Shown here piece by piece: positions 1-64,000 of a stretch of DNA of 64,000 nt. The DNA comes from Gracilibacillus suaedae (lineage in GTDB: Bacteria; Bacillota; Bacilli; Bacillales; Amphibacillaceae): positions 1 through 64,000 of the forward strand of contig NZ_JAGFVL010000016.1 in NCBI RefSeq assembly GCF_017599345.1. Direction: 5' to 3'. A program made the translations under genes and the position numbers. Positions within the stretch are counted from its first letter, which is position 1, and each line of letters starts with the position of its first letter. Under the pieces are notes generated by a model. That model did no database searches. It was not told the DNA's origin and worked only from the letters and a program-made list of their open reading frames with translations.

Positions 1-112
1 AGACACGCCCCCTGGAAAGCGAAGTGGGCAAGCCGAAGCGGTTGTTACGACTATTAATCATGTCAAAATAACTACTTTGAACAGGACCGGGTGGGATTTC
101 CCGGTTTTTCTT
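1..112 (+). repeat. Family A intergenic repeat, copy 1 (cut by window edge)
   Basis: This stretch is nearly identical to 5567-5680, differing at only a few positions. It ends in a GC-rich hairpin (ACCGGG/CCCGGT at 86-105) followed by a T run, so it probably also works as a terminator for a gene left of the window. The upstream half of the element, including its central palindrome, lies outside the window. Confidence 0.8.
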
Positions 113-195
113 ATAAATGCAAAGAAAGCATAAAAATTAGGTGCCTGTCTAGCTCCGTGCGCCCAGAAACTAGGGGCAACTTGGGTTATTATCGC

Positions 196-564
196 TTAGT
201 GCAATTTTTGTTGATAGTGTGCAAAGGAGTCTGTGGCTAGGGTTACTGCTTGGGCGAATGCGGCACCTCCGCCTAGTGCAGCGCTAACAGCAATCGTTTC
301 CATCAATTCTTCCTGGCTAGCACCGTTTTCTACGGCGCCTTTTGAATGATAAATAATACAATACTCGTCCTGGGCATAAATACTGATCGCTAACGCCATG
401 AGTTGCTTTTCTTTTTTCTCAATTGTTCCATCCTTAAATGCTTCTTCGGTAAATTCAAAATATCCTCTTGTCATTTCCGGTAAGTATTCTTCCATTCTTC
501 TGGTACCGCGTTTAAAATCTGCTATCGATTGATCAAAATAATTTACATGCTCCTGATTTTCCAT
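196..564 (-). CDS. Carboxymuconolactone decarboxylase (AhpD-like) family protein
   Basis: This 122-residue, mostly helical protein has the CMD/AhpD-like fold, with the core signature around residues 53-75 (LMALAISIYAQDEYCIIYHS). Redox-active AhpD proteins carry a CxxC pair before the histidine. Here there is a single Cys in a CxxxH arrangement, so peroxidase-reductant activity is doubtful and a non-redox or binding role is possible. The start is an ATG behind a weak purine-rich site. It is monocistronic and divergent from the CDGSH gene at 676. The exact function is not recognisable from sequence. Confidence 0.8.
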   Translation of the reverse strand: MENQEHVNYFDQSIADFKRGTRRMEEYLPEMTRGYFEFTEEAFKDGTIEKKEKQLMALAISIYAQDEYCIIYHSKGAVENGASQEELMETIAVSAALGGGAAFAQAVTLATDSFAHYQQKLH

Positions 565-675
565 ATTTTCATCCCGCCTTTCATTTTAATGTGTGAAAAA
601 GCATAAAATTTTATTCAAAGATGATAGACAGAAGAGAATATACTCGGGTAAAATTTGTAGAGGGGGTAATAAAAG

Positions 676-888
676 ATGAGTGAAACTAACAAAAAAGTAC
701 AACTAAAGGTAAGAGACAATGGATCTATTCTAGTAACCGGAGATGTTGAATTAGTGGATGCAGAGGGAAACCCATTCGAAACAAAACCAAAGTTTTCCCT
801 TTGTCGATGTGGCGCATCCAAAAATAAACCTTTCTGTGATGGATCACATAAAGAAATTGGTTTTCAGGATCAAATCAGAGCAAAATAA
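676..888 (+). CDS. CDGSH-type iron-sulfur domain protein
   Basis: This is a 70-residue soluble protein. It carries the complete CDGSH cluster-binding signature CRCGASKNKPFCDGSH near residues 43-58, which gives the three Cys and one His ligands of a [2Fe-2S] centre. The family takes part in redox sensing or iron-sulfur transfer; no specific partner can be named here. A GAGGGGG ribosome site lies 9 bases before the ATG. The gene stands alone and is closed by a hairpin at 947-974. Confidence 0.88.
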   Translation: MSETNKKVQLKVRDNGSILVTGDVELVDAEGNPFETKPKFSLCRCGASKNKPFCDGSHKEIGFQDQIRAK

Positions 889-946
889 GGCGGTTTCTAA
901 TCACCTATGTATTTGGTCGATTGTTATAATTTAAATAGAGAAGCAG

Positions 947-974
947 AAGGCACAGCCGTTTCGGTTAGTGCCTT
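947..974 (+). terminator. Terminator after the CDGSH gene
   Basis: The arms AAGGCAC/GTGCCTT, with a nested CCG/CGG, are followed by TTCCTTTTG. The hairpin separates the CDGSH gene from the PTS regulator downstream. Confidence 0.75.
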
Positions 975-1043
975 TTCCTTTTGATTGCCATTGCGGTAGT
1001 ATGTGACTTGTAGTATTGTTGTGTTGGAGGTGGAGGTGATTTC

Positions 1044-2972
1044 ATGAAGGAGAGGCAGCGGATTCTCTTAAGAAAGCTACTGCTAGCAAACGAACAAGTC
1101 GCTTTAGTGCAGCATTTGGCCGAAGAGTTAAACTGTTCAGAGAAAACAATTCGAAATGATTTACAAAGAGTGGAATCATTTTTAAAAGAACAAAGCAATG
1201 GTCGATTGATTAGAAAGCCTGGTGTGGGTGTGTCGATAGAAATATCTGATTATGAGAAGCAGGAGATATTATCATTGATACAGTCTGAAAATAAGGAGAA
1301 AAGAAGTGTTTTGGAGGTTTCGGAACAAAAAGAAATATTATTTCAGCTTCTTATTCATGAAAATATCTCCATTCAACAGTTGACAGATCACTATTTTGTG
1401 TCACACTCTGCCATAAAAAAAGTGATAGAAGAGATGGAAACATGGCTAAAAACTAAAAATGTACAGATAAAAACTAAACAAAAAGTTGGTATTGTAGTCG
1501 AAGCAGCAGAGAAGGATATTAGAATAGCAATCCAGCAGCTTGATTTTTATAAAGCTGAGAAAGACTCGCGAGGTTTTTCTTTTCTGTATCAACAAGTGCA
1601 AGAACATGAACGACGAGCACTAGATCAATCTTTTTTAACCTTTATTCGTCATTATCAAATACCATTAACAGATGAAAGTATAAAAAACTTAAAGATCTAT
1701 ATCATTGTGATGATGAAAAGATTGAAATCTAACCATAGGGTAGATATAAGTAAAGAACAAATAACTTTCATAACAAAGAAACAAGAATTTCAGTGGATGG
1801 AGAACTTAGTGAAGGACTTAGAAAGTATCTTTCTTATTAAAGTACCGGAACATGAAAAGGTATACTTAACTATGCAATTTCTAGGCGCTAAATTTCAGGA
1901 ACGGCATGGTGATGTGTCTCATTTTGATGCGGATGTCGACCAGCAAGCGGATTGGCTGACAGAAGTGCTGACCAAACGACTGAGTGTCTTAGCATTAATG
2001 CCTTTTGGTCATGATAAAACATTAAAAGAAGGCTTAAAGGTTCATCTTTATTCTGTTATCAATCGATTGAAATATGAACTCCCTGTTCAAAATCCACTGG
2101 CAGCAGATATTAAACAGATGTATCCGTTTATGTTTGATGCTTTAATTACAGCATTGCAGGATATGAATGAGGAATTACCATTTAAAATTCCAGAAGATGA
2201 AGTGGCTTTTTTAACCTTGCATTACCAAGCTTCAGTGGAACGAATAAGAGGGGAACGACAGTCTAACAAAAAATTAGTAATTGTGTGTCATATGGGTATT
2301 GGCGTATCAGAAATATTGCGTTCAAAAATTGCTACATCATTTCATGAAGTCGATATTGTTGCAACCCTTCCACATAATAAATTGGAACTATTTTTAAAGG
2401 AACAGTCAGTAGACCTAATTGTTTCGACCATGCCTATAGAGGACGTAAGTATTCCGCATGTGATGATTACACCTCTTTTTAACGAGCGTGACAAGAATAA
2501 GCTGCGAAATGCAATACTTGGAAAGAGTCAAGGAAATCGTGATTCTGTATTAAGAAGTTATCTAAAAGAAGACTATATATTTTTGGATTTAGCTATAGAA
2601 CATCGCTTTGAATTAATAGAGAAATTATCAGAGAGATTAGTTCATGATGGCTTGGTAGAAGAGGGATATGGACATCAAGCGCTAATTCGTGAACGAGCAG
2701 CAGCTACAGCAATCGGTGGCGGTATGGCCATTCCGCATGGAGACCCAAATTTGGTAAAAAGATCTGCCATAATAGTAGCAACGTTAAAAGAACCAATTAC
2801 ATGGGGAACGGAATTAGTCTCTTTAGTGTTTTTCCTCGTATTAAAACAGGAGCCATCAGATAAAAGAAGAAAATTATTCCACCAGTTATCTAGGTTAGCA
2901 GGAAATCCCGAGAAAGTTGCCAAATTGACTGCTGTAACAGATGTAGGAAATTTTTTAGACATACTAGATTAA
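1044..2972 (+). CDS. BglG/MtlR-family PTS-controlled transcriptional activator
   Basis: This 642-residue regulator has a multi-domain architecture. It starts with a DeoR/HTH_11 winged helix (about 5-60, with SEKTIRNDLQRVESFL) and a second Mga-like HTH (about 80-150). Two PTS regulation domains follow (about 170-395). Then come an EIIB-like domain with Cys415 in CHMGIG and a fructose/mannitol-type EIIA domain with His565 in AIPHGDP. Such proteins are usually DNA-binding activators whose activity depends on phosphorylation of the PRD, EIIB and EIIA residues by the PTS. It lies 224 bases upstream of, and parallel to, the fructose-type PTS permease and is its likely activator. The ATG follows a strong GGAGGTG site. 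Confidence 0.88.
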   Translation: MKERQRILLRKLLLANEQVALVQHLAEELNCSEKTIRNDLQRVESFLKEQSNGRLIRKPGVGVSIEISDYEKQEILSLIQSENKEKRSVLEVSEQKEILFQLLIHENISIQQLTDHYFVSHSAIKKVIEEMETWLKTKNVQIKTKQKVGIVVEAAEKDIRIAIQQLDFYKAEKDSRGFSFLYQQVQEHERRALDQSFLTFIRHYQIPLTDESIKNLKIYIIVMMKRLKSNHRVDISKEQITFITKKQEFQWMENLVKDLESIFLIKVPEHEKVYLTMQFLGAKFQERHGDVSHFDADVDQQADWLTEVLTKRLSVLALMPFGHDKTLKEGLKVHLYSVINRLKYELPVQNPLAADIKQMYPFMFDALITALQDMNEELPFKIPEDEVAFLTLHYQASVERIRGERQSNKKLVIVCHMGIGVSEILRSKIATSFHEVDIVATLPHNKLELFLKEQSVDLIVSTMPIEDVSIPHVMITPLFNERDKNKLRNAILGKSQGNRDSVLRSYLKEDYIFLDLAIEHRFELIEKLSERLVHDGLVEEGYGHQALIRERAAATAIGGGMAIPHGDPNLVKRSAIIVATLKEPITWGTELVSLVFFLVLKQEPSDKRRKLFHQLSRLAGNPEKVAKLTAVTDVGNFLDILD

Positions 2973-2973
2973 A

Positions 2974-3006
2974 AAATCCTTGCAGTTCTATGAATTGTGA
3001 GGATTT
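2974..3006 (+). terminator. Possible weak terminator between regulator and PTS gene
   Basis: Imperfect arms AAATCCTTGCAGTTC/GAATTGTGAGGATTT lie immediately after the regulator stop codon. The T tract is poor (CTTATG), so this may only attenuate read-through. Confidence 0.45.
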
Positions 3007-3196
3007 CTTATGTTAAAAAAGTGTGAAAGTTGATTATTTCACAAATATATAATTCCTGAAATAAATAGGTATTTTTACCCTATTCATCCGAATTAAAAAA
3101 ATCATTTTTGCCGGAAGTAGTGGTAAGTTTCTTTTATTTTGATGAGCCGATTTAGGGGTATACTATGGGTAATTACAATAAGGGAAGGTGTTACAG

Positions 3197-5131
3197 ATGA
3201 CAAAAGTATTAGCGATTACATCTTGTCCTAATGGGATTGCGCATACGTATATGGCTGCTGAGAACTTGGAAAAAGCAGCAGAAGAGATGAATATAGATAT
3301 TAAAGTGGAAACGCAAGGCTCGATTGGGGCAGAAAACGAATTAACGTCTGCTGAAATTGATGAGGCAGACGCGATCATCATCGCGGCAGATAAAGCGGTT
3401 AATAAATCCCGTTTCGTTGGTAAAAAATTAGTAGCTGCAGGAGTGCAGGAAGGGATTCGAAATCCTAAGAGTTTAATTAAACAAGCGTTAAGTGATGATG
3501 CACCTGTTCATAAGGGAGAAGGAAGTGGTAAAAAAGAAAAAATGCCGACCGCTTCAGAAGGAACGAAGCAAAATCCTATTTATCGTCACTTAATGAATGG
3601 TGTTTCTTTTATGGTGCCATTTATCGTTGTTGGTGGTTTATTAATTGCAATTGCTTTAACCTTAGGTGGCAATGCCGGAGAAGGTGGTATTGCAATACCA
3701 GAGGATTCCTTTTGGAAAACGATAGAATCAATTGGTAGTGCCGCATTTAGTTTTATGGTACCAATCCTTGCTGGTTATATTGCATACAGTATTGCAGATC
3801 GTCCTGGTCTGGCGCCCGGTATGATTGGGGGTTATATTGCAGCAAATGGTAGCTTTTACGGTAGTGAAGCAAGTGCAGGTTTCTTAGGCGGAATAATTGC
3901 AGGTTTCTTAGCGGGGTATGTGGCGTTATGGATTAAGAAAATTAAAGTACCAAAGATGGTACAACCGATTATGCCAATTATCGTTATTCCTGTAGTATCT
4001 TCTTTAGTAGTAGGTCTTCTGTTTGTATTATTAATCGGTGCTCCAGTAGCACAAATTTTTGAATCATTAACAGGCTGGCTTGCAGGTATGCAAGGAACAA
4101 GCTCGATATTATTAGCACTTATTTTGGGTGCGATGATTTCGTTTGATATGGGTGGACCGGTTAATAAAGTAGCCTTTTTATTTGGTGCTGCTATGATTGG
4201 AGAAGGTAACTATGAAATTATGGGTCCGATTGCGGTTGCGATTGCAGTTCCACCAATTGGTTTAGGCTTAGCGACATTAATGTTCAAAAATAAATTTGAA
4301 CAAGCACAGCAAGAAACAGGTAAGGCTTCTTTGGCGATGGGGTTTTTCGGCATTACAGAGGGGGCGATCCCTTTTGCGGCACAGGATCCTTTGCGTGTAA
4401 TCCCAAGTATTATGATTGGTTCCATGACAGGTTCCGTTATTGCCATGTTGAGTAATGTTGGAGATAGTGTAGCACACGGTGGGCCTATTGTTGGCGTGTT
4501 AGGTGCGGTGGATAATGTCGTAATGTTCTTCGTTGCCATTATTATCGGTTCGGTTGTGACAGCGTTCATGATTAAGTTATTGAAGAAAGATGTAGATAAT
4601 CCGGTGATGAAAGAAGCAAGAGAAGAAGAGGAAGAGACAAACGATGAATTCGCTACTCAATCAGTGCAACAAATCGAGAAACTAACAGATATTACAAATG
4701 TTGACTTAATCGACACAGAGATAAAAGCAAATGACAGAGATGAAGTTATTGATGAATTGATTGCAAAATTAGATGCTAATGATGTATTAACTTCTAAAGA
4801 AGACTTCAGAAAAGCAATATTAGATCGTGAAGCAGAAAGCTCTACAGGCATCGGTATGAATGTAGCTATTCCACATGGTAAATCAGATGCTGTAAAAGCA
4901 CCACGAGTTGTGTTCGGGCTTCAAAAAGATGGGGTAGATTGGCATAGTGCTGATGATTCTCTGGCGAAACTGATCTTTATGATTGCCGTACCGAAGCATG
5001 CGGAAGGAGACGCGCATTTGAAAATTCTGCAAATGCTCTCCAGAAAATTAATGGATGATCAATTTAGAGAGCAATTATTAAATGTAAAATCTGCAGAAGA
5101 AGCGTATCAATTGTTAGACCAAATACAATAA
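3197..5131 (+). CDS. fruA: PTS fructose-family transporter, EIIB-EIIC-EIIA fusion
   Basis: This 644-residue phosphotransferase permease couples sugar uptake to phosphorylation. EIIB spans residues 1-100 with phosphocysteine Cys10 (TSCPNGIAHTYMAAE). EIIC (about 125-465) has multiple membrane spans and the GGPVNK and AIPFAAQDP motifs. EIIA (about 495-644) has phosphohistidine His560 in AIPHGKSD. I chose the ATG at 3197 because AGGGAAGG lies 8 bases upstream; an in-frame GTG at 3188 overlaps that site. The upstream BglG/MtlR-type regulator suggests induction by substrate. No fruK or fruR lies beside it, so the sugar could be fructose, mannose or another hexose, and the symbol is tentative. Confidence 0.85.
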   Translation: MTKVLAITSCPNGIAHTYMAAENLEKAAEEMNIDIKVETQGSIGAENELTSAEIDEADAIIIAADKAVNKSRFVGKKLVAAGVQEGIRNPKSLIKQALSDDAPVHKGEGSGKKEKMPTASEGTKQNPIYRHLMNGVSFMVPFIVVGGLLIAIALTLGGNAGEGGIAIPEDSFWKTIESIGSAAFSFMVPILAGYIAYSIADRPGLAPGMIGGYIAANGSFYGSEASAGFLGGIIAGFLAGYVALWIKKIKVPKMVQPIMPIIVIPVVSSLVVGLLFVLLIGAPVAQIFESLTGWLAGMQGTSSILLALILGAMISFDMGGPVNKVAFLFGAAMIGEGNYEIMGPIAVAIAVPPIGLGLATLMFKNKFEQAQQETGKASLAMGFFGITEGAIPFAAQDPLRVIPSIMIGSMTGSVIAMLSNVGDSVAHGGPIVGVLGAVDNVVMFFVAIIIGSVVTAFMIKLLKKDVDNPVMKEAREEEEETNDEFATQSVQQIEKLTDITNVDLIDTEIKANDRDEVIDELIAKLDANDVLTSKEDFRKAILDREAESSTGIGMNVAIPHGKSDAVKAPRVVFGLQKDGVDWHSADDSLAKLIFMIAVPKHAEGDAHLKILQMLSRKLMDDQFREQLLNVKSAEEAYQLLDQIQ

Positions 5132-5136
5132 CAGTA

Positions 5137-5170
5137 AACCCCTTCTCCAGTTAGCTTGGAGAAAGGGGTT
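5137..5170 (+). terminator. Terminator of the PTS operon
   Basis: The arms AACCCCTTCTCC/GGAGAAAGGGGTT form a long stem directly followed by TTTTTTCG, a classical intrinsic terminator 6 bases after the stop codon. Confidence 0.9.
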
Positions 5171-5224
5171 TTTTCGTTGTATGGAAAGAAAGTATATAAT
5201 CCTCGGTATCAACGCCTTTGTTAT

Positions 5225-5680
5225 CAAAGTAGCTATTTTGAAATAAACCGTATAGGAAACCATCGCTGCGGCTGTCCACTTCCCTTTCCACGGGATTTTC
5301 GACTAAGCTAACTTTTCCAAGCAAAACCCCTTGAAAAAGTGGATATTAGTCGAAAATCATCCCGTAGGAGTGGAAGCGGACGGCCTTCGCTATGGAGCTA
5401 TTCTACAACGTTAGTGACAGTTAACTTTTCGAGCTTTCTAAACATGTGTAATAAAACAAGTATGTTAGCGAATACATTTATTGTAAAGCATTACTTAGCG
5501 TAGGCGCCCACTTCGACTCCTGGGGGATCAGCGTGATCTTCAGCTAACTTTGCAAAGTTAGCTGAAGACACGCCCTCTGGAAAGCGAAGTGGGCAAGCCG
5601 AAGCGGTTGTTACGACTATTATTCATGTCAAAATAACTACTTTGAACAGGACCGGGTGGGTTTTCCCGGTTTTTCTTATG
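5225..5680 (+). repeat. Family A intergenic repeat, copy 2 (full, two-part)
   Basis: This gene-free stretch holds two hairpin-forming modules. The first (about 5265-5400) pairs a 'ccacttccctttccacggg' arm with 'cccgtaggagtggaag'. The second (about 5500-5620) contains a perfect 30-base palindrome at 5538-5567 built on CAGCTAAC/GTTAGCTG, flanked by GCCCACTTCG and CGAAGTGGGC. Its right end (5567-5680) matches bases 1-112 almost perfectly and finishes in an ACCGGG/CCCGGT hairpin with a T run at 5651-5674. No open reading frame is credible here. Confidence 0.85.
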
Positions 5681-5715
5681 TTAATCTGATCCAAATTACC
5701 CTCTACGAAAAACCT

Positions 5716-5732
5716 TGTTAGATTACCTTACA
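5716..5732 (+). promoter_or_regulatory. TnrA/GlnR box 1 upstream of amt
   Basis: TGTTA-N7-TTACA is an exact match to the Bacillus TnrA/GlnR consensus TGTNA-N7-TNACA. Its centre (5724) is about 50 bases upstream of the start predicted from the -35/-10 pair at 5739-5767, the position used by TnrA-activated promoters such as B. subtilis nrgAB. Activation under nitrogen limitation is inferred. Confidence 0.8.
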
Positions 5733-5738
5733 CAAAAA

Positions 5739-5767
5739 TTGAGGAGTACAGGATTACAGCTTACACT
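5739..5767 (+). promoter_or_regulatory. Predicted SigA promoter of the amt operon
   Basis: The -35 TTGAGG (5739-5744), a 17-base spacer and the -10 TACACT (5762-5767) place transcription start near 5774. Both hexamers are weak, as expected of an activator-dependent promoter. Confidence 0.6.
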
Positions 5768-5782
5768 GTATTTAACAGTTGA

Positions 5783-5799
5783 TGTTAATAATATTTACA
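5783..5799 (+). promoter_or_regulatory. TnrA/GlnR box 2, abutting the amt ribosome binding site
   Basis: TGTTA-N7-TTACA is a second exact match to the consensus, centred at about +18 relative to the predicted start. Its last base overlaps the AAGGAGAGG ribosome site. A downstream box normally represses, so this may be the site of a GlnR-type repressor while box 1 activates. Confidence 0.75.
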
Positions 5800-5816
5800 A
5801 GGAGAGGAAAAAGATT

Positions 5817-7082
5817 ATGGAAACTGTACTTATGGATAATTTATGGGTCATTATTGGTACTTTTTTAGTTTTATTAATGATTGGTGGATTTATTTTACTT
5901 GAGGCTGGTTCTACTAGAATGAAAAACGCTGGCCACATTGCAGGAAAAACAATTTTCACTATTGGAATCGGCTCAATAGTATTCTGGGCTGTCGGTTGGG
6001 GCTTTATATATGGAGAAGGTAACTGGTTTATTGGATTATCTGATTTCTTCTATGGAGATACATCATTTAGTGAAGAAGGGTTATCTCCAGCGGTTGACTT
6101 TATGTTTCAAATGATGTTTGCATTAATTGCTTTAACCATTGCATTCGGTGGTTTCGCAGAACGTGCAAAATTATCAGCATATGTCATATTCGCTGTACTG
6201 TTCTCAGCTTTAGTTTATCCGGTGGTTGCACACTGGATATGGGGTGGCGGTTGGTTAGCTGACCATGGTAAACAAGACTTTGCTGGTTCAACAGTTGTAC
6301 ACTTAACAGGTGCAATGGCAGCATTAGCGGCAACTATTATTTTGAAACCTCGTATTGGTAAATATAATAAAGATGGTTCTTCTAATGAGTTAGTAGGTCA
6401 CAACCAAGTATATACGGCATTAGCAGTATTACTACTTTGGGTAGGTTGGTTTGGTTTCAACGGTGCAAGTACATTTGGTGTGGAAGATGCATTCTTTGGT
6501 TATGTTATTTTAAATACACAATTAGGAGCGGCTGCTGGGGCAATTGCAGCAATGTTACTCGTTTGGGCAGTAACAGGAAAAGCAGATGTTCCAACTACAT
6601 TGAATGGAGCATTAGCAGGTCTAGTAGCTATTACAGCATCTTGCGGTTTCGTTGAACCATGGGCAGCAGTAGTGATTGGTGCAATTGGTGGTTTGATTGT
6701 TTACGCAAGTATGCGATTCTTTGATCGTGCTCGTATTGACGATCCAATCTTCGCATTATCTGTTCACGGTACTGTCGGTGTTTGGGGGACGATCTCGACA
6801 GGTTTCTTTGCTACACATGAATTATCAGTCGGTATGGATTGGGGGAAACCAGGTTTATTCTATGGTGGAGGATTCGAACAATTAGGTGTTCAAATCTTAG
6901 GTGTTGTAGCATCTGGTGCTTACGCATTTGTCGTGTCATTCATTATCCTTAAGATTATGGATAAAGTAATGGGTGGCTTAAGAGTTTCTGAAGAAGAAGA
7001 AATCATTGGTCTTGACATGAGCGAGCATGGTAGCTATGGTTACCCTGAGAACATTCCACACCCGAATGAACAAGCAAAATAA
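5817..7082 (+). CDS. amt: Ammonium transporter (Amt/MEP/Rh family)
   Basis: This 421-residue membrane protein has about 11 predicted spans and conserved Amt motifs: FALIALTIAFGGFAERAKLS, an HWIWGGGWL segment with the pore histidine region, and DDPIFALSVHGTVGVWG with the second pore histidine. It conducts ammonia/ammonium across the cytoplasmic membrane. The chosen ATG has AAGGAGAGG 9 bases upstream; an in-frame TTG at 5715 would lie upstream of the promoter. B. subtilis places glnK (PII) directly after nrgA. Here a DUF294 nucleotidyltransferase takes that position. Two TnrA/GlnR boxes suggest nitrogen-limited expression. Confidence 0.95.
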   Translation: METVLMDNLWVIIGTFLVLLMIGGFILLEAGSTRMKNAGHIAGKTIFTIGIGSIVFWAVGWGFIYGEGNWFIGLSDFFYGDTSFSEEGLSPAVDFMFQMMFALIALTIAFGGFAERAKLSAYVIFAVLFSALVYPVVAHWIWGGGWLADHGKQDFAGSTVVHLTGAMAALAATIILKPRIGKYNKDGSSNELVGHNQVYTALAVLLLWVGWFGFNGASTFGVEDAFFGYVILNTQLGAAAGAIAAMLLVWAVTGKADVPTTLNGALAGLVAITASCGFVEPWAAVVIGAIGGLIVYASMRFFDRARIDDPIFALSVHGTVGVWGTISTGFFATHELSVGMDWGKPGLFYGGGFEQLGVQILGVVASGAYAFVVSFIILKIMDKVMGGLRVSEEEEIIGLDMSEHGSYGYPENIPHPNEQAK

Positions 7083-7117
7083 TGCATCGTTCTTCGATAA
7101 AGGAGAGGACCTCCGTC

Positions 7118-8080
7118 ATGAGTTATGAAGACATAAAGAGATGGCGTGAACAACAGATTCACAAACAAATGGATCATGAACAATTAAACGATTTTCACGA
7201 TAATCTAATGCTAAAAACCGTACAATTAGCAATGGAGAAAGTTAAGGAAGAGCAGGGGGAAGTCCCTGCTCCCTTCGCTTTTTTTCTGATGGGTAGTGCT
7301 GGTAGAAGGGAACAATCCATATGGAGTGATCAGGATCATGGGATTATTTTTAATGGTTCCGAACAACATCAAGCTTATTTTCAAAAGTTAGGAACAGAAA
7401 TTGTCGATGGTTTGGAAATAGTCGGTTATGAACGGTGTGAAGGTAAAGTGATGGCATCTGAATCACGCTGGACAAAATCAATTGAAGCTTGGATGCAGCA
7501 ACTCAACGACTGGCTTGATGAGGAAAGTTGGCAATCATTACGGCATTTTTCCACTTTTTTTGATTCTCGTGTCTTATTGGGAGAAGGAAAATTACTGGAG
7601 GATGTCAAGCAAGTAACATTTTCATATATTCAAAGTCACCCAGAAATAATGCATAGACTTCTGGATAATGTAGGATTTATTCAAAAAGGTGTCGGAGTAT
7701 TCGGTCAATTATTGCCACAACAATCGGGAAAAAGAACAGGTCAGATTAATATTAAAACGACTGCACTGTTTCCATATGTCAACGCACTACGACTATTAGT
7801 TTTGTGTAATCACATTATGAAAGCATCTACTCTTGAAAGGTTTGCAGCACTTAGGGAGAAATACTCCTTTTTATCTGAGTATCAGAGACTGTTTGAAAGT
7901 TTGCTAGCTTTTAAATTTCAGTTCACCAAAGATGCAACTGAATATGAAGAAGTACATTATATTCCTTTAAAGAAGTTATCAAAAAAAGACAAACAGGAGT
8001 TGAAGGAATACATGAAAAAAGGTGCGGAACTTTTTCAGCAGACAAAAAATACGATAGAAAAAGAGTGTTCTAAATGGTAA
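7118..8080 (+). CDS. DUF294 GlnD-like nucleotidyltransferase-fold protein
   Basis: This 320-residue protein carries the polymerase-beta-type nucleotidyltransferase signature near residues 59-76: GSAGRREQSIWSDQDHG. The GS and DxD residues match the metal-binding pattern of PII uridylyltransferase (GlnD), so catalysis is plausible. The C-terminal half fits DUF294_C. It lacks the CBS and cNMP-binding domains often fused to this family, and the HD and ACT domains of GlnD. AAGGAGAGG precedes the ATG at 7118; an ATG at 7082 overlaps the amt stop and would add 12 residues. The substrate is unknown. Neighbours (amt, exonuclease, GlnR-like regulator) suggest a nitrogen-linked signalling role. Confidence 0.85.
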   Translation: MSYEDIKRWREQQIHKQMDHEQLNDFHDNLMLKTVQLAMEKVKEEQGEVPAPFAFFLMGSAGRREQSIWSDQDHGIIFNGSEQHQAYFQKLGTEIVDGLEIVGYERCEGKVMASESRWTKSIEAWMQQLNDWLDEESWQSLRHFSTFFDSRVLLGEGKLLEDVKQVTFSYIQSHPEIMHRLLDNVGFIQKGVGVFGQLLPQQSGKRTGQINIKTTALFPYVNALRLLVLCNHIMKASTLERFAALREKYSFLSEYQRLFESLLAFKFQFTKDATEYEEVHYIPLKKLSKKDKQELKEYMKKGAELFQQTKNTIEKECSKW

Positions 8081-8802
8081 TGAATCAAATGTTTCAATTT
8101 ATTAAACAAATGTCAGGGAAAATGAACGATATGAATCCTGTAACAAGTCAAACAGATGCAAGAAAAATTGCCTATATGCGTAATTTGCAAAGAGAATTGA
8201 AGCAAAAAGATGTGTTAAATACACCTTTTAAAGATTTAGCTGTAGTAGTGTTTGATATCGAAACAACTGGCTTCTATCCTTACAATGGAGATCGCATTCT
8301 CTCTATAGGTGCAGTGAAAATGAAAGGATCAGAAGTCTTAAGAGATCAGTTATTTTATAAAACTGTCTATAGTGAGTTATCTCCTTCAGAGGAAATTGCA
8401 GCTCTAACTGGGATCACTGAAGCAGAACTAAGTCAAGCAGCACCTTTGGCAGAAGTTTTAAGGCAATTCTTCCAGTTTGTTCGTAGCGATACTTTGATTG
8501 CCCATCATTCCAGTCATGAAAAGCAATTTATGAAACACGCAAGCTGGACAGCTTTGAAAACAAGTTTTCAGCATCGAATTATTGATACTTCTTTTTTAAC
8601 TAAGGTTGTGTCTCCGGATGTTTCGTTCGTGACATTAGATGAATGGTGTGATCACTATGGAGTTGACATTGGGCGTAGACATCATGCGTTATATGATGCA
8701 GCAGCAACTGCCAAGTTATGGTCAGAGAATGTAAAGAAAGTAGAAGAAATGGGCTTTACGAATTTAAAAGATATTTACACACATATTGCTAGTTTGCCTT
8801 AA
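8074..8802 (+). CDS. DnaQ-like 3'-5' exonuclease (DEDDh)
   Basis: This 242-residue protein has all three exonuclease motifs: ExoI FDIETTGF, ExoII around IAHHSSHEKQF, and ExoIII HHALYDAAATAKLW with the DEDDh-type histidine and aspartate. The first 50 residues are a basic extension of unknown role. It starts 7 bases inside the DUF294 gene, implying translational coupling. DUF294 and DnaQ-type genes are also neighbours in many proteobacteria near solute permeases, so the pair is probably functional. A general DNA-repair role cannot be excluded. Confidence 0.88.
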   Translation: MVMNQMFQFIKQMSGKMNDMNPVTSQTDARKIAYMRNLQRELKQKDVLNTPFKDLAVVVFDIETTGFYPYNGDRILSIGAVKMKGSEVLRDQLFYKTVYSELSPSEEIAALTGITEAELSQAAPLAEVLRQFFQFVRSDTLIAHHSSHEKQFMKHASWTALKTSFQHRIIDTSFLTKVVSPDVSFVTLDEWCDHYGVDIGRRHHALYDAAATAKLWSENVKKVEEMGFTNLKDIYTHIASLP

Positions 8803-8825
8803 TTCTGAAAGGAGAGGAAAAGAAC

Positions 8826-9065
8826 GTGAATCATGACATACCAGATCATATGGCCACCTTTCCCATTAGTGTCGTAAAAGAGCTGACCCAATTAAGTGGA
8901 AGGCAAATTCGTTACTATGAAGAACAAGGCTTAATCTCCCCGGCCAGAAATGAAGGTAACAGGAGAATGTTTTCTTTACAGGATATCGAACGATTAAAGA
9001 AAATAAAAGAATTGATTGATCAAGGAATTAACATTGCCGGTATCAAGGCGATGTTAAAGGATTAA
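8826..9065 (+). CDS. Short GlnR/TnrA-like MerR-family regulator
   Basis: This 79-residue protein is almost only a MerR winged-helix domain. Its sequence closely follows GlnR: FPISVVKELTQLSGRQIRYYEEQGL and NRRMFSLQDIERLKKIKELI. B. subtilis GlnR (about 135 residues) and TnrA (about 110) carry a C-terminal tail that senses feedback-inhibited glutamine synthetase or GlnK. That tail is missing here, and a terminator hairpin begins at the stop codon, so no frameshifted remnant follows. It starts with GTG, 8 bases after GGAGAGG. It is the last gene of the amt operon and probably binds the two boxes upstream of amt. Confidence 0.88.
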   Translation: MNHDIPDHMATFPISVVKELTQLSGRQIRYYEEQGLISPARNEGNRRMFSLQDIERLKKIKELIDQGINIAGIKAMLKD

Positions 9066-9102
9066 AAACCCCTGTTTTGTAGTGAAACAAAAGGGGGTTT
9101 TT
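9064..9102 (+). terminator. Terminator of the amt operon
   Basis: AAAAACCCCTGTTTT pairs with AAACAAAAGGGGGTTTTTT directly at the stop codon of the GlnR-like gene. Confidence 0.9.
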
Positions 9103-9125
9103 TAATGCCTTGCAGGAAACATAAA

Positions 9126-9375
9126 CTGCGAAATTACGTGAACATCGATTATCCGTCGGTAAAACCGGTATGAGTGCGGACATTTGTTCCGTTATTTCTG
9201 ATAGAAGAGGTGTTTTTAGGGTGTCAGTGGACATCTATTCCGCTATTCATCGAAAAAGCAGCTGATTTTCACCGAAAGTGACTAAATAAGGGATTAAATG
9301 TCCGCCTACGTCGAAAAATTGGTGTGATTTCACCGAATAACGCACTCAATGTCCGCTCAACCAATTTTAGCAATA
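9126..9375 (+). repeat. Family C repeat, copy 1
   Basis: This AT-rich non-coding element is homologous to 54898-55147. It holds two forward units of the type GGACATyTrTTCCGyTATT and two inverted units ending in AATGTCCG, so the GGACAT and ATGTCC motifs face each other across about 100 bases. Nothing coding is credible in 9103-9548 apart from the padR promoter region. Confidence 0.75.
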
Positions 9376-9501
9376 AGGCAAACTTTCACCAGTTCACAGT
9401 AGTAGTTATCGAACCCTCTCGAACTTGCAAAAAAATAGTACCTTGCATTATACAATAGTTGGTGGTATAGTTGTAATCACAAGTATTAATTGTGTACCAG
9501 T

Positions 9502-9518
9502 ACTGTATAATATATAGT
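9502..9518 (+). promoter_or_regulatory. Inverted repeat at the padR promoter
   Basis: ACTGTATAATATATAGT is a near-perfect palindrome that contains a -10-like TATAAT and lies 31 bases before the padR start codon. PadR proteins commonly repress their own operon, so this is a candidate autoregulatory operator. Confidence 0.5.
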
Positions 9519-9548
9519 AGTGGTGAGGAAATCGGAGGTAAGGAGAAC

Positions 9549-9872
9549 ATGAATATCCAATTTAAAAAAGGAGCGCTAGAGTTATGTGTGCTTGCTTTAT
9601 TGAATAAACAGGATCATTACGGCTATGAACTCGTCAGAAAAATATCAGATCGAATTGCTATATCAGAAGGTTCTGTTTATCCTTTATTAAGAAGATTGAA
9701 GAAGGAAGAGTATTTTACGACTTATTTGCAGGAATCGCAGGAAGGACCATCACGCAAATACTATCAATTAACGGATAAAGGAAAAGATTATCTTTATGAT
9801 TTGCTCAAGGAATGGCAGCAATTTTCGGAAGGGGTAAACCATATAATTAAGGAAGGTGTTAGTAATGAATAA
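9549..9872 (+). CDS. PadR family transcriptional regulator
   Basis: This 107-residue winged-helix protein has the PadR signature: ALLNKQDHYGYELVRKIS, then SEGSVYPLLRRLKKEEY, and YYQLTDKGKDYL. The ATG at 9549 follows TAAGGAG. It heads a three-gene operon with DUF1700 and DUF4097 proteins, a common Firmicutes arrangement in which the PadR protein represses its operon and responds to envelope stress or small molecules. It overlaps the next gene by 8 bases. The ligand is unknown. Confidence 0.9.
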   Translation: MNIQFKKGALELCVLALLNKQDHYGYELVRKISDRIAISEGSVYPLLRRLKKEEYFTTYLQESQEGPSRKYYQLTDKGKDYLYDLLKEWQQFSEGVNHIIKEGVSNE

Positions 9873-10422
9873 ACAGGAATTTTTAACAAGTCTAGAATCG
9901 AGACTACAAAAGCTTTCTAAAGAAGAAAGGCAAGATATTTTGCAGGATTTCAATGAGCACTTCGAGGTTGGTAAAGAGGAAGGGAAGACAGAAGAAGAAA
10001 TTGCTCATTCATTAGGGACACCAAGTCAAATAGAGAAAGAAATATTGGCTAGCTATTATGTTGATAAAGTGGAGTCAACTTCATCTACAAGCAATATATT
10101 CAAAGCTGTTTGGGCTGTCATTGGATTAAGTTTCTTTAACTTAGTCATTGTACTCGGTCCATTTATCGCTATCGTCAGCTTGATTGCAGCAGGTTGGATA
10201 ACAGGAGCAGCATTCGTAATATCCCCGCTATTATTTCTAATTAATGTAGCTGTTTTTCCTGATTCCTTTGCATTCTTTGATATGTTTTTTTCCTTAGCAC
10301 TATGTGGACTGGGATTATTAGTTGTGATTGGCATGTTGTATCTCACCCGATTTGGTACAAAAGGGCTGATCAAATATTTGAATTATAATGTAAATCTTGT
10401 TAAAGGTGGAATGAAATCATGA
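9865..10422 (+). CDS. DUF1700 (HAAS-type) membrane protein
   Basis: This 185-residue protein begins with the helical HAAS/DUF1700 segment (MNKQEFLTSLESRLQKLSKEER, then SLGTPSQIEKEI). Several membrane spans follow between about residues 75 and 170. GGAAGG precedes the ATG at 9865. This family is typically encoded directly after padR and thought to act with a DUF4097 protein in the envelope. Its stop overlaps the next start (ATGA), indicating coupling. Confidence 0.85.
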   Translation: MNKQEFLTSLESRLQKLSKEERQDILQDFNEHFEVGKEEGKTEEEIAHSLGTPSQIEKEILASYYVDKVESTSSTSNIFKAVWAVIGLSFFNLVIVLGPFIAIVSLIAAGWITGAAFVISPLLFLINVAVFPDSFAFFDMFFSLALCGLGLLVVIGMLYLTRFGTKGLIKYLNYNVNLVKGGMKS

Positions 10423-11219
10423 TCAATGTAAAGAGAGTCATTACAATTGCCTGTGCGCTATTAATCGTGGGGATAATTGGCAGTATAGTTTTTTATCGTG
10501 TATATGAACCAGCTACCCTTGCTGTAACGAAGGAAGTTGAAAATGCCGAAATTAGCACTATTGAAATCGACGTGAACAATGAAAAAGTAGAGATTATACC
10601 CACAACTGATCCTAACCCAAAGGTTGAACTGACGGGAACCGAGGGTAATCATGCTAAAACGGAATTAGTTGTAGAAGAAAATAATCATACGTTGTCAGTT
10701 CATACAGAACATGAGATGAGAACATGGTTCAGTTTTAATTTCTTTAATAGTACACGTACGCTAACAGTCTATTTACCTGAGCAAGAATATCAGCAGTTAG
10801 CAGTCGATATTAGTAATGGCAGTATCCAAGCGCGAGATTTAGCAGTAAATGAGATAAATGTAGAAACTAAGAATGGAAAAGTTGAGCTTAGTGAGATTGT
10901 AGCGGATACCTATCAATTAAGAACGTACAATGGCAAAATTGATCTTAGAAACGTGGAGGGAGAATTGGCTGCAAGGGCAAATAACGGTGCAATTTCCCTA
11001 GTAACAGCTGACTTGGACCGTAATATCAACTTTGAAACAAATAATGGAAGAATTAAGATTCAGAGTGAAAAGGAACCTACTAATGCGGTACTTGATACAA
11101 AAGTAAAAAATGGAAGCGTAAATTTGTTTGGTAATTCTAATTATAATACGGTAATTGGGGAGGGAGATAACCTGGTTAAATTAACTACGAAAAATGGCAG
11201 TATTACGGTAACCCAATAA
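10419..11219 (+). CDS. DUF4097 beta-strand repeat membrane-anchored protein
   Basis: This 266-residue protein has one N-terminal hydrophobic segment (about residues 7-28) that anchors it with the bulk outside the cell. The rest is a right-handed beta-helix-like repeat with recurring NG turns (ISNGSIQA, TKNGKVEL, YNGKIDL, NNGAISL, NNGRIKI, KNGSVNL, KNGSITV). It is the third gene of the padR operon. The family is described as a putative adhesin or envelope-stress protein; its function is not established. Confidence 0.85.
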   Translation: MINVKRVITIACALLIVGIIGSIVFYRVYEPATLAVTKEVENAEISTIEIDVNNEKVEIIPTTDPNPKVELTGTEGNHAKTELVVEENNHTLSVHTEHEMRTWFSFNFFNSTRTLTVYLPEQEYQQLAVDISNGSIQARDLAVNEINVETKNGKVELSEIVADTYQLRTYNGKIDLRNVEGELAARANNGAISLVTADLDRNINFETNNGRIKIQSEKEPTNAVLDTKVKNGSVNLFGNSNYNTVIGEGDNLVKLTTKNGSITVTQ

Positions 11220-11225
11220 AAAATT

Positions 11226-11254
11226 AAGGAGTGACCAGTTATGGTTCACTCCTT
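11226..11254 (+). terminator. Terminator of the padR operon
   Basis: Arms AAGGAGTGA/TCACTCCTT close after a GTTATG-type loop and are followed by TAATATTTAT. It lies 6 bases after the stop codon. Confidence 0.75.
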
Positions 11255-11412
11255 TAATATTTATAGCATGATAAGTACAACCTTTGGCTGAATTCTACAT
11301 TTTTACTCAGTGCTAATCACCCCTAAAAGCTCTGCTGAGGGAAAACTCACTTTATAAGTCATCAATCGTTTGGCAATCATTAATGCTTTGCGATTGCCGA
11401 TAAGATATATGG

Positions 11413-12195
11413 TTACTTATTAAATAAATCAAATACCCCGCCAATGCCACCTTCACCTTTATTTCCGCCTTTCTCAGGTAAGGCAGCAAATACTTTACTT
11501 GCAAGTCGACTGAATGGTAATGATTGCACCCATACAGTTCCTGGTCCTGATAGTGTTGCGAAGAAAATCCCTTCTCCACCAAATAGTGCCGTTTTAATAC
11601 CACCTACATATTCAATGTTATAATCTACATCACCAGTCATAGCAACTAAACATCCAGTATCGACACGTATCTGTTCACCTGGTTGTAACTCACGCTTATG
11701 AATTGTACCTCCGGCATGGACAAATGCCATACCATCTCCTTCTAACTTTTGCATAATAAATCCTTCTCCACCAAAGAAGCCAGTGCCGATTTTTCGTTGA
11801 AATTCTACACCGACTGCGACTCCTTTAGCTGCAGCTAGGAAAGCATCTTTTTGGCATATAATTTTGCCATTTAATTCACTTAAATCCATGGGAACGATCT
11901 TCCCTGGATATGGGGAAGCAAAGGAGACATGTTTTTTTCCTACCCCCTGGTTTGTAAAAGTAGTCATAAATAAGCTTTCGCCAGTAATAACTCGTTTGCC
12001 GGCACCAAGTAATTTGCCAACCAGTCCTCCTTGATTGGAAGATCCGTCTCCGAAAATCGTTTCCATCGAGATATCACTATCCATCATCATTAAACTTCCT
12101 GCTTCAGCAATTACTGTTTCCTGTGGATCTAACTCGACTTCAACAAACTGCATATCGTCTCCGTATAATTGAAAGTCTATTTCATGATTGTTCAT
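11413..12195 (-). CDS. TIGR00266/AIM24 family protein
   Basis: This 260-residue all-beta protein of the AIM24/TIGR00266 family has recognisable segments: VIAEAGSLMMMDSDI, a glycine-rich region (IGTGFFGGEGFIMQKLEGDG, ALFGGEGIFFATLSGPG), and VWVQSLPFSRLASKV near the C-terminus. The biochemical role of bacterial members is unknown. The ATG at 12195 has AGGAG 10 bases upstream; a GTG at 12201 is too close to that site. The tail is Gly-rich and ends in a VFDLFNK motif also common in the family. Confidence 0.85.
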   Translation of the reverse strand: MNNHEIDFQLYGDDMQFVEVELDPQETVIAEAGSLMMMDSDISMETIFGDGSSNQGGLVGKLLGAGKRVITGESLFMTTFTNQGVGKKHVSFASPYPGKIVPMDLSELNGKIICQKDAFLAAAKGVAVGVEFQRKIGTGFFGGEGFIMQKLEGDGMAFVHAGGTIHKRELQPGEQIRVDTGCLVAMTGDVDYNIEYVGGIKTALFGGEGIFFATLSGPGTVWVQSLPFSRLASKVFAALPEKGGNKGEGGIGGVFDLFNK

Positions 12196-12503
12196 TTCCA
12201 CTCAACTCCTTTTTGTTAGGCTATATGTATATACGTATCTTATCACAGATATGATTCAAATTATCAGAAAATTCTAAAACAAGTGAATAAATATTCAATT
12301 ATTTTATAAAAGCGTTGATATTAGCGCAATTATATTAATGAAAGATGAATAGCAAATTTAGAGTATTTAAGGAAAAAGCGGAGAATAAAAAAGAATTCAA
12401 AAGAATTTCATAAAATATGTTTACAAATAGATAAAATATGGTACTATATACTTGAATTCATTAATAAATGAAGTAATTTTTTTAGGAAAGGGGATAGTTG
12501 ACT
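12196..12503. other. AT-rich intergenic region with divergent promoters
   Basis: About 300 bases without a gene. It holds the promoter of the leftward AIM24 gene and a rightward promoter candidate TTTACA-N16-TACTAT at 12420-12447 for the small membrane gene. Nothing else is recognisable. Confidence 0.5.
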
Positions 12504-12668
12504 ATGGTAACTTCTTTATACATGGTTTCTTTAACTATTCTGCTTACTTTTCTAGTTTTATCTGCAATTGAAAAAGTTACGTCACGCAGAAAAAAACTAA
12601 AAGTAGATATGAATTTAGAAACAAACACGCAAGCACAACCGGTAATTGCTGGTAAAGAGATGAGATAA
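12504..12668 (+). CDS. Small single-span membrane protein (54 aa), unknown
   Basis: A 54-residue reading frame (MVTSLYMVSLTILLTFLVLS...) has an N-terminal hydrophobic helix (about 3-23) followed by a basic stretch (TSRRKKLK) and a polar tail. That topology predicts a short membrane anchor with a cytoplasmic tail. AGGAAAGGGG lies about 10 bases upstream, a promoter candidate sits at 12420-12447, and a strong terminator follows at 12704, so it is probably a real monocistronic gene. I do not recognise a family. Confidence 0.6.
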   Translation: MVTSLYMVSLTILLTFLVLSAIEKVTSRRKKLKVDMNLETNTQAQPVIAGKEMR

Positions 12669-12703
12669 GCGACTAGTTACCTGATGAGAACTAGCTGAGA
12701 TAG

Positions 12704-12729
12704 AGCCTCCTGATTATGATTAGGAGGCT
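12704..12729 (+). terminator. Terminator after the small membrane gene
   Basis: Arms AGCCTCCT/AGGAGGCT are followed by TTTTTG. A second small stem (CTAGTT/AACTAG, 12673-12694) precedes it. Confidence 0.85.
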
Positions 12730-12888
12730 TTTTGTTTTCCTAGGCTAACTATTTTGAAAATTATTAAAATTAGAACTTTTTTTGATCCTCTTTGAAAGAG
12801 CACCAATTCCCCTTATAATGTAGTTTGTCTTTTTAGAAAATAGCTTCAATTTTCTGAAAATTATTTTTTTAACTATGGAGGTGGATGT

Positions 12889-14415
12889 ATGATGGGAGAA
12901 AAGAAAAAAGTTGGCTTATTTCAACGAAGCCTTAATCGAATAGAATCTATAGGAAATAAATTACCACACCCAGTAACACTTTTCGTCATTTTAGCATTTA
13001 TCGTGTTGATTGCCTCAGCGGTTGTGTCCGGTTTAGGTGTTTCCGTAGAACATCCAGGTAATCCAGATGAGCAAATAACCGTTAAAAACTTATTGAATAC
13101 AGAAGGAATCACTTATATCTTTACAAGTATGGTAGATAATTTTATTAACTTTGCTCCACTTGGGGTTGTACTAGTAACGATGCTTGGGATTGGTTTAGCA
13201 GAACGAACTGGATTAATTAGTGCTGGGTTGCGTGCATTTGTTTTAGCATTACCGAAATCATTAATTACAGCAGGTTTAGTATTTGCGGGTATTATGTCCA
13301 GCATGGCGACCGATGCAGGATATGTTGTCTTGCCTCCATTAGGTGCAGTACTTTTTGCTGCTTTAGGTCGTCATCCTTTAGCAGGTCTTGCCGCTGCCTT
13401 CGCTGGTGTATCAGCCGGGTTTAGTGCTAACCTTGTCCCGACTGCATTGGAGCCATTACTAGGGGAAATGACGATAGCGGCGACCACAGATGAAGCTTAT
13501 GCTGAAACCATGAATATTTTAATGAATTATTATTTTACGATCGTTTCCGTATTTCTGCTAACATTAGTAGGTACATTTGTAACAGAAAAACTAGTAGAGC
13601 CAAGGCTAGGTGCTTACACAGGCTCCTATAAAGAAGAGGCAACTGACCTAACAAAGGTTGAGAAAAAAGGTTTAGCATATGCTGGTTTATCATTATTAAT
13701 TGGCTTAATTGCTGTTTCCTTTTTAATCGTTCCAGAAAATGCACCATTGCGTGGAGAAGATGGAGCTATTATCATTTCACCATTTATGAGTTCATTGGTG
13801 CCGATTATTTTTATTCTGTTTTTTATCCCAGGTGTTGTATACGGGATTGTTACGAAGAATATCAAAAATGATAAAGATGTTGCTAACCACCTATCAGATT
13901 CAATGGGAACAATGGGGCTGTTCATTGTTCTGTCCTTTGCAGCGGGTCAGTTTGTGGCATTTTTTGAAGAATCCAATTTAGGTATGTTAATCGGTGTGTA
14001 TGGAGCGGAATTTTTAGACAGTATTAGTTTAACTGGTATCCCATTATTAATTGTCTTCATTATTATTGCTGGTATAATCAATATTTTTATTGGAAGTGCG
14101 ACAGCAAAATGGGCAATGATGGCGCCGATATTTGTTCCAATTATGATGCAGTTCGGCTATTCTCCAGAATTGACGCAGATGGCATATCGTATTGCGGACT
14201 CGTCAACGAATATTATTTCGCCATTAATGACATACTTTGCTTTAATTATCGCTTATGCACAAAAATATGATAAGAAAATGGGAATGGGTACCCTCATTTC
14301 AACCATGTTCCCGTATTCCATCTTCTTCTTGGTCATTTGGACATTAATGTTAATCGTGTGGATACTATTAGGAATAGACCTAGGACCAGGATCCCCGGTT
14401 CATTATAATAATTAA
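12889..14415 (+). CDS. AbgT family transporter
   Basis: This 508-residue membrane protein of the AbgT (p-aminobenzoyl-glutamate transporter) family has about 12-13 hydrophobic segments. Motifs include the N-terminal SLNRIESIGNKLPHPVTLF, SSMATDAGYVVLPPLGAVLF and GSATAKWAMMAPIFVPIMM. Members either import p-aminobenzoyl-glutamate for folate salvage or export sulfonamide-like compounds; sequence alone does not decide. GGAGGTGGA precedes tandem ATG codons. The gene is monocistronic with a strong terminator. Confidence 0.9.
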   Translation: MMGEKKKVGLFQRSLNRIESIGNKLPHPVTLFVILAFIVLIASAVVSGLGVSVEHPGNPDEQITVKNLLNTEGITYIFTSMVDNFINFAPLGVVLVTMLGIGLAERTGLISAGLRAFVLALPKSLITAGLVFAGIMSSMATDAGYVVLPPLGAVLFAALGRHPLAGLAAAFAGVSAGFSANLVPTALEPLLGEMTIAATTDEAYAETMNILMNYYFTIVSVFLLTLVGTFVTEKLVEPRLGAYTGSYKEEATDLTKVEKKGLAYAGLSLLIGLIAVSFLIVPENAPLRGEDGAIIISPFMSSLVPIIFILFFIPGVVYGIVTKNIKNDKDVANHLSDSMGTMGLFIVLSFAAGQFVAFFEESNLGMLIGVYGAEFLDSISLTGIPLLIVFIIIAGIINIFIGSATAKWAMMAPIFVPIMMQFGYSPELTQMAYRIADSSTNIISPLMTYFALIIAYAQKYDKKMGMGTLISTMFPYSIFFLVIWTLMLIVWILLGIDLGPGSPVHYNN

Positions 14416-14417
14416 GC

Positions 14418-14455
14418 AAAAGGATAAAAACCTTCTGACGGGTTTTTATCCTTTT
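14418..14455 (+). terminator. Terminator of the AbgT gene
   Basis: The 15-base arms AAAAGGATAAAAACC/GGTTTTTATCCTTTT are perfect and end in a T run, just after the stop codon. Confidence 0.9.
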
Positions 14456-14499
14456 TAAAAGGTAAGAAGTATATAATCAGCGCAATGATCGTGTTTAAC

Positions 14500-14910
14500 G
14501 AAGTTGCTATTTTGAAAGCTAGCTAGTGCAAGTTAACCGCTACGGCTGACCGTTTCACTATCCTTTTTTCTACAACGAATAATAGAAAAAGCATATTGGG
14601 TTTTATAAATCTTGTTAGTGAATTTCTATGCTATACCTTTCACTTTCACAGGGATAACAACTCAAGTTGCCTGATCTGACAAATGTTGTAGCACATGTAT
14701 AAAGCGAAGGCCGCCCGCTTCCACTCCTGTGGGAATTGTTTGACCTGAAGATCCACTTATTTGAGCGGGTTTTGCTCAAATAAGTTAGCTGAAGGACAAA
14801 CTCCACGGAAAGGGAAGTGGGTAGCCGGAGTGGTGGTCAAGCTGTTCAAATTTTTCATGATTACTACCAAAGTAATAATGGACCGGCGGTGTTTGCTGGT
14901 TTTTCTTGTG
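14500..14910 (+). repeat. Family A intergenic repeat, copy 3 (diverged)
   Basis: This gene-free stretch resembles copies 2 and 5. It has a 'gttgctattttgaaa' left edge, a 'gcgaaggccgcccgcttccactcct' arm at about 14702, a palindrome around CTTATTTGAGC...GCTCAAATAAG (14756-14784) preceding GTTAGCTGAAG, and a degenerate GGACCGG...CTGG hairpin with a T run near 14880-14905. A short open frame inside it is a by-product of the repeat. Confidence 0.7.
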
Positions 14911-14945
14911 AATAGGAAGAGCGTGTCTCATGGAGTGGGGAAATT

Positions 14946-15743
14946 CTATAAAACGTATTCCCACTCATCCTTTAGATGTAAATAAAGTAGTAATAACCAT
15001 TCTTCGTTACTTTTTGTACTGTTCTCCATCTGATCTGCAATTTTCGGCAAGAGTATTTCACTGACTTTCGTTGTTAGTGTTCCTTTCTCCTGTATACCCA
15101 TATGAAGAATTCGATGTGCGTAAGTCTGCAAAAGCCGCCAATCCTTCTGATTAAATTGTTTCAAATGATACGGTTCTAACTGTAAATCTTCTTTTTGAAT
15201 CCCGAGTTGATGGATGTATTTTTCAAGAGGCGACTGTTTAAGTGACTTTTTCCGTCTTTCATGTACAACAATCGTTCCTGCTGTTATATCTCCTAAGCGC
15301 TTATGTTTAGAATGGAAAAAAATCATAATAATACCTACTACATATGCACTTGGCAACATATCTATCAATCGTAAAAAGTTGCGAATGATGCTTGAAAGGA
15401 ATGTTATATTATGTCCGTTTTCCTGAATAACTCGGATACCTAACAATCTCTTGCCAATTGTTCTTCCTCCCCAAAAGTATTCAAGGAAAATGAAGTAAGC
15501 AAAGTGAAATAAATAAATAATGATGAGGAGAATGACTAACAGGATACTATCGAGTTGTCCAGAAAATAAATTACTAAAACTATTAGTAAAAGCTAGTATT
15601 AAAAGAAAGATCGTTAATAATTGTGTTAAAAAAATGAGTGTGTAATCAATGATCTGAGCAGCGGATCTTGATCCTAAGCCAGCTAATTGAAATTGTAAGG
15701 AGACATACTCGGGTGTTTTTACCTTTAACTGTTCTTGTTCCAT
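14946..15743 (-). CDS. RDD family membrane protein
   Basis: This 265-residue protein opens with the RDD-domain signature (LQFQLAGLGSRSAAQIIDYTLIF). Membrane segments lie between about residues 30 and 150, with FLEYFWGGRTIGKRLLGIRV and the third arginine-aspartate element RLIDMLPSAY. The last 100 residues are hydrophilic. RDD proteins are mostly uncharacterised; some have been proposed to transport ions or osmolytes. The ATG at 15743 has AGAGG upstream. It faces the SpoIIM-like gene divergently and is part of the MoxR/DUF58 module. Confidence 0.88.
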   Translation of the reverse strand: MEQEQLKVKTPEYVSLQFQLAGLGSRSAAQIIDYTLIFLTQLLTIFLLILAFTNSFSNLFSGQLDSILLVILLIIIYLFHFAYFIFLEYFWGGRTIGKRLLGIRVIQENGHNITFLSSIIRNFLRLIDMLPSAYVVGIIMIFFHSKHKRLGDITAGTIVVHERRKKSLKQSPLEKYIHQLGIQKEDLQLEPYHLKQFNQKDWRLLQTYAHRILHMGIQEKGTLTTKVSEILLPKIADQMENSTKSNEEWLLLLYLHLKDEWEYVL

Positions 15744-15853
15744 GTTTAACCTCTTTCCTGTCACTTTTTCCGATGAACAATATCTTTCAATACTGTTCAC
15801 TAAGCCTATTTTCTATTATAATAAAGTAAAATGCTAGAAAAAAAGGTGATTAT

Positions 15854-16822
15854 ATGCAATTGAATCAATTCATCAAACAGAACCGTCAAGATTGGGAACG
15901 GTTAGAAAAACTAATAAACCAATTACCAAAGCAAAAGTCCAGCAGGATGATTGAAGAGTTTCAACATACATACCAAAAAGTTTCCAGACAGCTATCTTAT
16001 AGCCAGACATTTTTTCCAAATGAAGACGTAACAAATTATTTAAATGAATTAGTCGGAAAAGCACACAATCTATTGTACCAATCCCAGCATTCTTCATGGA
16101 AACAAGCCTATCATTTCTTCTCCAGCAAGTTTGTAGGTTTATTACTGGAACAATGGAAGGCGATTATAATTGCCATGCTTTTGTTCTGCTTCGGAGGTAT
16201 TGCGAGTTTTTTCGCTGTAGTAGAAAATCCTGCTCATTTATATGGTATTTTACCAGAAAATATGGCACAGTCATTTGACCCTGAATCGCTCGGCGAAGAC
16301 CCGGCAGCTGTTGATGCACCTGTAATGTCAACAGAAATTATGATTAACAATATTAGGGTCGGTATTCTAGCCTTCGCCGGTGGTATCACGTTCGGGCTAT
16401 TGACCGTATATGTATTAATTTATAATGGCATCATTGTTGGCGCAATTGCTGGCCTTTTTTGGAACTATGGCAATTCATATGTTTTTTGGGCTTATATTGT
16501 TCCACATGGCGTTATAGAGTTAGTTGCTATTTTTATAGCAGGTGGTGCAGGGCTTTTAATGGGATACAAGCTGTTTGTACCTGGTAAGTACTCGAGAGGG
16601 TACCAGTTAAAGACACAAGCGGTAAGGTCCGTTCAACTGTTGCTAGGAACGATTCCGTTATTTGTAATTGCTGGTACCATCGAAGGGTTTATCACTCCTG
16701 CTGATATTTCGTTAGAGATGAAATATGCTGTAGCAGTAACGACCGCTATTGGTCTGATTGCATACATGATCATTGGCCATTTTCTTTTGCGCAAAAGGAC
16801 TCTACAACATTCCACGGTTTAA
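15854..16822 (+). CDS. SpoIIM-like (stage II sporulation protein M family) membrane protein
   Basis: This 322-residue protein has a hydrophilic N-terminal 95 residues. The SpoIIM-like membrane domain follows, with LEQWKAIIIAMLLFCFGG, NNIRVGILAFAGGITFGLLT and the IVPHGVIELVAIFIAGGAGL motif. The real SpoIIM acts in engulfment, but this paralogous group is found with RDD and MoxR/DUF58 genes and need not be sporulation-specific. AAAAAGGTGAT precedes the ATG. It converges with and overlaps the DUF58 gene by 21 bases. Confidence 0.88.
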   Translation: MQLNQFIKQNRQDWERLEKLINQLPKQKSSRMIEEFQHTYQKVSRQLSYSQTFFPNEDVTNYLNELVGKAHNLLYQSQHSSWKQAYHFFSSKFVGLLLEQWKAIIIAMLLFCFGGIASFFAVVENPAHLYGILPENMAQSFDPESLGEDPAAVDAPVMSTEIMINNIRVGILAFAGGITFGLLTVYVLIYNGIIVGAIAGLFWNYGNSYVFWAYIVPHGVIELVAIFIAGGAGLLMGYKLFVPGKYSRGYQLKTQAVRSVQLLLGTIPLFVIAGTIEGFITPADISLEMKYAVAVTTAIGLIAYMIIGHFLLRKRTLQHSTV

Positions 16823-18157
16823 TGTCTCAATATAATGGGAAACAGAAGTGACTGCTAACCGTTCAGCAGGTGCTTCCAGCATAGGTAGTCCATGCTTTTC
16901 CCATTTTCTCATCACTTGTTTCTGGTTGATATATTGTTTTTGTGCCATACTTTTTTCCATTGCTGCTAAAGCGCTGTTAGGTTTCATCTTTATTTGAGCC
17001 TGTAGTAGTCGATCTTCAATGCCTATCATGACAAAAAGGTGTTTTTTTCTTAGTTTTTTCATATAGAATAATTGATAATCTTCATTCGCAAATGTTTGCA
17101 CATCACTGAAGAGCACAATCAGACTACGTTTTCGTTGGAGCGATTGAGCATACTGTAAAGCAAGTGCATAGTTGGACTCTTGTGCATCCACTCCTAATGC
17201 ATATAACGTTTGTAAAATGGTATCTAAATGTTCTAATCCTTTTCCACTAGGTACAACTGCTTTAATTTCCTTCGAGAAGGCGATCACAGATACTTGATCA
17301 CCATTTTGTAGTGCTGCTGTTGCGAGCGTAATCGCCGCTTCAATAGATTTTTCCAACCGGTTTCCTTCTTCTAACTCGACTCCCATCATGCGACCACAAT
17401 CAAGTAAGATTGTTACACTTTTTCCATGCTCCGGTTCATATTCATTGGTCATCATCTCATGTAATTTGGCAGATTGACGCCAATTTATTTTACGTGGGTC
17501 GTCGCCAACAACATAGCTTCTAACCTTTGAAAACTCCCCAACACCACTGCGCATTTTCCGAATCTTGATGCCTTCATGCAATAAATATTTCTGAGCACTT
17601 GCCAAATACCTTTTAGTCTCTGATAAATTAGGAATAACCTTTACTTCATCAGGCAGCTGATAAGTAATTTGTTTTTCCCAGAGTCCCATTTTTGTTTTTA
17701 AACGTAAATATAATGTATCTATTTGATATTTTCCTCTTATTTGAGGAAATACCTCATATGCAATAGCAACCGATTTTCCACCTGTAATGAACTGGTCAGT
17801 TGGGAAAATAGTTTGAAATGATTCAGGAATTCCATCTTTTAACCGAACGGTATACGTGGCATTTGTTCGATTCTGAATCTGAATGGTCACCATTTGTTTC
17901 GCATAACGCTCCATTTCGTCAGCTATTGTCCGAGCTACCTCTATGTCTTCTTTTTTAGGTAGTAAGAATGCATCTATAATTAAGAGGCTTACCATTAGTA
18001 GTGTGGCTATTCCTAGAAATAGCCACGAAAATTGCCAGAATGATAGAATAAACATAGCTAAGGTAAATAGAGCGTAATAGGTTATGAGTTTATATGTAGG
18101 AATAATCCCTTTATCTCGGAACAGCAACCGATCCCACAAGCTCTTGAATCGTTTCAT
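16802..18157 (-). CDS. DUF58 domain protein
   Basis: This 451-residue protein has two N-terminal membrane helices (about residues 20-65). A beta-rich middle follows, then the DUF58 signature VVGDDPRKINWRQSAKLHEMMTNEYEPE and a vWA-like region (VTILLDCGRMM). DUF58 proteins are almost always encoded next to a MoxR AAA ATPase and are thought to be its partner. GGAGGG lies 11 bases before the ATG at 18157; two in-frame ATGs further upstream lie deeper inside moxR. It overlaps the moxR end by 47 bases, implying translational coupling. Confidence 0.9.
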   Translation of the reverse strand: MKRFKSLWDRLLFRDKGIIPTYKLITYYALFTLAMFILSFWQFSWLFLGIATLLMVSLLIIDAFLLPKKEDIEVARTIADEMERYAKQMVTIQIQNRTNATYTVRLKDGIPESFQTIFPTDQFITGGKSVAIAYEVFPQIRGKYQIDTLYLRLKTKMGLWEKQITYQLPDEVKVIPNLSETKRYLASAQKYLLHEGIKIRKMRSGVGEFSKVRSYVVGDDPRKINWRQSAKLHEMMTNEYEPEHGKSVTILLDCGRMMGVELEEGNRLEKSIEAAITLATAALQNGDQVSVIAFSKEIKAVVPSGKGLEHLDTILQTLYALGVDAQESNYALALQYAQSLQRKRSLIVLFSDVQTFANEDYQLFYMKKLRKKHLFVMIGIEDRLLQAQIKMKPNSALAAMEKSMAQKQYINQKQVMRKWEKHGLPMLEAPAERLAVTSVSHYIETLNRGML

Positions 18158-19040
18158 CGATATCAGATCCCTCCAATTCTGCATATGGAGATAGTTGAAC
18201 ACGATGACGTAGACTAGGAATAGCTACCGTTTTAACATCATCTGGTGTAATATAGTTACGTTCATCAAGATATGCCCAAGCTTGTGCTGTCTTTGCTATT
18301 GCGATAGCAGCACGGGTACTTGCTCCATATTGAATATGTTCCAGCTCACGTGTTTTGCGGACAATTTTCGTAATATAATCAGCTATTTCGTTACTAATAT
18401 TTACTTCTTGAACTTTTCGTTGAATCTCTAGTAATGAATCATTGGAGTACATCGCTTGAATCTCCAGGGGGTTTGCTTGTTTCTCTAATACCATTTGCAA
18501 GACAGAAACTTCTTCTTCCAAGCTAGGGAAGTCTACTTTGATCTTAAAGAAAAAACGATCTTGTTGTGCTTCAGGTAACGGGTAAGTTCCTTCAAATTCA
18601 ATAGGGTTTTGTGTTGCTGCGACAAAAAAGAAATCTGGTAATAGATAAGTATCTCCTTGAATGGTAACTTGTTTTTCTTCCATTGCTTCCAACAGGGATG
18701 CTTGTGTTTTAGCAGGTGTGCGGTTGATTTCATCTGCCAGCAAAACATTTGTAAATATCGGCCCTTTTAATGTTTGGAAGTCATGTTCTTTCATATTATA
18801 GATAGCACTTCCCGTGATATCACTAGGTAATAAATCAGGGGTGAACTGGACACGTTTGAAGTCACTGTCTAGTAACTTAGCTAATGTTTTTACCATTTGT
18901 GTTTTACCTGTTCCCGGTACGCCTTCTATTAATACATGACCACCAGCTAAAGCAGCGGCTAATAATAATCGTAAGTTTTTCTGTTGACCAAGAATATGTT
19001 GTTCATAGTTTTCTAATAATGACGAAATTTTTGCGGTCAT
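18111..19040 (-). CDS. MoxR family AAA+ ATPase
   Basis: This 309-residue AAA+ protein has Walker A GVPGTGKTQMVK, Walker B LLADEINRTPAKTQASLLEAMEE, sensor 1 AATQNPIEFEGTYPLPEAQQDRFFF, and a C-terminal lid domain (RAAIAIAKTAQAWA). MoxR ATPases act as chaperones that mature or activate partner proteins, often vWA or DUF58 proteins. It lies 2 bases after the DUF4350 gene in a tightly packed leftward operon. Confidence 0.95.
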   Translation of the reverse strand: MTAKISSLLENYEQHILGQQKNLRLLLAAALAGGHVLIEGVPGTGKTQMVKTLAKLLDSDFKRVQFTPDLLPSDITGSAIYNMKEHDFQTLKGPIFTNVLLADEINRTPAKTQASLLEAMEEKQVTIQGDTYLLPDFFFVAATQNPIEFEGTYPLPEAQQDRFFFKIKVDFPSLEEEVSVLQMVLEKQANPLEIQAMYSNDSLLEIQRKVQEVNISNEIADYITKIVRKTRELEHIQYGASTRAAIAIAKTAQAWAYLDERNYITPDDVKTVAIPSLRHRVQLSPYAELEGSDIDETIQELVGSVAVPR

Positions 19041-19042
19041 CG

Positions 19043-20155
19043 TTACTCCACCTCTTCTCGTATTTTGTCTATTTTTACAGACCAGGAAAGATACTCTTGT
19101 TTATTTAACGATTTTCTAGCCAAAATGGTTTCAATCCCTTGAGCAATGTAATCTAATTCTTTTGTGGAAATAGCATCTACTTTCCCTGCTATTCCAGCTA
19201 ATCTTTCCCTCCAATTTTGCTTATAGGGTATTCCGTATCTTTCTCGAATAACTTCTTTTAGATAGTCAAGCTGGTATTCGAACGATGCGTGATAGTTTTT
19301 ACCTTTCGTTTGCCAAATTGCGACCGCTCTTAACCGTTCATTACTGAATCTGACAGTCTCTTCTCGAACAGGATAAATAGGGCCGAAACGTTTACCTTGA
19401 TTCCATAGTATAAAAATCGCCATGATGATGCCTTGGACCAATAATACGTATGCCCAGCTTGGATATAATTCAAAATGGGATACAAGGCCACCTGACTTCG
19501 TTAAACTATATTCATCAAAAATAACTGCTCCTGATTCTTCGAAGGGGATCAGGTTAAATACTGCAGATGTGTGATCATGCTTGGTAATTTGATCATTTGT
19601 AAGCCAAGCTGGTTCTAACAGTACAATCAAGGAGCCTTCACCAATATGTCGTTCGATTGCAAGTGCACCAGCATCATCTTCTAACAGCACGTTATCATCC
19701 TCGTTTACCGCCAAGCGTACAAAGCTGTTTTGTGTTACTTCCAGCTTTTCCCCTTGATAGTCAGCTTCTGTCGTTTCTGACTCTGATCCTGTCAATGCAT
19801 ATTCTGTTTCTAGGTTAAAAAGTCCATCAGGATTTTCCTTGGCGAGCACGATGGTATTGCCTTGTCTTACATAATCGAGATAGTGATTCTCAATTTGCTG
19901 ATCTGTAAACACTGGCGGATTAACTAATAATCTTAATGTTTCTTCTGTCATCGTGGGTAGTGTTTCTTCACGGGTAACATCATGACCATTTTGTTCTAAA
20001 TATGTATAAAGCGCCTTAAGTCCTGTTGGGGATGGCGATTTGACCAGATAAGCAGGATACTCTTCTGGTGTATTACTGGTTGAGAATACACTGACTACGA
20101 TAAGCAAAAGAAAAAATAAGATGCCCATGATCCAGTTTCTTTTTTTTCCAAACAT
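19043..20155 (-). CDS. DUF4350 domain membrane protein
   Basis: This 370-residue protein has a hydrophobic N-terminal segment (about 8-26) and a second membrane helix near residues 240-258 (YVLLVQGIIMAIFILWNQGKRFG). Between them lies an extracytoplasmic DUF4350 domain (SPTGLKALYTYLEQNGHDV, GEGSLIVLLEPAWLTND, FDEYSLTKSG). The fold resembles a GATase1-like domain, but no enzymatic activity can be claimed. It overlaps the DUF4129 gene by one base. Confidence 0.85.
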   Translation of the reverse strand: MFGKKRNWIMGILFFLLLIVVSVFSTSNTPEEYPAYLVKSPSPTGLKALYTYLEQNGHDVTREETLPTMTEETLRLLVNPPVFTDQQIENHYLDYVRQGNTIVLAKENPDGLFNLETEYALTGSESETTEADYQGEKLEVTQNSFVRLAVNEDDNVLLEDDAGALAIERHIGEGSLIVLLEPAWLTNDQITKHDHTSAVFNLIPFEESGAVIFDEYSLTKSGGLVSHFELYPSWAYVLLVQGIIMAIFILWNQGKRFGPIYPVREETVRFSNERLRAVAIWQTKGKNYHASFEYQLDYLKEVIRERYGIPYKQNWRERLAGIAGKVDAISTKELDYIAQGIETILARKSLNKQEYLSWSVKIDKIREEVE

Positions 20156-20814
20156 TATCGTTCACCTATTTCTTTTGTATCTGATTGCTGCAAAATGGAA
20201 TCAATCCATTTACTAATTTTGGCCTTGTACTTATGATAATCACCTTCTGTGATGGGCTGTTCACCATATGTGACTTTCTCGAACAATAGGGCTAAATTGT
20301 AAAAGTCTACTGCTAGAGCCTTATTGCTTTGGTTCAGTTCATCGTAATAGTCCCAATTTGTTTTCCATTGATTTGCTTGTAACAAACTATACTTATCAAA
20401 GATTAACAACAACGCTAGAAATTGATGCCTTGTAGCATGACGATAATCAGCTTGTGTTTCAAAGTCATTGGCAGCTTGTAAATGCTCGTGATAGCTCCAA
20501 GCTAATTCATCACGTTTAACAAATGGCTGCTGATTGGATAGTTTTCTTTTTCTTACTGTGAACATGACCAAAGCGATAATACCAAATATCACTACAGCTG
20601 AAACAATCAATATAATGAGGACAATAATCAGATTACCAGTTGTCGAAGAAGGTTCAAAGGAATCAAATAATAAAGCGAGAATGTCGCCAATCCAGTCTGA
20701 TATACGATCCCATATTCTCTCTAAAAAACTGCGATTATCTTCATAGTAGACTTGATATTCTTGTTGATTTAAAATGTCGTTTAACTGATCTTGCTCTGTT
20801 CGAAAAGATGACAT
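20155..20814 (-). CDS. DUF4129 domain protein
   Basis: This 219-residue protein has one central membrane helix (about residues 65-90). A C-terminal DUF4129 domain (about 120-210) carries ADYRHATRHQFLALLL and the KTNWDYYDEL motif. DUF4129 domains often sit at the C-terminus of membrane transglutaminases; here the domain is free-standing. The ATG at 20814 has AAGGAGAT upstream; an upstream TTG at 20820 is too close to it. It is the second gene of the leftward operon. Confidence 0.85.
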   Translation of the reverse strand: MSSFRTEQDQLNDILNQQEYQVYYEDNRSFLERIWDRISDWIGDILALLFDSFEPSSTTGNLIIVLIILIVSAVVIFGIIALVMFTVRKRKLSNQQPFVKRDELAWSYHEHLQAANDFETQADYRHATRHQFLALLLIFDKYSLLQANQWKTNWDYYDELNQSNKALAVDFYNLALLFEKVTYGEQPITEGDYHKYKAKISKWIDSILQQSDTKEIGER

Positions 20815-20826
20815 CGCCAATCTCCT

Positions 20827-21735
20827 TTACGATTCTTCTGTCACTTCATATTCTTTAATCATTTCTTGTAAATCGGTACCTTCTTGTCTAACAGAAGCGT
20901 CAAAATACATGACAGCATAACCAACAGTAAACACGATAGAAGAAATTAATGAAATGATGTTGGTTAATAAATGAGCTAACACACTGTTTCCTAGAAAGAT
21001 AAGTGGCAGTTGTAATATCCCACTAATAATGCTTGTAATAATCAGTAGTACAATAAATAATCCAAAGAATTTCCATGTTTGTTTTTTTGTCAGACGCCAG
21101 CTCTTCGATAGTCCTGGTGCGACGTTGTCAAAGAGGACAGCAGGTAAGTATAAACTCCACTTTGTTAAAAGTAAACCTACTCCAATAAATATGCCTAAAG
21201 AGCCAAGCATCAAAAAACCAAAGGTAATAATAGGGTGTAGCAACGAGAGCATAACACTAATAAAACCAATTGCAAAAAAACAAGGTAAGAGGATACCAAA
21301 CGTGATAAGACCAAAAAGCAGTGTGCTTCCAAGAAGTGGCCAATATCTTGGCAACGTTTTACGGATCATTTCTTTCGCAAATATGTCATTTCCTTCCCTT
21401 GCGTTTTTGACTGCCCAAGTAACGGCACCGGCAAGAATCGGGGCCGCAAAAACCGTTAACAGATCTACGGACATGGACATTAAGTCCTCTCGTATGGTGG
21501 TGTTGACAATAGAATCAGCACCTGTAAGCAGTTGGTCAACCAGACTTTGACCTGGGTCACCACTAATTATAAAATCACGTCCTGTTAACACTAAAATGAA
21601 AGCTTGCAGTGCAAACAACGGTACCATTATTAAAAAGGTAATAGTAAATAAAGATTTAAAATTGGATTTGATTATGCGAAACGTTTGATCTAAAATTTCG
21701 CCAAACCCTAATGGTTTTGTTATAGTGTCTTTCAT
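20827..21735 (-). CDS. Multi-pass membrane protein (glycerophosphodiesterase membrane-domain-like)
   Basis: This 302-residue protein has about six membrane spans in three pairs and the opening GFGEILDQTFRIIKSNFKSLF that is typical of this family. The LTKKQTWKFFGLFIVLLI segment is also characteristic. It resembles the membrane domain found at the N-terminus of some glycerophosphodiester phosphodiesterases and in YciC-like proteins; no catalytic domain is present. It is the first gene of the DUF4129-DUF4350-MoxR-DUF58 operon, so it is probably an accessory of that module. The function is unknown. Confidence 0.75.
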   Translation of the reverse strand: MKDTITKPLGFGEILDQTFRIIKSNFKSLFTITFLIMVPLFALQAFILVLTGRDFIISGDPGQSLVDQLLTGADSIVNTTIREDLMSMSVDLLTVFAAPILAGAVTWAVKNAREGNDIFAKEMIRKTLPRYWPLLGSTLLFGLITFGILLPCFFAIGFISVMLSLLHPIITFGFLMLGSLGIFIGVGLLLTKWSLYLPAVLFDNVAPGLSKSWRLTKKQTWKFFGLFIVLLIITSIISGILQLPLIFLGNSVLAHLLTNIISLISSIVFTVGYAVMYFDASVRQEGTDLQEMIKEYEVTEES

Positions 21736-21830
21736 TTCCAGTTATTCCTCCCTATATGTAATCATACATAGTCCATTTTAACATGATTTCCAATTGATGG
21801 GGGATAATTTAGAAAGGATTTGTAAAAAAT

Positions 21831-21857
21831 AGGAGGATGAACCAATGTCATCCCCCT
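21831..21857 (-). terminator. Terminator of the tetR-MFS operon
   Basis: On the minus strand the arms AGGGGGATGA/TCATCCTCCT are followed by ATTTTTT, immediately after the efflux gene stop codon. Confidence 0.85.
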
Positions 21858-21863
21858 AGATTT

Positions 21864-23351
21864 TTAAGCTGCTTTCTTACTTGCCTGTTCGGTTTGTGTT
21901 TTTGTTTTTAAGAATAGTGATAAACAGAGACCTATAATCGATAGAATAGTTGCGATCCAGAAAGCGGTGTTGTAACCACTAATTGCCGCATGACTAGCAA
22001 CCTGGTTCATTGCTTCTACTTCTGATAAACCTTCTAATGCTGCTTGGTCTGGTTGATAGTTGGTTGCAGCAGAAGTCATGACGGTAATCAGTATCGCTGT
22101 TCCAATGGAAGCAGAAACTTGCTGCATCGTGTTTGCCATTGCTGTTCCGTGTGGGTGCCATTCTGGTGGAAGCTGATTTAAACCTGCTGTCATGACAGGC
22201 ATCATCACTAATGAAAGACCAAACATACGAATGGCATAAATAGTAACAAGGAAGCTGTATGCAGTATCCATTTCTAAGCTAGTAAATAAGAATGTAGTAA
22301 TCGTTACAATGGTCATGCCAATCGCTGCTAACCATTTGGCGCCGAACTTATCAAACAACATCCCGGTAATAGGAGACATAATCCCCATTACAACGGCACC
22401 TGGGAATAGCATTAACCCAGATTCTAAAGCGGTAAAATCTCTTGTGTTTTGCATGTATAAAGGCAACATGGTTTCTGCACCGATTAGTGCCATCAGTACA
22501 ATCATTGTAATGATTAAGGATAACGAGAAAATCGGGTATTTAAATACACGAAATTCGAGCATTGGATGTTTTAATTTCATTTGACGGATAATAAATAAAG
22601 TTAAAATAATTGCACCAGCAATAATAATTGCTACTGCTAGACCATCAATTTGAGTACCGGTTTCTCCGCCGCCATGCCCACCACTAATACTACTGAATCC
22701 ATATAACAACCCGCCAAAACCAAATGATGATAACAGAATAGAAAGAATATCAATCTTTGGATAGGTTTGTTCTGTTACATTTTTAACAAAGATCGTAGCA
22801 ATGATAATGGCAATAATCACGATTGGTAATACGATATAAAATAATCCTCTCCAAGAGAAAAATTCTAGTAACCAGCCAGAAAGTGTTGGTCCGATTGCAG
22901 GTGCAAAGGAAATAACAATCCCTGCCATCCCCATTGCAGCTCCGCGTTTCTCTGGTGGGAATATTTTCAACATAACTGTCATCATTAGCGGTAACATGAT
23001 ACCAGATCCGGAAGCCTGAATGACCCTCGCTACCAACAGTAATTCAAATGCATGGGAAATCGATGCTATAAACGTTCCTAAAGCAAAGATACTCAAAGCT
23101 GTTATGAATAACTGTCTAGTCGTAAATCGTTCAATTAAAAAAGCAGATATTGGTATCATAACCCCATTTGTTAATAAGAAGGCAGTAGTTAACCATTGTA
23201 CTTGGTTTTCTGCAATTCCAAAATCCTCCATAATGCTTGGTAATGCAGTTGCTAGCAGAGTTTCATTTAACAGCCCTACGAAAGCACCAACGAGCATTAC
23301 AGCGACGATGGGTATCCTTTTTACTTCTGTTGGATTTACTTCTTGATTCAT
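21864..23351 (-). CDS. DHA2 (EmrB/QacA) family MFS drug efflux transporter
   Basis: This 495-residue transporter has 14 predicted membrane spans. Motif A-like ALPSIMEDFGIAENQVQW, motif C RVIQASGSGIMLPLMMTV and GPTLSGWLLEFFSWRGLFY are typical of DHA2 drug:proton antiporters. It starts one base after the tetR stop codon, with GGAGG inside the end of tetR, so the two are a translationally coupled operon. Expression is likely repressed by that TetR protein and induced by its ligand. The substrate is unknown. Confidence 0.92.
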   Translation of the reverse strand: MNQEVNPTEVKRIPIVAVMLVGAFVGLLNETLLATALPSIMEDFGIAENQVQWLTTAFLLTNGVMIPISAFLIERFTTRQLFITALSIFALGTFIASISHAFELLLVARVIQASGSGIMLPLMMTVMLKIFPPEKRGAAMGMAGIVISFAPAIGPTLSGWLLEFFSWRGLFYIVLPIVIIAIIIATIFVKNVTEQTYPKIDILSILLSSFGFGGLLYGFSSISGGHGGGETGTQIDGLAVAIIIAGAIILTLFIIRQMKLKHPMLEFRVFKYPIFSLSLIITMIVLMALIGAETMLPLYMQNTRDFTALESGLMLFPGAVVMGIMSPITGMLFDKFGAKWLAAIGMTIVTITTFLFTSLEMDTAYSFLVTIYAIRMFGLSLVMMPVMTAGLNQLPPEWHPHGTAMANTMQQVSASIGTAILITVMTSAATNYQPDQAALEGLSEVEAMNQVASHAAISGYNTAFWIATILSIIGLCLSLFLKTKTQTEQASKKAA

Positions 23352-24167
23352 TTAATTACCTCCTTGTTTGCACAAACGCTCTAGTCTTAAAACGTCTGTC
23401 TGAATCATTTCTTCGCCTTTTAAGTAGTGTAGTGATACTTCGGCAGTAATGGAATATGGTGTATGGTTATCAATTTCCTGTTCTATCTGTTTCACTACTT
23501 TTAAGAGCTTATCTTGATTGTGAAACTCTTTTTGTTGAATAGTCGCTCTTAAGTCATTTAGAACACTATCAAATGTCTCGTTTTCCGTTTCATGTAAAAA
23601 AGGGTCCAAGTCATCCAGGTTGTTAACAATGCTATTGATGTGATGACTAACCCAATTACTTAGTTGTTGGACGTTAAGTTGGGCTTGCTGAATAAACATA
23701 TGTAAATAATATTCTTTCAGCATACCTTGTAATATGACAACCATATCGGCAAGAAATGGTTTTACCTTCTCTCCATAACATAGGTAAAACATTGCTTTAT
23801 GTTTTTGTGTAAGCGTAACATGTAGCTCATCCATTTTTTTATTTATTTGTGGATCCTTACTTGGTTGAAACTCATTAAACATCAAATGAATAAAAGGCTG
23901 ATGTTCCATCCATGCGGTCATCTCGTGTTGTATATACGCAGCTAAATTGCGATTTGTTTCATCTATTTGATGGGTGCTGTTAATAATTTTACTGTAATGT
24001 TCATCAATCATTTCCAGCATTAAATCCCGCTTAGACGAAAAATAATTATAGAACCCGCCTTTAGAAATACCTGCCTTTTGTGCTATTTGCTGGACAGATG
24101 TTTCATTAAATCCATGATGCGAAAACAGTTGTAAAGCTGTGTTCATGATGTGCTTTTTTGTATCCAA
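23352..24167 (-). CDS. TetR/AcrR family transcriptional regulator
   Basis: This 271-residue protein has the TetR HTH at residues 1-50 (MNTALQLFSHHGFNETSVQQIAQKAGISKGGFYNYFSSK). The long C-terminal domain is ligand-binding and longer than the common 190-210 residues. The start is a TTG behind AGAGGGTG; the next in-frame ATG (residue 8) would cut into the HTH. It precedes the efflux pump and follows its own consensus promoter with two operator-like palindromes, so autorepression is likely. Confidence 0.92.
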   Translation of the reverse strand: MDTKKHIMNTALQLFSHHGFNETSVQQIAQKAGISKGGFYNYFSSKRDLMLEMIDEHYSKIINSTHQIDETNRNLAAYIQHEMTAWMEHQPFIHLMFNEFQPSKDPQINKKMDELHVTLTQKHKAMFYLCYGEKVKPFLADMVVILQGMLKEYYLHMFIQQAQLNVQQLSNWVSHHINSIVNNLDDLDPFLHETENETFDSVLNDLRATIQQKEFHNQDKLLKVVKQIEQEIDNHTPYSITAEVSLHYLKGEEMIQTDVLRLERLCKQGGN

Positions 24168-24179
24168 TTGATCACCCTC

Positions 24180-24193
24180 TGACTAAGTGGTCG
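24180..24193. promoter_or_regulatory. TetR operator candidate, proximal
   Basis: TGACTAAGTGGTCG is a GAC-N6-GTC palindrome in the leader of the tetR-MFS operon. It is centred exactly 20 bases (two helical turns) from the second site at 24200-24213. Confidence 0.6.
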
Positions 24194-24199
24194 CTTTAA

Positions 24200-24213
24200 T
24201 GACTTTTTGGTCA
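24200..24213. promoter_or_regulatory. TetR operator candidate, at the transcription start
   Basis: TGACTTTTTGGTCA has GACyttttGGTC symmetry and overlaps the predicted +1 of the leftward promoter at 24222-24250. A repressor bound here would block initiation. Confidence 0.7.
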
Positions 24214-24221
24214 CGGTGGTT

Positions 24222-24250
24222 ATTATATTAAATATCAAGCTTAGTGTCAA
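24222..24250 (-). promoter_or_regulatory. Perfect consensus SigA promoter of the tetR-efflux operon
   Basis: On the minus strand, TTGACA (24245-24250), a 17-base spacer and TATAAT (24222-24227) match the SigA consensus at all 12 positions. Such a strong promoter needs tight repression, which fits the two palindromes just downstream. Confidence 0.85.
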
Positions 24251-24280
24251 CGTATAAGAACTAATTTTTACACTAAAAAA

Positions 24281-24302
24281 ACAATGCTATCATTAGCATT
24301 GT
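24281..24302 (-). terminator. Terminator overlapping the pepT stop codon
   Basis: On the minus strand ACAATGCTA/TAGCATTGT with a 4-base loop is followed by seven T residues. The last codons and stop of pepT form the first arm. Confidence 0.85.
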
Positions 24303-25525
24303 TTCGTGAATCGTTCAGCAATATTTATAATCGTTTCGGTAGCCTTAACCATATTATCGACGGAAATATATTCGAATTTTCCATGGAAGTTTTCACCACC
24401 GGTAAATATATTAGGGGTTGGTAATCCCATGAAGGAAAGTTGTGAACCATCTGTTCCACCACGAATTGGCTGGATTAAAGGCTCGACATCGACATCTTTC
24501 ATAGCTTCTGCTGCTATATCTACAATATATTTCACTGGTTCGATTTTTTCTGCCATATTATAGTATTGATCCTTCATTTCTAGCTGGATACATTCTTCAC
24601 CATACTGACTTTGTAACTCCTTGACTATGGAAGTAATCCATTGTTTTTTCTTATTAAATTTATTTCGGTCATGGTCACGGATAATATAATATAACTTAGC
24701 TTCTTCTACATCCCCCTCGAATGAAAGTAGATGGAAAAAACCTTCGTATCCTTCTGTATACTCAGGAGCTTGTTCTGCTGGTAACTGTGCTTGAATTTTC
24801 ATCGCTATTTTTGTTGCGTGAACCATTTTTCCTTTTGCTGTTCCCGGATGAACGTTGTTACCTTGCACAGTAATTTTGGCAGCGGCAGCATTAAAGCTTT
24901 CGTACTGTAGTTCACCTAGTGGTCCACCATCAATCGTATAAGCAAACTGAGCACCAAATCGATCTACATCAAATTTATGAGGACCACGCCCAATTTCCTC
25001 GTCTGGCGTAAAAGCGACTCTGATTGTACCATGTGGAATGTCAGGGTTTGTCATAAGATATTCTAATGCGGTCATGATTTCGGCAATACCTGCTTTGTTG
25101 TCAGCGCCAAGCAATGTAGTACCATCTGTTGTTATTAAGGTGTGTCCATTGTAGTTCGCTAATGAAGGATATTCATCTGGTGATAGGACAATATTTTTCT
25201 CTTTGTTTAATAGAATATCTTTGCCATTATACTGTTCGACTACTTGAGGTTTTACTCCTTTACCGGTAAAGTCTGTTGCTGTATCAACATGGGCAAGAAA
25301 GCCGATTACTGGTACATCTTTATCAACGTTACTCGGAAGTGTCGCCATCACATAACCATTTTCATCAACTGTTACATCATGCATGCCAATATCTTTTAAT
25401 TCTTCTACTAGCAAATGTGCCAGTTCCCATTGGCCATCTGTTGAGGGACAGTCCGGGTTACTTTCATTTGATTGTGTATCGATTTGTACATATTTACTTA
25501 ATCTTTCTATTAGTTTCTGTTTCAT
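24293..25525 (-). CDS. pepT: Peptidase T (aminotripeptidase)
   Basis: This 410-residue M20B metallopeptidase removes the N-terminal residue of tripeptides in the cytosol. Zinc-site motifs are present: [37 protein letters not shown] and the final [16 protein letters not shown], with a central dimerisation/lid domain. The length matches the family. AAATGGAGGCC precedes the ATG. It is monocistronic and divergent from fni. Confidence 0.95.
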
Positions 25526-25668
25526 GTTAAGGCCTCCATTTCAGATGCGATATGTATAGTTTTACCATTAATCATATCATACTAATGCTGAAAGAGTATC
25601 AACGAGAGATTTTAAATAGAATTATGTATACTAGTATTAATAATTATTTATATAAAAGGAGACAGTAT

Positions 25669-26697
25669 ATGTCTGATAAGATCCACAAACGGAAAAGTGA
25701 GCATATAGCGTTAAGTTTGAAAGAAGAGGCATTAGGAGAAGGAATAACAAATGGCTTCGATCTATATCGGTTTCAGCACAACGCATTACCTGAAATCGAT
25801 TTTGAAGCGATTGATATCTCATCGACATTTTTTGATCAACACTTACGGACACCTTTTTTGATTAGTTCGATGACTGGTGGAGCAGAAATGGCCGAGAAGA
25901 TCAATCGAAATCTGGCGATCGCGGCAGAACAACAAGGTTGGGTCTTTGCTTTAGGCTCAACAAGGGTGATGTTAGAAAGCGAAAAGTTCCGTCAATCTTT
26001 TCAAGTTAGAGAATATGCACCGAATACACCGATTATAGCAAATCTCGGAGCAGTACAGCTGAATTATGGAGTGACGGTCGATCAAGTCAAACAGATTGTG
26101 GAGTGGACAGATGCCAATGCATTGGTCCTTCATTTAAATACGATTCAAGAAGTGATTCAATCCGGAGGGGATACGAATTTTAGTAATTTGTTGCCCAAAA
26201 TCGAGAACTTGATTCAGTCGTTAGCTGTTCCGGTAGGGGTGAAAGAAGTAGGGTTTGGGATTGACGGAAAAACAGCTAAACGATTAACCGATATCGGTGC
26301 TTCCTTTATTGATGTCGCTGGAGCAGGTGGTACGTCTTGGAGTCAAGTAGAGAAATTGCGTTCCAAAGAAAAATTAAAAAAAGAGGCAGCAGAAGCTTTT
26401 GCAAGTTGGGGAAATTCCACCGCAGTTTGTTTAGAAGAGGTTTCTGGTATATTGCCGGAAAAAACCATCATTGCCAGTGGTGGTATTCGTAACGGTCTCC
26501 ATGCGGCTAAAGCGGTTGCTTTAGGTGCCGATTATGTAGGTTTCGCCAGGTCGATTTTAAAAGAAGCGGTTGATTCTGCTGAGAATGTGATAGAATGGAT
26601 GCAAGTTCGCGAGTTAGAATTGCAGATGGTCATGTTTGGTGTAGGTGCTGTAAACTTAACGGCATTACAATCTACTGACCGATTATATAAAAGATAG
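25669..26697 (+). CDS. fni: Type 2 isopentenyl-diphosphate delta-isomerase (FMN-dependent)
   Basis: This 342-residue enzyme interconverts isopentenyl and dimethylallyl diphosphate using reduced FMN and Mg2+. Family motifs include an RKSEHIALSL-type N-terminus, SSMTGGAEMAEKIN, LGSTRVMLE, KEVGFGID, and the phosphate/FMN site ASGGIRNGLHAAKAVALGADYVGFA. AAAGGAGA precedes the ATG at 25669; in-frame starts further upstream lie in the promoter region. It is followed 12 bases later by a ferredoxin-NADP reductase-like gene that could supply reduced flavin (inference). Confidence 0.93.
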   Translation: MSDKIHKRKSEHIALSLKEEALGEGITNGFDLYRFQHNALPEIDFEAIDISSTFFDQHLRTPFLISSMTGGAEMAEKINRNLAIAAEQQGWVFALGSTRVMLESEKFRQSFQVREYAPNTPIIANLGAVQLNYGVTVDQVKQIVEWTDANALVLHLNTIQEVIQSGGDTNFSNLLPKIENLIQSLAVPVGVKEVGFGIDGKTAKRLTDIGASFIDVAGAGGTSWSQVEKLRSKEKLKKEAAEAFASWGNSTAVCLEEVSGILPEKTIIASGGIRNGLHAAKAVALGADYVGFARSILKEAVDSAENVIEWMQVRELELQMVMFGVGAVNLTALQSTDRLYKR

Positions 26698-26709
26698 AGG
26701 TGTATAGCG

Positions 26710-27705
26710 ATGGGGGATGATGAATTGTTTGATATCACCATTATTGGTGGTGGCACAACAGGTCTTTTTGCTACGTATTATGCGACCATGCGTAATATGA
26801 AAGTTAAATTGTTAGAGTCACAATCTCAATTTGGCGGCAAAGTAATGCAATTTTTTCCGGAAAAATTAATCTATGATGTCGGTGGATATCCTGATATATC
26901 AGGCGAAGATTTAGTGAAGCAAATGATTGCTCAAGCTAACCGGCATCAACCTGAGATGTTAAGCAATAGATGGGTCGAGTCTATCGAGCAAAAATCGGAT
27001 TATTTTACTTTAAACACGAGTGATGGGGAGCAACATGCGGCGAAAGCGATTTTGCTTGCTACAGGCAGCGGAACATTCCATACGAAGAGGCCAGATAATT
27101 GGGATGTGTTACCTTTTCCAGAATTTCGCAAGCATGTAGCTACGAATTTAATGAACAGGGAAAAGTACCACCATAAAAAGGTCGTCATTACTGCTAATAA
27201 TAAGGTAGGAGTAGGCTGGGCATTATATCTTAAGGATCATGCGGAGTCTGTTACGGTAGTGAATCCAGATTCCAAATTTCATCAAGTAAAAGAACAAGAT
27301 TTAGTGCAATTACTAAATAGTTCCATACAAATTCATATGAATTCCCACATTACGAATATCGATGTAAAAGAAAATCAACTACAATCAGTGGAGATCAATA
27401 ACGAAGAGCAGGAAACTTTCACCGTCGAAACAGATGCGCTCCTTACCTATCACGGTCTTGAATTACAGGCAACTCCGCTTGATAACTGGGGAGTTACGAC
27501 ATATAAAGGACGTATTTTGGTTAAAGGTGACATGGCCACTAATATACTCGGGATTTTTGCTGCTGGTGATATTGTTCAATATGAAGGGAAAACAAATTTG
27601 ATTGCATCGGGCTATTCGGAAGCAATTACAGCTGTTAATAAAGCACATTTATTTATCGATCCGCGTGCTACTGAACAATTGTATAGTACGGTTCTTTACC
27701 GTTGA
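26710..27705 (+). CDS. Ferredoxin-NADP reductase type 2-like flavoprotein
   Basis: This 331-residue protein is thioredoxin-reductase-like, with the length and FAD motifs of Bacillus YumC-type reductases: IGGGTTGLFATYYATMRNMKV, FGGKVMQFFPEKLIYDVGGYP, LLATGSGTF and IFAAGDIVQYEG. It has no CxxC pair. The second nucleotide-binding motif, normally GGGDSAVDWAL, reads ANNKVGVGWAL here, so the NADP site has lost its glycines. It may use another donor or be a specialised paralog. It is probably co-transcribed with fni. Confidence 0.82.
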   Translation: MGDDELFDITIIGGGTTGLFATYYATMRNMKVKLLESQSQFGGKVMQFFPEKLIYDVGGYPDISGEDLVKQMIAQANRHQPEMLSNRWVESIEQKSDYFTLNTSDGEQHAAKAILLATGSGTFHTKRPDNWDVLPFPEFRKHVATNLMNREKYHHKKVVITANNKVGVGWALYLKDHAESVTVVNPDSKFHQVKEQDLVQLLNSSIQIHMNSHITNIDVKENQLQSVEINNEEQETFTVETDALLTYHGLELQATPLDNWGVTTYKGRILVKGDMATNILGIFAAGDIVQYEGKTNLIASGYSEAITAVNKAHLFIDPRATEQLYSTVLYR

Positions 27706-27706
27706 T

Positions 27707-27854
27707 CACGGTGCTAAACGTCTGTAAAATCCCACTCCAAAATTCAAGTAACACAAAGAAGCAAAGTGGGGGCTAACAGACGCTAATGCCATGATAAGTT
27801 TCGCTAATGATCAGTGGAGGTCACCCCCCCCATTGATCATAGTCTCACTTTGTA
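27707..27854 (+). repeat. Family B structured repeat, copy 1
   Basis: This copy contains nested pairings ACGTCTGT/ACAGACG and CCCACT/AGTGGG, then a second hairpin GATCAGTGG/CCATTGATC ending in AGTCTCACTTT. The same layout recurs at 40815, 47896, 60383 and, inverted, at 58829. It sits between two convergent genes. Confidence 0.85.
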
Positions 27855-27862
27855 GAAGGGGG

Positions 27863-28390
27863 TTAATCGATCACATCTTCAGGTCGTTTCCCCCATTTTA
27901 ATTCTCTGATGCTTAGACCAAAGTCCATTTGCAAGTGAGGATAATCTTTAAAACGGGTAAAATCACCACCCCAGGAAAAACCTAATTCTTTAGCGATTTC
28001 GACCACCTCGTTCCAATCGCTTTCTCCATTTTGGTTGCCGTCATATTCTAAATCCCAAATAACATTATCATCATTTGTTAGCAAGGCAAAATCGATCGCA
28101 AGTCCGTAATTATGATAGGATTCTCCCCCTTTAGCATAAGTAACAATGTTTCCATCTGTTTCTCTTCCTTGCTGATAGATTGCATCTTGTTCTTCGGCAG
28201 AGCGAAAATCATCCGTAATGATAACTGTAATACCGATTTCTTCTGCTTGTTTTACCAGTTTTTCTTTCTTCTCTTCCACGACTGGATGTAGCTCTGTCGG
28301 CATCGGTCGACTGCTGTATTTTTGAAACTGAAAAAATAAGTAACCAATGCCAATAATAAACAAAAGGACTAAAATTGTGCGAATTTTCAT
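27863..28390 (-). CDS. cwlK: Peptidoglycan endopeptidase CwlK-like (M15 family)
   Basis: This 175-residue protein has an N-terminal membrane anchor or uncleaved signal (about residues 3-20) and an M15B/VanY-like zinc peptidase domain. The metal site is visible as GGESYHNYGLAIDFAL and DYPHLQMDFG. The sequence closely follows B. subtilis CwlK, an L-Ala-D-Glu endopeptidase that cuts peptidoglycan stem peptides outside the membrane. GAGGAG precedes the ATG at 28390. Confidence 0.9.
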   Translation of the reverse strand: MKIRTILVLLFIIGIGYLFFQFQKYSSRPMPTELHPVVEEKKEKLVKQAEEIGITVIITDDFRSAEEQDAIYQQGRETDGNIVTYAKGGESYHNYGLAIDFALLTNDDNVIWDLEYDGNQNGESDWNEVVEIAKELGFSWGGDFTRFKDYPHLQMDFGLSIRELKWGKRPEDVID

Positions 28391-28559
28391 TGTTTTCTCC
28401 TCTGTTTTAAAGTACGAATTATTCCGTATTTCATAAATATATGATACTATATCATTATTGAGATGTAGAGACACCATTTCTCAAGCTAAAGTTTACAGAA
28501 AATTATAAATTGAAAGAATTCTAGTATTTCTAGAAAATATAGTGGGGAGGCCTATTGGA

Positions 28560-30251
28560 ATGGGAAAGGACTTACGTATCAAAAGTAATGTGTTTGATGA
28601 TGCTAAACGCGCTCCAAACCGTGCGATGTTACGTGCTGTTGGGGTAACAGATGAAGATTTTAAAAAACCAATGATCGGTGTAGCAAGTACATGGAGTGAG
28701 GTGACACCATGTAATATTCACTTAGATGACTTAGCGATCCAGGCTAAGGATGGCGCTCGCGAAGCTGGTGGTGTTCCGTTAATTTTTAATACAATCACAG
28801 TATCTGATGGTATTTCTATGGGAACGTCGGGAATGCGTTATTCGCTTCCAAGTCGTGATGTAATTGCGGACTCGATTGAAACAGTAGTAGGAGCAGAGAA
28901 CTTGGATGGTTATGTGGCAATTGGTGGTTGTGATAAGAACATCCCGGGTTGTTTAATTTCAATTGCTCGTTCTGATGTTCCAGCTGTTTTTGTTTATGGT
29001 GGAACGATTGCGCCGGGATACCGTAAAGGGGAAAAGTTAGATATTGTGTCTGTTTTTGAAGGGGTAGGTAAACACAATAACGGTGATATTGATGATGAAG
29101 AATTGCGAGGAATTGAATGTCATGCATGCCCAGGTGCAGGTTCTTGCGGTGGTATGTATACAGCAAATACTATGGCGACGGCTGTAGAAGCACTAGGTAT
29201 GAGTTTACCTGGAAGTTCTTCTAACCCGGCGGAATCTCCTGAGAAATTTGAAGATTGTCGTAAAGCAGGGGAAGCTGTTTACCACTTGTTAGAGAAAGGT
29301 ATTTATCCGAAAGATATCTTAACGAAGAAAGCATTCGAAAATGCGATCACTGCTGTTATGGCATTAGGTGGATCTACTAACGCTATCCTTCACTTATTAG
29401 CGATTGCTAATGCAGCAGAAGTAGATCTAAAAATTGATGACTTTAATCGTATCCAAGAAAAAGTACCACACTTAGCAGACTTGAAGCCAAGTGGTAAATA
29501 TGTAATGGAAGACTTACATAAAATTGGCGGGGTTCCAGCTGTAATGCGTCTATTATTAGATAATGGATTCTTACATGGCGACTGTTTAACTGTTACTGGT
29601 AAGACGATTGCAGAAAATTATGCGGATGCACCAATTCTATCTGATGAACAAGATATTATTCATCCATTAAGTGATCCATATCGTGCAGATGGGCCATTAA
29701 TCGTATTAAAAGGTAACCTCTCACCAAAAGGTGCGGTTGCGAAGGTATCAGGTGTAAAAGTAAAACGCCACACAGGTCCTGCACGTGTCTTTAATAATGA
29801 AGAAGAGGCAACAAATGCAGTAATGAATAACGAGATCAAAGAAGGGGATGTTCTGGTTATTCGTTATGTAGGACCAAAAGGTGGACCAGGTATGCCGGAA
29901 ATGCTTTCTATTTCAGCGATTTTAGTTGGTAAAGGACTAGGTCAGAAAGTAGCATTATTAACAGACGGCCGCTTCTCTGGTGGTACACATGGTCTTGTAG
30001 TAGGTCATATTGCACCAGAAGCACAATCTGGAGGACCAATTGCTTTCTTAGAAGAAGGGGATATGGTCACCATTGATTCAGAGCAAAAGGAAATTTCTAT
30101 GGATGTTTCGGAAGAAGAATTAGAAAAACGTCGTGCAAACTGGAAAGCACCAGAGCTATACAAACGAGGTGTACTAGGTAAATACGCGCACAACGTTTCC
30201 TGTTCATCACAAGGGGCCGTAACAGACTTTATCAATCGTACAGATCAATAA
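28560..30251 (+). CDS. ilvD: Dihydroxy-acid dehydratase
   Basis: This 563-residue enzyme converts dihydroxy-isovalerate or dihydroxy-methylvalerate to the 2-oxo acids of valine and isoleucine synthesis. Motifs: [29 protein letters not shown] and [18 protein letters not shown] supply the iron-sulfur cysteines, and [18 protein letters not shown] lies near the C-terminus. The ATG at 28560 has GGGGAGG 9 bases upstream; a GTG at 28542 overlaps that site. It stands alone, not in an ilv-leu operon, and has its own terminator. Confidence 0.96.
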
Positions 30252-30265
30252 GGGAAATTGTAGTT

Positions 30266-30302
30266 AAAACACGCGTTTCATCATGGATGAGACGCGTGTT
30301 TT
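30266..30302 (+). terminator. Terminator of ilvD
   Basis: Arms AAAACACGCGTTTCAT/ATGAGACGCGTGTTTT form a long stem with one mismatch and end in a T run. Confidence 0.9.
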
Positions 30303-30668
30303 TTAACGTCCTTTTGAATGAAGGACAAAAGCGCCTGAGTTGGGAAAAGTGTCCATCATATGCGCAATGAAGGATAAAGAAATTGTGTTTAATCAATCTA
30401 TCAATGGTGAGGACATAGCGTCTTTATATATATTGATTTTTGCCTACTATATTTTACAAATTAGAAGGTTTAATCGGGACCTTCTTACAGGTAACGATGT
30501 TTTTAAAAAGAAATTAGCTAATATATCAACTCGAAGATAGCACACAAGCACAACGCCAGTAATAGATTAATTGTAAAGATGCTATACCGAAGCTGTCGAA
30601 TCTATGCTATAATGTATCTTAAAAGTTTGAAAATTCTAAATTCAAAGAAATTGGGGGAAAAGGGGATC
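30303..30668. other. Intergenic region upstream of the ABC transporter
   Basis: About 365 bases with no convincing gene; a 66-codon frame at 30340-30540 lacks a ribosome site and family resemblance. An extended -10 element TGC-TATAAT at 30605-30613 is the likely start of the ABC operon. I see no T-box motif or known riboswitch. Confidence 0.5.
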
Positions 30669-31739
30669 ATGAAGAAAAACTTGCTTTTATTATTAATTAT
30701 TGCTTTCTTCAGCGTTCTGGTTCTTGCAGCATGTGGTACGAGTAACGAGACGGATAACACCAATGGTGGATCTGGATCAGATGCTGAAGAGACTGAGGAC
30801 AATACGGAAACAGAAGAGGAAGAGGCAGCTTCTGACGATGAAGTATATCAAATTGGTGCAACGCAAATTGTAGAGCACCCATCATTAGATGCGGCATTTG
30901 AAGGGTTTAAAGAGGCGATTGCAGATGCTGGTTTAGAAGCAGAATATGACTTTCAATCAGCGCAAAATGATCAAAATAATGCGTCGACGATTGCCAATAA
31001 CTTTGTAGCGGATGGTGTAGATTTAATTTTTGCAAACTCTACTCCAAGTGCGCAGAGTGCACTACAAGCAACAAGTGATATTCCGATTTTATTCACGTCA
31101 GTAACAGATGCTGTAGAAAGTGGTCTAGTAGAATCTTTAGACCAACCAGGTGAAAATATAACGGGTGTGCTAGACTTACATCCAGATTCTGTTACAAGAA
31201 CGGTAAAATTTATTGAAAATTATTTCGAAGGAGCTACAATTGGGCTTGTTTATAGTGCAGGTGAAGCAAATTCAGTTGCTCAAATTGAGGCGGTAAATGA
31301 GGCGGTAGAAGGAACGAGCTTATCTACAACTGAAGCTACTGTTGGTAATTCTTCTGAAGTACAGCAAGCAACTAATTCCTTAGTTGGGGATGCAGATGTT
31401 TTCTTCATTATTACGGACAATACAGTTGTTTCTGCATTAGAAACAGTTGTATCAGTGGCGGAAGAACAAGGTATTCCATTGTTTGTAGGTGAACCCGATT
31501 CTGTACAGCGTGGTGGTTTTGCAACGTTTGGTATTGATTACCACACAATCGGCTATCGTACCGGTGAAATGGCTGTCGAAGTGTTAACGGGTGACAAAAC
31601 AACAGCAGATATTCCTGTAGAAGTACCACCAAGCATGCAGCTGTTTATTAACAAAGAAGCAGCAGAAGCACAAGGTGTGGAATGGAACGAAGACTGGGAT
31701 GAAGATGCAGAATTTTTAGAAACAACAGAAGAAGAATAA
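30669..31739 (+). CDS. ABC transporter substrate-binding lipoprotein (TrpX-like)
   Basis: This 356-residue lipoprotein has a signal with lipobox LVLAACG at about residues 17-23 and an acidic Glu/Asp/Thr-rich linker (about 27-55). A periplasmic-binding type 1 fold of the PF04392 family follows (YQIGATQIVEHPSLDAAFEGF, FANSTPSAQSAL, VFFIITDNTVVSAL). TrpXYZ-type systems import aromatic amino acids, but related systems carry other ligands, so the substrate is open. The acidic surface suits a halophile. GGGGAAAAGGGG precedes the ATG. Confidence 0.88.
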   Translation: MKKNLLLLLIIAFFSVLVLAACGTSNETDNTNGGSGSDAEETEDNTETEEEEAASDDEVYQIGATQIVEHPSLDAAFEGFKEAIADAGLEAEYDFQSAQNDQNNASTIANNFVADGVDLIFANSTPSAQSALQATSDIPILFTSVTDAVESGLVESLDQPGENITGVLDLHPDSVTRTVKFIENYFEGATIGLVYSAGEANSVAQIEAVNEAVEGTSLSTTEATVGNSSEVQQATNSLVGDADVFFIITDNTVVSALETVVSVAEEQGIPLFVGEPDSVQRGGFATFGIDYHTIGYRTGEMAVEVLTGDKTTADIPVEVPPSMQLFINKEAAEAQGVEWNEDWDEDAEFLETTEEE

Positions 31740-31750
31740 ATAGCTGAAGG

Positions 31751-31790
31751 AAACCTCGACATTGTTGATGAATGATAGGTGTCGAGGTTT
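31751..31790 (+). terminator. Intra-operon hairpin between binding protein and permease genes
   Basis: AAACCTCGACA pairs with TGTCGAGGTTT across an 18-base loop and is followed by TCTATC. A partial terminator here would give more binding protein than permease, a common arrangement. Confidence 0.7.
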
Positions 31791-31829
31791 TCTATCAAGT
31801 TTGGCAGAAGGATAGAAAGGAAGAGTAGT

Positions 31830-32828
31830 ATGGATGGCACCTTAATTTCCTTATTCAGTGCAGTAGAATCTGGTACAATCTATGCCTTGATGGCATTGGG
31901 CGTTTATCTTTCATTTCGTATTTTAGATTTCCCGGATTTAACAGTGGATGGCAGTTTTGTAACAGGTGGAGCGGTTGCAGCGATTTCGATTGTTAATGGT
32001 GTGCCGCCCGTATTAGCAACATTTTATGCTGCTATTGCTGGATTTTTGGCAGGAGTCGTCACAGGAATTTTAAATACGAAAGGGAAGATTAACCCTTTAT
32101 TATCCGGTATCTTAATGATGATTGCCTTGTATTCTATTAATCTTAGGATTATGGATAAACCGAATGTCGCTTTACTAAATGAACCGACAATGTTTAGTCA
32201 GGTTGAAGGTTTTTGGGCATCTTTAGGTATTGACAACTTTTTAAATGGTATTTTTACCATGGCTGGTTCGGATCGTGTACCGGGCACTTGGGCAATACTC
32301 ATTATTATGGTTATTATTACATTAATCATTAAATTTATAACGGATTATTTCTTAAAAACAGAAGTAGGACTCGCTTTACGTGCAACTGGTGATAATGAAA
32401 AAATGATCAGGAGTTTTTCTGCTAACACTGATATTCTAACGATTGTCGGTTTAGGAATATCTAATGCATTAGTTGCGTTATCTGGTGCTTTTATTGCACA
32501 ATATGGTGGATTTTCAGATGTTAATATGGGGATTGGTATGATCGTCATCGGTCTTGCATCTGTTATTATAGGTGAAGCATTATTCGGTACCAAAACAATC
32601 GCTCGTACAACATTGGCTGTTATAGGTGGAGCTATTGTCTATCGAATCGTGTTGACTCTCGCATTAAAGGTGAAATTCCTAGAAACTGGCGATGCAAAGC
32701 TAATAACGGCAGTGATTGTTATACTTGCACTTGTCGCACCAAAAATCATCGCCACTCAAAAAGAAGCACAACGGAAGAAAAGAAAAAGGGCAATGCTAGC
32801 TAGTGGAGAGGGGGCTAACAATGCTTAG
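31830..32828 (+). CDS. ABC transporter permease (branched-chain-type, TrpY-like)
   Basis: This 332-residue protein has about eight membrane spans and belongs to the BPD_transp_2 family. Motifs include GTIYALMALGVYLSFRILDFPDLTVDGSF and EVGLALRATGDNEKMIRSFSANTD with the EAA-like coupling loop. The ATG at 31830 follows AGGAAGAG. It overlaps the ATPase gene by 8 bases, forming an SBP-permease-ATPase operon. Confidence 0.92.
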   Translation: MDGTLISLFSAVESGTIYALMALGVYLSFRILDFPDLTVDGSFVTGGAVAAISIVNGVPPVLATFYAAIAGFLAGVVTGILNTKGKINPLLSGILMMIALYSINLRIMDKPNVALLNEPTMFSQVEGFWASLGIDNFLNGIFTMAGSDRVPGTWAILIIMVIITLIIKFITDYFLKTEVGLALRATGDNEKMIRSFSANTDILTIVGLGISNALVALSGAFIAQYGGFSDVNMGIGMIVIGLASVIIGEALFGTKTIARTTLAVIGGAIVYRIVLTLALKVKFLETGDAKLITAVIVILALVAPKIIATQKEAQRKKRKRAMLASGEGANNA

Positions 32829-33615
32829 CATGCAAGATATTGCGATTACCTTTAATGAAGGTACGTTGGATGAAAAGAAAGCCCTGCAGGATATTAACCT
32901 TGAGATGCAAAAGGGTGATTTTGTTACCGTAATCGGTAGTAATGGTGCTGGAAAATCAACATTAATGAATATGATTTCCGGGTCATTAAAGCCAGACATC
33001 GGGACGGTAAAAATTAACGATAAAAATGTAACCTTGCTTCCTGAACATAAACGTTCCCAGTTTATAGGGCGGGTGTTTCAAGATCCGATGGCAGGAACGG
33101 CACCGACGATGACGATTGAAGAGAACCTTGCGATGGCATATGCCAGGAACAAAAAGCGTACTTTAAAAGTTGGAGTCAGCAAAAAGCGAAAGGCTTTATT
33201 TAAAGAGCATTTAGAAACCCTTCACTTAGGGCTCGAAAGTAGATTGAACGCCAAAGTCGGTCTGCTTTCTGGTGGAGAGCGTCAGGCACTGTCGTTGTTA
33301 ATGGCAACTTTTACAGAGCCGAATATATTGCTGTTAGATGAGCATACAGCAGCATTAGACCCATCAAGAGCTGAGTTGATTACCAATCTGACTGGTGAAG
33401 TAGTGGAGCAGTTTGGTTTAACCACTTTAATGGTTACCCATAATATGCAACAAGCGCTGGACTTAGGTAACCGTCTGATTATGATGGATAAGGGACAAAT
33501 TATTTTAGAAGTATCTGGTGAAGACAAACAAAAGCTTACCATCGAAAAATTACTACACGAATTCCAACGAATCCGCGGGACGCAAATGGAGAATGACCGA
33601 GCTATATTAGGTTAA
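32821..33615 (+). CDS. ABC transporter ATP-binding protein (TrpZ-like)
   Basis: This 264-residue ATPase has Walker A GSNGAGKSTL, signature LLSGGERQALSLL, Walker B ILLLDEHTAALDP and the switch histidine in VTHNMQQAL. The DEHTAALDP variant is typical of the ATPase paired with PF04392 binding proteins. The ATG at 32821 overlaps the permease end and has GAGAGGGGG upstream. Confidence 0.93.
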   Translation: MLSMQDIAITFNEGTLDEKKALQDINLEMQKGDFVTVIGSNGAGKSTLMNMISGSLKPDIGTVKINDKNVTLLPEHKRSQFIGRVFQDPMAGTAPTMTIEENLAMAYARNKKRTLKVGVSKKRKALFKEHLETLHLGLESRLNAKVGLLSGGERQALSLLMATFTEPNILLLDEHTAALDPSRAELITNLTGEVVEQFGLTTLMVTHNMQQALDLGNRLIMMDKGQIILEVSGEDKQKLTIEKLLHEFQRIRGTQMENDRAILG

Positions 33616-33618
33616 AGT

Positions 33619-33653
33619 AAGGACAGTTACTTCAATGGAGAGTAGCTGTCCTT
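33619..33653 (+). terminator. Terminator of the TrpXYZ-like operon
   Basis: AAGGACAGTTACT pairs with AGTAGCTGTCCTT and is followed by TCTAACC. Confidence 0.75.
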
Positions 33654-33740
33654 TCTAACCAGCAGTGGAATCTAATTGCGCGAAGTCAGACTTTGATATA
33701 AAATGAAAACTCCTTATATGATAGAAAGAAGGGATCACGA

Positions 33741-34928
33741 ATGAAATATGGTTTTTCAGACCGAGTAAAATATATGACATCATCAGCAGTGCGAGATATC
33801 TTAAAAGTAATTAATCAAGGGAATATTATCTCGTTTGCTGGAGGATTGCCGGAAGAAGATTTGTTCCCAGTAAAAGCTGTTGATGAGGCTTTTCATAAAG
33901 CAATTACGACAAATAAAAAAGCGTTACAGTATGGTGAAACAGAAGGTGTATCACAGTTAAGAGAATTATTAGCAGATCGTATGAAGCAGAAAGGGCTACA
34001 CCGATCAGCAGATAATATTTTGATTACTTCAGGTAGCCAACAGGCAATCGATCTGTTTTCACGAGTGATGTTCAATAAAGGGGATGTCATCTTAACAGAG
34101 AATCCAACATATTTAGCTGCATTACAAGTATTTGAATCGTATGAAACTAAAGTGGTGGCAGTTGATGCGGATGATGATGGCATGGTTTTAGCTGATTTAG
34201 AAGAGAAAATTAATCAGCATAAACCAAAATGCATTTACGTGGTACCAACCTATTCGAATCCTACAGGAAAAGTATGGTCGCTAGAAAGACGAGAAAAACT
34301 GTTGGAACTGGCTAATAAATATCATGTAGTTATTTTTGAAGATGACCCTTATGGTGAATTACAATTTGATGAAAGTGAAACACCTCCATCTATCGCTTCA
34401 TTAGATGAGAATGAACTAGTATTATACACGAGTACTTTTTCTAAAACGGTTGTCCCTGCTGTTCGTATTGGTTGGATTGTTGGCCCACACCAAATTATTC
34501 GGATTATGGCTCAGGCTAAACAGGCAACAGATCTTCATACTAATTCTATAGGGCAACACGCATTAGTGCATTTATTACAAGATTTTGATATTGATGAACA
34601 CATTCAAACGATTAGAAAAACTTATTATGAACGAATGCTGGTGATGAAACGGTTATTAGAGAAAGCCAACTTTGAAGGGCTTGAATATGTTGTTCCTAAA
34701 GGCGGTATGTTCTTCTGGGTAAAGCTGCCGGAAGAAATGAACACAACAGAGTTATTAGATGAGGCGGTAAAAGAAGGAGTAGCTTTTGTGCCTGGAGCAC
34801 CATTCTATGTGTCAGATCCAGAACAAAATACACTACGACTAAATTTCACAAACTCAGAACCAGCACTAATTGAAGAAGGCATGAAACGTTTTGTGAAAGT
34901 ATTAGAATCAACATATATCAATAAGTAA
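33741..34928 (+). CDS. PLP-dependent aminotransferase (MocR-like/2-aminoadipate transaminase type)
   Basis: This 395-residue class I/II aminotransferase has FAGGLPEEDLFP, LRELLADRM, ITSGSQQAIDL, YVVPTYSNPTGKVW and FEDDPYGELQF. The PLP lysine lies in TSTFSKTVVPAVRIGW. It is closest to the LysN/kynurenine or 2-aminoadipate transaminase group. It lacks the GntR HTH of MocR regulators. Adjacent to a TrpXYZ-like importer, it may transaminate an imported amino acid (inference). GAAGGGATC precedes the ATG. Confidence 0.88.
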   Translation: MKYGFSDRVKYMTSSAVRDILKVINQGNIISFAGGLPEEDLFPVKAVDEAFHKAITTNKKALQYGETEGVSQLRELLADRMKQKGLHRSADNILITSGSQQAIDLFSRVMFNKGDVILTENPTYLAALQVFESYETKVVAVDADDDGMVLADLEEKINQHKPKCIYVVPTYSNPTGKVWSLERREKLLELANKYHVVIFEDDPYGELQFDESETPPSIASLDENELVLYTSTFSKTVVPAVRIGWIVGPHQIIRIMAQAKQATDLHTNSIGQHALVHLLQDFDIDEHIQTIRKTYYERMLVMKRLLEKANFEGLEYVVPKGGMFFWVKLPEEMNTTELLDEAVKEGVAFVPGAPFYVSDPEQNTLRLNFTNSEPALIEEGMKRFVKVLESTYINK

Positions 34929-34938
34929 ATAATGTATC

Positions 34939-34974
34939 AGAGGAAAGATGTGGGTTTGCAAGTGTCTTTCCTCT
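34939..34974. terminator. Hairpin after the aminotransferase gene
   Basis: AGAGGAAAGA/TCTTTCCTCT forms a 10-base stem without a clear T run. It may serve the rightward aminotransferase gene. Confidence 0.55.
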
Positions 34975-35038
34975 GCATCAAATAAAGGGATATTTATCAG
35001 TTAGGTAGTGTTACGGACGATTAACACAATTTTCATCA

Positions 35039-35467
35039 TTATAGTCCGAGGAGTCGCTGCCACCAAGATTTCGTCTCCGTTTCTTTCTCCGTTTGTTCAG
35101 CTTCAGTTAATACAATATCTTCCTTATCTACAGCAGTCTTAGCAGCTAATATAAGGCCATAATCACTGTCAGCTTCCCGATTAGATACATAGGTATGAGA
35201 AATGTCAAGTTTCTCAGCAAGTTCACGATAAGGTTTGAAGAAACGTATACTCATATTATTATTCATCAATAGTGTAGTATCAGGAAAATGATGGATTTGG
35301 CCTTCCAACTCGGAAAGTCCTTTTTTGCCACGAACTTGTGACTTGGATAAGGCTAATACAACCCTCTCACGATATGTCCCTAAATATTTTCTTTTTTCAT
35401 CAGGGTTAATTTCCTTTGCACCATAAATCCCTTCTTGTAAATAATCATCTATTTCTTTTTTTGCCAT
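35039..35467 (-). CDS. YueI family protein (DUF1694)
   Basis: This 142-residue cytosolic protein follows B. subtilis YueI: DYLQEGIYGAKEINPDEKRKYLGTYRERVVLALS at the N-terminus and a conserved ISHTYVSNREADSDYGLILAAKTAVDKEDI segment. No function is established for the family. GAGGTG precedes the ATG at 35467. It lies downstream of ectC, separated from it by a terminator, so it is probably independent of the ectoine operon. Confidence 0.85.
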   Translation of the reverse strand: MAKKEIDDYLQEGIYGAKEINPDEKRKYLGTYRERVVLALSKSQVRGKKGLSELEGQIHHFPDTTLLMNNNMSIRFFKPYRELAEKLDISHTYVSNREADSDYGLILAAKTAVDKEDIVLTEAEQTEKETETKSWWQRLLGL

Positions 35468-35502
35468 TTTTAACACCTCATCTATAGTATATACAAAAAA
35501 GT

Positions 35503-35531
35503 AAAAGCTCCCCAAGGAAAAGGGAGCTTTT
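35503..35531 (-). terminator. Terminator of ectABC
   Basis: On the minus strand AAAAGCTCCC/GGGAGCTTTT closes with TACTTTTTTG, between ectC and yueI. Confidence 0.8.
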
Positions 35532-35543
35532 TGGATAAGAAAT

Positions 35544-35601
35544 TTTTAACTATAGGAATGTCTTAACAACTGTTTTAACTATAGGAATGTCTTAACAACT
35601 G
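35544..35601. repeat. Perfect 29-base tandem duplication
   Basis: Two identical, immediately adjacent 29-base copies (35544-35572 and 35573-35601) sit in the ectC 3' untranslated region between its stop and the terminator. They look like a recent slippage or duplication event. Confidence 0.9.
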
Positions 35602-35635
35602 TTAGAAAAAAGGGATAGTTATTCTAACCAATTAA

Positions 35636-36022
35636 TTAATCTTCGTCTACAGGGTATACACCATTTTCGTCGTGTACTTCTTTACCTGATAGCGGTGGGT
35701 TGAATACACAAACCATGCGCATATCTGTTTTGGCACGTAGTAAATGTTCGTCATTTTCATCAAGTGCATATAGTGTATCTTTTTTTATTGGCCATACTTT
35801 ATTATCGCTTAATGTTACAACTTCACCTTCACCTTCAATACAGTATACAGATTCAAGGTGATTTTGGTACCAAATATGTGTTTCTGTGCCTGCTTTAATA
35901 ATGGTATCATTGACAGAATAACCCATACCATCTTTTTTCATAATCAGACGACGGCTAACCCAGTTACCTCCGTCAACATCATATTCAGTTCCTAGTACGT
36001 CTTCTAGTTTTACTACTTTCAT
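35636..36022 (-). CDS. ectC: L-ectoine synthase
   Basis: This 128-residue cupin enzyme cyclises N-gamma-acetyl-diaminobutyrate to ectoine, the last step of compatible-solute synthesis. It has the family start [16 protein letters not shown], the cupin segment [21 protein letters not shown] and the second motif [40 protein letters not shown] precedes the ATG. It is the last gene of ectABC, 47 bases after ectB. Confidence 0.97.
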
Positions 36023-36069
36023 AAAATAAATTGCCTCCTGTATTGTCTGTTATATTTGAAAACCGTAAC

Positions 36070-37338
36070 TTAGTTCGTAACGGGATCCTTAACTAAACCT
36101 TTTACACTTTGCTCAATAATATCTAGACCTTTTTGTAGCTCATCTTTTGGAATATTTAATGGTGGGAACAGCTTGAATACTTCATCATTTGGTCCCGCTG
36201 TTTCCATAATTAAGCCTAATTCAAAGCAACGAGCTGTTACTTTCTCAGCAAGTCCTTCAACTTCTGAAGCAATACCTACCATAAATCCACGGCCACGAAC
36301 TTCCCCTTTAATTTCAGGATAGTCTGAAACTATTTTTTCTAGGAAGTTGTAGATGATTTCAGATTTTTCGTGGATTTCTTTTTCAAATGAATCACCTTTC
36401 CAATAGTCAAGTGCTGCTGTCGCAGTCACGAATGCATGGTTATTACCACGGAAAGTACCGTTATGTTCACCTGGTTTCCAAATATCCAACTCAGGCTTGA
36501 TCAACGTTACGGCAAGTGGTAAACCATAACCACTTAATGATTTAGATAAGCAGATTATATCTGGTTTAATACCAGCAGCTTCGAAACTGAAGAATGAACC
36601 GGTACGACCGATACCTGCCTGCACATCATCAATGATTAGTAAAATACCCCAACGACGGCAGATTTCTTCAATTTGTTTTAACCATTCAAAGCGTGCAGCG
36701 TTAATACCACCTTCACCTTGAACCGTTTCCACGATCATTGCGGCTGGAATCGCAACTCCACTACCGTTATCTTCCAAGAATCTTTCTAAATAAACGACGG
36801 TATCATGATCAACATAGTTATCATAAGCCATCGTTACAGTATTTTGTAGTGGAATACCTGCACCTTGGCGTTTCATAGAGTTTCCAGTAACAGACAGGGA
36901 ACCGATCGTCATACCGTGGAATCCACCTGTAAAACTGATAATATCGGTACGACCTGTTACTTTACGCGCTAATTTCAAGGCGCTTTCAACTGTGTTTGTT
37001 CCTGTTGGTCCAGGGAACATTACCTTATAATCAAGATCACGTGGTTTCAAGATCACGTCATCAAACTTCTGTAAGAAATCGGCTTTTGCTGTAGAAGCCA
37101 TATCTAAAGAGTGAGTAATCCCATCACTAGTGATATATTCGATTAATTTTTCTTTCATATGATCATCATTGTGTCCATAGTTAAGTGCACCTGCACCGGA
37201 GAAGAAATCTAAATACTCTTTTCCATCCTCGTCCCACATTTTGTGCTTCTTCGCCTTTGTAAATACGGTTGGGAAGTTACGAACATAACTACGTACTACT
37301 GACTCATGATGATTGATAATATCAATATTTTTACTCAT
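36070..37338 (-). CDS. ectB: Diaminobutyrate-2-oxoglutarate transaminase
   Basis: This 422-residue class III PLP aminotransferase converts aspartate semialdehyde to 2,4-diaminobutyrate. Motifs: [58 protein letters not shown], and the PLP lysine in [14 protein letters not shown]. The length fits EctB. AGGAGGAACTTAAAAG precedes the ATG. It is the middle gene of ectABC, 83 bases downstream of ectA. Confidence 0.97.
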
Positions 37339-37421
37339 CTTTTAAGTTCCTCCTAAATGGTTTTATATATCGAATATTTCCGCACTTTCTAATTCAGAAA
37401 ATACGAAATATTACGACAATA

Positions 37422-37934
37422 TTATTTGTTAATAGGCCCGACAACAAACTTTAATTCTTCTTCGTGTTCATCACCAGGGAAAACATCCTCGGTAAAAAAC
37501 TCGCTTGAAGTTATTTCTGTATTAAAGTCACGAGCTAGTTTCTGGAATAAAGATTGCGATGCCTTATTATCTGGTGTAATAGTTGCTTCGACAAACTTGA
37601 CTGTTTCACATGCCTCACTTGTTAATAAGTAATGCAACATTCTCGATGCAATACCCTTACCTCGTTGTGATGCATCAACACCGATTTGCCAAACAAATAT
37701 AGCATCTGGTTTTTTTGGAGGGATAAATGCGGTAATAAAGCCAACCACTTGGTTATTTTCTTTTGCTACGACACAAGTATCACTAAAATACTCACTCATT
37801 AAAAGGTATTTATAGGGAGAATTTGTGTCTAATGTTGATTTCGATACTAATTCCCACATAGATGCTCCATCATTTTTTGTTGGTTTGGAGAATACAACGT
37901 CTAGTGTTGGAGCTTGGTTCTGTACGTTATTAAT
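37422..37934 (-). CDS. ectA: L-2,4-diaminobutyric acid acetyltransferase, predicted ATT start
   Basis: This GNAT acetyltransferase makes N-gamma-acetyl-diaminobutyrate from DABA and acetyl-CoA. The first in-frame ATG/GTG/TTG is at 37859 and gives only 145 residues (MWELVSKSTLDTNSPYKYLL). The frame stays open upstream and encodes the N-terminal family element FSKPTKNDGASMWELV. It then reaches AAAGGAG, a TAA stop at 37941-37943, and ATT codons. The ATT at 37932-37934, 9 bases after GGAG, gives 170 residues, the usual EctA length. The acetyl-CoA motif QRGKGIASRML is intact. It heads ectABC. The alternatives are a point mutation or a sequence error at the start codon. Confidence 0.9.
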   Translation of the reverse strand: MNNVQNQAPTLDVVFSKPTKNDGASMWELVSKSTLDTNSPYKYLLMSEYFSDTCVVAKENNQVVGFITAFIPPKKPDAIFVWQIGVDASQRGKGIASRMLHYLLTSEACETVKFVEATITPDNKASQSLFQKLARDFNTEITSSEFFTEDVFPGDEHEEELKFVVGPINK

Positions 37935-37992
37935 AACAATTTACTCCTTTCTTATTTGGCAATCATTTATTTACGCAAATGATACATTCAAT

Positions 37993-38021
37993 ATAATAAA
38001 GGGATTTGGAATATTCCGCAA
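37993..38021 (-). promoter_or_regulatory. Candidate SigA promoter of ectABC
   Basis: On the minus strand TTGCGG (38016-38021), 17 bases, TATTAT (37993-37998). The spacer contains a perfect 10-base palindrome GGAATATTCC (38008-38017) touching the -35 box, a possible operator. The weak -35 suggests osmotic or activator control. Confidence 0.5.
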
Positions 38022-38544
38022 ATCGCTTATAGCTTGATTAAACTTTATAAATCTTCTTTTATTAACTTGAGCTTCATTCAATTGGAATAACTTTATAAAT
38101 CCTCCAATATTGTCATCTATTCTTACAAATGAGCAAAATTTGATCAAAGTATCAAAGTTTTCTGTTTATTTATTCCCACTTTTTTTCAAAACAAACATGA
38201 ATTTTTAAATAAAAGAGAGGTTAGAACAGTTGGTTATTCATCTTATGAAGTTTTCCTAATAGACTATACCTAAACATTTCGGTCTTTTTATCCAACAATA
38301 CTAGACGTGGATGTAGCTTCATATTCCTTCAGAGCAGCGAATGAAAAGGCATATTGTACGTAGCGTAAGCGTAAAATTATATATCAGCTTCTTTCCCCTT
38401 TTTCTTTTGAGAACTCATCATAACAACCATCCTTTATCACGAGTTTCCGTCTAAATAGTTAATCTAACGCAAATAGAGATTAATATTCTAGACTTTGTAG
38501 TGACTGGCTGCTATTTCGCCAAAGTCGCTCCAAGTGGTATTTGA

Positions 38545-38700
38545 TTCGTCACGTTTCCCCGCTGTACGTTCGTAGATCCGATCTGCTATATTAGTGATAA
38601 AGAAAGTACGAAATCGCAGCCTTTAGCGCCAGGTTCTCTCAGTCAGGAAATTAACAGATGGATCGAAGTGATGGAGCTTAATAAACGCGCAAACGGATAA
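38545..38700 (+). pseudogene. Possible C-terminal remnant of an unknown gene
   Basis: A 51-codon open stretch after a TGA reads ...FVDPICYISDKESTKSQPLAPG... and ends in a plausible basic C-terminus. A second in-phase fragment (DFVVTGCYFAKVAPSGI) ends at the same TGA just upstream but in another frame. It has no start codon or ribosome site. I cannot assign a family; it may be a decayed gene that once lay between the two ectoine operons. Confidence 0.25.
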
Positions 38701-38861
38701 GTCTTTGACTTCATTTAACAGCTCGTCCTAGACAAATCTTCTATTACCCGTGGAGGCTAAGCTAGACAGCTTCAACATTATAAATAAGGTGAAAATGTCT
38801 CTTTTTTAAGCACTTATGTTTAGGTGATGATGAACTTTTGTAGCAAAAAGAGGTGAGTGGT

Positions 38862-40544
38862 ATGAGTTTAACGGTAAATACTATTATGCAATTGCCCGTG
38901 ATGGAAGGCTGTGAAGTAAAGGCAGGTAAGCATGTGCTAGAGCGAAAGCAGATCGAATGGGTTTCAGTTATTGAGCTTCCTGTTGAAAACTTTGTCAGAA
39001 AGAATGAGTTCGTTTTAAGTACCGGTATAGGATGCGAAGATAATCCCAATTTATTAGAATCCTTTGTGCAAGATGTCATTCAATCGAGGGCATCCGTTTT
39101 AGGTTTTGCCACTGGAAGATATATTTATAATATCCCTGATCGAATTTTAAAAAAGGCTAATCAAAATGATTTAATCATTATTGACGTTCCCTGGGAAATT
39201 CGTTTTACGGATATTTGGCAATCTGTGATGGATAAAATTACAGAAGTAAAACAAAAAGAACGTCAAAAGGTAGAAGATGCTAGACAAGAATTAATAAATT
39301 GTGTCCTAAAAGATAAAGGATTAGAAGATATTGCACACACTTTATATAAGTATATTAAAATTCCTGTTGCTATCACAGATGCTGAAAAAAGAAAGAGAGC
39401 ATTGAAGTTTTTTAATAAAGATATTTTGGAAAGTTATAGTCTTGAAGTCCAAGATACCCACTTACAACAGATACCACTATCTGATATAAAATTTCAAGAA
39501 CATCCATTGTATTATCATATGAAAGAATACAAATTTCATAAAGATCGTTTTTTTCAACTGCAAATTCTCAACAACCACAAAGTACAAGGATATATTGTAT
39601 TTCAACCGAGCGATAATAAAGAGTTGACTTGGTTTGTGATGAATGTGCTAGAGCATGCTTTAACAGCCTGTGCCTTATACTTTGTGAAGGAGAATGCCAT
39701 TGAGTTAACCGAGATACGATTAAAAGATAATTTTGTGTTAAACTTAGCTAAAAATAAAATGAAAGTAGATCATCAACTATTAACAAAAGCACATTTATTA
39801 AGTTATGATTTAAATCTTCCTTATGTTTGTATTGTCGGAGAAATTAGACATAAAGATCTAGGATCAGATAAGCATGATACTTTAGATAATCCTTATCACT
39901 CATCATTAAGGAGTTTTAATTATTATATCCAAAAGGAAATTACCTACGCAGGTCATCTGTTTGAGCGAAAAACGATGACTACCTTTGAAAAGGGCGAAGT
40001 GATCCTATATTTGCAAGTAGAGGACCCTTCTTATCATGATATAGCAAACCAATTTTTAGATACGATAGAACGAAGGTTAAGCCAATTGCTTTCAGATATT
40101 GATATTTCTTGGGGAATTGCACTTCAAAAAGAAAGTAAGTATCCATTCTATGAAAGCTATGAAAAGGCAAAAACAGCTCTAGAAATTGGACAGCTGCATG
40201 ATGGTCCTGGTAACAGAACCTTCTATAGTGATACAAGAATTAATCGGCTGTTAATGGCGATATCTCAAGAAGAAAATATTCATGAGATTGTAAGAGATAC
40301 ATTAAAACCATTGTTAGAATATGATAAAAAGAGACAGACAGACCTGATTTTTACTTTTAAGACGTATAACAAATACAAAGGAAATGTTAGTCAAACAGCA
40401 AGAGAACTAAATTTACATCGTCAATCGTTATTGCATCGGTTGCGAAAAATAGAGTCTTTGACCCATTTATCCTTAATCGATGCTGATGATTCCTTTTTAT
40501 TAGAGTTAAGTGTCCGCTTATGGATGCTGAATAAAATAAAATGA
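38862..40544 (+). CDS. PucR family transcriptional regulator
   Basis: This 560-residue regulator has an N-terminal PucR/purine-catabolism-type domain (about 1-125: TVNTIMQLPVMEGCEVKAG, FVLSTGIGCEDNP), a coiled region near residues 130-150, a GGDEF-like/CdaR middle, and the C-terminal PucR HTH (TFKTYNKYKGNVSQTARELNLHRQSLLHRLRKIE). Members are usually activators responding to a metabolite. Its position directly upstream of doeA and its neighbours makes it the probable regulator of ectoine catabolism. AAAGAGGTG precedes the ATG at 38862; a GTG at 38853 overlaps that site. Confidence 0.88.
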   Translation: MSLTVNTIMQLPVMEGCEVKAGKHVLERKQIEWVSVIELPVENFVRKNEFVLSTGIGCEDNPNLLESFVQDVIQSRASVLGFATGRYIYNIPDRILKKANQNDLIIIDVPWEIRFTDIWQSVMDKITEVKQKERQKVEDARQELINCVLKDKGLEDIAHTLYKYIKIPVAITDAEKRKRALKFFNKDILESYSLEVQDTHLQQIPLSDIKFQEHPLYYHMKEYKFHKDRFFQLQILNNHKVQGYIVFQPSDNKELTWFVMNVLEHALTACALYFVKENAIELTEIRLKDNFVLNLAKNKMKVDHQLLTKAHLLSYDLNLPYVCIVGEIRHKDLGSDKHDTLDNPYHSSLRSFNYYIQKEITYAGHLFERKTMTTFEKGEVILYLQVEDPSYHDIANQFLDTIERRLSQLLSDIDISWGIALQKESKYPFYESYEKAKTALEIGQLHDGPGNRTFYSDTRINRLLMAISQEENIHEIVRDTLKPLLEYDKKRQTDLIFTFKTYNKYKGNVSQTARELNLHRQSLLHRLRKIESLTHLSLIDADDSFLLELSVRLWMLNKIK

Positions 40545-40604
40545 TAGGGATGATGAGGCTGAGACATCCAACTATTACCCGATTAAGGGAAACTCTAACT
40601 TTGT

Positions 40605-40795
40605 CTTAATTTTGAAATGAATGTTCCGCTATATAATCGCTCCGGCTGTCCGTTTCCCTTTCCACGGGTTTTTTTCCTCAGCTAACTTTGGTAAGCGAAG
40701 AACGCTTACCAAAGTTAGCTGAAGAGCATGCCCCCCGGAAAGCGAAACGGTCAGCCGAAGCGGTAGTATTACACTCTATTCATGTCAAAATGACC
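40605..40795 (+). repeat. Family A intergenic repeat, copy 4
   Basis: This compact copy has a 19-base perfect stem at 40679-40697/40703-40721, starting CAGCTAACTTTGG, with a 5-base loop. It is flanked by CCGTTTCCCTTTCC and GGAAAGCGAAACGG arms and ends in TATTCATGTCAAAAT as in copies 1 and 2. The palindrome extends the copy 2 stem with extra paired bases, so pairing rather than sequence is conserved. It sits between the pucR-type gene and doeA. Confidence 0.85.
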
Positions 40796-40814
40796 ATAAG
40801 GATTTACTGAAATA

Positions 40815-40935
40815 CACGGTGCTAAACGTCTGTGAGAACCCACTTCAAGCCTCGAGTAACACACAGAAGCTAAGTGGGAATAACAGACGCTAACGCCCTG
40901 ATAAGTTTCACAAATGATGATAGTTTCACTTTATA
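40815..40935 (+). repeat. Family B structured repeat, copy 2
   Basis: This copy has ACGTCTGT/ACAGACG outer and CCCACTT/AAGTGGG inner pairings, then ATGATGATAGTTTCACTTT in place of the full second hairpin. It directly follows family A copy 4. Confidence 0.8.
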
Positions 40936-40941
40936 ACGGCA

Positions 40942-40997
40942 AAATTCCGAACGAATAGACGAATTCTGTGATCAGAATTGGTTATCGTTCGGAATTT
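40942..40997. terminator. Nested long hairpin upstream of doeA
   Basis: A perfect 13-base outer stem AAATTCCGAACGA/TCGTTCGGAATTT encloses an inner AATTCTG/CAGAATT stem. A T-rich run (GTTGTGTTTTT) follows. It may terminate read-through from the pucR-type gene or, as a cruciform, serve as an operator for the doeA operon starting 205 bases later. Confidence 0.55.
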
Positions 40998-41202
40998 GTT
41001 GTGTTTTTAAACCACTTTAGCCTCAGCGGCTCTTTTTTTAAGTGAAAATTGGACATTATATCTTATAATTCGGGGGTTTATGCATGTTGTATGACAGAAA
41101 AGGAAAAACTTCATACAATCTGAACATTACATTTCAACTTGCTGTTTAATAAGATAAAGGTAAGAAATGAAAAGAATTTTTTAGGGGTGGAGGGGGGATA
41201 CG

Positions 41203-42411
41203 ATGTTAGCCTTTGATATTTTAGAATATCAAAAACGTTTAACGAAGACGAAACAACGGATGGTCGAAAACGGCATGGAAGTGTTACTTGTAACAGACCC
41301 AGCTAATATGAATTATTTATCAGGCTATGATGCTTGGTCATTCTATGTTCACCAAATGTTAATTATCATCATTGATGAGCCTCAGCCAATTTGGATTGGT
41401 CGTTATCAAGATGCCAATGGCGCGAAAATTACCACATGGATCTACAACGAAAATATTATTCCATTCCCAGATTATTATGTACAATCATCGATTTATCACC
41501 CAATGGATTTTGTTGCAGAAATTTTAAACCAGATAGGGCAAGGAAATAGAAAAATTGGTGTTGAGATGGATAACTATTATTTCACTGCCAAAGCTCACGA
41601 AAGGTTAAAGTTAGGACTTCCAAACGCTACGTTTAAAAATGCCGATTTATTAGTGAACTATGTAAGAATTATCAAATCAGAGCAAGAAATTGAGTATATG
41701 AAGCGGGCAGCAGAAATAGCTGATCAAGCGATGTATAAAGCAGTAGAAAGTGTAAGAGTAGGGAATAGAGAGTGTGATACGGCAGCAGCGATATATTACC
41801 AAATGATTTCTGGTACGGATGATTATGGCGGAGATTATCCAGCTATTGTTCCATTGCTTCCGTCTGGAGATAATACTGGTGCACCACATCTAACTTGGTC
41901 GGAGAGAAAATATAAAGAAGGAGAGTCTGTTGTTATTGAACTAGCAGGTTGTTACAAGAGGTATCATGTACCAGTAGCTAGAACGGTATCGATAGGTAAA
42001 CCTGCTATGCAGCTTGAGAAAATTGCCCCGATTGTCGTAGAAGGTTTGAATGCTGTTTTGGATGCGGTAAAACCCGGTGTTACTTGTGGAGAACTGGAAA
42101 GGTATTGGTATAACTGTCTCCAAAAATATCGAATTGAAAAAGAAGCAAGACTAGGATATTCCGTAGGTTTAGGTTACCCGCCAGATTGGGGAGAGCATAC
42201 AGCAAGCATTCGAACAGAGGATTCAACGGTTTTACAACCCAACATGACTTTCCACCTTATTCCGGCCTTGTGGTTTAATGACTATGGAATTGAGATTAGT
42301 GAATCATTTCGAGTAACAGGAAATGGCGGTGAAACATTCACTAAAATTCCAAGAGATTTGATTGTGCAAGATCCTTTTCCATTTCAAGAACAAGGTGGAA
42401 TCATCAGCTAG
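41203..42411 (+). CDS. doeA: Ectoine hydrolase (DoeA/EutD-like, M24 fold)
   Basis: This 402-residue protein has a creatinase-like N-terminal domain and an M24 pita-bread C-terminal domain. Characteristic DoeA segments are DPANMNYLSGYDAWSFYVHQ, GRYQDANGAK, GVEMDNYYFTAKA, DYGGDYPAIVPLLPSG and LGYPPDWGEHTASIR. The usual M24 metal ligands are not kept: IELAGCYKRYHVPVART replaces the IDxG...DxTRT pattern. That fits a metal-independent, creatinase-like hydrolase. It opens the ectoine ring to an N-acetyl-diaminobutyrate. GGAGGGGGG precedes the ATG. It is the first gene of a four-gene operon. Confidence 0.88.
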   Translation: MLAFDILEYQKRLTKTKQRMVENGMEVLLVTDPANMNYLSGYDAWSFYVHQMLIIIIDEPQPIWIGRYQDANGAKITTWIYNENIIPFPDYYVQSSIYHPMDFVAEILNQIGQGNRKIGVEMDNYYFTAKAHERLKLGLPNATFKNADLLVNYVRIIKSEQEIEYMKRAAEIADQAMYKAVESVRVGNRECDTAAAIYYQMISGTDDYGGDYPAIVPLLPSGDNTGAPHLTWSERKYKEGESVVIELAGCYKRYHVPVARTVSIGKPAMQLEKIAPIVVEGLNAVLDAVKPGVTCGELERYWYNCLQKYRIEKEARLGYSVGLGYPPDWGEHTASIRTEDSTVLQPNMTFHLIPALWFNDYGIEISESFRVTGNGGETFTKIPRDLIVQDPFPFQEQGGIIS

Positions 42412-42453
42412 TTTTCAAGTTAATTAGATAAGTACTAGATGAGGAGGTATAGT

Positions 42454-43653
42454 ATGAGAGATGTAAAAATGAGTACAAAAGCAGTATGGGCAGGGGAAAA
42501 AGATCAATTAGCTTTCGGTGCCACTCAAGTTCCTGTTGTACACAGTGTATCTTTTGGTTATGACGATATGGATGAATGGTATGAAGTCGCTATCGGAAAT
42601 AAAGAAGGTCATATTTACGGTCGTAATACCAATCCAACCGTAGATGCATTTGAAGAAAAAATAAGAATTTTAGAAGGGGCAGAAGCTGCTACAAGCTTTT
42701 CGACAGGAATGGCAGCGATTAGTAATACACTTGGAACACTATTGTTTCCTGGAGATCGAATTGTTTCCATAAAAGACACGTATGGCGGAACCAATAAAAT
42801 ATTCACCGAATTTCTGCCAAAACAAAAAGTGGACGTGGTTTTATGTGACACAGGGGATCATGAAGCGATTGAAAAAGAGGTAGCAAAAGGATGTAAAATT
42901 CTTTATTTAGAAAGCCCGACAAACCCAACGGTAAAAATCACAGATATTGAACAGATGGCGAAGGCCGGGAAAAAAGCAGGAGCTATTGTCATTGTTGATA
43001 ACACTTTCGCCACTCCGATTAATCAAAATCCGCTTGAATTGGGAGCAGACCTAGTAATTCATAGTGCTACTAAATTTTTAGGAGGGCATGCAGATGCGTT
43101 AGGTGGCTCTGTTTGTGGATCAAAAAAATTAGTAGAAAGTATTTATCATTATAGAGAGATTAATGGAGCAACACTTGACCCAATGTCAGCCTACTTGTTA
43201 TTGCGGGGTATGAAAACGCTTCAATTAAGGATTGAAAAACAAAGTGAAAATGCAATGGCAGTTGCTCGCTATTTGCAATCAGTTGATGCTGTCGAAGCAG
43301 TATTTTATCCAGGATTAGAAGACCATCCGGGCCATAGGATTGCTCAGAAACAAATGAACGGCTTTGGTAGTATGTTAAGTTTCTCCGTAAAGGGTGGGGT
43401 GGATACACTCAGACATCTGCTTCCAAAGCTAAAATATGTGAACCGTGCAGCGCATCTTGGTTCAGTTGAAACGATTGTTGGACCTTCACGCACAACAAGT
43501 CACGTAGAATGTACACCTGAGGAAAGAGCAGCAATGGGGATACCAGAAGGATTAATTCGATATTCAGCAGGACTGGAAGATAAGGATGACCTAATTCATG
43601 ATTTAGAGCAAGCTTTTCACTCTTTGCCAGAAAGTCTATTTGTAAACAAATAA
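42454..43653 (+). CDS. Cystathionine gamma-synthase/lyase family PLP enzyme
   Basis: This 399-residue Cys/Met-metabolism PLP enzyme has YGRNTNPTVDAFEEKI, SFSTGMAAISNT, LYLESPTNPTVKI and IVDNTFATP. The PLP lysine lies in HSATKFLGGHADALGG, and VGPSRTTSHVE in the C-terminal domain. Family members catalyse gamma-elimination or gamma-replacement on homoserine esters, cystathionine or methionine. Between doeA and homoserine dehydrogenase it may act on a (gamma-acetyl-)diaminobutyrate to yield homoserine, which is inference only. AGGAGG lies 9 bases before the chosen ATG. Confidence 0.85.
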   Translation: MRDVKMSTKAVWAGEKDQLAFGATQVPVVHSVSFGYDDMDEWYEVAIGNKEGHIYGRNTNPTVDAFEEKIRILEGAEAATSFSTGMAAISNTLGTLLFPGDRIVSIKDTYGGTNKIFTEFLPKQKVDVVLCDTGDHEAIEKEVAKGCKILYLESPTNPTVKITDIEQMAKAGKKAGAIVIVDNTFATPINQNPLELGADLVIHSATKFLGGHADALGGSVCGSKKLVESIYHYREINGATLDPMSAYLLLRGMKTLQLRIEKQSENAMAVARYLQSVDAVEAVFYPGLEDHPGHRIAQKQMNGFGSMLSFSVKGGVDTLRHLLPKLKYVNRAAHLGSVETIVGPSRTTSHVECTPEERAAMGIPEGLIRYSAGLEDKDDLIHDLEQAFHSLPESLFVNK

Positions 43654-43724
43654 ACCATATTTTTAACTAAAACGAGCAGGGCTATCGCCGAGATTTTCTT
43701 TAAAAAATGATGGAGGTGATGAGA

Positions 43725-44780
43725 TTGACTATGAAGGTCGCTTTTATTGGGTTTGGCGGTGTTGGGCAGGCATTGGCAGAGATTTTCTTGAAGCAACAAA
43801 AGGGTGAAAAGCCGTCTTATGGTTTTGATCCTGAGGTTGTCGCTGTCTCCGATATTATGAAAGGATCTGTGTATCATCCGGATGGTTTAAACATTGAAAA
43901 GTTGTTATCTGCCGTTAGAGAGTCTGGAAGTTTAGATACTTATCCAGATCACACAGGATTAATTAGAGGCTGGGACAGCATGGAAACAATCAAGAATACG
44001 AATGCAGATATGATTGTAGAGGTGACATTCACAGATGTGAAGACAGGTCAACCTGCCATTGATCATTGTCGAACAGCTTTTGAACATAACAAAAGTGTTG
44101 TAACGACTAATAAAGGTCCTGTTGCTTTGGCTTATGATGAGTTATCAGCATTAGCTGAAAAAAATGGGGTGTTCTGGGGGTTTGAAGGCACAGTAATGAG
44201 CGGAACACCAGCTCTCAGATTACCCGTCATGACATTAGCAGGAAATGAAATAACAGAAATTAAAGGTATCTTAAATGGGACGACTAACTATATGATAACG
44301 GAAATGGAAAAAGGTAAGACGTATAAGGAAGCATTAGAAAAAGCTCAAAGCTTAGGCTATGCAGAAGCAGATCCAACTAGTGATGTGGAAGGTTATGATG
44401 CAAGATATAAGACAGCGATTTTAGCGAATTATTTAATGGGTGAAAAAATAGTATCAGAAGAGATTTATTGTAAAGGAATTAGCGATTTAACAGTAGAGAT
44501 GGTGAAAGAAGCCTTAGATAAAAATCAAAAATGGCGTCTGATCTCACGCTTAACTAAAAAGGAAGATGGTTCAATTGAAGCTTCTGTTATGCCAGAATTA
44601 GTTAATGATAATGACCCATTAGCTGGTGTTAATGGCCCGACAAATGCGATTGTTTACGAATGCGACTTATCTGGTCCTATCATGTTAACAGGTGCAGGTG
44701 CAGGGCTAATGGAAACAGGTTATTCACTTTTTATTGATATCATTCATTATCATCGCCACAGAGCTCTAACCAAACTTTAA
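43725..44780 (+). CDS. hom: Homoserine dehydrogenase
   Basis: This 351-residue protein has the NAD(P) motif FIGFGGVGQALAE, an NAD-dependent substrate domain with TNKGPVALAYDEL and FEGTVMSGTPALRL, and GILNGTTNYMITEME plus GYAEADPTSDVEGYDARYK. It lacks the C-terminal ACT domain of the biosynthetic Bacillus enzyme, so it should escape threonine feedback, as expected of a catabolic copy. I chose the TTG at 43725 because GGAGG lies 8 bases upstream; an ATG at 43731 is possible. In this operon it would oxidise homoserine to aspartate semialdehyde. Confidence 0.9.
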   Translation: MTMKVAFIGFGGVGQALAEIFLKQQKGEKPSYGFDPEVVAVSDIMKGSVYHPDGLNIEKLLSAVRESGSLDTYPDHTGLIRGWDSMETIKNTNADMIVEVTFTDVKTGQPAIDHCRTAFEHNKSVVTTNKGPVALAYDELSALAEKNGVFWGFEGTVMSGTPALRLPVMTLAGNEITEIKGILNGTTNYMITEMEKGKTYKEALEKAQSLGYAEADPTSDVEGYDARYKTAILANYLMGEKIVSEEIYCKGISDLTVEMVKEALDKNQKWRLISRLTKKEDGSIEASVMPELVNDNDPLAGVNGPTNAIVYECDLSGPIMLTGAGAGLMETGYSLFIDIIHYHRHRALTKL

Positions 44781-44795
44781 TAGGGGGTGAATTTC

Positions 44796-46232
44796 ATGCA
44801 ACTAAAAGTAAAACAAGAAAAAATGTTGATTGCAGGACAATGGATAGCGGCTGAACAAACATTTGATGTATATGATCCGCAAGATAATCGATTAATTGCC
44901 AAAGTGCCACTAGCTACAGAAAATGATATGCTGTTGGCTATTGAAAAAGCAGAGGAGGCATATCTCAGTAACAAACCATGGCCAACTCATGAAAGAATGG
45001 CCGTACTTCAACGAGTAGCCTCCTATATAGAAGAAAATAAAGAACGTTATGCAGAAACGATTGCATTAGAGGGAAGTAAAACCATTCAGGAAGCTCGCAT
45101 GGAAGTAAAGCGAGCGATTCAAACGATTCAAATTAGTGCAGAAGAAGCACGAAGGATAAATGGAGAAACGATTAATTTTGATCAAAGTGAAACTGGAGAA
45201 AATAGGGTTGGCTATTATTACCGTTTTCCAGTAGGTGTCATTGGAGCGATCACTCCTTTTAATGATCCTTTAAATCTAGTAGCTCATAAGGTCGGTCCAG
45301 CAATTGCCTCAGGAAACGCAATTATTGTCAAACCTGCCTCTGATACGCCGTTAAGTGCATTGCTTCTGGCAGAAGCTTTTACAGAATCGGGGCTTCCGGC
45401 AGGTATGCTGTCCGTTGTGACCGGATCAGGTCGAGATGTAGGAGATGTACTTGTCACACATCCTTCCATTACAATGATTACATTTACGGGTGGAGTAGAT
45501 GTTGGGAAGAAAATAGCGCATAAAGCTGGAATTAAGAAGGTAGGAATGGAGCTTGGGTCCAACTCTCCGGTTATTGTGTTAAAAGATGCAGATATTGATA
45601 AAGCAGTGCTATCTTGTGTTTCAGGTTCTTTTACAGCTGCCGGTCAAAATTGTATAGGTGTCCAAAGAGTCTATGTAGAAAAAGAAATATATAACCAATT
45701 CTTGGAGTTATATAGTCAAAGAACTTCAGAATTGCGATTGGGAGATAAATTGGATCCATTAACAGACGTTGGTCCAATGATTAATGAACGGGAAGCCAAA
45801 AGGGTCGAAGCGTGGGTGAATCAAGCTGTAGCAGAAGGGGCAAACATTCAAATTGGTGGAAAAAGAGAAAGAGCCTTTTATTATCCTACTATTCTAACCG
45901 AAGTCCCCATGCATGCTGTAATTGCGCAAGAAGAAATCTTTGGTCCTGTTGTACTTGTCTATTCAGTAGAGGATGTGCATCAAGCGATTGCTCAGTCAAA
46001 CGCTGTTGATTACGGGCTGCAAGCAGGGATATTTACAAAAGATGTGGAAAATGCGTTCTTAACGATACAGGAATTAGAAGTCGGCGGTATCATGGTGAAT
46101 GATAGTAGTGATTATCGTATTGATGCTATGCCTTTTGGAGGGGTGAAACAATCAGGGTTAGGAAGAGAAGGTATCAAGTCCTCAATCGAAGCCATGACAG
46201 AACAAAAGGTAGTGAGTTTTAAACTAAACTAA
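44796..46232 (+). CDS. Aldehyde dehydrogenase family protein
   Basis: This 478-residue NAD(P)-dependent ALDH has FPVGVIGAITPFNDPLNL, the general base in GMELGSNSPVIV and the catalytic Cys in TAAGQNCIGVQRVY, then AQEEIFGPV and FGGVKQSGLGREG. Substrate specificity cannot be read from sequence. By position it could oxidise aspartate 4-semialdehyde to aspartate, the role of DoeC in Halomonas. GGGGGTG precedes the ATG. It is the last gene of the doeA operon, 15 bases after hom. Confidence 0.9.
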   Translation: MQLKVKQEKMLIAGQWIAAEQTFDVYDPQDNRLIAKVPLATENDMLLAIEKAEEAYLSNKPWPTHERMAVLQRVASYIEENKERYAETIALEGSKTIQEARMEVKRAIQTIQISAEEARRINGETINFDQSETGENRVGYYYRFPVGVIGAITPFNDPLNLVAHKVGPAIASGNAIIVKPASDTPLSALLLAEAFTESGLPAGMLSVVTGSGRDVGDVLVTHPSITMITFTGGVDVGKKIAHKAGIKKVGMELGSNSPVIVLKDADIDKAVLSCVSGSFTAAGQNCIGVQRVYVEKEIYNQFLELYSQRTSELRLGDKLDPLTDVGPMINEREAKRVEAWVNQAVAEGANIQIGGKRERAFYYPTILTEVPMHAVIAQEEIFGPVVLVYSVEDVHQAIAQSNAVDYGLQAGIFTKDVENAFLTIQELEVGGIMVNDSSDYRIDAMPFGGVKQSGLGREGIKSSIEAMTEQKVVSFKLN

Positions 46233-46253
46233 TATTTTTAAAAATAAGAACTA

Positions 46254-46282
46254 AAAAAAGAGACCGTACTGGTCTCTTTTTT
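46254..46282. terminator. Bidirectional terminator between ALDH gene and katA
   Basis: AAAAAGAGACC/GGTCTCTTTTT with a 5-base loop has T runs on both strands and serves both convergent transcripts. Confidence 0.9.
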
Positions 46283-46293
46283 TTGGCTCTTCT

Positions 46294-47763
46294 TTATTCT
46301 TTTACATGTGCTGGAACTTCTACTCCTAATTTAGCAGCAACACCTTCTGCTAATTCAGGGTCTACTTTGTAGAAGTTTTCTAATTGACGTTCCACAATAC
46401 CTTCGCGAGTTACACCACTCATATGGTCAGCGAAGTTTTGGATTAAACGCTCGCGCTCTTCATCATTCATTACATCACGGAATAATGCACGAGGCTGTGA
46501 GTAATGATCATCTTGATCATATGGAACACTATCAGCAAATCCGGAAACTTCATATGGACTAATTTTGTTTTCAGGTGTTTCTTTTGGTGCATCACTAAAG
46601 CTATTTGGTTCATAGTTAGGTGCGCTGCCACCATTACCGTCGTGGCTCATGAACCCGTCACGTTGATAGTTATTAACCGGTGATTTAGCGCGGTTAATTG
46701 GTAATGACTCATGGTTTGCTCCAATACGGTAACGATGTGCATCAGAATAGGCAAACAAACGACCTTGAAGCATTTTATCTGGAGATGCTTCAATACCAGG
46801 AACAAAATGTCCAGGAGAAAATGCTGCTTGTTCTACTTCTGCAAAGTAATTTTCAGGGTTACGATCTAATACCATTTTACCAACTTCAACTAATGGATAG
46901 TCTTCATGTGGCCATACTTTTGTTACATCAAATGGATCGTAACGGTAGTTTTGCGCATCTGCTTCAGGCATGATTTGAACTTTTAATGTCCAAGAAGGAT
47001 AGTTTCCTTCTTCAATGGCATTAAACAGATCTTCGATATGGTAATCAGGGTTTGTACCTGCAAGCTCATCTGCAACTTTAGGATCTAAGTTTTTAATACC
47101 TTGATCAGTTTTAAAATGATACTTCACATAGAACGCTTCTCCATCTTTATTTACCCATTTAAATGTGTGGCTTCCGTACCCATTTTGATGACGATGTGTC
47201 GCAGGGATACCACGGTCAGAGTGTAAAATAGTAATTTGGTGAAGTGACTCTGGTGATAGTGACCAGAAATCCCAAACCGCATTTTTATCTTTTAAGTGTG
47301 TTTGCGGGTTGCGTTTTTGTGTATGAATAAAGTCTGGGAATTTAATCGCATCACGGATAAAGAATACCGGCGTGTTATTCCCAACTAAATCATAGTTCCC
47401 TTCATCTGTATAGAACTTAACAGCGAAACCACGTGGGTCACGTACAGTATCCGCAGAACCTAATTCGCCCGCTACAGTAGAGAAGCGGATGAACATAGGT
47501 GTTTTTTTGCCTACTTCAGATAGAAAGTCTGCTTTTGTATATTTAGAAACGTCATTTGTTACTTCAAAATAGCCGTGTGCTCCGGCACCTTTTGCATGTA
47601 CAACTCTTTCTGGAACTCTTTCACGATTAAAATGAGCTAGTTTTTCTAGCAAATGAACGTCTTGAATTAATGTTGGTCCTCTATGCCCCGCTGTAATGGA
47701 GTTTTGATTATCTCCTACTGGTGCACCAGAGGCAGTTGTTAAGTATTTTTTTTCTTGGCTCAT
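46294..47763 (-). CDS. katA: Catalase (monofunctional, clade 3)
   Basis: This 489-residue haem catalase degrades hydrogen peroxide. The catalytic His lies in [16 protein letters not shown], the Asn in [14 protein letters not shown], and the haem-ligand Tyr in [14 protein letters not shown]. The length fits small-subunit Bacillus KatA. The ATG at 47763 has GGAGAGG 11 bases upstream. A promoter with a partial PerR-like box lies at 47804-47833. Confidence 0.97.
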
Positions 47764-47803
47764 ATAATGTAACACCTCTCCTTTATTCTTTATATTACAT
47801 CTT

Positions 47804-47833
47804 TTATTATAATACAAATCTAATAAAAATCAA
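47804..47833 (-). promoter_or_regulatory. katA promoter with a PerR-like box
   Basis: On the minus strand TTGATT, 16 bases, TATAAT. The -10 is overlapped by TTTGTATTATAATAA, which matches 10 of 14 positions of the PerR consensus TTATAATnATTATAA (6 of 7 in the right half). Peroxide-responsive control is plausible but unproven. Confidence 0.45.
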
Positions 47834-47895
47834 TATTTATTTATAATAATTTTAAATAAAATTTGTGTAAAATATATGTCTGCTTAAAATTTATT

Positions 47896-48025
47896 AAGGT
47901 GCTACCGTCTATAAGCACTATTACAAACTTCAAGTATTACAAAGAAACTAAGTGGGTGGATAACATGATAAGTTTAACTAATGATCAGTGGAGGTTATCC
48001 CCTACTGATCATAGTCTCACTTTAT
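47896..48025 (+). repeat. Family B structured repeat, copy 3
   Basis: This copy has a degenerate left stem (CGTCT, TTCAAGTATTACAAAGAAACTAAGTGGG) and an intact right hairpin GATCAGTGG...CTACTGATC followed by ATAGTCTCACTTTAT. It lies in the 550-base gap between katA and the ABC gene. A further 13-base-arm hairpin occupies 48065-48090 (TAGAGCAGCTA/TAGCTACTCTA). Confidence 0.75.
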
Positions 48026-48191
48026 ATTGCAATACCCAATAAAACTGTTAAATAAACGAAAAAATAGAGCAGCTATTCTTAGCTACTCTAATGGAATGGG
48101 AAACATCCTTGAACTTTTGTTGATTGGGGGTAACAAAAGATATGTGTAAAGGGAATGTTTCATCACTCTATGTGATTAAATCTATTATAAC

Positions 48192-48210
48192 GATAATGAG
48201 AATCATTTTC
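48192..48210. promoter_or_regulatory. Fur box
   Basis: GATAATGAGAATCATTTTC matches the 19-base Fur consensus GATAATGATAATCATTATC at 17 positions. It lies 104 bases upstream of the ABC ATPase start, so iron-dependent repression of that operon is likely. Confidence 0.75.
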
Positions 48211-48313
48211 AATAGAAAAGTGCGATTTTTAATAAAAAATTTTTCTGCAAATCAAACACAAGAAATTTTAAAATTACCGGTGTATACTAAATAGATGAAG
48301 GAAGTGATATAGA

Positions 48314-49090
48314 ATGGTATTGAATGTACAAAAAGTAGGATTAAAAAAAGAGGGGAACTGGATACTAAAAGATATCAATTGGAAAATGGAGAACGGAGAG
48401 CATTGGACATTATTAGGGCTGAATGGAGCGGGGAAAACAGCACTTTTACATATGTTATGTTCATACTATTTTCCAACAGAAGGTCAAGTTAATGTGATTG
48501 GCAGGCAATTTGGTAAAGATGTACTTGGTGAACAGCTAAGACAACAAATTGGCATTGTTTCATCTACCTTAAAACAACGAATTTATGGTACCGATAGTGC
48601 ATACCAAGTTGTATTAAGCGGAGCGTTTGCTTCGATTGGTTTATATGAAACCCCTACAGATGAGATGCGTGCCAAAGCACAACAGCTATTAAAGGATCTT
48701 GAATGCTTCTCTTATGCTAACCGTGCCTACCGAACATTATCTCAGGGAGAGCAGCAACGTGTGTTAATCGGACGAGCACTCATGAATGACCCAAAATTAT
48801 TAATTTTAGACGAGCCGACAAATGGGTTAGATTTTATCGCAAGAGAGAAATTACTAGAGTCGATTGAGCATATTAGCAAAGGGGAAAATGCACCTTCAAT
48901 TATATATGTCACACACCATGTAGAAGAAATTTTACCAACTTTTTCGAAAACTTTGTTGTTAAAGGATGGACGTGTATTTAATCAAGGTTCAACAAAAGCA
49001 ATGGTGAATTCGGAAAATTTAACAGCATTCTTTGAGGTGCCGGTAGAGGTAGATTGGTCAGAGAAACGGCCAAGGTTAAAGAAGAAATAA
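48314..49090 (+). CDS. ABC transporter ATP-binding protein (YlmA-like)
   Basis: This 258-residue ATPase has Walker A GLNGAGKTALL, signature RTLSQGEQQRVLIGRAL, Walker B LLILDEPTNGLD and switch VTHHVEEI. It resembles B. subtilis YlmA and molybdate/iron-type ATPases. No ABC permease or binding protein lies beside it; the next gene is an unrelated secondary transporter. A Fur box upstream suggests iron-linked expression. GAAGGAAGTGAT precedes the ATG. Its partner permease must be elsewhere or it acts as a soluble ABC protein. Confidence 0.88.
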   Translation: MVLNVQKVGLKKEGNWILKDINWKMENGEHWTLLGLNGAGKTALLHMLCSYYFPTEGQVNVIGRQFGKDVLGEQLRQQIGIVSSTLKQRIYGTDSAYQVVLSGAFASIGLYETPTDEMRAKAQQLLKDLECFSYANRAYRTLSQGEQQRVLIGRALMNDPKLLILDEPTNGLDFIAREKLLESIEHISKGENAPSIIYVTHHVEEILPTFSKTLLLKDGRVFNQGSTKAMVNSENLTAFFEVPVEVDWSEKRPRLKKK

Positions 49091-49110
49091 CACCCTAGGA
49101 GTAGACGGAA

Positions 49111-50043
49111 ATGTTAAACCATTTGAATCAAGTGTTACAACGTATTATGCCTTTTATAGCACCGTCTAGTGTGGTTATCGGTGTTGTATTTGCAGATTTT
49201 TTTATTCAATATGATAGCTGGGTTATCTGGATTTTTGCATTTATGACATTCGCGGGTAGTTTGAGCCTTAATTTTGTTGCTTTATATCGAGTGGTTGCCC
49301 ATCCTTTATCGATATTGATTGCACTTGTTATCTTACATATTTTAATGCCGTTATGGGCGTTTCTGATCGGAACACTAACCTTTAGTAATGATCATTTTAC
49401 TGTTATTGGCTTTGTGTTAGCGATGATTATTCCTACAGGTATCACAAGCTTTATTTGGGTATCCATGAATAAAGGGAATGTGGCGTTAACATTATCTGTT
49501 ATATTGATTGATACGATTTTATCGCCTTTCATTGTTCCGCTGTCTTTATCATTATTTATCGGTACGTCTGTTGATCTAGAAGTATGGGCGATGATGAAAG
49601 GTCTGTTTATTATGATTGTACTTCCTTCCATATTAGGTATGATTCTGCACGAATTAACTCGTGGAGGAATTCATGAGAAATGGAGTCCACGTTTAGCCCC
49701 TTTTTCAAAAATGGCGTTAGCGCTAGTCATTATGATTAATAGCTCAGAGGTAGCGGATTATTTATTGGATGTTGATTTTCACCTCATTAAAGTAGCTATT
49801 ACGATGTTTTTTGTTGCTGCTAGTGGCTATTATTTAGCTTGGTTACTGTCGAAGTGGTTAAAACGGGCTAGTCAAGATGTGATTTCGCTAACTTTTAGCA
49901 GTGGAATGAGGAATATTAGCGCAGGAGCCGTTATAGCTGTACAGTATTTCCCTGGACCAGTAGCTGTTCCCGTTGTTGTCGGCATGTTATTTCAACAAAT
50001 TTTGGCTTCTTTATATAGTAAATTTCTTCAGAGAAGAAATTAA
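49111..50043 (+). CDS. BASS (bile acid:sodium symporter) family transporter
   Basis: This 310-residue membrane protein has about ten hydrophobic spans and BASS-type features: the VIGFVLAMIIPTGITSFIWVSMNKGNVALTLSV segment and a second half with LTFSSGMRNISAGAVIAVQYF. The family imports organic anions with sodium, which suits a halophile with a sodium gradient. The true substrate is unknown. It lies 20 bases after the ABC ATPase and is probably co-transcribed from the Fur-box promoter. TAGGAG precedes the ATG. Confidence 0.85.
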   Translation: MLNHLNQVLQRIMPFIAPSSVVIGVVFADFFIQYDSWVIWIFAFMTFAGSLSLNFVALYRVVAHPLSILIALVILHILMPLWAFLIGTLTFSNDHFTVIGFVLAMIIPTGITSFIWVSMNKGNVALTLSVILIDTILSPFIVPLSLSLFIGTSVDLEVWAMMKGLFIMIVLPSILGMILHELTRGGIHEKWSPRLAPFSKMALALVIMINSSEVADYLLDVDFHLIKVAITMFFVAASGYYLAWLLSKWLKRASQDVISLTFSSGMRNISAGAVIAVQYFPGPVAVPVVVGMLFQQILASLYSKFLQRRN

Positions 50044-50121
50044 ATGTTAATATTGAGAATATTCAGAAAAATGATAGAATTCACTATTGAAGTATATGTT
50101 TAAACGGAAGGAGGGCGAAAA

Positions 50122-50502
50122 ATGACAGAGGATCAATTACCGAAAGATAATGAAGAGCAAAAGTCAGAGCAACAGACAAAGACATCAACAGGATTAGATC
50201 AGAATGTAGCAGGTTTTTTAACGTATTTAGTAGGGTTTATTAGCGGTATCATTTTTTTATTGTTAGAGAAAGAAAACCGTTTTATCCGTTTTCATGCACT
50301 ACAGTCGATTTTTGTATTTGTTGGATTGATGATAATAAATACGGTTCTTGGTATGATACCTTTATTAGGATGGCTTGTAAATATTTTAATCGCCTCTTTA
50401 ACGCTTGTTTTATGGGTTTTCCTGATGGTAAAAGCCTATCAAGGTCACTACTTCAAACTGCCTTGGATAGGGGATATCGTAGAACAACAATTAGATAAAT
50501 AA
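50122..50502 (+). CDS. DUF4870 domain membrane protein
   Basis: This 126-residue protein has a Gln/Glu/Lys-rich N-terminal 25 residues, then a Tic20-like DUF4870 domain with three membrane segments: NVAGFLTYLVGFISGIIFLL, KENRFIRFHALQSIFVF and LLGWLVNILIASLTLVLWVFLMV. The RFHALQS motif is diagnostic. The function is unknown. AAGGAGGG precedes the ATG. Confidence 0.88.
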   Translation: MTEDQLPKDNEEQKSEQQTKTSTGLDQNVAGFLTYLVGFISGIIFLLLEKENRFIRFHALQSIFVFVGLMIINTVLGMIPLLGWLVNILIASLTLVLWVFLMVKAYQGHYFKLPWIGDIVEQQLDK

Positions 50503-50584
50503 TGATGAAATTCTGATCTGATGCTCACATCAGGTCTCTTCTAATAAGGAATGTATATGGTCTGTGGCATACTCGTATTTTGAA

Positions 50585-50830
50585 CTATGATAAGCGAAAC
50601 TTGAGAATAACCCAAGTTGCCAGGTTTAACGTATGTTGTAGAGCAAATCTTAGCGAAGGCCGCCAACTTCCACTTTATGATTCCTCTAGTAGGCATTATG
50701 GAATTATATCAACTGTTTGACCACCACTCTGGCATTACCCTTCAGCTAACTTTTTTGAGCAAAAACCGCTCGAAAAAGTGGATCTTCAGGCCAAACAATT
50801 TCCATAGGATTGATAAGGACTGAGCGGATT
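50585..50830 (+). repeat. Family A intergenic repeat, copy 5 (degraded)
   Basis: It shares TTAGCGAAGGCCGCC...CTTCCAC, CTTCAGCTAACTTTTTTGAGC and GATCTTCAGGCCAAACAATTTCC with copy 3, and has a shortened palindrome around TTTGAGCAAAAACCGCTCGAAAAA. A 68-codon frame inside it is not a gene. Confidence 0.65.
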
Positions 50831-50887
50831 TTGCTCAGTTTTCTCGAACACAGAAAATAGAAAAATCGTTTGCAAAAAAACGTAGAA

Positions 50888-50928
50888 AACGAAGGGTTTG
50901 CCAAAAGAGAATTTGGTAACCCTTCGTT
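50888..50928 (+). terminator. Strong intrinsic terminator
   Basis: ACGAAGGGTTTGCCAAA pairs with TTTGGTAACCCTTCGT and is followed by TTTTTATT. It closes transcription crossing family A copy 5 ahead of the DUF1360 gene. Confidence 0.9.
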
Positions 50929-50995
50929 TTTATTCATGAATTAGGTATCTGTTTAATAATATGGAAGTAAAGAAGAAAAGAAAGAAGGTGTGCTT

Positions 50996-51343
50996 TTGAT
51001 TACATGGTTATCTTTTGTTTTATTATCACTTGCAACATTTCGTTTAACAAGACTGATTGTTTATGATAAAATCACAGGTTTTATTCGAGCACCTTTTTTT
51101 GAAGTAGAAGAAAAATGGTTGCCCGATGGTACCATAGAAGAGACTGTGATGTTTAAAGGAAACGGCTGGAAAAGATGGATTGGTGAATTATTACGGTGTC
51201 ACTGGTGTACGGGCATTTGGTCTTCAATTATCTTATTTTTAGGTTTCCATTTCTACTCTACTATATTTATACCAATAATTATTGTATTGGCAGTTGCGGG
51301 GGTAGCATCAATTATTGAAGTAATTATTTCCTACTTTATTTAA
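50996..51343 (+). CDS. DUF1360 domain membrane protein
   Basis: This 115-residue protein has an N-terminal hydrophobic segment (TWLSFVLLSLATFRLTRLIVYDKITGFIRAPFF) and the DUF1360 signature LLRCHWCTGIWSSIILFLG with the CxxC pair. A C-terminal membrane helix completes it. The family occurs in spore-forming Firmicutes; its function is unknown. GAAGG lies 7 bases before the TTG at 50996; a GTG at 50990 would add two residues. Confidence 0.82.
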   Translation: MITWLSFVLLSLATFRLTRLIVYDKITGFIRAPFFEVEEKWLPDGTIEETVMFKGNGWKRWIGELLRCHWCTGIWSSIILFLGFHFYSTIFIPIIIVLAVAGVASIIEVIISYFI

Positions 51344-51357
51344 ACATTCATGTATCT

Positions 51358-51456
51358 TTATTGCTGCTTCTTCCTTTTATAGCCACTACAGCTACATGAC
51401 TTTTTTCTTCGTCCTTTTTTCCGTCTGTTAACAGACCGTTGTGTAATATTGGACAT
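51358..51456 (-). CDS. Very small basic protein (32 aa), unknown
   Basis: A 32-codon frame (MSNITQRSVNRRKKGRRKK...) carries 13 Arg/Lys residues and ends with a CSCSG cluster followed by YKRKKQQ. GAAGGAG lies 8 bases before the ATG, a full-strength ribosome site that supports expression. The Cys pair and basic charge suggest nucleic-acid or metal binding (inference). No family is recognised. Convergent with DUF1360. Confidence 0.5.
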   Translation of the reverse strand: MSNITQRSVNRRKKGRRKKSCSCSGYKRKKQQ

Positions 51457-51588
51457 GATCAAAACTCCTTCATCATACAAGATTAGGAAACATTCCTACA
51501 TTATTTTATGAGGTCGCTATAAAAGCGTTCGGGAGTTACAGAAAAACGGTGAAAAAGTCTAACCTACTTCTACTCTTATTCAAAATAA

Positions 51589-51616
51589 ACCGAGGAAAGG
51601 CGACACTTTCCTCGGT
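51589..51616 (-). terminator. Terminator of adhE
   Basis: On the minus strand ACCGAGGAAAG/CTTTCCTCGGT with a 6-base loop is followed by TTATTTTG, 10 bases after the adhE stop codon. Confidence 0.85.
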
Positions 51617-51626
51617 ATTTATCAAG

Positions 51627-54224
51627 TTAGATACCTTTAAAAGCTTCTAAGTAGATCTGTTTTAATTCAGTAACTAGTGGTAATTTTGGATTTGCGGTTG
51701 TACATTGATCCTCAAAAGCTTTGTCGGCTAAGTGATCCACTTGTTTCATAAATGTTTCTTTCTCAACACCATTTGCTTCAATGCTCATTGGAATATCCAA
51801 TTGTTTGGCAAGTTCACACACTGCTTTGATTAAACTTTCTACACCTTCTTCTGTTGTACGTGCAGGAAGCCCCAGTATTTTTGCTATTTCTGCATATCGC
51901 TGATCTGCAACAAAATGCTCGTACTTTGGAAAAGAAACAAATTTAGTTGGCTTTTTCGCATTGTAGCGAATCACGTGTGGCAAGAGAATCGCATTTGCTC
52001 GGCCGTGTGCAATTTGGAATGCTGCTCCCAGCTTATGTGCCAAGCTATGATTAATACCCAAAAACGCATTAGCAAAAGCCATTCCTGCAATACTAGATGC
52101 ATTATGCATTTTTTCCCTGGCCTTTTCATTGGTGCCATCTTTATATGCGATAGGTAAATATTCAAAAACTAACTGTATGGCCTTTATCGCCAGTCCATCT
52201 GTATAATCATTCGCCATGTTGGATACATAAGACTCAATCGCATGTGTCAGTACATCCATACCAGTATCTGCAGTAACTACTGGTGGTACCGTCATGACAA
52301 ACTGAGGGTCAATTATCGCAACATCAGGTGTTAAGGCATAATCAGCTAATGGATATTTGATGTTGTTTTGTTTATCCGTAATAACGGAGAAAGGAGTTAC
52401 TTCGGATCCCGTTCCAGATGTCGTTGGAATTCCTACAAATTGTGCTTGTTTTCCGAGCTCTGGATATTTATAGACACGTTTACGAATATCTAAGAATTTT
52501 TGTTTGATACCATTAAAGTCTGTCTCTGGATGCTCATAAAATAACCACATACCCTTAGCAGCATCCATGGCAGAGCCACCACCAATGGCGATAATGACAT
52601 CTGGTTTGAATTTACTCATTTCTTCTTTCCCTCGCATCACAGTTTCAATGGATGGATCGGGTTCTACATCAGAAAAGATTTCGCAATGCACATAGTCGGC
52701 TCGTTTACGTAAGTAATAGAGTACCTTGTCTACATAACCGAGTTGTCTCATGACTGGGTCAGTGACAATAAAGGCTCTAGAGATTAACGGCATCTTCGCC
52801 AAGTACTGTACGGCGTTTTTCTCAAAATAGACTTTTGGCGGTACTTTAAACCACTGCATATTGACGTTTCTCCTTGCTATTTTTTTAGTGTTGGTAAGGT
52901 GAATTGCACCAACATTAGTTGAAACAGAGTTACCACCATAAGAACCACAGCCCAATGTTAGAGATGGCAAGTAAGCATTGTAAATATCTCCAATCGCTCC
53001 TTGAGAAGAAGGGGCATTAACAATGATACGACCTGCTTTCATTCGTTTACCGAATGCTTCGACAATCTCTTGATCATTAGAATGGATAACAGCAGAGTGA
53101 CCAAGACCACCGAACTCAAGCATTTCTTCACACCGTTTGAATCCTTCCTGATAATTTTTAACTTGATAGCATGCTAGGATTGGACTTAATTTTTCACGAG
53201 AAAGTGGTTCAGTAGGTCCAACTGTTTTTAATTCGGCAACTAGAATTTTAGTGTCTGCAGGAACATTAATTCCAGCTTTTTTAGCAATTTCTACAGGACT
53301 TTTTCCAACGATATCGGCGTTTACTGCACACGTTTTTTCATTTATTGCAAGTTTCTCCACTTTTTTCTTTTCTTCTTTGTTTAAGAAGTAACAATGATTG
53401 TTAAGCATTTCCTGTTGTGCTTTTTGATAGATTGCTTGATCAATGATCACTGCCTGTTCTGATGCACAAATCATTCCGTTATCAAAAGTTTTAGAAAGAA
53501 TTAAGTCATTGACAGCTCGTTTGACATCAGTTGTTTTCTCAAAATAACATGGTACATTACCAGGTCCTACGCCAAGTGCTGGTTTTCCAGAGCTGTAGGC
53601 TGATTTAACCATTCCGGCTCCACCTGTTGCTAGAATAAGTGCGATATCATCATGTGTCATTAACTGTTGCGTTGCTTCAATGCTAGGTTGTTCGATCCAT
53701 TGTATGCAATGTTTTGGTGCACCAGCTTTTATTGCAGCCTGATACAATATATTAGCTGCCTCTGCACTACTTTTTTGAGCAGAAGGGTGGAAAGCAAAAA
53801 TAATCGGATTAGCCGTTTTTATTGCTATCAAGATCTTGAACATGGTAGTAGACGTTGGATTGGTAACCGGTGTTACACCGGCAATAACACCAATAGGTTC
53901 TGCTATTTCCAATACACCGTCATGTTGATTTTCATTCATGATTCCAACGGTTTTATCATATTTAATATTATGGTAGATATATTCTGTAGCAAATATATTT
54001 TTAATAATTTTATCCTCGTATACACCTCTATTTGTTTCTTCTACTGCCATTTTTGCTAGTGTCATATGTGCATCTAAACCGGCAAGTGCCATTTCCTTAA
54101 CAATGTGGTTGATTTCTTCTTGATTTAATTGTTTTAATTGTGACAATGCTGCTATACCTTGTTTCACTTTTTGGTCAATCGTTTGCTGAACATTACCTTG
54201 TTTTTCGATAGCTTGTGTACTCAT
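51627..54224 (-). CDS. adhE: Bifunctional acetaldehyde-CoA/alcohol dehydrogenase
   Basis: This 865-residue enzyme reduces acetyl-CoA to ethanol and reoxidises NADH in fermentation. The N-terminal ALDH domain (about 1-440) has GVTPVTNPTSTTMFK and the catalytic Cys in TFDNGMICASEQAVI. The C-terminal iron-ADH domain (about 450-865) has AIGGGSAMDAAKGMW, TTSGTGSEVTPFSVI, HAIESYVSNMANDYTDGLA and LGINHSLAHKLGAAFQIAHGRANAI with iron ligands. AAGGAGGA precedes two tandem ATGs; the second has better spacing. It lies 43 bases after a small gene with a perfect Rex site upstream. Confidence 0.97.
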   Translation of the reverse strand: MSTQAIEKQGNVQQTIDQKVKQGIAALSQLKQLNQEEINHIVKEMALAGLDAHMTLAKMAVEETNRGVYEDKIIKNIFATEYIYHNIKYDKTVGIMNENQHDGVLEIAEPIGVIAGVTPVTNPTSTTMFKILIAIKTANPIIFAFHPSAQKSSAEAANILYQAAIKAGAPKHCIQWIEQPSIEATQQLMTHDDIALILATGGAGMVKSAYSSGKPALGVGPGNVPCYFEKTTDVKRAVNDLILSKTFDNGMICASEQAVIIDQAIYQKAQQEMLNNHCYFLNKEEKKKVEKLAINEKTCAVNADIVGKSPVEIAKKAGINVPADTKILVAELKTVGPTEPLSREKLSPILACYQVKNYQEGFKRCEEMLEFGGLGHSAVIHSNDQEIVEAFGKRMKAGRIIVNAPSSQGAIGDIYNAYLPSLTLGCGSYGGNSVSTNVGAIHLTNTKKIARRNVNMQWFKVPPKVYFEKNAVQYLAKMPLISRAFIVTDPVMRQLGYVDKVLYYLRKRADYVHCEIFSDVEPDPSIETVMRGKEEMSKFKPDVIIAIGGGSAMDAAKGMWLFYEHPETDFNGIKQKFLDIRKRVYKYPELGKQAQFVGIPTTSGTGSEVTPFSVITDKQNNIKYPLADYALTPDVAIIDPQFVMTVPPVVTADTGMDVLTHAIESYVSNMANDYTDGLAIKAIQLVFEYLPIAYKDGTNEKAREKMHNASSIAGMAFANAFLGINHSLAHKLGAAFQIAHGRANAILLPHVIRYNAKKPTKFVSFPKYEHFVADQRYAEIAKILGLPARTTEEGVESLIKAVCELAKQLDIPMSIEANGVEKETFMKQVDHLADKAFEDQCTTANPKLPLVTELKQIYLEAFKGI

Positions 54225-54267
54225 CATTTCTCCTCCTTATAGTTTGTGAAATATTGAGCATGACTGT

Positions 54268-54516
54268 TTAAAAAAAATGAATTTCTGTTAACTCTTGGGT
54301 GGGATTGCGTGCAATTTTAATAAAGGTAAGATCTTGATACATTCGTGATGTGTTTTTTAATAAGATGACGTAGTGCTTTGTCCAGATCATGCTAGGATAT
54401 GCTTTGTTACGCTCTAAGAATAGAGCTTCGAACTGGTCACCGATTTTCTCTTCGAATGTCGCTTGGTTGTAAAAATCTGTGTCTGTACTGAAATCAATCC
54501 ATTCATAAGAAAGCAT
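54268..54516 (-). CDS. Uncharacterised 82-residue protein upstream of adhE
   Basis: This 82-residue soluble, aromatic-rich protein (MLSYEWIDFSTDTDFYNQ...) has no membrane segment or recognised motif. AAAGGAGG lies 8 bases before the ATG. It sits between the Rex operator and adhE with a 43-base gap to adhE and no terminator, so it is very probably co-transcribed and under NADH/NAD+ control. It may be a regulatory or assembly partner of AdhE, or a small redox-stress protein. I do not recognise a family. Confidence 0.7.
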   Translation of the reverse strand: MLSYEWIDFSTDTDFYNQATFEEKIGDQFEALFLERNKAYPSMIWTKHYVILLKNTSRMYQDLTFIKIARNPTQELTEIHFF

Positions 54517-54606
54517 TATGTTTCCTCCTTTTATTACCTCCTTTATTTGTTCTGAATTCATCATATCATACGGAAACGTATACAAAATGATTGGTTTTTG
54601 TCAATT

Positions 54607-54624
54607 TTGTGAAATATTTCACAA
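54607..54624. promoter_or_regulatory. Perfect Rex operator
   Basis: TTGTGAAATATTTCACAA matches the Rex consensus TTGTGAANNNNTTCACAA at every position. It lies between the divergent adhE operon and ytzI, so Rex could repress both when NAD+ is high. Confidence 0.9.
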
Positions 54625-54676
54625 TAAAGAATGTGTTATAATTGATTTATTTAACAGAAAGGGCAGGATACAGTAC

Positions 54677-54868
54677 ATGTGGGTTGTTATCATTGTTTGT
54701 ATTATAGTCGTGATTGCAGTATTAGCATTGTCCATTATGACATTAAATAAAGGGTATGGGTATCAGCATACAATTGATCCGTTACCAAGTGAGCAGGAAA
54801 GTAGTGAAGGAACAGAAGTAAAAACCGATCAAACAGAGAAAAATACGAATGAAAACAGTGACCGATAA
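54677..54868 (+). CDS. ytzI: YtzI-like small membrane protein
   Basis: This 63-residue protein has one N-terminal membrane helix (WVVIIVCIIVVIAVLALSIMTLNKGYGY), then HTIDPLPS and a charged Glu/Lys/Thr tail. The helix followed by NKGYxYxHTIDPL is characteristic of Bacillus YtzI, function unknown. The start is the ATG after AAAGGGCAGG. It is divergent from the adhE operon across the Rex operator, and its terminator overlaps its stop codon. Confidence 0.8.
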   Translation: MWVVIIVCIIVVIAVLALSIMTLNKGYGYQHTIDPLPSEQESSEGTEVKTDQTEKNTNENSDR

Positions 54869-54888
54869 AAATACAAACGGTCACTGTT
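54854..54888 (+). terminator. Terminator overlapping the ytzI stop codon
   Basis: AACAGTGACCG/CGGTCACTGTT; the stop codon lies in the loop side of the first arm. A TTGCTCGTT tail follows. Confidence 0.8.
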
Positions 54889-54897
54889 TGCTCGTTC

Positions 54898-55147
54898 TGC
54901 GAAATAGCTTGGACATAGATGCCCCGCCAGTAAATCCGGGGGAGAGTGTGGACATTTGTTCCGCTATTTGTGACAAAAGTGGCGTTTTTAGGGTACATGC
55001 GGACATCTATTCCGCTATTCATCGAAAATAAAGCTAAATTTGATCGAAAAAAGCCGAATAAGGGATTAAATGTCCGCAAAAACCGAAAAACGGGTGTTAT
55101 TCCGTCAAATAACGCACTCAATGTCCGTTCAACAAATTTTCGCTAAT
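54898..55147 (+). repeat. Family C repeat, copy 2
   Basis: Homologous over its whole length to 9126-9375. Shared segments include GTGGACATTTGTTCCG, GGACATCTATTCCGCTATTC, AATAAGGGATTAAATGTCCG and ATAACGCACTCAATGTCCG. It fills the gap between ytzI and the iron alcohol dehydrogenase gene. Confidence 0.8.
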
Positions 55148-55175
55148 GATTAGTTGGTTCCTTATCCCTACCTTA

Positions 55176-56342
55176 TTATAAAGAAGCTTTATAGATGGCG
55201 ATCGCATCATCGCGGTTCAGTTTTTTGAAGTTACCAAATTCAGGTCTCGCAATCACTGTTTTATCAGCCATTTCCTCGATACTGTCTTCACCAATATCAT
55301 AATCAGACAAACGGGAAGGAGCTTCAATACTATTCCAGAATGCACGAAGTTTAGCAATTCCTTCTAAGCCAATTTCTTTATCAGATTTACCACTTGGATC
55401 CACATCAAATACACGGATAGCTAACTGTTTAAAACGACTTACATTTGCATCGATTGCATACTCCATCCATTTGGGGAAGAGGATAGCAAGACCACCACCG
55501 TGTGGAATGTCATGTACAGCTGAAACAGCATGTTCTAGGTTGTGTGTTGCCCAGTCTCCGTGATAACCCATATTTACCATGCCATTTAATGCCATCGTAC
55601 CATTATATAAGACTGTTGCACGAAGCTCTTGATTTTCAAGATCTTCTAATAATTTTGGAGCTGTTTCTACCATCGTTTGTAGAATTCCTTCTACCATACG
55701 ATCTTGTAACAATGTATTCTCTTCATGATGGAAATAATGCTCAAGTGCATGTGACATAATGTCGACCATGCCATAGATTGTTTGGTCTTTCGGTACTGTT
55801 TTGGTGAAATTAGGATCCAAGATCGAGAAAGCAGGGTAAGTGTATGGGCTTCCCCAACCATGTTTTTCATTTGTTTCCCAATTTGTAATAACTGATCCTG
55901 CATTCATTTCCGATCCGGTTGCTGCCAGTGTTAAAACCGTTCCGAATGGAAGTGCCCCAGTAACATTTGCCTTCTTAGTTACAATATCCCAAATATCATC
56001 TTCAGATTTGGCACCTGCGGCAATTGCCTTCGTACAGTCAATTGTACTACCACCACCGACCGCAAGGATGAAATCTATCTTTTCTTCCTTACAAATTTCG
56101 ATACCTTTACGTGCAGTAGTGACACGAGGATTTGGTTCGACACCACTCAATTCAAATACATTTTTATTTGCTTTCTTCAATATATCCATTACTTGGTCGT
56201 ATAAGCCATTGCGTTTAATGCTTCCGCCGCCGTAGACAAGAAGAATATTACCACCGTAATTTTGTAATTCTGTTTTTACGTTCTCTAATTGCCCTTGACC
56301 GAAATACAATCTCGTTGGGTTGTGAAAAATGAAGTTTTGCAT
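55176..56342 (-). CDS. Iron-containing alcohol dehydrogenase (butanol dehydrogenase, YugJ-like)
   Basis: This 388-residue group III dehydrogenase has [17 protein letters not shown] at the start, [33 protein letters not shown] and [15 protein letters not shown], with metal-binding [14 protein letters not shown] and [26 protein letters not shown]. It probably reduces short aldehydes with NAD(P)H. GGAGGAGG precedes the ATG at 56342. It is divergent from pflB, and a Rex-like site at 56429 lies upstream. Confidence 0.92.
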
Positions 56343-56428
56343 TTCTTTGCCTCCTCCTAAATCAACATACACCTTTAAATATTGCAGTAATTTTAGTATG
56401 TGTAAAGTATTATGCTTCATGTTTCCAA

Positions 56429-56446
56429 TTGTGAACAAATTCTGAC
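56429..56446. promoter_or_regulatory. Rex-like operator, yugJ side
   Basis: TTGTGAACAAATTCTGAC matches 11 of the 14 defined positions of the Rex consensus, with a perfect left half. It lies 87 bases upstream of the iron alcohol dehydrogenase start. Confidence 0.55.
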
Positions 56447-56467
56447 ACCTTATAAAAAACAACATTT

Positions 56468-56485
56468 TTGTTCACTATTTCACAT
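56468..56485. promoter_or_regulatory. Rex-like operator, pflB side
   Basis: TTGTTCACTATTTCACAT matches 11 of 14 defined Rex positions, with a nearly perfect right half. It lies 79 bases upstream of the pflB start; the two half-perfect sites may be bound together. Confidence 0.55.
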
Positions 56486-56563
56486 GACAAACATCAACGA
56501 AAGGGATATACTAATAATATAAACATGCTCAATATTGAACAATGTGAAGAGGAGGAACATAAA

Positions 56564-58825
56564 ATGAAAGTAGAAGAAAGAGTAGATCAAACGAAGGTAG
56601 CTTGGCAAGGCTTTACACCAGGTCGTTGGCAGGAAGAAATTGATGTGCGAGACTTCATTATGAAAAACTTCACTTTGTATGATGGTGATGAATTATTTTT
56701 AACAGATGCAACAGAGAATACTCTGAAATTGTGGGAACAAGTGATGGAATTGACGAAACAAGAGCAGGAAAACGGTGGAGTTTACGACTTAGATACAGAA
56801 ATAGTTTCGACCATTACTTCACACGGAGCAGGTTATCTAGATAGAACGAAAGAAAAAATAGTAGGTGTACAGACAGATCGACCATTTAAACGTTCCTTAC
56901 AGCCATTTGGAGGTATCCGTATGGCGGTAGCAGCCGCACAGTCATATGGTTATCAAGTTGACGAAAAAATTGTGAAAACATTCACAAAATATAGAAAAAC
57001 ACATAACCAAGGTGTTTTCGATGCATATACGAAAGAGATGCTGCTAGCTCGAAAAGCCGGCATTGTAACAGGGCTTCCAGATGCTTACGGGCGCGGTAGA
57101 ATTATCGGTGATTATCGTCGGGTAGCATTATATGGCGTGGATCGACTAATAGCAGATAAGCAAGCACAATTAAACATTATTGGTGGTAATGGTCAGATGT
57201 CGGAAGAGGTGATTAGAGACCGGGAGGAAATAACAGAACAAATCAGAGCGTTACAAGAGTTAAAGCAATTAGGAGAAATATATGGTTTCGATTTATCCCA
57301 TCCGGCGAACGATGCCCAAGAAGCGGTACAGTGGTTATATTTAGCATATTTAGCTGCTATTAAGGAACAAAATGGAGCTGCAATGAGCTTAGGTAGAGTA
57401 TCGACTTTCTTGGATGTTTATATTGAAAGAGATTTAGCAGAAGGATATTTAACAGAGGAGCAAGCACAAGAGTTGGTAGATCATTTTGTCATGAAACTTC
57501 GTCTTGTGAAATTTGCGAGAACACCAGAGTACAATGAACTATTCAGTGGTGACCCAACTTGGGTTACAGAGTCGCTTGGTGGTATAGCATTAGATGGACG
57601 TCCGTTAGTTACAAAAAGCTCATTCCGTTTTTTACACACATTAACTAATTTGGGGCCGGCACCTGAACCAAATCTGACAGTACTATGGTCCACACGCTTG
57701 CCTGAAGCGTTTAAAAAATATTGTGCCAAAATGTCCATTGACACAAGTTCTATTCAATATGAGAATGACAACCTCATGCGTGAACAATATGGTGATGATT
57801 ATGGCATCGCGTGTTGCGTATCTGCCATGCGGATCGGTAAACAAATGCAATTTTTCGGAGCTAGAGCAAACCTTGCAAAAGCATTATTATATACGATAAA
57901 TGGTGGGGTAGATGAAAAACTAAAAATGCAAGTAGGACCTGCCTATGCTCCAATTACTTCTGAATATTTAGAGTATGGGGAGGTAGTGGAAAAATATGAT
58001 CGAATGCTAGAATGGCTTGCTGATCTTTACGTAAATGCATTAAATATTATTCACTATATGCATGATAAATATAGCTATGAGCGTTTAGAGATGGCACTGC
58101 ATGATCGGGAAGTATTTCGAACCATGGCATGTGGAATTGCAGGGTTATCAGTTGTGGCGGATTCGTTAAGTGCGATTAAGTATGCCAAAGTTAAAACAAT
58201 TCGAGATGAGAATGGTTTAGTAATTGATTATGAGATTGAAGGAGATTTTCCAAAGTACGGTAATAATGATGATCGAGTAGATCAAATCGCCAAAGATCTC
58301 GTCAAGAATTTTATGAATAAAATAGAGAAACACGAAACATACCGTGGAGCAACACCAACTCAATCCATTCTTACCATTACATCCAATGTTGTATATGGTA
58401 AGAAAACTGGCAATACACCAGACGGCAGAAAAGCAGGAGAGCCTTTTGCACCTGGAGCAAACCCATTACATGGTCGTGATACGAGAGGGTCATTGGCATC
58501 TCTCAGTTCTGTAGCAAAGTTACCATATGAATATGCATTAGATGGTATTTCCAATACTTTTTCGATTGTGCCAAGAGCACTCGGAAAAGAAGAACAAACT
58601 AGAATAAGTAATCTAGCAGGTATGTTAGATGGCTATGCAATAAAAAGAGGGCATCACTTAAATGTAAATGTCTTCGAGAGAGAAACACTGATGGATGCAA
58701 TGGAACATCCAGAAAAATATCCACAACTAACCATTCGTGTCTCAGGATATGCGGTCAACTTTAATAAATTAACACGAGAACAACAAATTGACGTGATTAA
58801 TCGGACGTTCCATGAAAGTATGTAA
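56564..58825 (+). CDS. pflB: Formate C-acetyltransferase (pyruvate formate-lyase)
   Basis: This 753-residue glycyl-radical enzyme splits pyruvate plus CoA into acetyl-CoA and formate under anoxia. The catalytic cysteine pair is C417-C418 ([12 protein letters not shown]), and the radical glycine is G728 in [27 protein letters not shown] is also conserved. GAGGAGG lies 8 bases before the ATG at 56564; upstream in-frame starts overlap the promoter/Rex region. pflA follows, separated by a family B repeat. Confidence 0.97.
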
Positions 58826-58828
58826 AGA

Positions 58829-58957
58829 TAAAAGTGAGACTGTAATCAGTGGGGCTGCCCCCACTGATTATTAGCAAGACTTATCAGGGTGTTAGCATCT
58901 GTTATATCCCATTTAGCTTTGTTACTTGAAGTTTGAAGTGGGGGCTATTAGCACCGA
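58829..58957 (-). repeat. Family B structured repeat, copy 4 (inverted), inside the pflB-pflA operon
   Basis: The reverse complement carries the family order: GCACCG-like left end, CCCACTTCAAACTTCAAGTAAC...AAGTGG, ACAGATGCTAA, then AATCAGTGGGGGC/GCCCCACTGATTAC and AGTCTCACTTT. It occupies nearly the whole 157-base gap between pflB and pflA, beginning 4 bases after the pflB stop codon and ending 14 bases before the pflA ribosome site. Confidence 0.85.
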
Positions 58958-58982
58958 GATAAATAAAAAAGAGGTGAGTATG

Positions 58983-59744
58983 ATGATTGGCAGAATTCAT
59001 TCGGTAGAGACTTGTGGTACAGTAGACGGACCAGGTCTGCGATATGTAGTATTTATGCAAGGCTGTTTATTAAGGTGCCAGTATTGTCACAATCCAGATA
59101 CTTGGATGAGAGGTGATGGAAGGAACATAACAGTAGAAGAATTAGTTGCAGATATTCAATCATACTTGCCATTCTTTCAAGCCTCGGGGGGAGGAGTTAC
59201 GGTAAGTGGTGGCGAGCCTTTGTTGCAAGTGGATTTTTTGACAGATCTTTTTACTGAATTAAAGAAACTTGGCGTTCATACAACCATTGATAGTTGTGGA
59301 GGATGCTTCTCCACTTCACCATACTTTCTTGAAAAGCTTGATAAATTAATTCAAGTAACAGATCTAGTTTTATTAGACTTAAAACATATTAATATGGTAA
59401 AACATCAAGCATTAACTGGTATGTCTAATCAGCATATTTTGCGATTCGCACAATACCTTGATCAAAGAAGTGTGCCTGTTTGGATCAGACATGTATTAGT
59501 CCCAACGATAAGTGATGAAGATGAAGCATTAATAAGATTGGCAGCATTTATCGGGACTTTGTCCAATGTCGATAAGATTGAAGTGTTACCTTATCATAAA
59601 CTAGGTATCTACAAATGGAAAGAGCTTGGTTTGGATTATCCACTTCAAGGAATAGAGCCGCCATCACAAGAACGAGTAGTGAATGCAGAAAAAATATTAG
59701 GTACAGCTTTACAAACAGAAAAATTCTCCATTTCACTTAAATAG
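58983..59744 (+). CDS. pflA: Pyruvate formate-lyase activating enzyme
   Basis: This 253-residue radical-SAM enzyme introduces the glycyl radical into PflB. The cluster motif CLLRCQYC is in its usual place (about residues 29-36) after GTVDGPGLRYVVFMQG. GGGVTVSGGEPLLQ is the SAM-binding GGE motif, and the C-terminal EVLPYHKLG is conserved. GAGGTG precedes tandem ATGs at 58980 and 58983; the second has the better spacing. Confidence 0.96.
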   Translation: MIGRIHSVETCGTVDGPGLRYVVFMQGCLLRCQYCHNPDTWMRGDGRNITVEELVADIQSYLPFFQASGGGVTVSGGEPLLQVDFLTDLFTELKKLGVHTTIDSCGGCFSTSPYFLEKLDKLIQVTDLVLLDLKHINMVKHQALTGMSNQHILRFAQYLDQRSVPVWIRHVLVPTISDEDEALIRLAAFIGTLSNVDKIEVLPYHKLGIYKWKELGLDYPLQGIEPPSQERVVNAEKILGTALQTEKFSISLK

Positions 59745-59838
59745 AATGTTTAATAATTGAAGGAAAAGGAATAGTATTGGTAGAATAAATAATATAGAAC
59801 AAGCAAACGTTCTAATTTAATTTAAAGGAGTGGATAGA

Positions 59839-60258
59839 GTGAGTAACGTATTATTTACATCCAAAGCAACTGCACAAGGTGGCCGTGATGGTCATGTCAA
59901 ATCAGATGACGGTTTAATTGACTTAAACCTGGTAAATCCAGCGGGTGATGGTGATGGAACAGGCTCTAATCCAGAACAATTATTTGCTGCAGGTTATGCT
60001 GCATGCTACGACGGTGCCTTGAACTTAATGGCATCCAAACAAAAAAAAGATATTGAATCTGCTATTACGGCAGAAGTTAGCTTAATAAAAGATGAAGCTG
60101 ACGGAGGATTTAAAATTGGTGTAGTACTTAATGTAGAAATTAAAGGTGTATCACAAGAAGAAGCAGAAGAACTCGCAAAACAAGCGCACGACTTCTGTCC
60201 ATACTCTAAAGCTACAAGAGGAAATATTGACGTAGAATTAAATACAAAAGCTGTATAA
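59839..60258 (+). CDS. Organic hydroperoxide resistance protein (Ohr/OsmC)
   Basis: This 139-residue thiol peroxidase reduces organic hydroperoxides. Both catalytic cysteines are present: YAACYDGALNLMA and HDFCPYSKATRGN. Ohr-type features GGRDGHVKSDDG and NPEQLFAAGYAAC are intact. The start is a GTG 8 bases after AAAGGAG; an earlier in-frame GTG at 59830 lies within that site. No ohrR gene is adjacent. It is followed by two hairpins. Confidence 0.93.
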   Translation: MSNVLFTSKATAQGGRDGHVKSDDGLIDLNLVNPAGDGDGTGSNPEQLFAAGYAACYDGALNLMASKQKKDIESAITAEVSLIKDEADGGFKIGVVLNVEIKGVSQEEAEELAKQAHDFCPYSKATRGNIDVELNTKAV

Positions 60259-60272
60259 TAAGAAAAGCGCAG

Positions 60273-60292
60273 AGCGCCCGTTTCTGGGCGCT
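60273..60292 (+). terminator. GC-rich hairpin after ohr
   Basis: AGCGCCC/GGGCGCT with a 6-base loop, 15 bases after the stop codon but with no T run. A similar GCGCCCAGAAAC element occurs near position 158. Confidence 0.55.
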
Positions 60293-60342
60293 TGCGTAGA
60301 CAAATACCCAAATTTTATACTTTCTTGTCGTAAGATAGAAAG

Positions 60343-60370
60343 AGCACGGTGTTATGGGATATACCGTGCT
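60343..60370 (+). terminator. Second hairpin after ohr, likely terminator
   Basis: AGCACGGT/ACCGTGCT followed by CCTTTTATC. Confidence 0.7.
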
Positions 60371-60382
60371 CCTTTTATCATG

Positions 60383-60502
60383 GCGTTAATCGTCTGTACA
60401 CCCCAAACTTCAAATATATTTAAGGATAAAAGACGCTAACCCTGCTAAGTTTTGCTAATGCTCAGTGGGGCCGAAAACTCCAACGAGCATAGTTTTACTT
60501 TA
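60383..60502 (+). repeat. Family B structured repeat, copy 5
   Basis: This copy has CGTCTGT...ACGCTAA, CTTCAAATATATTTAAGG, CTAATGCTCAGTGGGG...CCAACGAGCAT and AGTTTTACTTT in the family order, with compensatory changes in the right hairpin (TGCTC/GAGCA instead of TGATC/GATCA). It ends against the stop codon of the 38-residue gene on the other strand. Confidence 0.75.
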
Positions 60503-60619
60503 TTACGAACGATTTTTGAAGTAATCTGAGAAGGCCTGGAAAAATTCAATTCCTTGGTACAGCCAAACACTCACTGCTGCAAAAGAAAATAGGCCAATCA
60601 TAAAGAATCTAAACCACAT
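60503..60619 (-). CDS. Tiny single-span membrane protein (38 aa), unknown
   Basis: A 38-codon frame (MWFRFFMIGLFSFAAVSVWL...) has one hydrophobic helix (about 4-22) and a short tail ending YFKNRS. AAGGAGG lies 6-7 bases before the ATG. It starts 17 bases after the upstream small membrane gene and is probably its operon partner. No family is recognised. Confidence 0.6.
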   Translation of the reverse strand: MWFRFFMIGLFSFAAVSVWLYQGIEFFQAFSDYFKNRS

Positions 60620-60636
60620 GTTTATACCTCCTTCAT

Positions 60637-60954
60637 TTATTTTTGTGGAAGGGGTACAAATGTGATCAGATAGTTAGATTGATAAAATACCGCATGTAGA
60701 TAATGTCGAGCTACAAATGCTTGAAGAAGAGTGTAAAGGATCACGAATAGTAGTAATGCTCCAATTATTACTCGCTCTTCATTTAAAACACCTTTGTCTG
60801 CAGTTGAATCATGATAATCTGTATCATAATAATAAGCAGCATGTAGTTCGTCATTTATTTCGATGTTGAATGTTAGATCAGATGGGTAATTTGATAATGT
60901 GATTAAGTGAGAAATGGTTAACATCATCATGACAAGAATGAGGGATTTTCTCAT
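60637..60954 (-). CDS. Small two-span membrane protein (105 aa), unknown
   Basis: This 105-residue protein has a hydrophobic N-terminus (LILVMMMLTISHLITL) and a polar extracytoplasmic loop with several Asp, His and Tyr residues (DELHAAYYYDTDYHDS). A second membrane helix (VIIGALLLFVILYTLLQAF) and a short tail follow. The start is uncertain: ATGs at 60954, 60966 and 60984 are in frame. GGGAG lies 12 bases before 60954. The Asp/His/Tyr loop could bind a metal (inference). No family is recognised. Confidence 0.6.
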   Translation of the reverse strand: MRKSLILVMMMLTISHLITLSNYPSDLTFNIEINDELHAAYYYDTDYHDSTADKGVLNEERVIIGALLLFVILYTLLQAFVARHYLHAVFYQSNYLITFVPLPQK

Positions 60955-61072
60955 ATACTCAACCATCTCCCTTTCTCTATTCATTTATCCAGTATACACC
61001 TGCTAAACAAAGTAGTAAAGTTACCTTCCTCAAAATTTACATTTCTTTTATCAATGTATTAAACGTAGGAGG

Positions 61073-62266
61073 TTATAATACTTTTTTATTTCTGCTGGCA
61101 CCTAAACCAAAAATAGTCATGATTAATGTAACAAATAGTATCATCATAATGGAAGGTTGCCAATGGCTGGTAATGTCAAAAATAAGTCCAATGACTATCG
61201 GTCCAACCGACGCTAACAGGTAACCAAAAGATTGTGCCATTCCTGATAATTCAGCAGCTTGTCTTGCATTAGTGGTCCTTAGTCCTAGCAAGGCCAAGGC
61301 TAAGCTTATGCTTGCTCCTAACATTATGCCAATTAGTGTAATAGCAATAGTAGATCCAATCATACCTGGTTCAACATATAGCATGCTATAACCGATAATG
61401 CCTGACACCCCAAAAACAGCAACAACAGGTTGTTGGTTTTTCAGTTTACCTGCAATAACAGGTGTAAAGAAAGTCGCAGGCAAACTGATGAATTGCATGT
61501 ATGCTACATACCATCCGGCAACTGACCCTGAGAAACCATTGGAGATCAATATTTCAGCTAACCATGAGATCGTTACATAAAATAAAAAGGATTGTAATCC
61601 CATAAAAAACGTGACTTGCCATGCAACAGGTGAACGTAATAATGGAACAGTGCTTGGTTCGTACAGCTCACTATCTTCTCTTAGAGGTGCTTTATGCATT
61701 GTGATTAGCCAGACAACAATACCGATAATTACGAGTAAACTCCAGCTCGCTAATGACCATTTCCACCCAAGTCCAGCAGTTGATGTGAGTGGTACACTTA
61801 AACCGGAGGCTAATGCGGCAAAAATAGACATGGACGTTGTATAAACACCTGTCATTAAACCAATTTTCTCTGGGAAATTACTTTTAATGAGACTTGGTAA
61901 AATGACATTAATGATCGCAATACCTACACCGATTAATATGGTACCGACAAATAATAGGGTAATGGCTGCTGTAGAGCGAATCCAAATACCAATCAATAAT
62001 GTGATGAGTCCATACAGTAATGCTTTTTCATTAGTGGTCCGATTGGCAATCCTCGGTGCAATAGGTGACATAAAAGCAAAGGCAATGAGAGGCAAACTGG
62101 TTAAAAAGCCAGCGCTCCAATTGCTGATCGATAAATCTTCACGCATAATACCAATAATGGGACCGACTGAAGTGATTGCGGGTCTTAAATTAAAAGCTAA
62201 AAGAATAATACCAATGATAAAAAGAATTGTATAATGCTTTTTAGTTAAGTGTGGTGCTCTTTCCAT
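61073..62266 (-). CDS. CynX/NimT-type MFS transporter (YycB-like)
   Basis: This 397-residue transporter has 12 predicted spans with the CynX/NimT family start: LAFNLRPAITSVGPIIGIMREDLSISNWSAGFLTSLPLIAFA. IGVGIAIINVILPSLIKSNFPEKIGLMTGVYTTSMS and LLGLRTTNARQAAELSGMAQSFGYLLA are further hallmarks. Members handle cyanate, nitroimidazole or other small compounds; the substrate is unknown. It is monocistronic and divergent from the signal peptidase gene. Confidence 0.9.
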   Translation of the reverse strand: MERAPHLTKKHYTILFIIGIILLAFNLRPAITSVGPIIGIMREDLSISNWSAGFLTSLPLIAFAFMSPIAPRIANRTTNEKALLYGLITLLIGIWIRSTAAITLLFVGTILIGVGIAIINVILPSLIKSNFPEKIGLMTGVYTTSMSIFAALASGLSVPLTSTAGLGWKWSLASWSLLVIIGIVVWLITMHKAPLREDSELYEPSTVPLLRSPVAWQVTFFMGLQSFLFYVTISWLAEILISNGFSGSVAGWYVAYMQFISLPATFFTPVIAGKLKNQQPVVAVFGVSGIIGYSMLYVEPGMIGSTIAITLIGIMLGASISLALALLGLRTTNARQAAELSGMAQSFGYLLASVGPIVIGLIFDITSHWQPSIMMILFVTLIMTIFGLGASRNKKVL

Positions 62267-62451
62267 TTTTTCACCTTATTTCTATGTTTTTATTAACAAA
62301 TGTCATACAGAATATGCTAAAATAAGTAAGAAACTATTAGTAAAAATCGGATTATAATAGAATACCATACATAAAGTAAGACTTCCATTAGTGGGGGTCG
62401 CACCGTAATAAATCTCAAGTGGAAGTTAATTATGATGAAAGAAGGTCTACA

Positions 62452-63000
62452 ATGGAGAATAAGGTTGTTAAAGAATTACTCTCATGGTTGAAGGCGTTGT
62501 TGGTTGCTGTTATTATTGTGCTTCTGTGTCGGCACTTTTTGATTACCCCTTCCGTTGTGAAAGGTGAATCGATGATGCCGAATTTAGAAAATGGTGACCG
62601 GATTATTTTGAGTAAGATAAGCAGTATCGATCGTTTTGACGAAATTGCCTTCAAAGCACCTGATTCGAATGATAACTATGTTAAGAGAGTAATAGGCTTT
62701 CCGGGCGATACGATCGAAATGAAAAGTGATAACCTATATATTAATGGAAAGCTCTATGAAGAGACTTATCTTGAAGACTCCAAAGCAGCGCTATCTGAAG
62801 GTCAAAAGCTGACAAATGATTTTACACTTAAAGAATTGACTGGTAAGGAACAAGTTCCTGAAGGGAAAATATTTGTTTTAGGTGATAATCGAAGAGTTAG
62901 TAAAGATAGCCGTGAATTTGGCTTTGTAGATGAAGAAGCAGTCATTGGAGATGTTAAAATGCGTATTTGGCCGCTTGAATCATTTGAGATTATTAAGTAG
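62452..63000 (+). CDS. Signal peptidase I
   Basis: This 182-residue membrane-anchored serine protease cleaves signal peptides of exported proteins. One N-terminal helix (LKALLVAVIIVLLCRHFLI) is followed by the catalytic Ser in KGESMMPNL, the Lys in NYVKRVIGFPGD and the C-terminal motif GDNRRVSKDSREFGFV. The size matches Bacillus SipS/SipT. GAAAGAAGG precedes the ATG. A hairpin-forming leader (ACTTCCA...TGGAAGT, about 62380-62427) lies upstream. Confidence 0.95.
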   Translation: MENKVVKELLSWLKALLVAVIIVLLCRHFLITPSVVKGESMMPNLENGDRIILSKISSIDRFDEIAFKAPDSNDNYVKRVIGFPGDTIEMKSDNLYINGKLYEETYLEDSKAALSEGQKLTNDFTLKELTGKEQVPEGKIFVLGDNRRVSKDSREFGFVDEEAVIGDVKMRIWPLESFEIIK

Positions 63001-63063
63001 GAACGGATAAACTTGACAATTTACCGTATCCGTGTTTTATTGGTAATAACTTCATAATAGAAA

Positions 63064-63158
63064 TTCCGCTAGGGGTGCTGCATGAGCAGCTGAGATAAGA
63101 ATGTATTTCTTGATCCCTTTGAACCTGAACTGGTTAAGACCAGCGTAGGAAAGTGGAG
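63064..63158 (+). ncRNA. TPP (THI-box) riboswitch
   Basis: This leader shows the conserved THI-box elements in order: GGGGTGC, CTGAGAT, CCTTTGAACCTGAACTGG, and TTAAGACCAGCGTAGGAA, with the P1 strands meeting around 63068 and 63155. It precedes tenA-thiD. Thiamine pyrophosphate binding should favour the terminator at 63208-63239. Confidence 0.95.
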
Positions 63159-63207
63159 TCGGATGGTGTGTGAACGACATACACCTCAATTTTGATATGG
63201 ACTATTC

Positions 63208-63239
63208 AAAAGCCGCTCCGCTACCCGCGAGCGGCTTTT
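63208..63239 (+). terminator. Riboswitch-controlled terminator
   Basis: AAAAGCCGCTC/GAGCGGCTTTT ends in a T run 35 bases before the tenA start codon. It is the expression platform of the TPP riboswitch. Confidence 0.9.
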
Positions 63240-63273
63240 TATTATGAAAATATATATTCTGGAGGCAGGAGAA

Positions 63274-63972
63274 ATGACTTTTAGTCAAGAATTACGTGTA
63301 GCAGCAGATGATATTTATGAAGGTATTTTTGAACACCCTTTTGTTGTTGGAATTGGAGAAGGAAATTTGCATAAAGAAGCGATTATTCATTATGTAAAAG
63401 CAGATTTTGAGTATCTCAATGCGTTTATGAATATCTATGGTATCGCCATCTCAAAAAGCAGCACTAGAGAAGATATGACGTATTTCTATGAAAAGATCGG
63501 TTTTATCCTAAATAGTGAAATTCATCCACATCATAATTTGTGTCAGGTCGCAGGAGTTGGCTATGATGAGTTGCAAGGATTCCCATTGCCACCAACAGCA
63601 GATCATTATGTAGCCCATATGAAAAGTGTTGCACAACAAGGAAGTATGGGGGAATTAATCGCAGCGTTGTTACCTTGCCCATGGACATATTTAGAGGTCG
63701 GACATTACTTAAAAGATAAGTATCAACCAACCGAGGAACATCCTTTTTATGACTGGATTACATTTTATGCTAAAGAAGATACAGCGTCTGTGACAACGGA
63801 ACTTTGTGAGCGTTTAGATAAATGGGCACAAAATGTCGGAAAAGAAGAAAAACAAAAAGCCAAGCTAGCTTTTATTAAAAGCTGTCAGCTAGAGTATTTA
63901 TTCTGGGAAATGGCTTATCAGGTGGAAGAATGGCCGTTTTCATTAGCTGGAAAGGGGAAACAACATGCATAA
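63274..63972 (+). CDS. tenA: Aminopyrimidine aminohydrolase/thiaminase II
   Basis: This 232-residue TenA-family helical enzyme salvages the pyrimidine part of degraded thiamine. It has FEHPFVVGIGEGNL, VKADFEYLNAF, the catalytic Cys in LLPCPWTYLEVG, and the C-terminal glutamate region QLEYLFWEMAY. GGAGGCAGGA lies upstream of the ATG at 63274. It overlaps thiD by 8 bases under the TPP riboswitch. Confidence 0.95.
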   Translation: MTFSQELRVAADDIYEGIFEHPFVVGIGEGNLHKEAIIHYVKADFEYLNAFMNIYGIAISKSSTREDMTYFYEKIGFILNSEIHPHHNLCQVAGVGYDELQGFPLPPTADHYVAHMKSVAQQGSMGELIAALLPCPWTYLEVGHYLKDKYQPTEEHPFYDWITFYAKEDTASVTTELCERLDKWAQNVGKEEKQKAKLAFIKSCQLEYLFWEMAYQVEEWPFSLAGKGKQHA

Positions 63973-64000
63973 GGTAGCATCAGCCCTCACGATAGCTGGA
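63965..64000 (+). CDS. thiD: Hydroxymethylpyrimidine kinase, N-terminal fragment
   Basis: Only 12 codons are inside the window (MHKVASALTIAG). The ALTIAG segment is the usual start of ThiD-type kinases (ALTIAGSDxSGGAG). The overlap with tenA and the riboswitch upstream support a thiamine salvage operon. Confidence 0.7.
   Translation, partial: MHKVASALTIAG

Follow-up and report, generated by a model that had tools for sequence, protein, structure and literature searches.

Ectoine catabolism as described for Halomonas, Ruegeria and Sinorhizobium is encoded by the doeABCD / eutDE-ssd-atf genes, which are accompanied by an EnuR/AsnC-type regulator and include a class-III aminotransferase and a deacetylase, DoeB/EutE, that is not an M20 protein. 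The locus studied here lies in a window of 64,000 nucleotides (positions 1 to 64,000 of contig NZ_JAGFVL010000016.1) from the salt-loving bacterium Gracilibacillus suaedae. It resembles these systems in having the ectoine hydrolase first, an aldehyde dehydrogenase (ALDH) last and aspartate as the probable end product, whereas it lacks both an EutE/DoeB-family deacetylase and a class-III aminotransferase, carries a Cys/Met-type PLP enzyme of NCBIfam PRK08249 (hereafter CGS) and a homoserine dehydrogenase (Hom), and has a PucR-type regulator. A Bacillota cluster with the order pucR-eutBCD-atf-abgB-thrA-adh has been put forward as putative ectoine catabolism in the accessible part of PMC13188858 (April 2026), where the PLP gene is named atf and thrA is taken to reduce aspartate semialdehyde. 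As the printed order fits doeA, eutC, CGS, M20, hom and aldh of many of the named loci examined below, this is most likely the same cluster, although the window block has neither eutBC nor an M20 gene. The original prediction of an undescribed route was therefore too broad as regards the cluster, while neither the Cys/Met-type identity of the PLP enzyme, nor its taking the place of an aminotransferase, nor a step through homoserine appears in the accessible part of that paper. A further point of comparison is the rhizobial homoserine catabolism cluster on pRL8 of R. johnstonii 3841, which has adjacent hom and aldh genes as well as homoserine kinase and transporter genes, has no annotated DoeA or CGS in the surrounding 21 kb, and, according to the accessible parts of PMC10228743 and PMC3333776, is thought to begin from external homoserine.

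Organisation of the locus

Open reading frames and family models established that the predicted five-gene block of pucR, doeA, CGS, hom and aldh is real and that all five genes lie on the + strand. The block adjoins the ectoine biosynthesis genes ectABC (35636-37859, - strand), in which ectC (35636-36022; PRK13290), ectB (36070-37338; TIGR02407) and ectA (37422-37859; TIGR02406) each score over the cut-off of their model. The PucR-family regulator (38853-40544) has a GTG start, the next ATG being at 38862, and matches PF07905 (105 bits), HTH_30 and GGDEF_2; 658 bases separate it from doeA (41203-42411). CGS (42439-43653), hom (43707-44780) and aldh (44787-46232; PF00171) follow after gaps of 27, 53 and 6 bases, the last being 15 if counted from the first ATG of the ALDH. 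A terminator-like hairpin, T-rich on both strands, is located between the ALDH gene and a catalase gene (46253-46283); it was taken from a terminator listing for the - strand, and its + strand symmetry was read from the sequence.

The DoeA protein is predicted to be a DoeA/EutD-like ectoine hydrolase of the M24 fold. Its best model is TIGR02993 at 493.8 bits, below a curated cut-off of 613 that is passed in none of 159 family genomes, and the closest solved structures are the ectoine hydrolases 6twk/6twj (1e-109), followed by an Xaa-Pro dipeptidase (1e-33). The M24 relative DddP, a DMSP lyase, was ruled out as its identity (35 bits versus 494).

We assign a probability of roughly 0.6 to the reading that the block forms an operon for ectoine catabolism under PucR control, with CGS and Hom standing in for the diaminobutyrate aminotransferase. 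DoeA would open the ectoine ring to give acetyl-diaminobutyrate (ADABA), a deacetylase would release diaminobutyrate (DABA), and CGS would exchange the gamma-amino group of DABA for water in a gamma-replacement yielding homoserine and ammonia, which an oxidation-type Hom could convert to aspartate semialdehyde and the ALDH to aspartate.

The PucR-family protein probably regulates the doeA-CGS-hom-aldh operon. A putative operator/promoter at 41088-41132 (+ strand), about 90 bases upstream of doeA, consists of TGTATGA-N15-TTCATACA followed by GAACATTACAT. Among CGS loci, the 450 bases preceding doeA contain TTCATACA in 60/69 cases where PucR is present and in 10/15 where the stretch has no PucR; the corresponding counts for non-CGS loci are 5/6 with PucR and 0/34 without it. 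Of 17 genomes of the genus, five contain the cluster, and each of these has a single copy of the exact long site, which is absent from the remaining 12.

Conservation and the place of the aminotransferase

Two overlapping sets of CGS loci, 36 family loci and 80 named loci, were compared. DoeA lies on the same strand and within 1.3 kb of CGS in 34/36 family and 79/80 named loci, so the pairing is not due to chance, and PucR is encoded within 6.5 kb of CGS in 32/36 and 57/80, respectively; EutC accompanies 36 and EutB 18 of the 80 named loci. Hom and ALDH are either both present (18/36 family, 69/80 named) or both absent (18/36, 11/80). In two further Bacillota families (L217 and L218) CGS, M20, Hom and ALDH occur with EutB and PucR, DoeA being seen in L217 only. 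The full block is also encoded on a plasmid of P. megaterium ATCC 14581. Plasmids of Klebsiella and Pluralibacter carry doeA-doeB-CGS with ehu genes, no Hom being annotated beside CGS in the two clusters examined; megablast retrieved no E. coli record matching the Klebsiella stretch. For a haloarchaeal plasmid doeA locus no CGS was annotated within 9 kb in a gene table that may be incomplete.

Where related doeA loci have no CGS, a class-III aminotransferase is present within 9 kb in 32 of 40 cases, as compared to 0/36 family and 1/80 named CGS loci when ectB is disregarded, the single exception being L159. CGS, often with Hom, thus occupies the place of the aminotransferase in related doeA loci. 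Independent switches are few, with two on starred branches, and a sign test on them cannot reach 0.05. The accessible part of PMC13188858 puts a gene labelled atf at this position, from which CGS could be read as a DABA aminotransferase forming aspartate semialdehyde directly, with Hom draining or drawing on that pool. This we regard as improbable: CGS matches PF01053 (Cys_Met_Meta_PP; 434 bits) and PRK08249 over their cut-offs and is not a class-III aminotransferase, and none of the 40 loci without CGS carries Hom despite the frequency of aminotransferases among them, which indicates that aspartate semialdehyde alone does not require Hom. By comparison, the sequence of CGS to homoserine, Hom to aspartate semialdehyde and ALDH to aspartate that the original prediction proposed is the one best supported by comparative genomics, through the position that CGS takes and the ALDH clade discussed below.

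Homoserine dehydrogenase and aldehyde dehydrogenase

The window Hom scores 422.6 bits against PRK06270 (cut-off 373), NCBI's general name for this type of Hom, and is 29% identical to the housekeeping Hom of the same genome. A Pfam domain search found no ACT domain in it, which upholds the earlier view that the feedback domain is missing. Hom and ALDH are 45.8% and 46.1% identical, respectively, to the adjacent pair of pRL8, whose Hom also belongs to PRK06270 (475.1 bits) and whose gene pRL80071 is said, in the accessible part of PMC10228743, to be an ortholog of an oxidation-biased enzyme. From this gene we infer that PRK06270 may mark the oxidation-type Hom, and we propose that the window enzyme runs in the oxidising direction. 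Of the 159 family genomes, 35 exceed the PRK08249 cut-off, and every one of the 18 that exceed the PRK06270 cut-off belongs to these 35 (Fisher 2e-14, uncorrected for kinship); in the other 17 of the 35, no Hom in the whole genome passes the PRK06270 cut-off. As regards the ALDH, 11 of 27 proteins from non-CGS doeA loci, these 11 coming from aminotransferase-type loci, nest in the clade of the CGS loci, and this common clade suggests that both designs probably reach aspartate semialdehyde.

Identity and proposed reaction of the PLP enzyme

PRK08249 (734.7 bits, cut-off 600) is the sole cut-off passed by the window CGS among the best 25 of 52 families; the methionine gamma-lyase and cystathionine gamma-synthase equivalogs TIGR01328 (390.6 versus 549.7) and TIGR02080 (337.2 versus 504.55) were both missed. 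K212, in the motif SATKF, is presumably the PLP lysine, and R239, E240, N242 and R351 are residues specific to the family. In a tree computed without two wrongly picked ORFs (L208_1 and L209_1742), the CGS clade is separate from six paralogs of the same genome with support of 100/99. A PRK08249 match at E <= 1e-180 is present in 3 of 398 genomes sampled from the phylum, the window's own included.

The CGS-family fold and sulfhydrylase-like relatives would also suit a role in sulfur amino acid synthesis, with CGS linking a thiol to a unit derived from DABA or homoserine. We give this very little credence, given that no acyltransferase or sulfur gene was seen among the recurring neighbours inspected by eye.

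The main rival is that CGS acts as a diaminobutyrate gamma-lyase, releasing 2-oxobutyrate and ammonia by gamma-elimination, with Hom and ALDH doing a separate job. Methionine gamma-lyases are the top matches of CGS among solved structures and head the Foldseek list of its AlphaFold model (mean pLDDT 61.5, too weak for pocket work), and many CGS loci, together with the two enterobacterial plasmids, have no Hom, as given above. Such a lyase would, however, leave without a role the Hom-ALDH pair of the remaining loci, whose ALDH clade is shared with aminotransferase-type loci, and in the tree just mentioned Hom-less CGS are interleaved with Hom-bearing ones, so that one reaction should suit both. 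We therefore hold gamma-elimination to be unlikely and favour the formation of homoserine.

Probable source of diaminobutyrate

An M20 amidohydrolase is encoded within 6.5 kb of CGS in 22/36 family and 56/80 named loci. The original prediction had called the deacetylase of the described route an M20 enzyme, which is incorrect: the plasmid-borne DoeB matches TIGR02994 alone and the cluster M20 matches TIGR01891. The absence of deacetylase and transaminase from the block, as first reported, holds for Gracilibacillus, with ectB of the biosynthetic operon being the only class-III aminotransferase nearby; most relatives do have the M20. The cluster-type M20 is missing from the named loci of Gracilibacillus (3/3), Alkalicoccus (5/5) and Salipaludibacillus (4/4) and from some others, a pattern that would fit CGS working directly on gamma-acetyl-DABA, as the original prediction allowed. 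That variant is not favoured and appears very improbable in view of the M20 genes in most relatives, the close kinship of CGS from loci with and without M20 (in a tree that included L208_1 and L209_1742), and a more distant M20 (37%) on the opposite strand near two of the Salipaludibacillus loci. The position of CGS after doeB on the two enterobacterial plasmids examined argues that it acts after deacetylation, and DABA is its likely substrate, released by the M20 enzyme in most relatives, by DoeB on the plasmids and possibly in trans in Gracilibacillus.

A full doeB/doeD set induced by ectoine elsewhere in the genome had been named at the outset as evidence against the route. EutE/DoeB (TIGR02994) gave no match in the G. 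suaedae genome, and the class-III aminotransferases outside the block are ectB and three others, the latter sharing at most 33% identity with the aminotransferases encoded at related doeA loci. The best M20 of this genome is at most 41% identical to cluster M20s and, being found in 17/17 genomes of the genus with or without the cluster, cannot be assigned by co-occurrence. A search of these 17 genomes for a deacetylase sharing the operator returned, apart from the five exact sites, 18 matches, all with three mismatches, as compared to 11 for the reversed control. An M20 protein in the window (24293-25525) was set aside as peptidase T-like by eye.

Implications

We lean towards PRK08249 representing a novel enzyme. 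It would be a hydrating diaminobutyrate ammonia-lyase converting DABA to homoserine and, with Hom and ALDH, would provide a redox-gaining, aminotransferase-free route of ectoine catabolism in many Bacillaceae, shortened on enterobacterial plasmids. A literature search found no precedent in print for this gamma-replacement of DABA by water. Proteins of PRK08249, at present annotated merely as 'cystathionine gamma-synthase family protein', would thereby be assigned a function. For Aquibacillus and its kin, the accessible part of PMC10203224 (2023) gives doeA as the sole degradation gene across genomes and regards ectoine mainly as an osmolyte; in our comparison, 8/8 Aquibacillus loci have the alternative block, M20 and Hom included. 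If the proposed route is correct, the gamma nitrogen would leave as ammonia and one reduced NAD(P) would be gained as compared to transamination, and the use of ectoine as food by Gram-positive halophiles that lack doeB/doeD would have an explanation.

Conservation of the gene block

ORF calling confirmed the positions, and family-model searches the families, of the five open reading frames named in the original prediction: pucR (38853..40544), doeA (41203..42411), the gene for the Cys/Met-type PLP enzyme CGS (PRK08249; 42439..43653), hom (43707..44780) and aldh (44787..46232), all on the forward strand. The four enzyme genes are spaced by 27, 53 and 6 bases and have a terminator-like hairpin at 46253-46283 on their 3′ side, while ectABC was assigned by family models upstream of the block on the opposite strand. 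The window is contig C13 of this 4.65 Mb genome. The pucR-doeA interval also holds an inverted repeat (40609-40791; 89-base arms, 75% complementary, 5-base spacer), and positions 30579-34928 carry genes which by eye resemble those of a substrate-binding protein, permease and ATPase, then a MocR-like aminotransferase gene adjoining ectC; the latter recurs in 4 of the 36 family loci, all four with ectABC.

In the family sample of 159 genomes a PRK08249 protein exceeded the curated cut-off in 35 genomes at 36 places, and the 36 family loci consist of the window and 35 places fetched from 34 other genomes, one of which contributed two. A scan of named genomes found 445 relatives, of which the 80 most similar loci were analysed, and some genomes belong to both sets. 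In 34/36 family and 79/80 named loci (here and below the best 80 of 445) the doeA and CGS genes share a strand and are no more than 1.3 kb apart, the exceptions being family loci L070 and L073 and named locus L150, which has DoeA elsewhere in the block. Within 6.5 kb of CGS, with gene types assigned by identity thresholds, Hom was present in 18/36 family and 69/80 named loci, as was an ALDH of the same clade, and neither occurred without the other in any locus; PucR was present in 32/36 and 57/80, EutC in 2/36 and 36/80, and EutB in 2/36 and 18/80. The survey of DoeA neighbourhoods proposed at the outset thus found the block to recur, with a class-III aminotransferase near CGS in one locus only (0/36 family; 1/80 named, L159; leaving out biosynthetic ectB, present in three family loci and one named locus), but an M20 deacetylase candidate, expected to be missing, in most CGS loci (22/36 and 56/80).

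The typical full gene order is eutB-pucR-doeA-eutC-CGS-M20-hom-aldh, and the block extends to two further Bacillota families, at L217 (eutB-like, pucR, CGS, M20, hom, aldh, then doeA at the contig end) and L218 (eutC, within which the contig begins, CGS, M20, hom, aldh, eutB, pucR). On a Priestia megaterium plasmid the order is pucR-eutB-pdxS-doeA-cyclodeaminase-CGS-M20-hom-aldh-proP; its pdxS, a PLP synthase gene (L204:5573-6457), stands beside genes for PLP enzymes. Outside the family PRK08249 matches at E 1e-180 are rare (3 of 398 phylum genomes, the present genome being one of the three). The CGS-carrying block, a putative variant of ectoine catabolism, is real and widespread.

doeA loci lacking the PLP enzyme

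A natural control was provided by doeA loci without CGS. By hand count the family has 96 strong DoeA places (at least 331 bits), 34 of which adjoin CGS, and 40 of the other 62 were picked by hand down the score ranking. Neither Hom nor CGS was found in these 40 loci; a class-III aminotransferase lay near doeA, on either strand, in 30 within 6.5 kb and in 32 within 9 kb, and some of these may be other than DABA enzymes. The order pucR-doeA-M20-aldh-aminotransferase at control loci L178 and L181 mirrors pucR-doeA-CGS-M20-hom-aldh. A gene recognised by eye as 2-hydroxyacid-dehydrogenase-like (23/40) and one recognised likewise as a GntR-like regulator gene (21/40) are also found near doeA in the control set, for example at L164, and two CGS-cluster genomes have second doeA copies (L180 and L182) with eutB and eutC and without an aminotransferase.

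In a midpoint-rooted ALDH tree of 50 rows, 11 ALDHs of non-CGS loci nest within the clade of CGS-locus ALDHs, as do two rhizobial ALDHs on a long branch, and the other 16 form a separate clade. As the ALDH is common to both designs, and the aminotransferase of the known pathway converts DABA to aspartate semialdehyde (PMC5924519, accessible part), this suggests that the CGS design ends in the same aldehyde. The DoeA tree, built from every one of the 40 non-CGS rows and a selection of 31 of the available CGS rows, contains a well-supported set of 27 which mixes 21 CGS and 6 aminotransferase loci. Raw Fisher values for the association ignore kinship, and because independent switches between CGS and aminotransferase are few, two of them on starred branches, the association cannot be called significant once kinship is allowed for.

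Deacetylation and the plasmid clusters

The window block itself has no deacetylase gene, as originally stated. EutE gave no match in this genome, and the nearest of its nine M20 proteins is generic and at most 41% identical to cluster M20s. The cluster-type M20 is likewise absent from every locus of Alkalicoccus (5), Salipaludibacillus (4) and Gracilibacillus (3) among the best 80 of 445 named loci, although a less closely related M20 lies near two of the Salipaludibacillus loci. At loci without the cluster-type M20, deacetylation is either performed in trans or bypassed by a CGS that takes the acetylated form.

A protein 60-80% identical to CGS was found in 34 plasmid records, and the 33 listed comprise 5 from Priestia and 28 from enterobacteria (Klebsiella and one Pluralibacter). 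Two of the 28 were examined, using PLSDB gene tables, which can be incomplete. In Klebsiella variicola pJNQH579-1 one strand carries ehuABCD with eutB/eutC-like genes and the other a MocR-like gene (annotated as PLP-dependent aminotransferase family), doeA (758 bits, TIGR02993), doeB (540 bits, TIGR02994) and CGS (653 bits, PRK08249), followed by a small hypothetical gene, an IS5 element and, beyond it on the opposite strand, an ALDH gene; the annotation of this 21 kb stretch includes neither a class-III aminotransferase nor Hom. On Pluralibacter pFB2.3 ehuBC and the MocR-like gene accompany doeA, doeB and CGS, with an IS1 element in the place of ehuA, ehuD and eutBC, none of which is annotated at this locus. 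Both the Klebsiella and Pluralibacter loci (L203, NZ_CP078147.1; L210, NZ_CP014778.1) are on IncFIB plasmids, their uptake and catabolism genes and CGS lying near IS5-family and other insertion elements. Since the Klebsiella plasmid and the window share 48% identity in DoeA and 62% in CGS, it seems that this CGS was independently recruited to a doeAB set of proteobacterial type. The doeA-doeB-CGS arrangement places the CGS step after deacetylation and agrees with DABA, the amino groups of which are free, as the substrate.

Putative operator upstream of doeA

A k-mer count in sequences upstream of doeA yielded TTCATACA, which was scored in 84 CGS loci (the window, 80 named and 3 family) and the 40 non-CGS loci, with PucR scored in the fetched stretch. 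Within 450 bases upstream of doeA it occurred in 60/69 CGS loci with PucR, 10/15 CGS loci without, 5/6 non-CGS loci with PucR and 0/34 without, as against 0.98, 0.27, 0.16 and 0.45 expected from resampled sequences. In the same order of groups, 35, 4, 3 and 0 loci had the dyad GTATRA-N14..17-TTCATACA, and ACATTAC came after TTCATACA in 35, 10, 0 and 0. The candidate operator of the window, comprising dyad and ACATTAC element, spans 41088-41132, with TTCATACA at 41110-41117, TGTATGA 15 bases before it and GAACATTACAT after it; each of the five genus genomes that carry the cluster has a single copy of the exact long site, and the other 12 have none. The conserved dyad tracks PucR in both cluster types, and on this correlation PucR is the likely binder.

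Proposed chemistry and relation to known pathways

CGS forms a clade separate from its six paralogs in this genome (support 100/99, at a point where long branches meet). Residues K212, Y60, R62, Y115, D187 and R374, which we take to be the standard catalytic and PLP-binding residues, are invariant in 10 aligned CGS rows. Family-specific residues, conserved in at least 97% of 98 rows and in none of the six paralogs, include R239, E240, I241, N242, T245, D247, G348, P349, R351 and E357, and where a serine is usual before LG, 92 rows have N, five have H and one has S. Cys/Met-type PLP enzymes form a beta,gamma-unsaturated ketimine to which a nucleophile adds at C-gamma. The deamination of homoserine by cystathionine gamma-lyase implies that the hydroxyl can act as a leaving group and, the reaction being reversible, that water can be added; CGS would accordingly add water at C-gamma of this ketimine to give homoserine, which Hom would oxidise to aspartate semialdehyde.

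The main rival is elimination from the same intermediate to 2-oxobutyrate. Against the homoserine reading, Hom is absent from 18/36 family CGS loci and 11/80 named ones (best 80 of 445), 17 of 35 family CGS genomes have no PRK06270 Hom over the cut-off, so that homoserine use would there fall to housekeeping enzymes, and enzymes with and without Hom interleave on the CGS tree. As to the homoserine route, the window Hom is 29% identical to the housekeeping Hom of its own genome and 45.8% identical to a Hom on Rhizobium johnstonii pRL8; both the window and pRL8 enzymes pass PRK06270, and the ALDH gene directly after the pRL8 Hom encodes a protein 46.1% identical to the window ALDH. The old tag pRL80071 is absent from the pRL8 record, and it likely denotes the Hom compared here, this being the sole matching place. 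In its accessible part, PMC10228743 gives RLV_0467 as the ortholog of pRL80071 of strain 3841, assigns it to a family with a bias towards homoserine oxidation (Liang 2022 being cited) and refers to a known homoserine catabolism cluster (Vanderlinde 2014 being cited).

The route had been put forward as undescribed, yet the cluster has been noticed in print: PMC13188858, as far as accessible, tentatively reports pucR-eutBCD-atf-abgB-thrA-adh, without eutE, in Bacillales from BLAST and context, and from its matching position we infer that atf is this CGS. The accessible parts of PMC7192451 and PMC5320631 describe the aminotransferase route, and that of PMC5924519 (2018) places ectoine consumers in Proteobacteria only. 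No route linking ectoine or DABA to homoserine via a CGS, gamma-lyase or ammonia-lyase was found in the literature, searched mostly outside subscription papers; the papers retrieved for ectoine together with homoserine metabolism concern, to judge by their titles, unrelated topics. The putative ectoine variant is a cluster known in print, in which the step performed by CGS is probably a new enzyme step.
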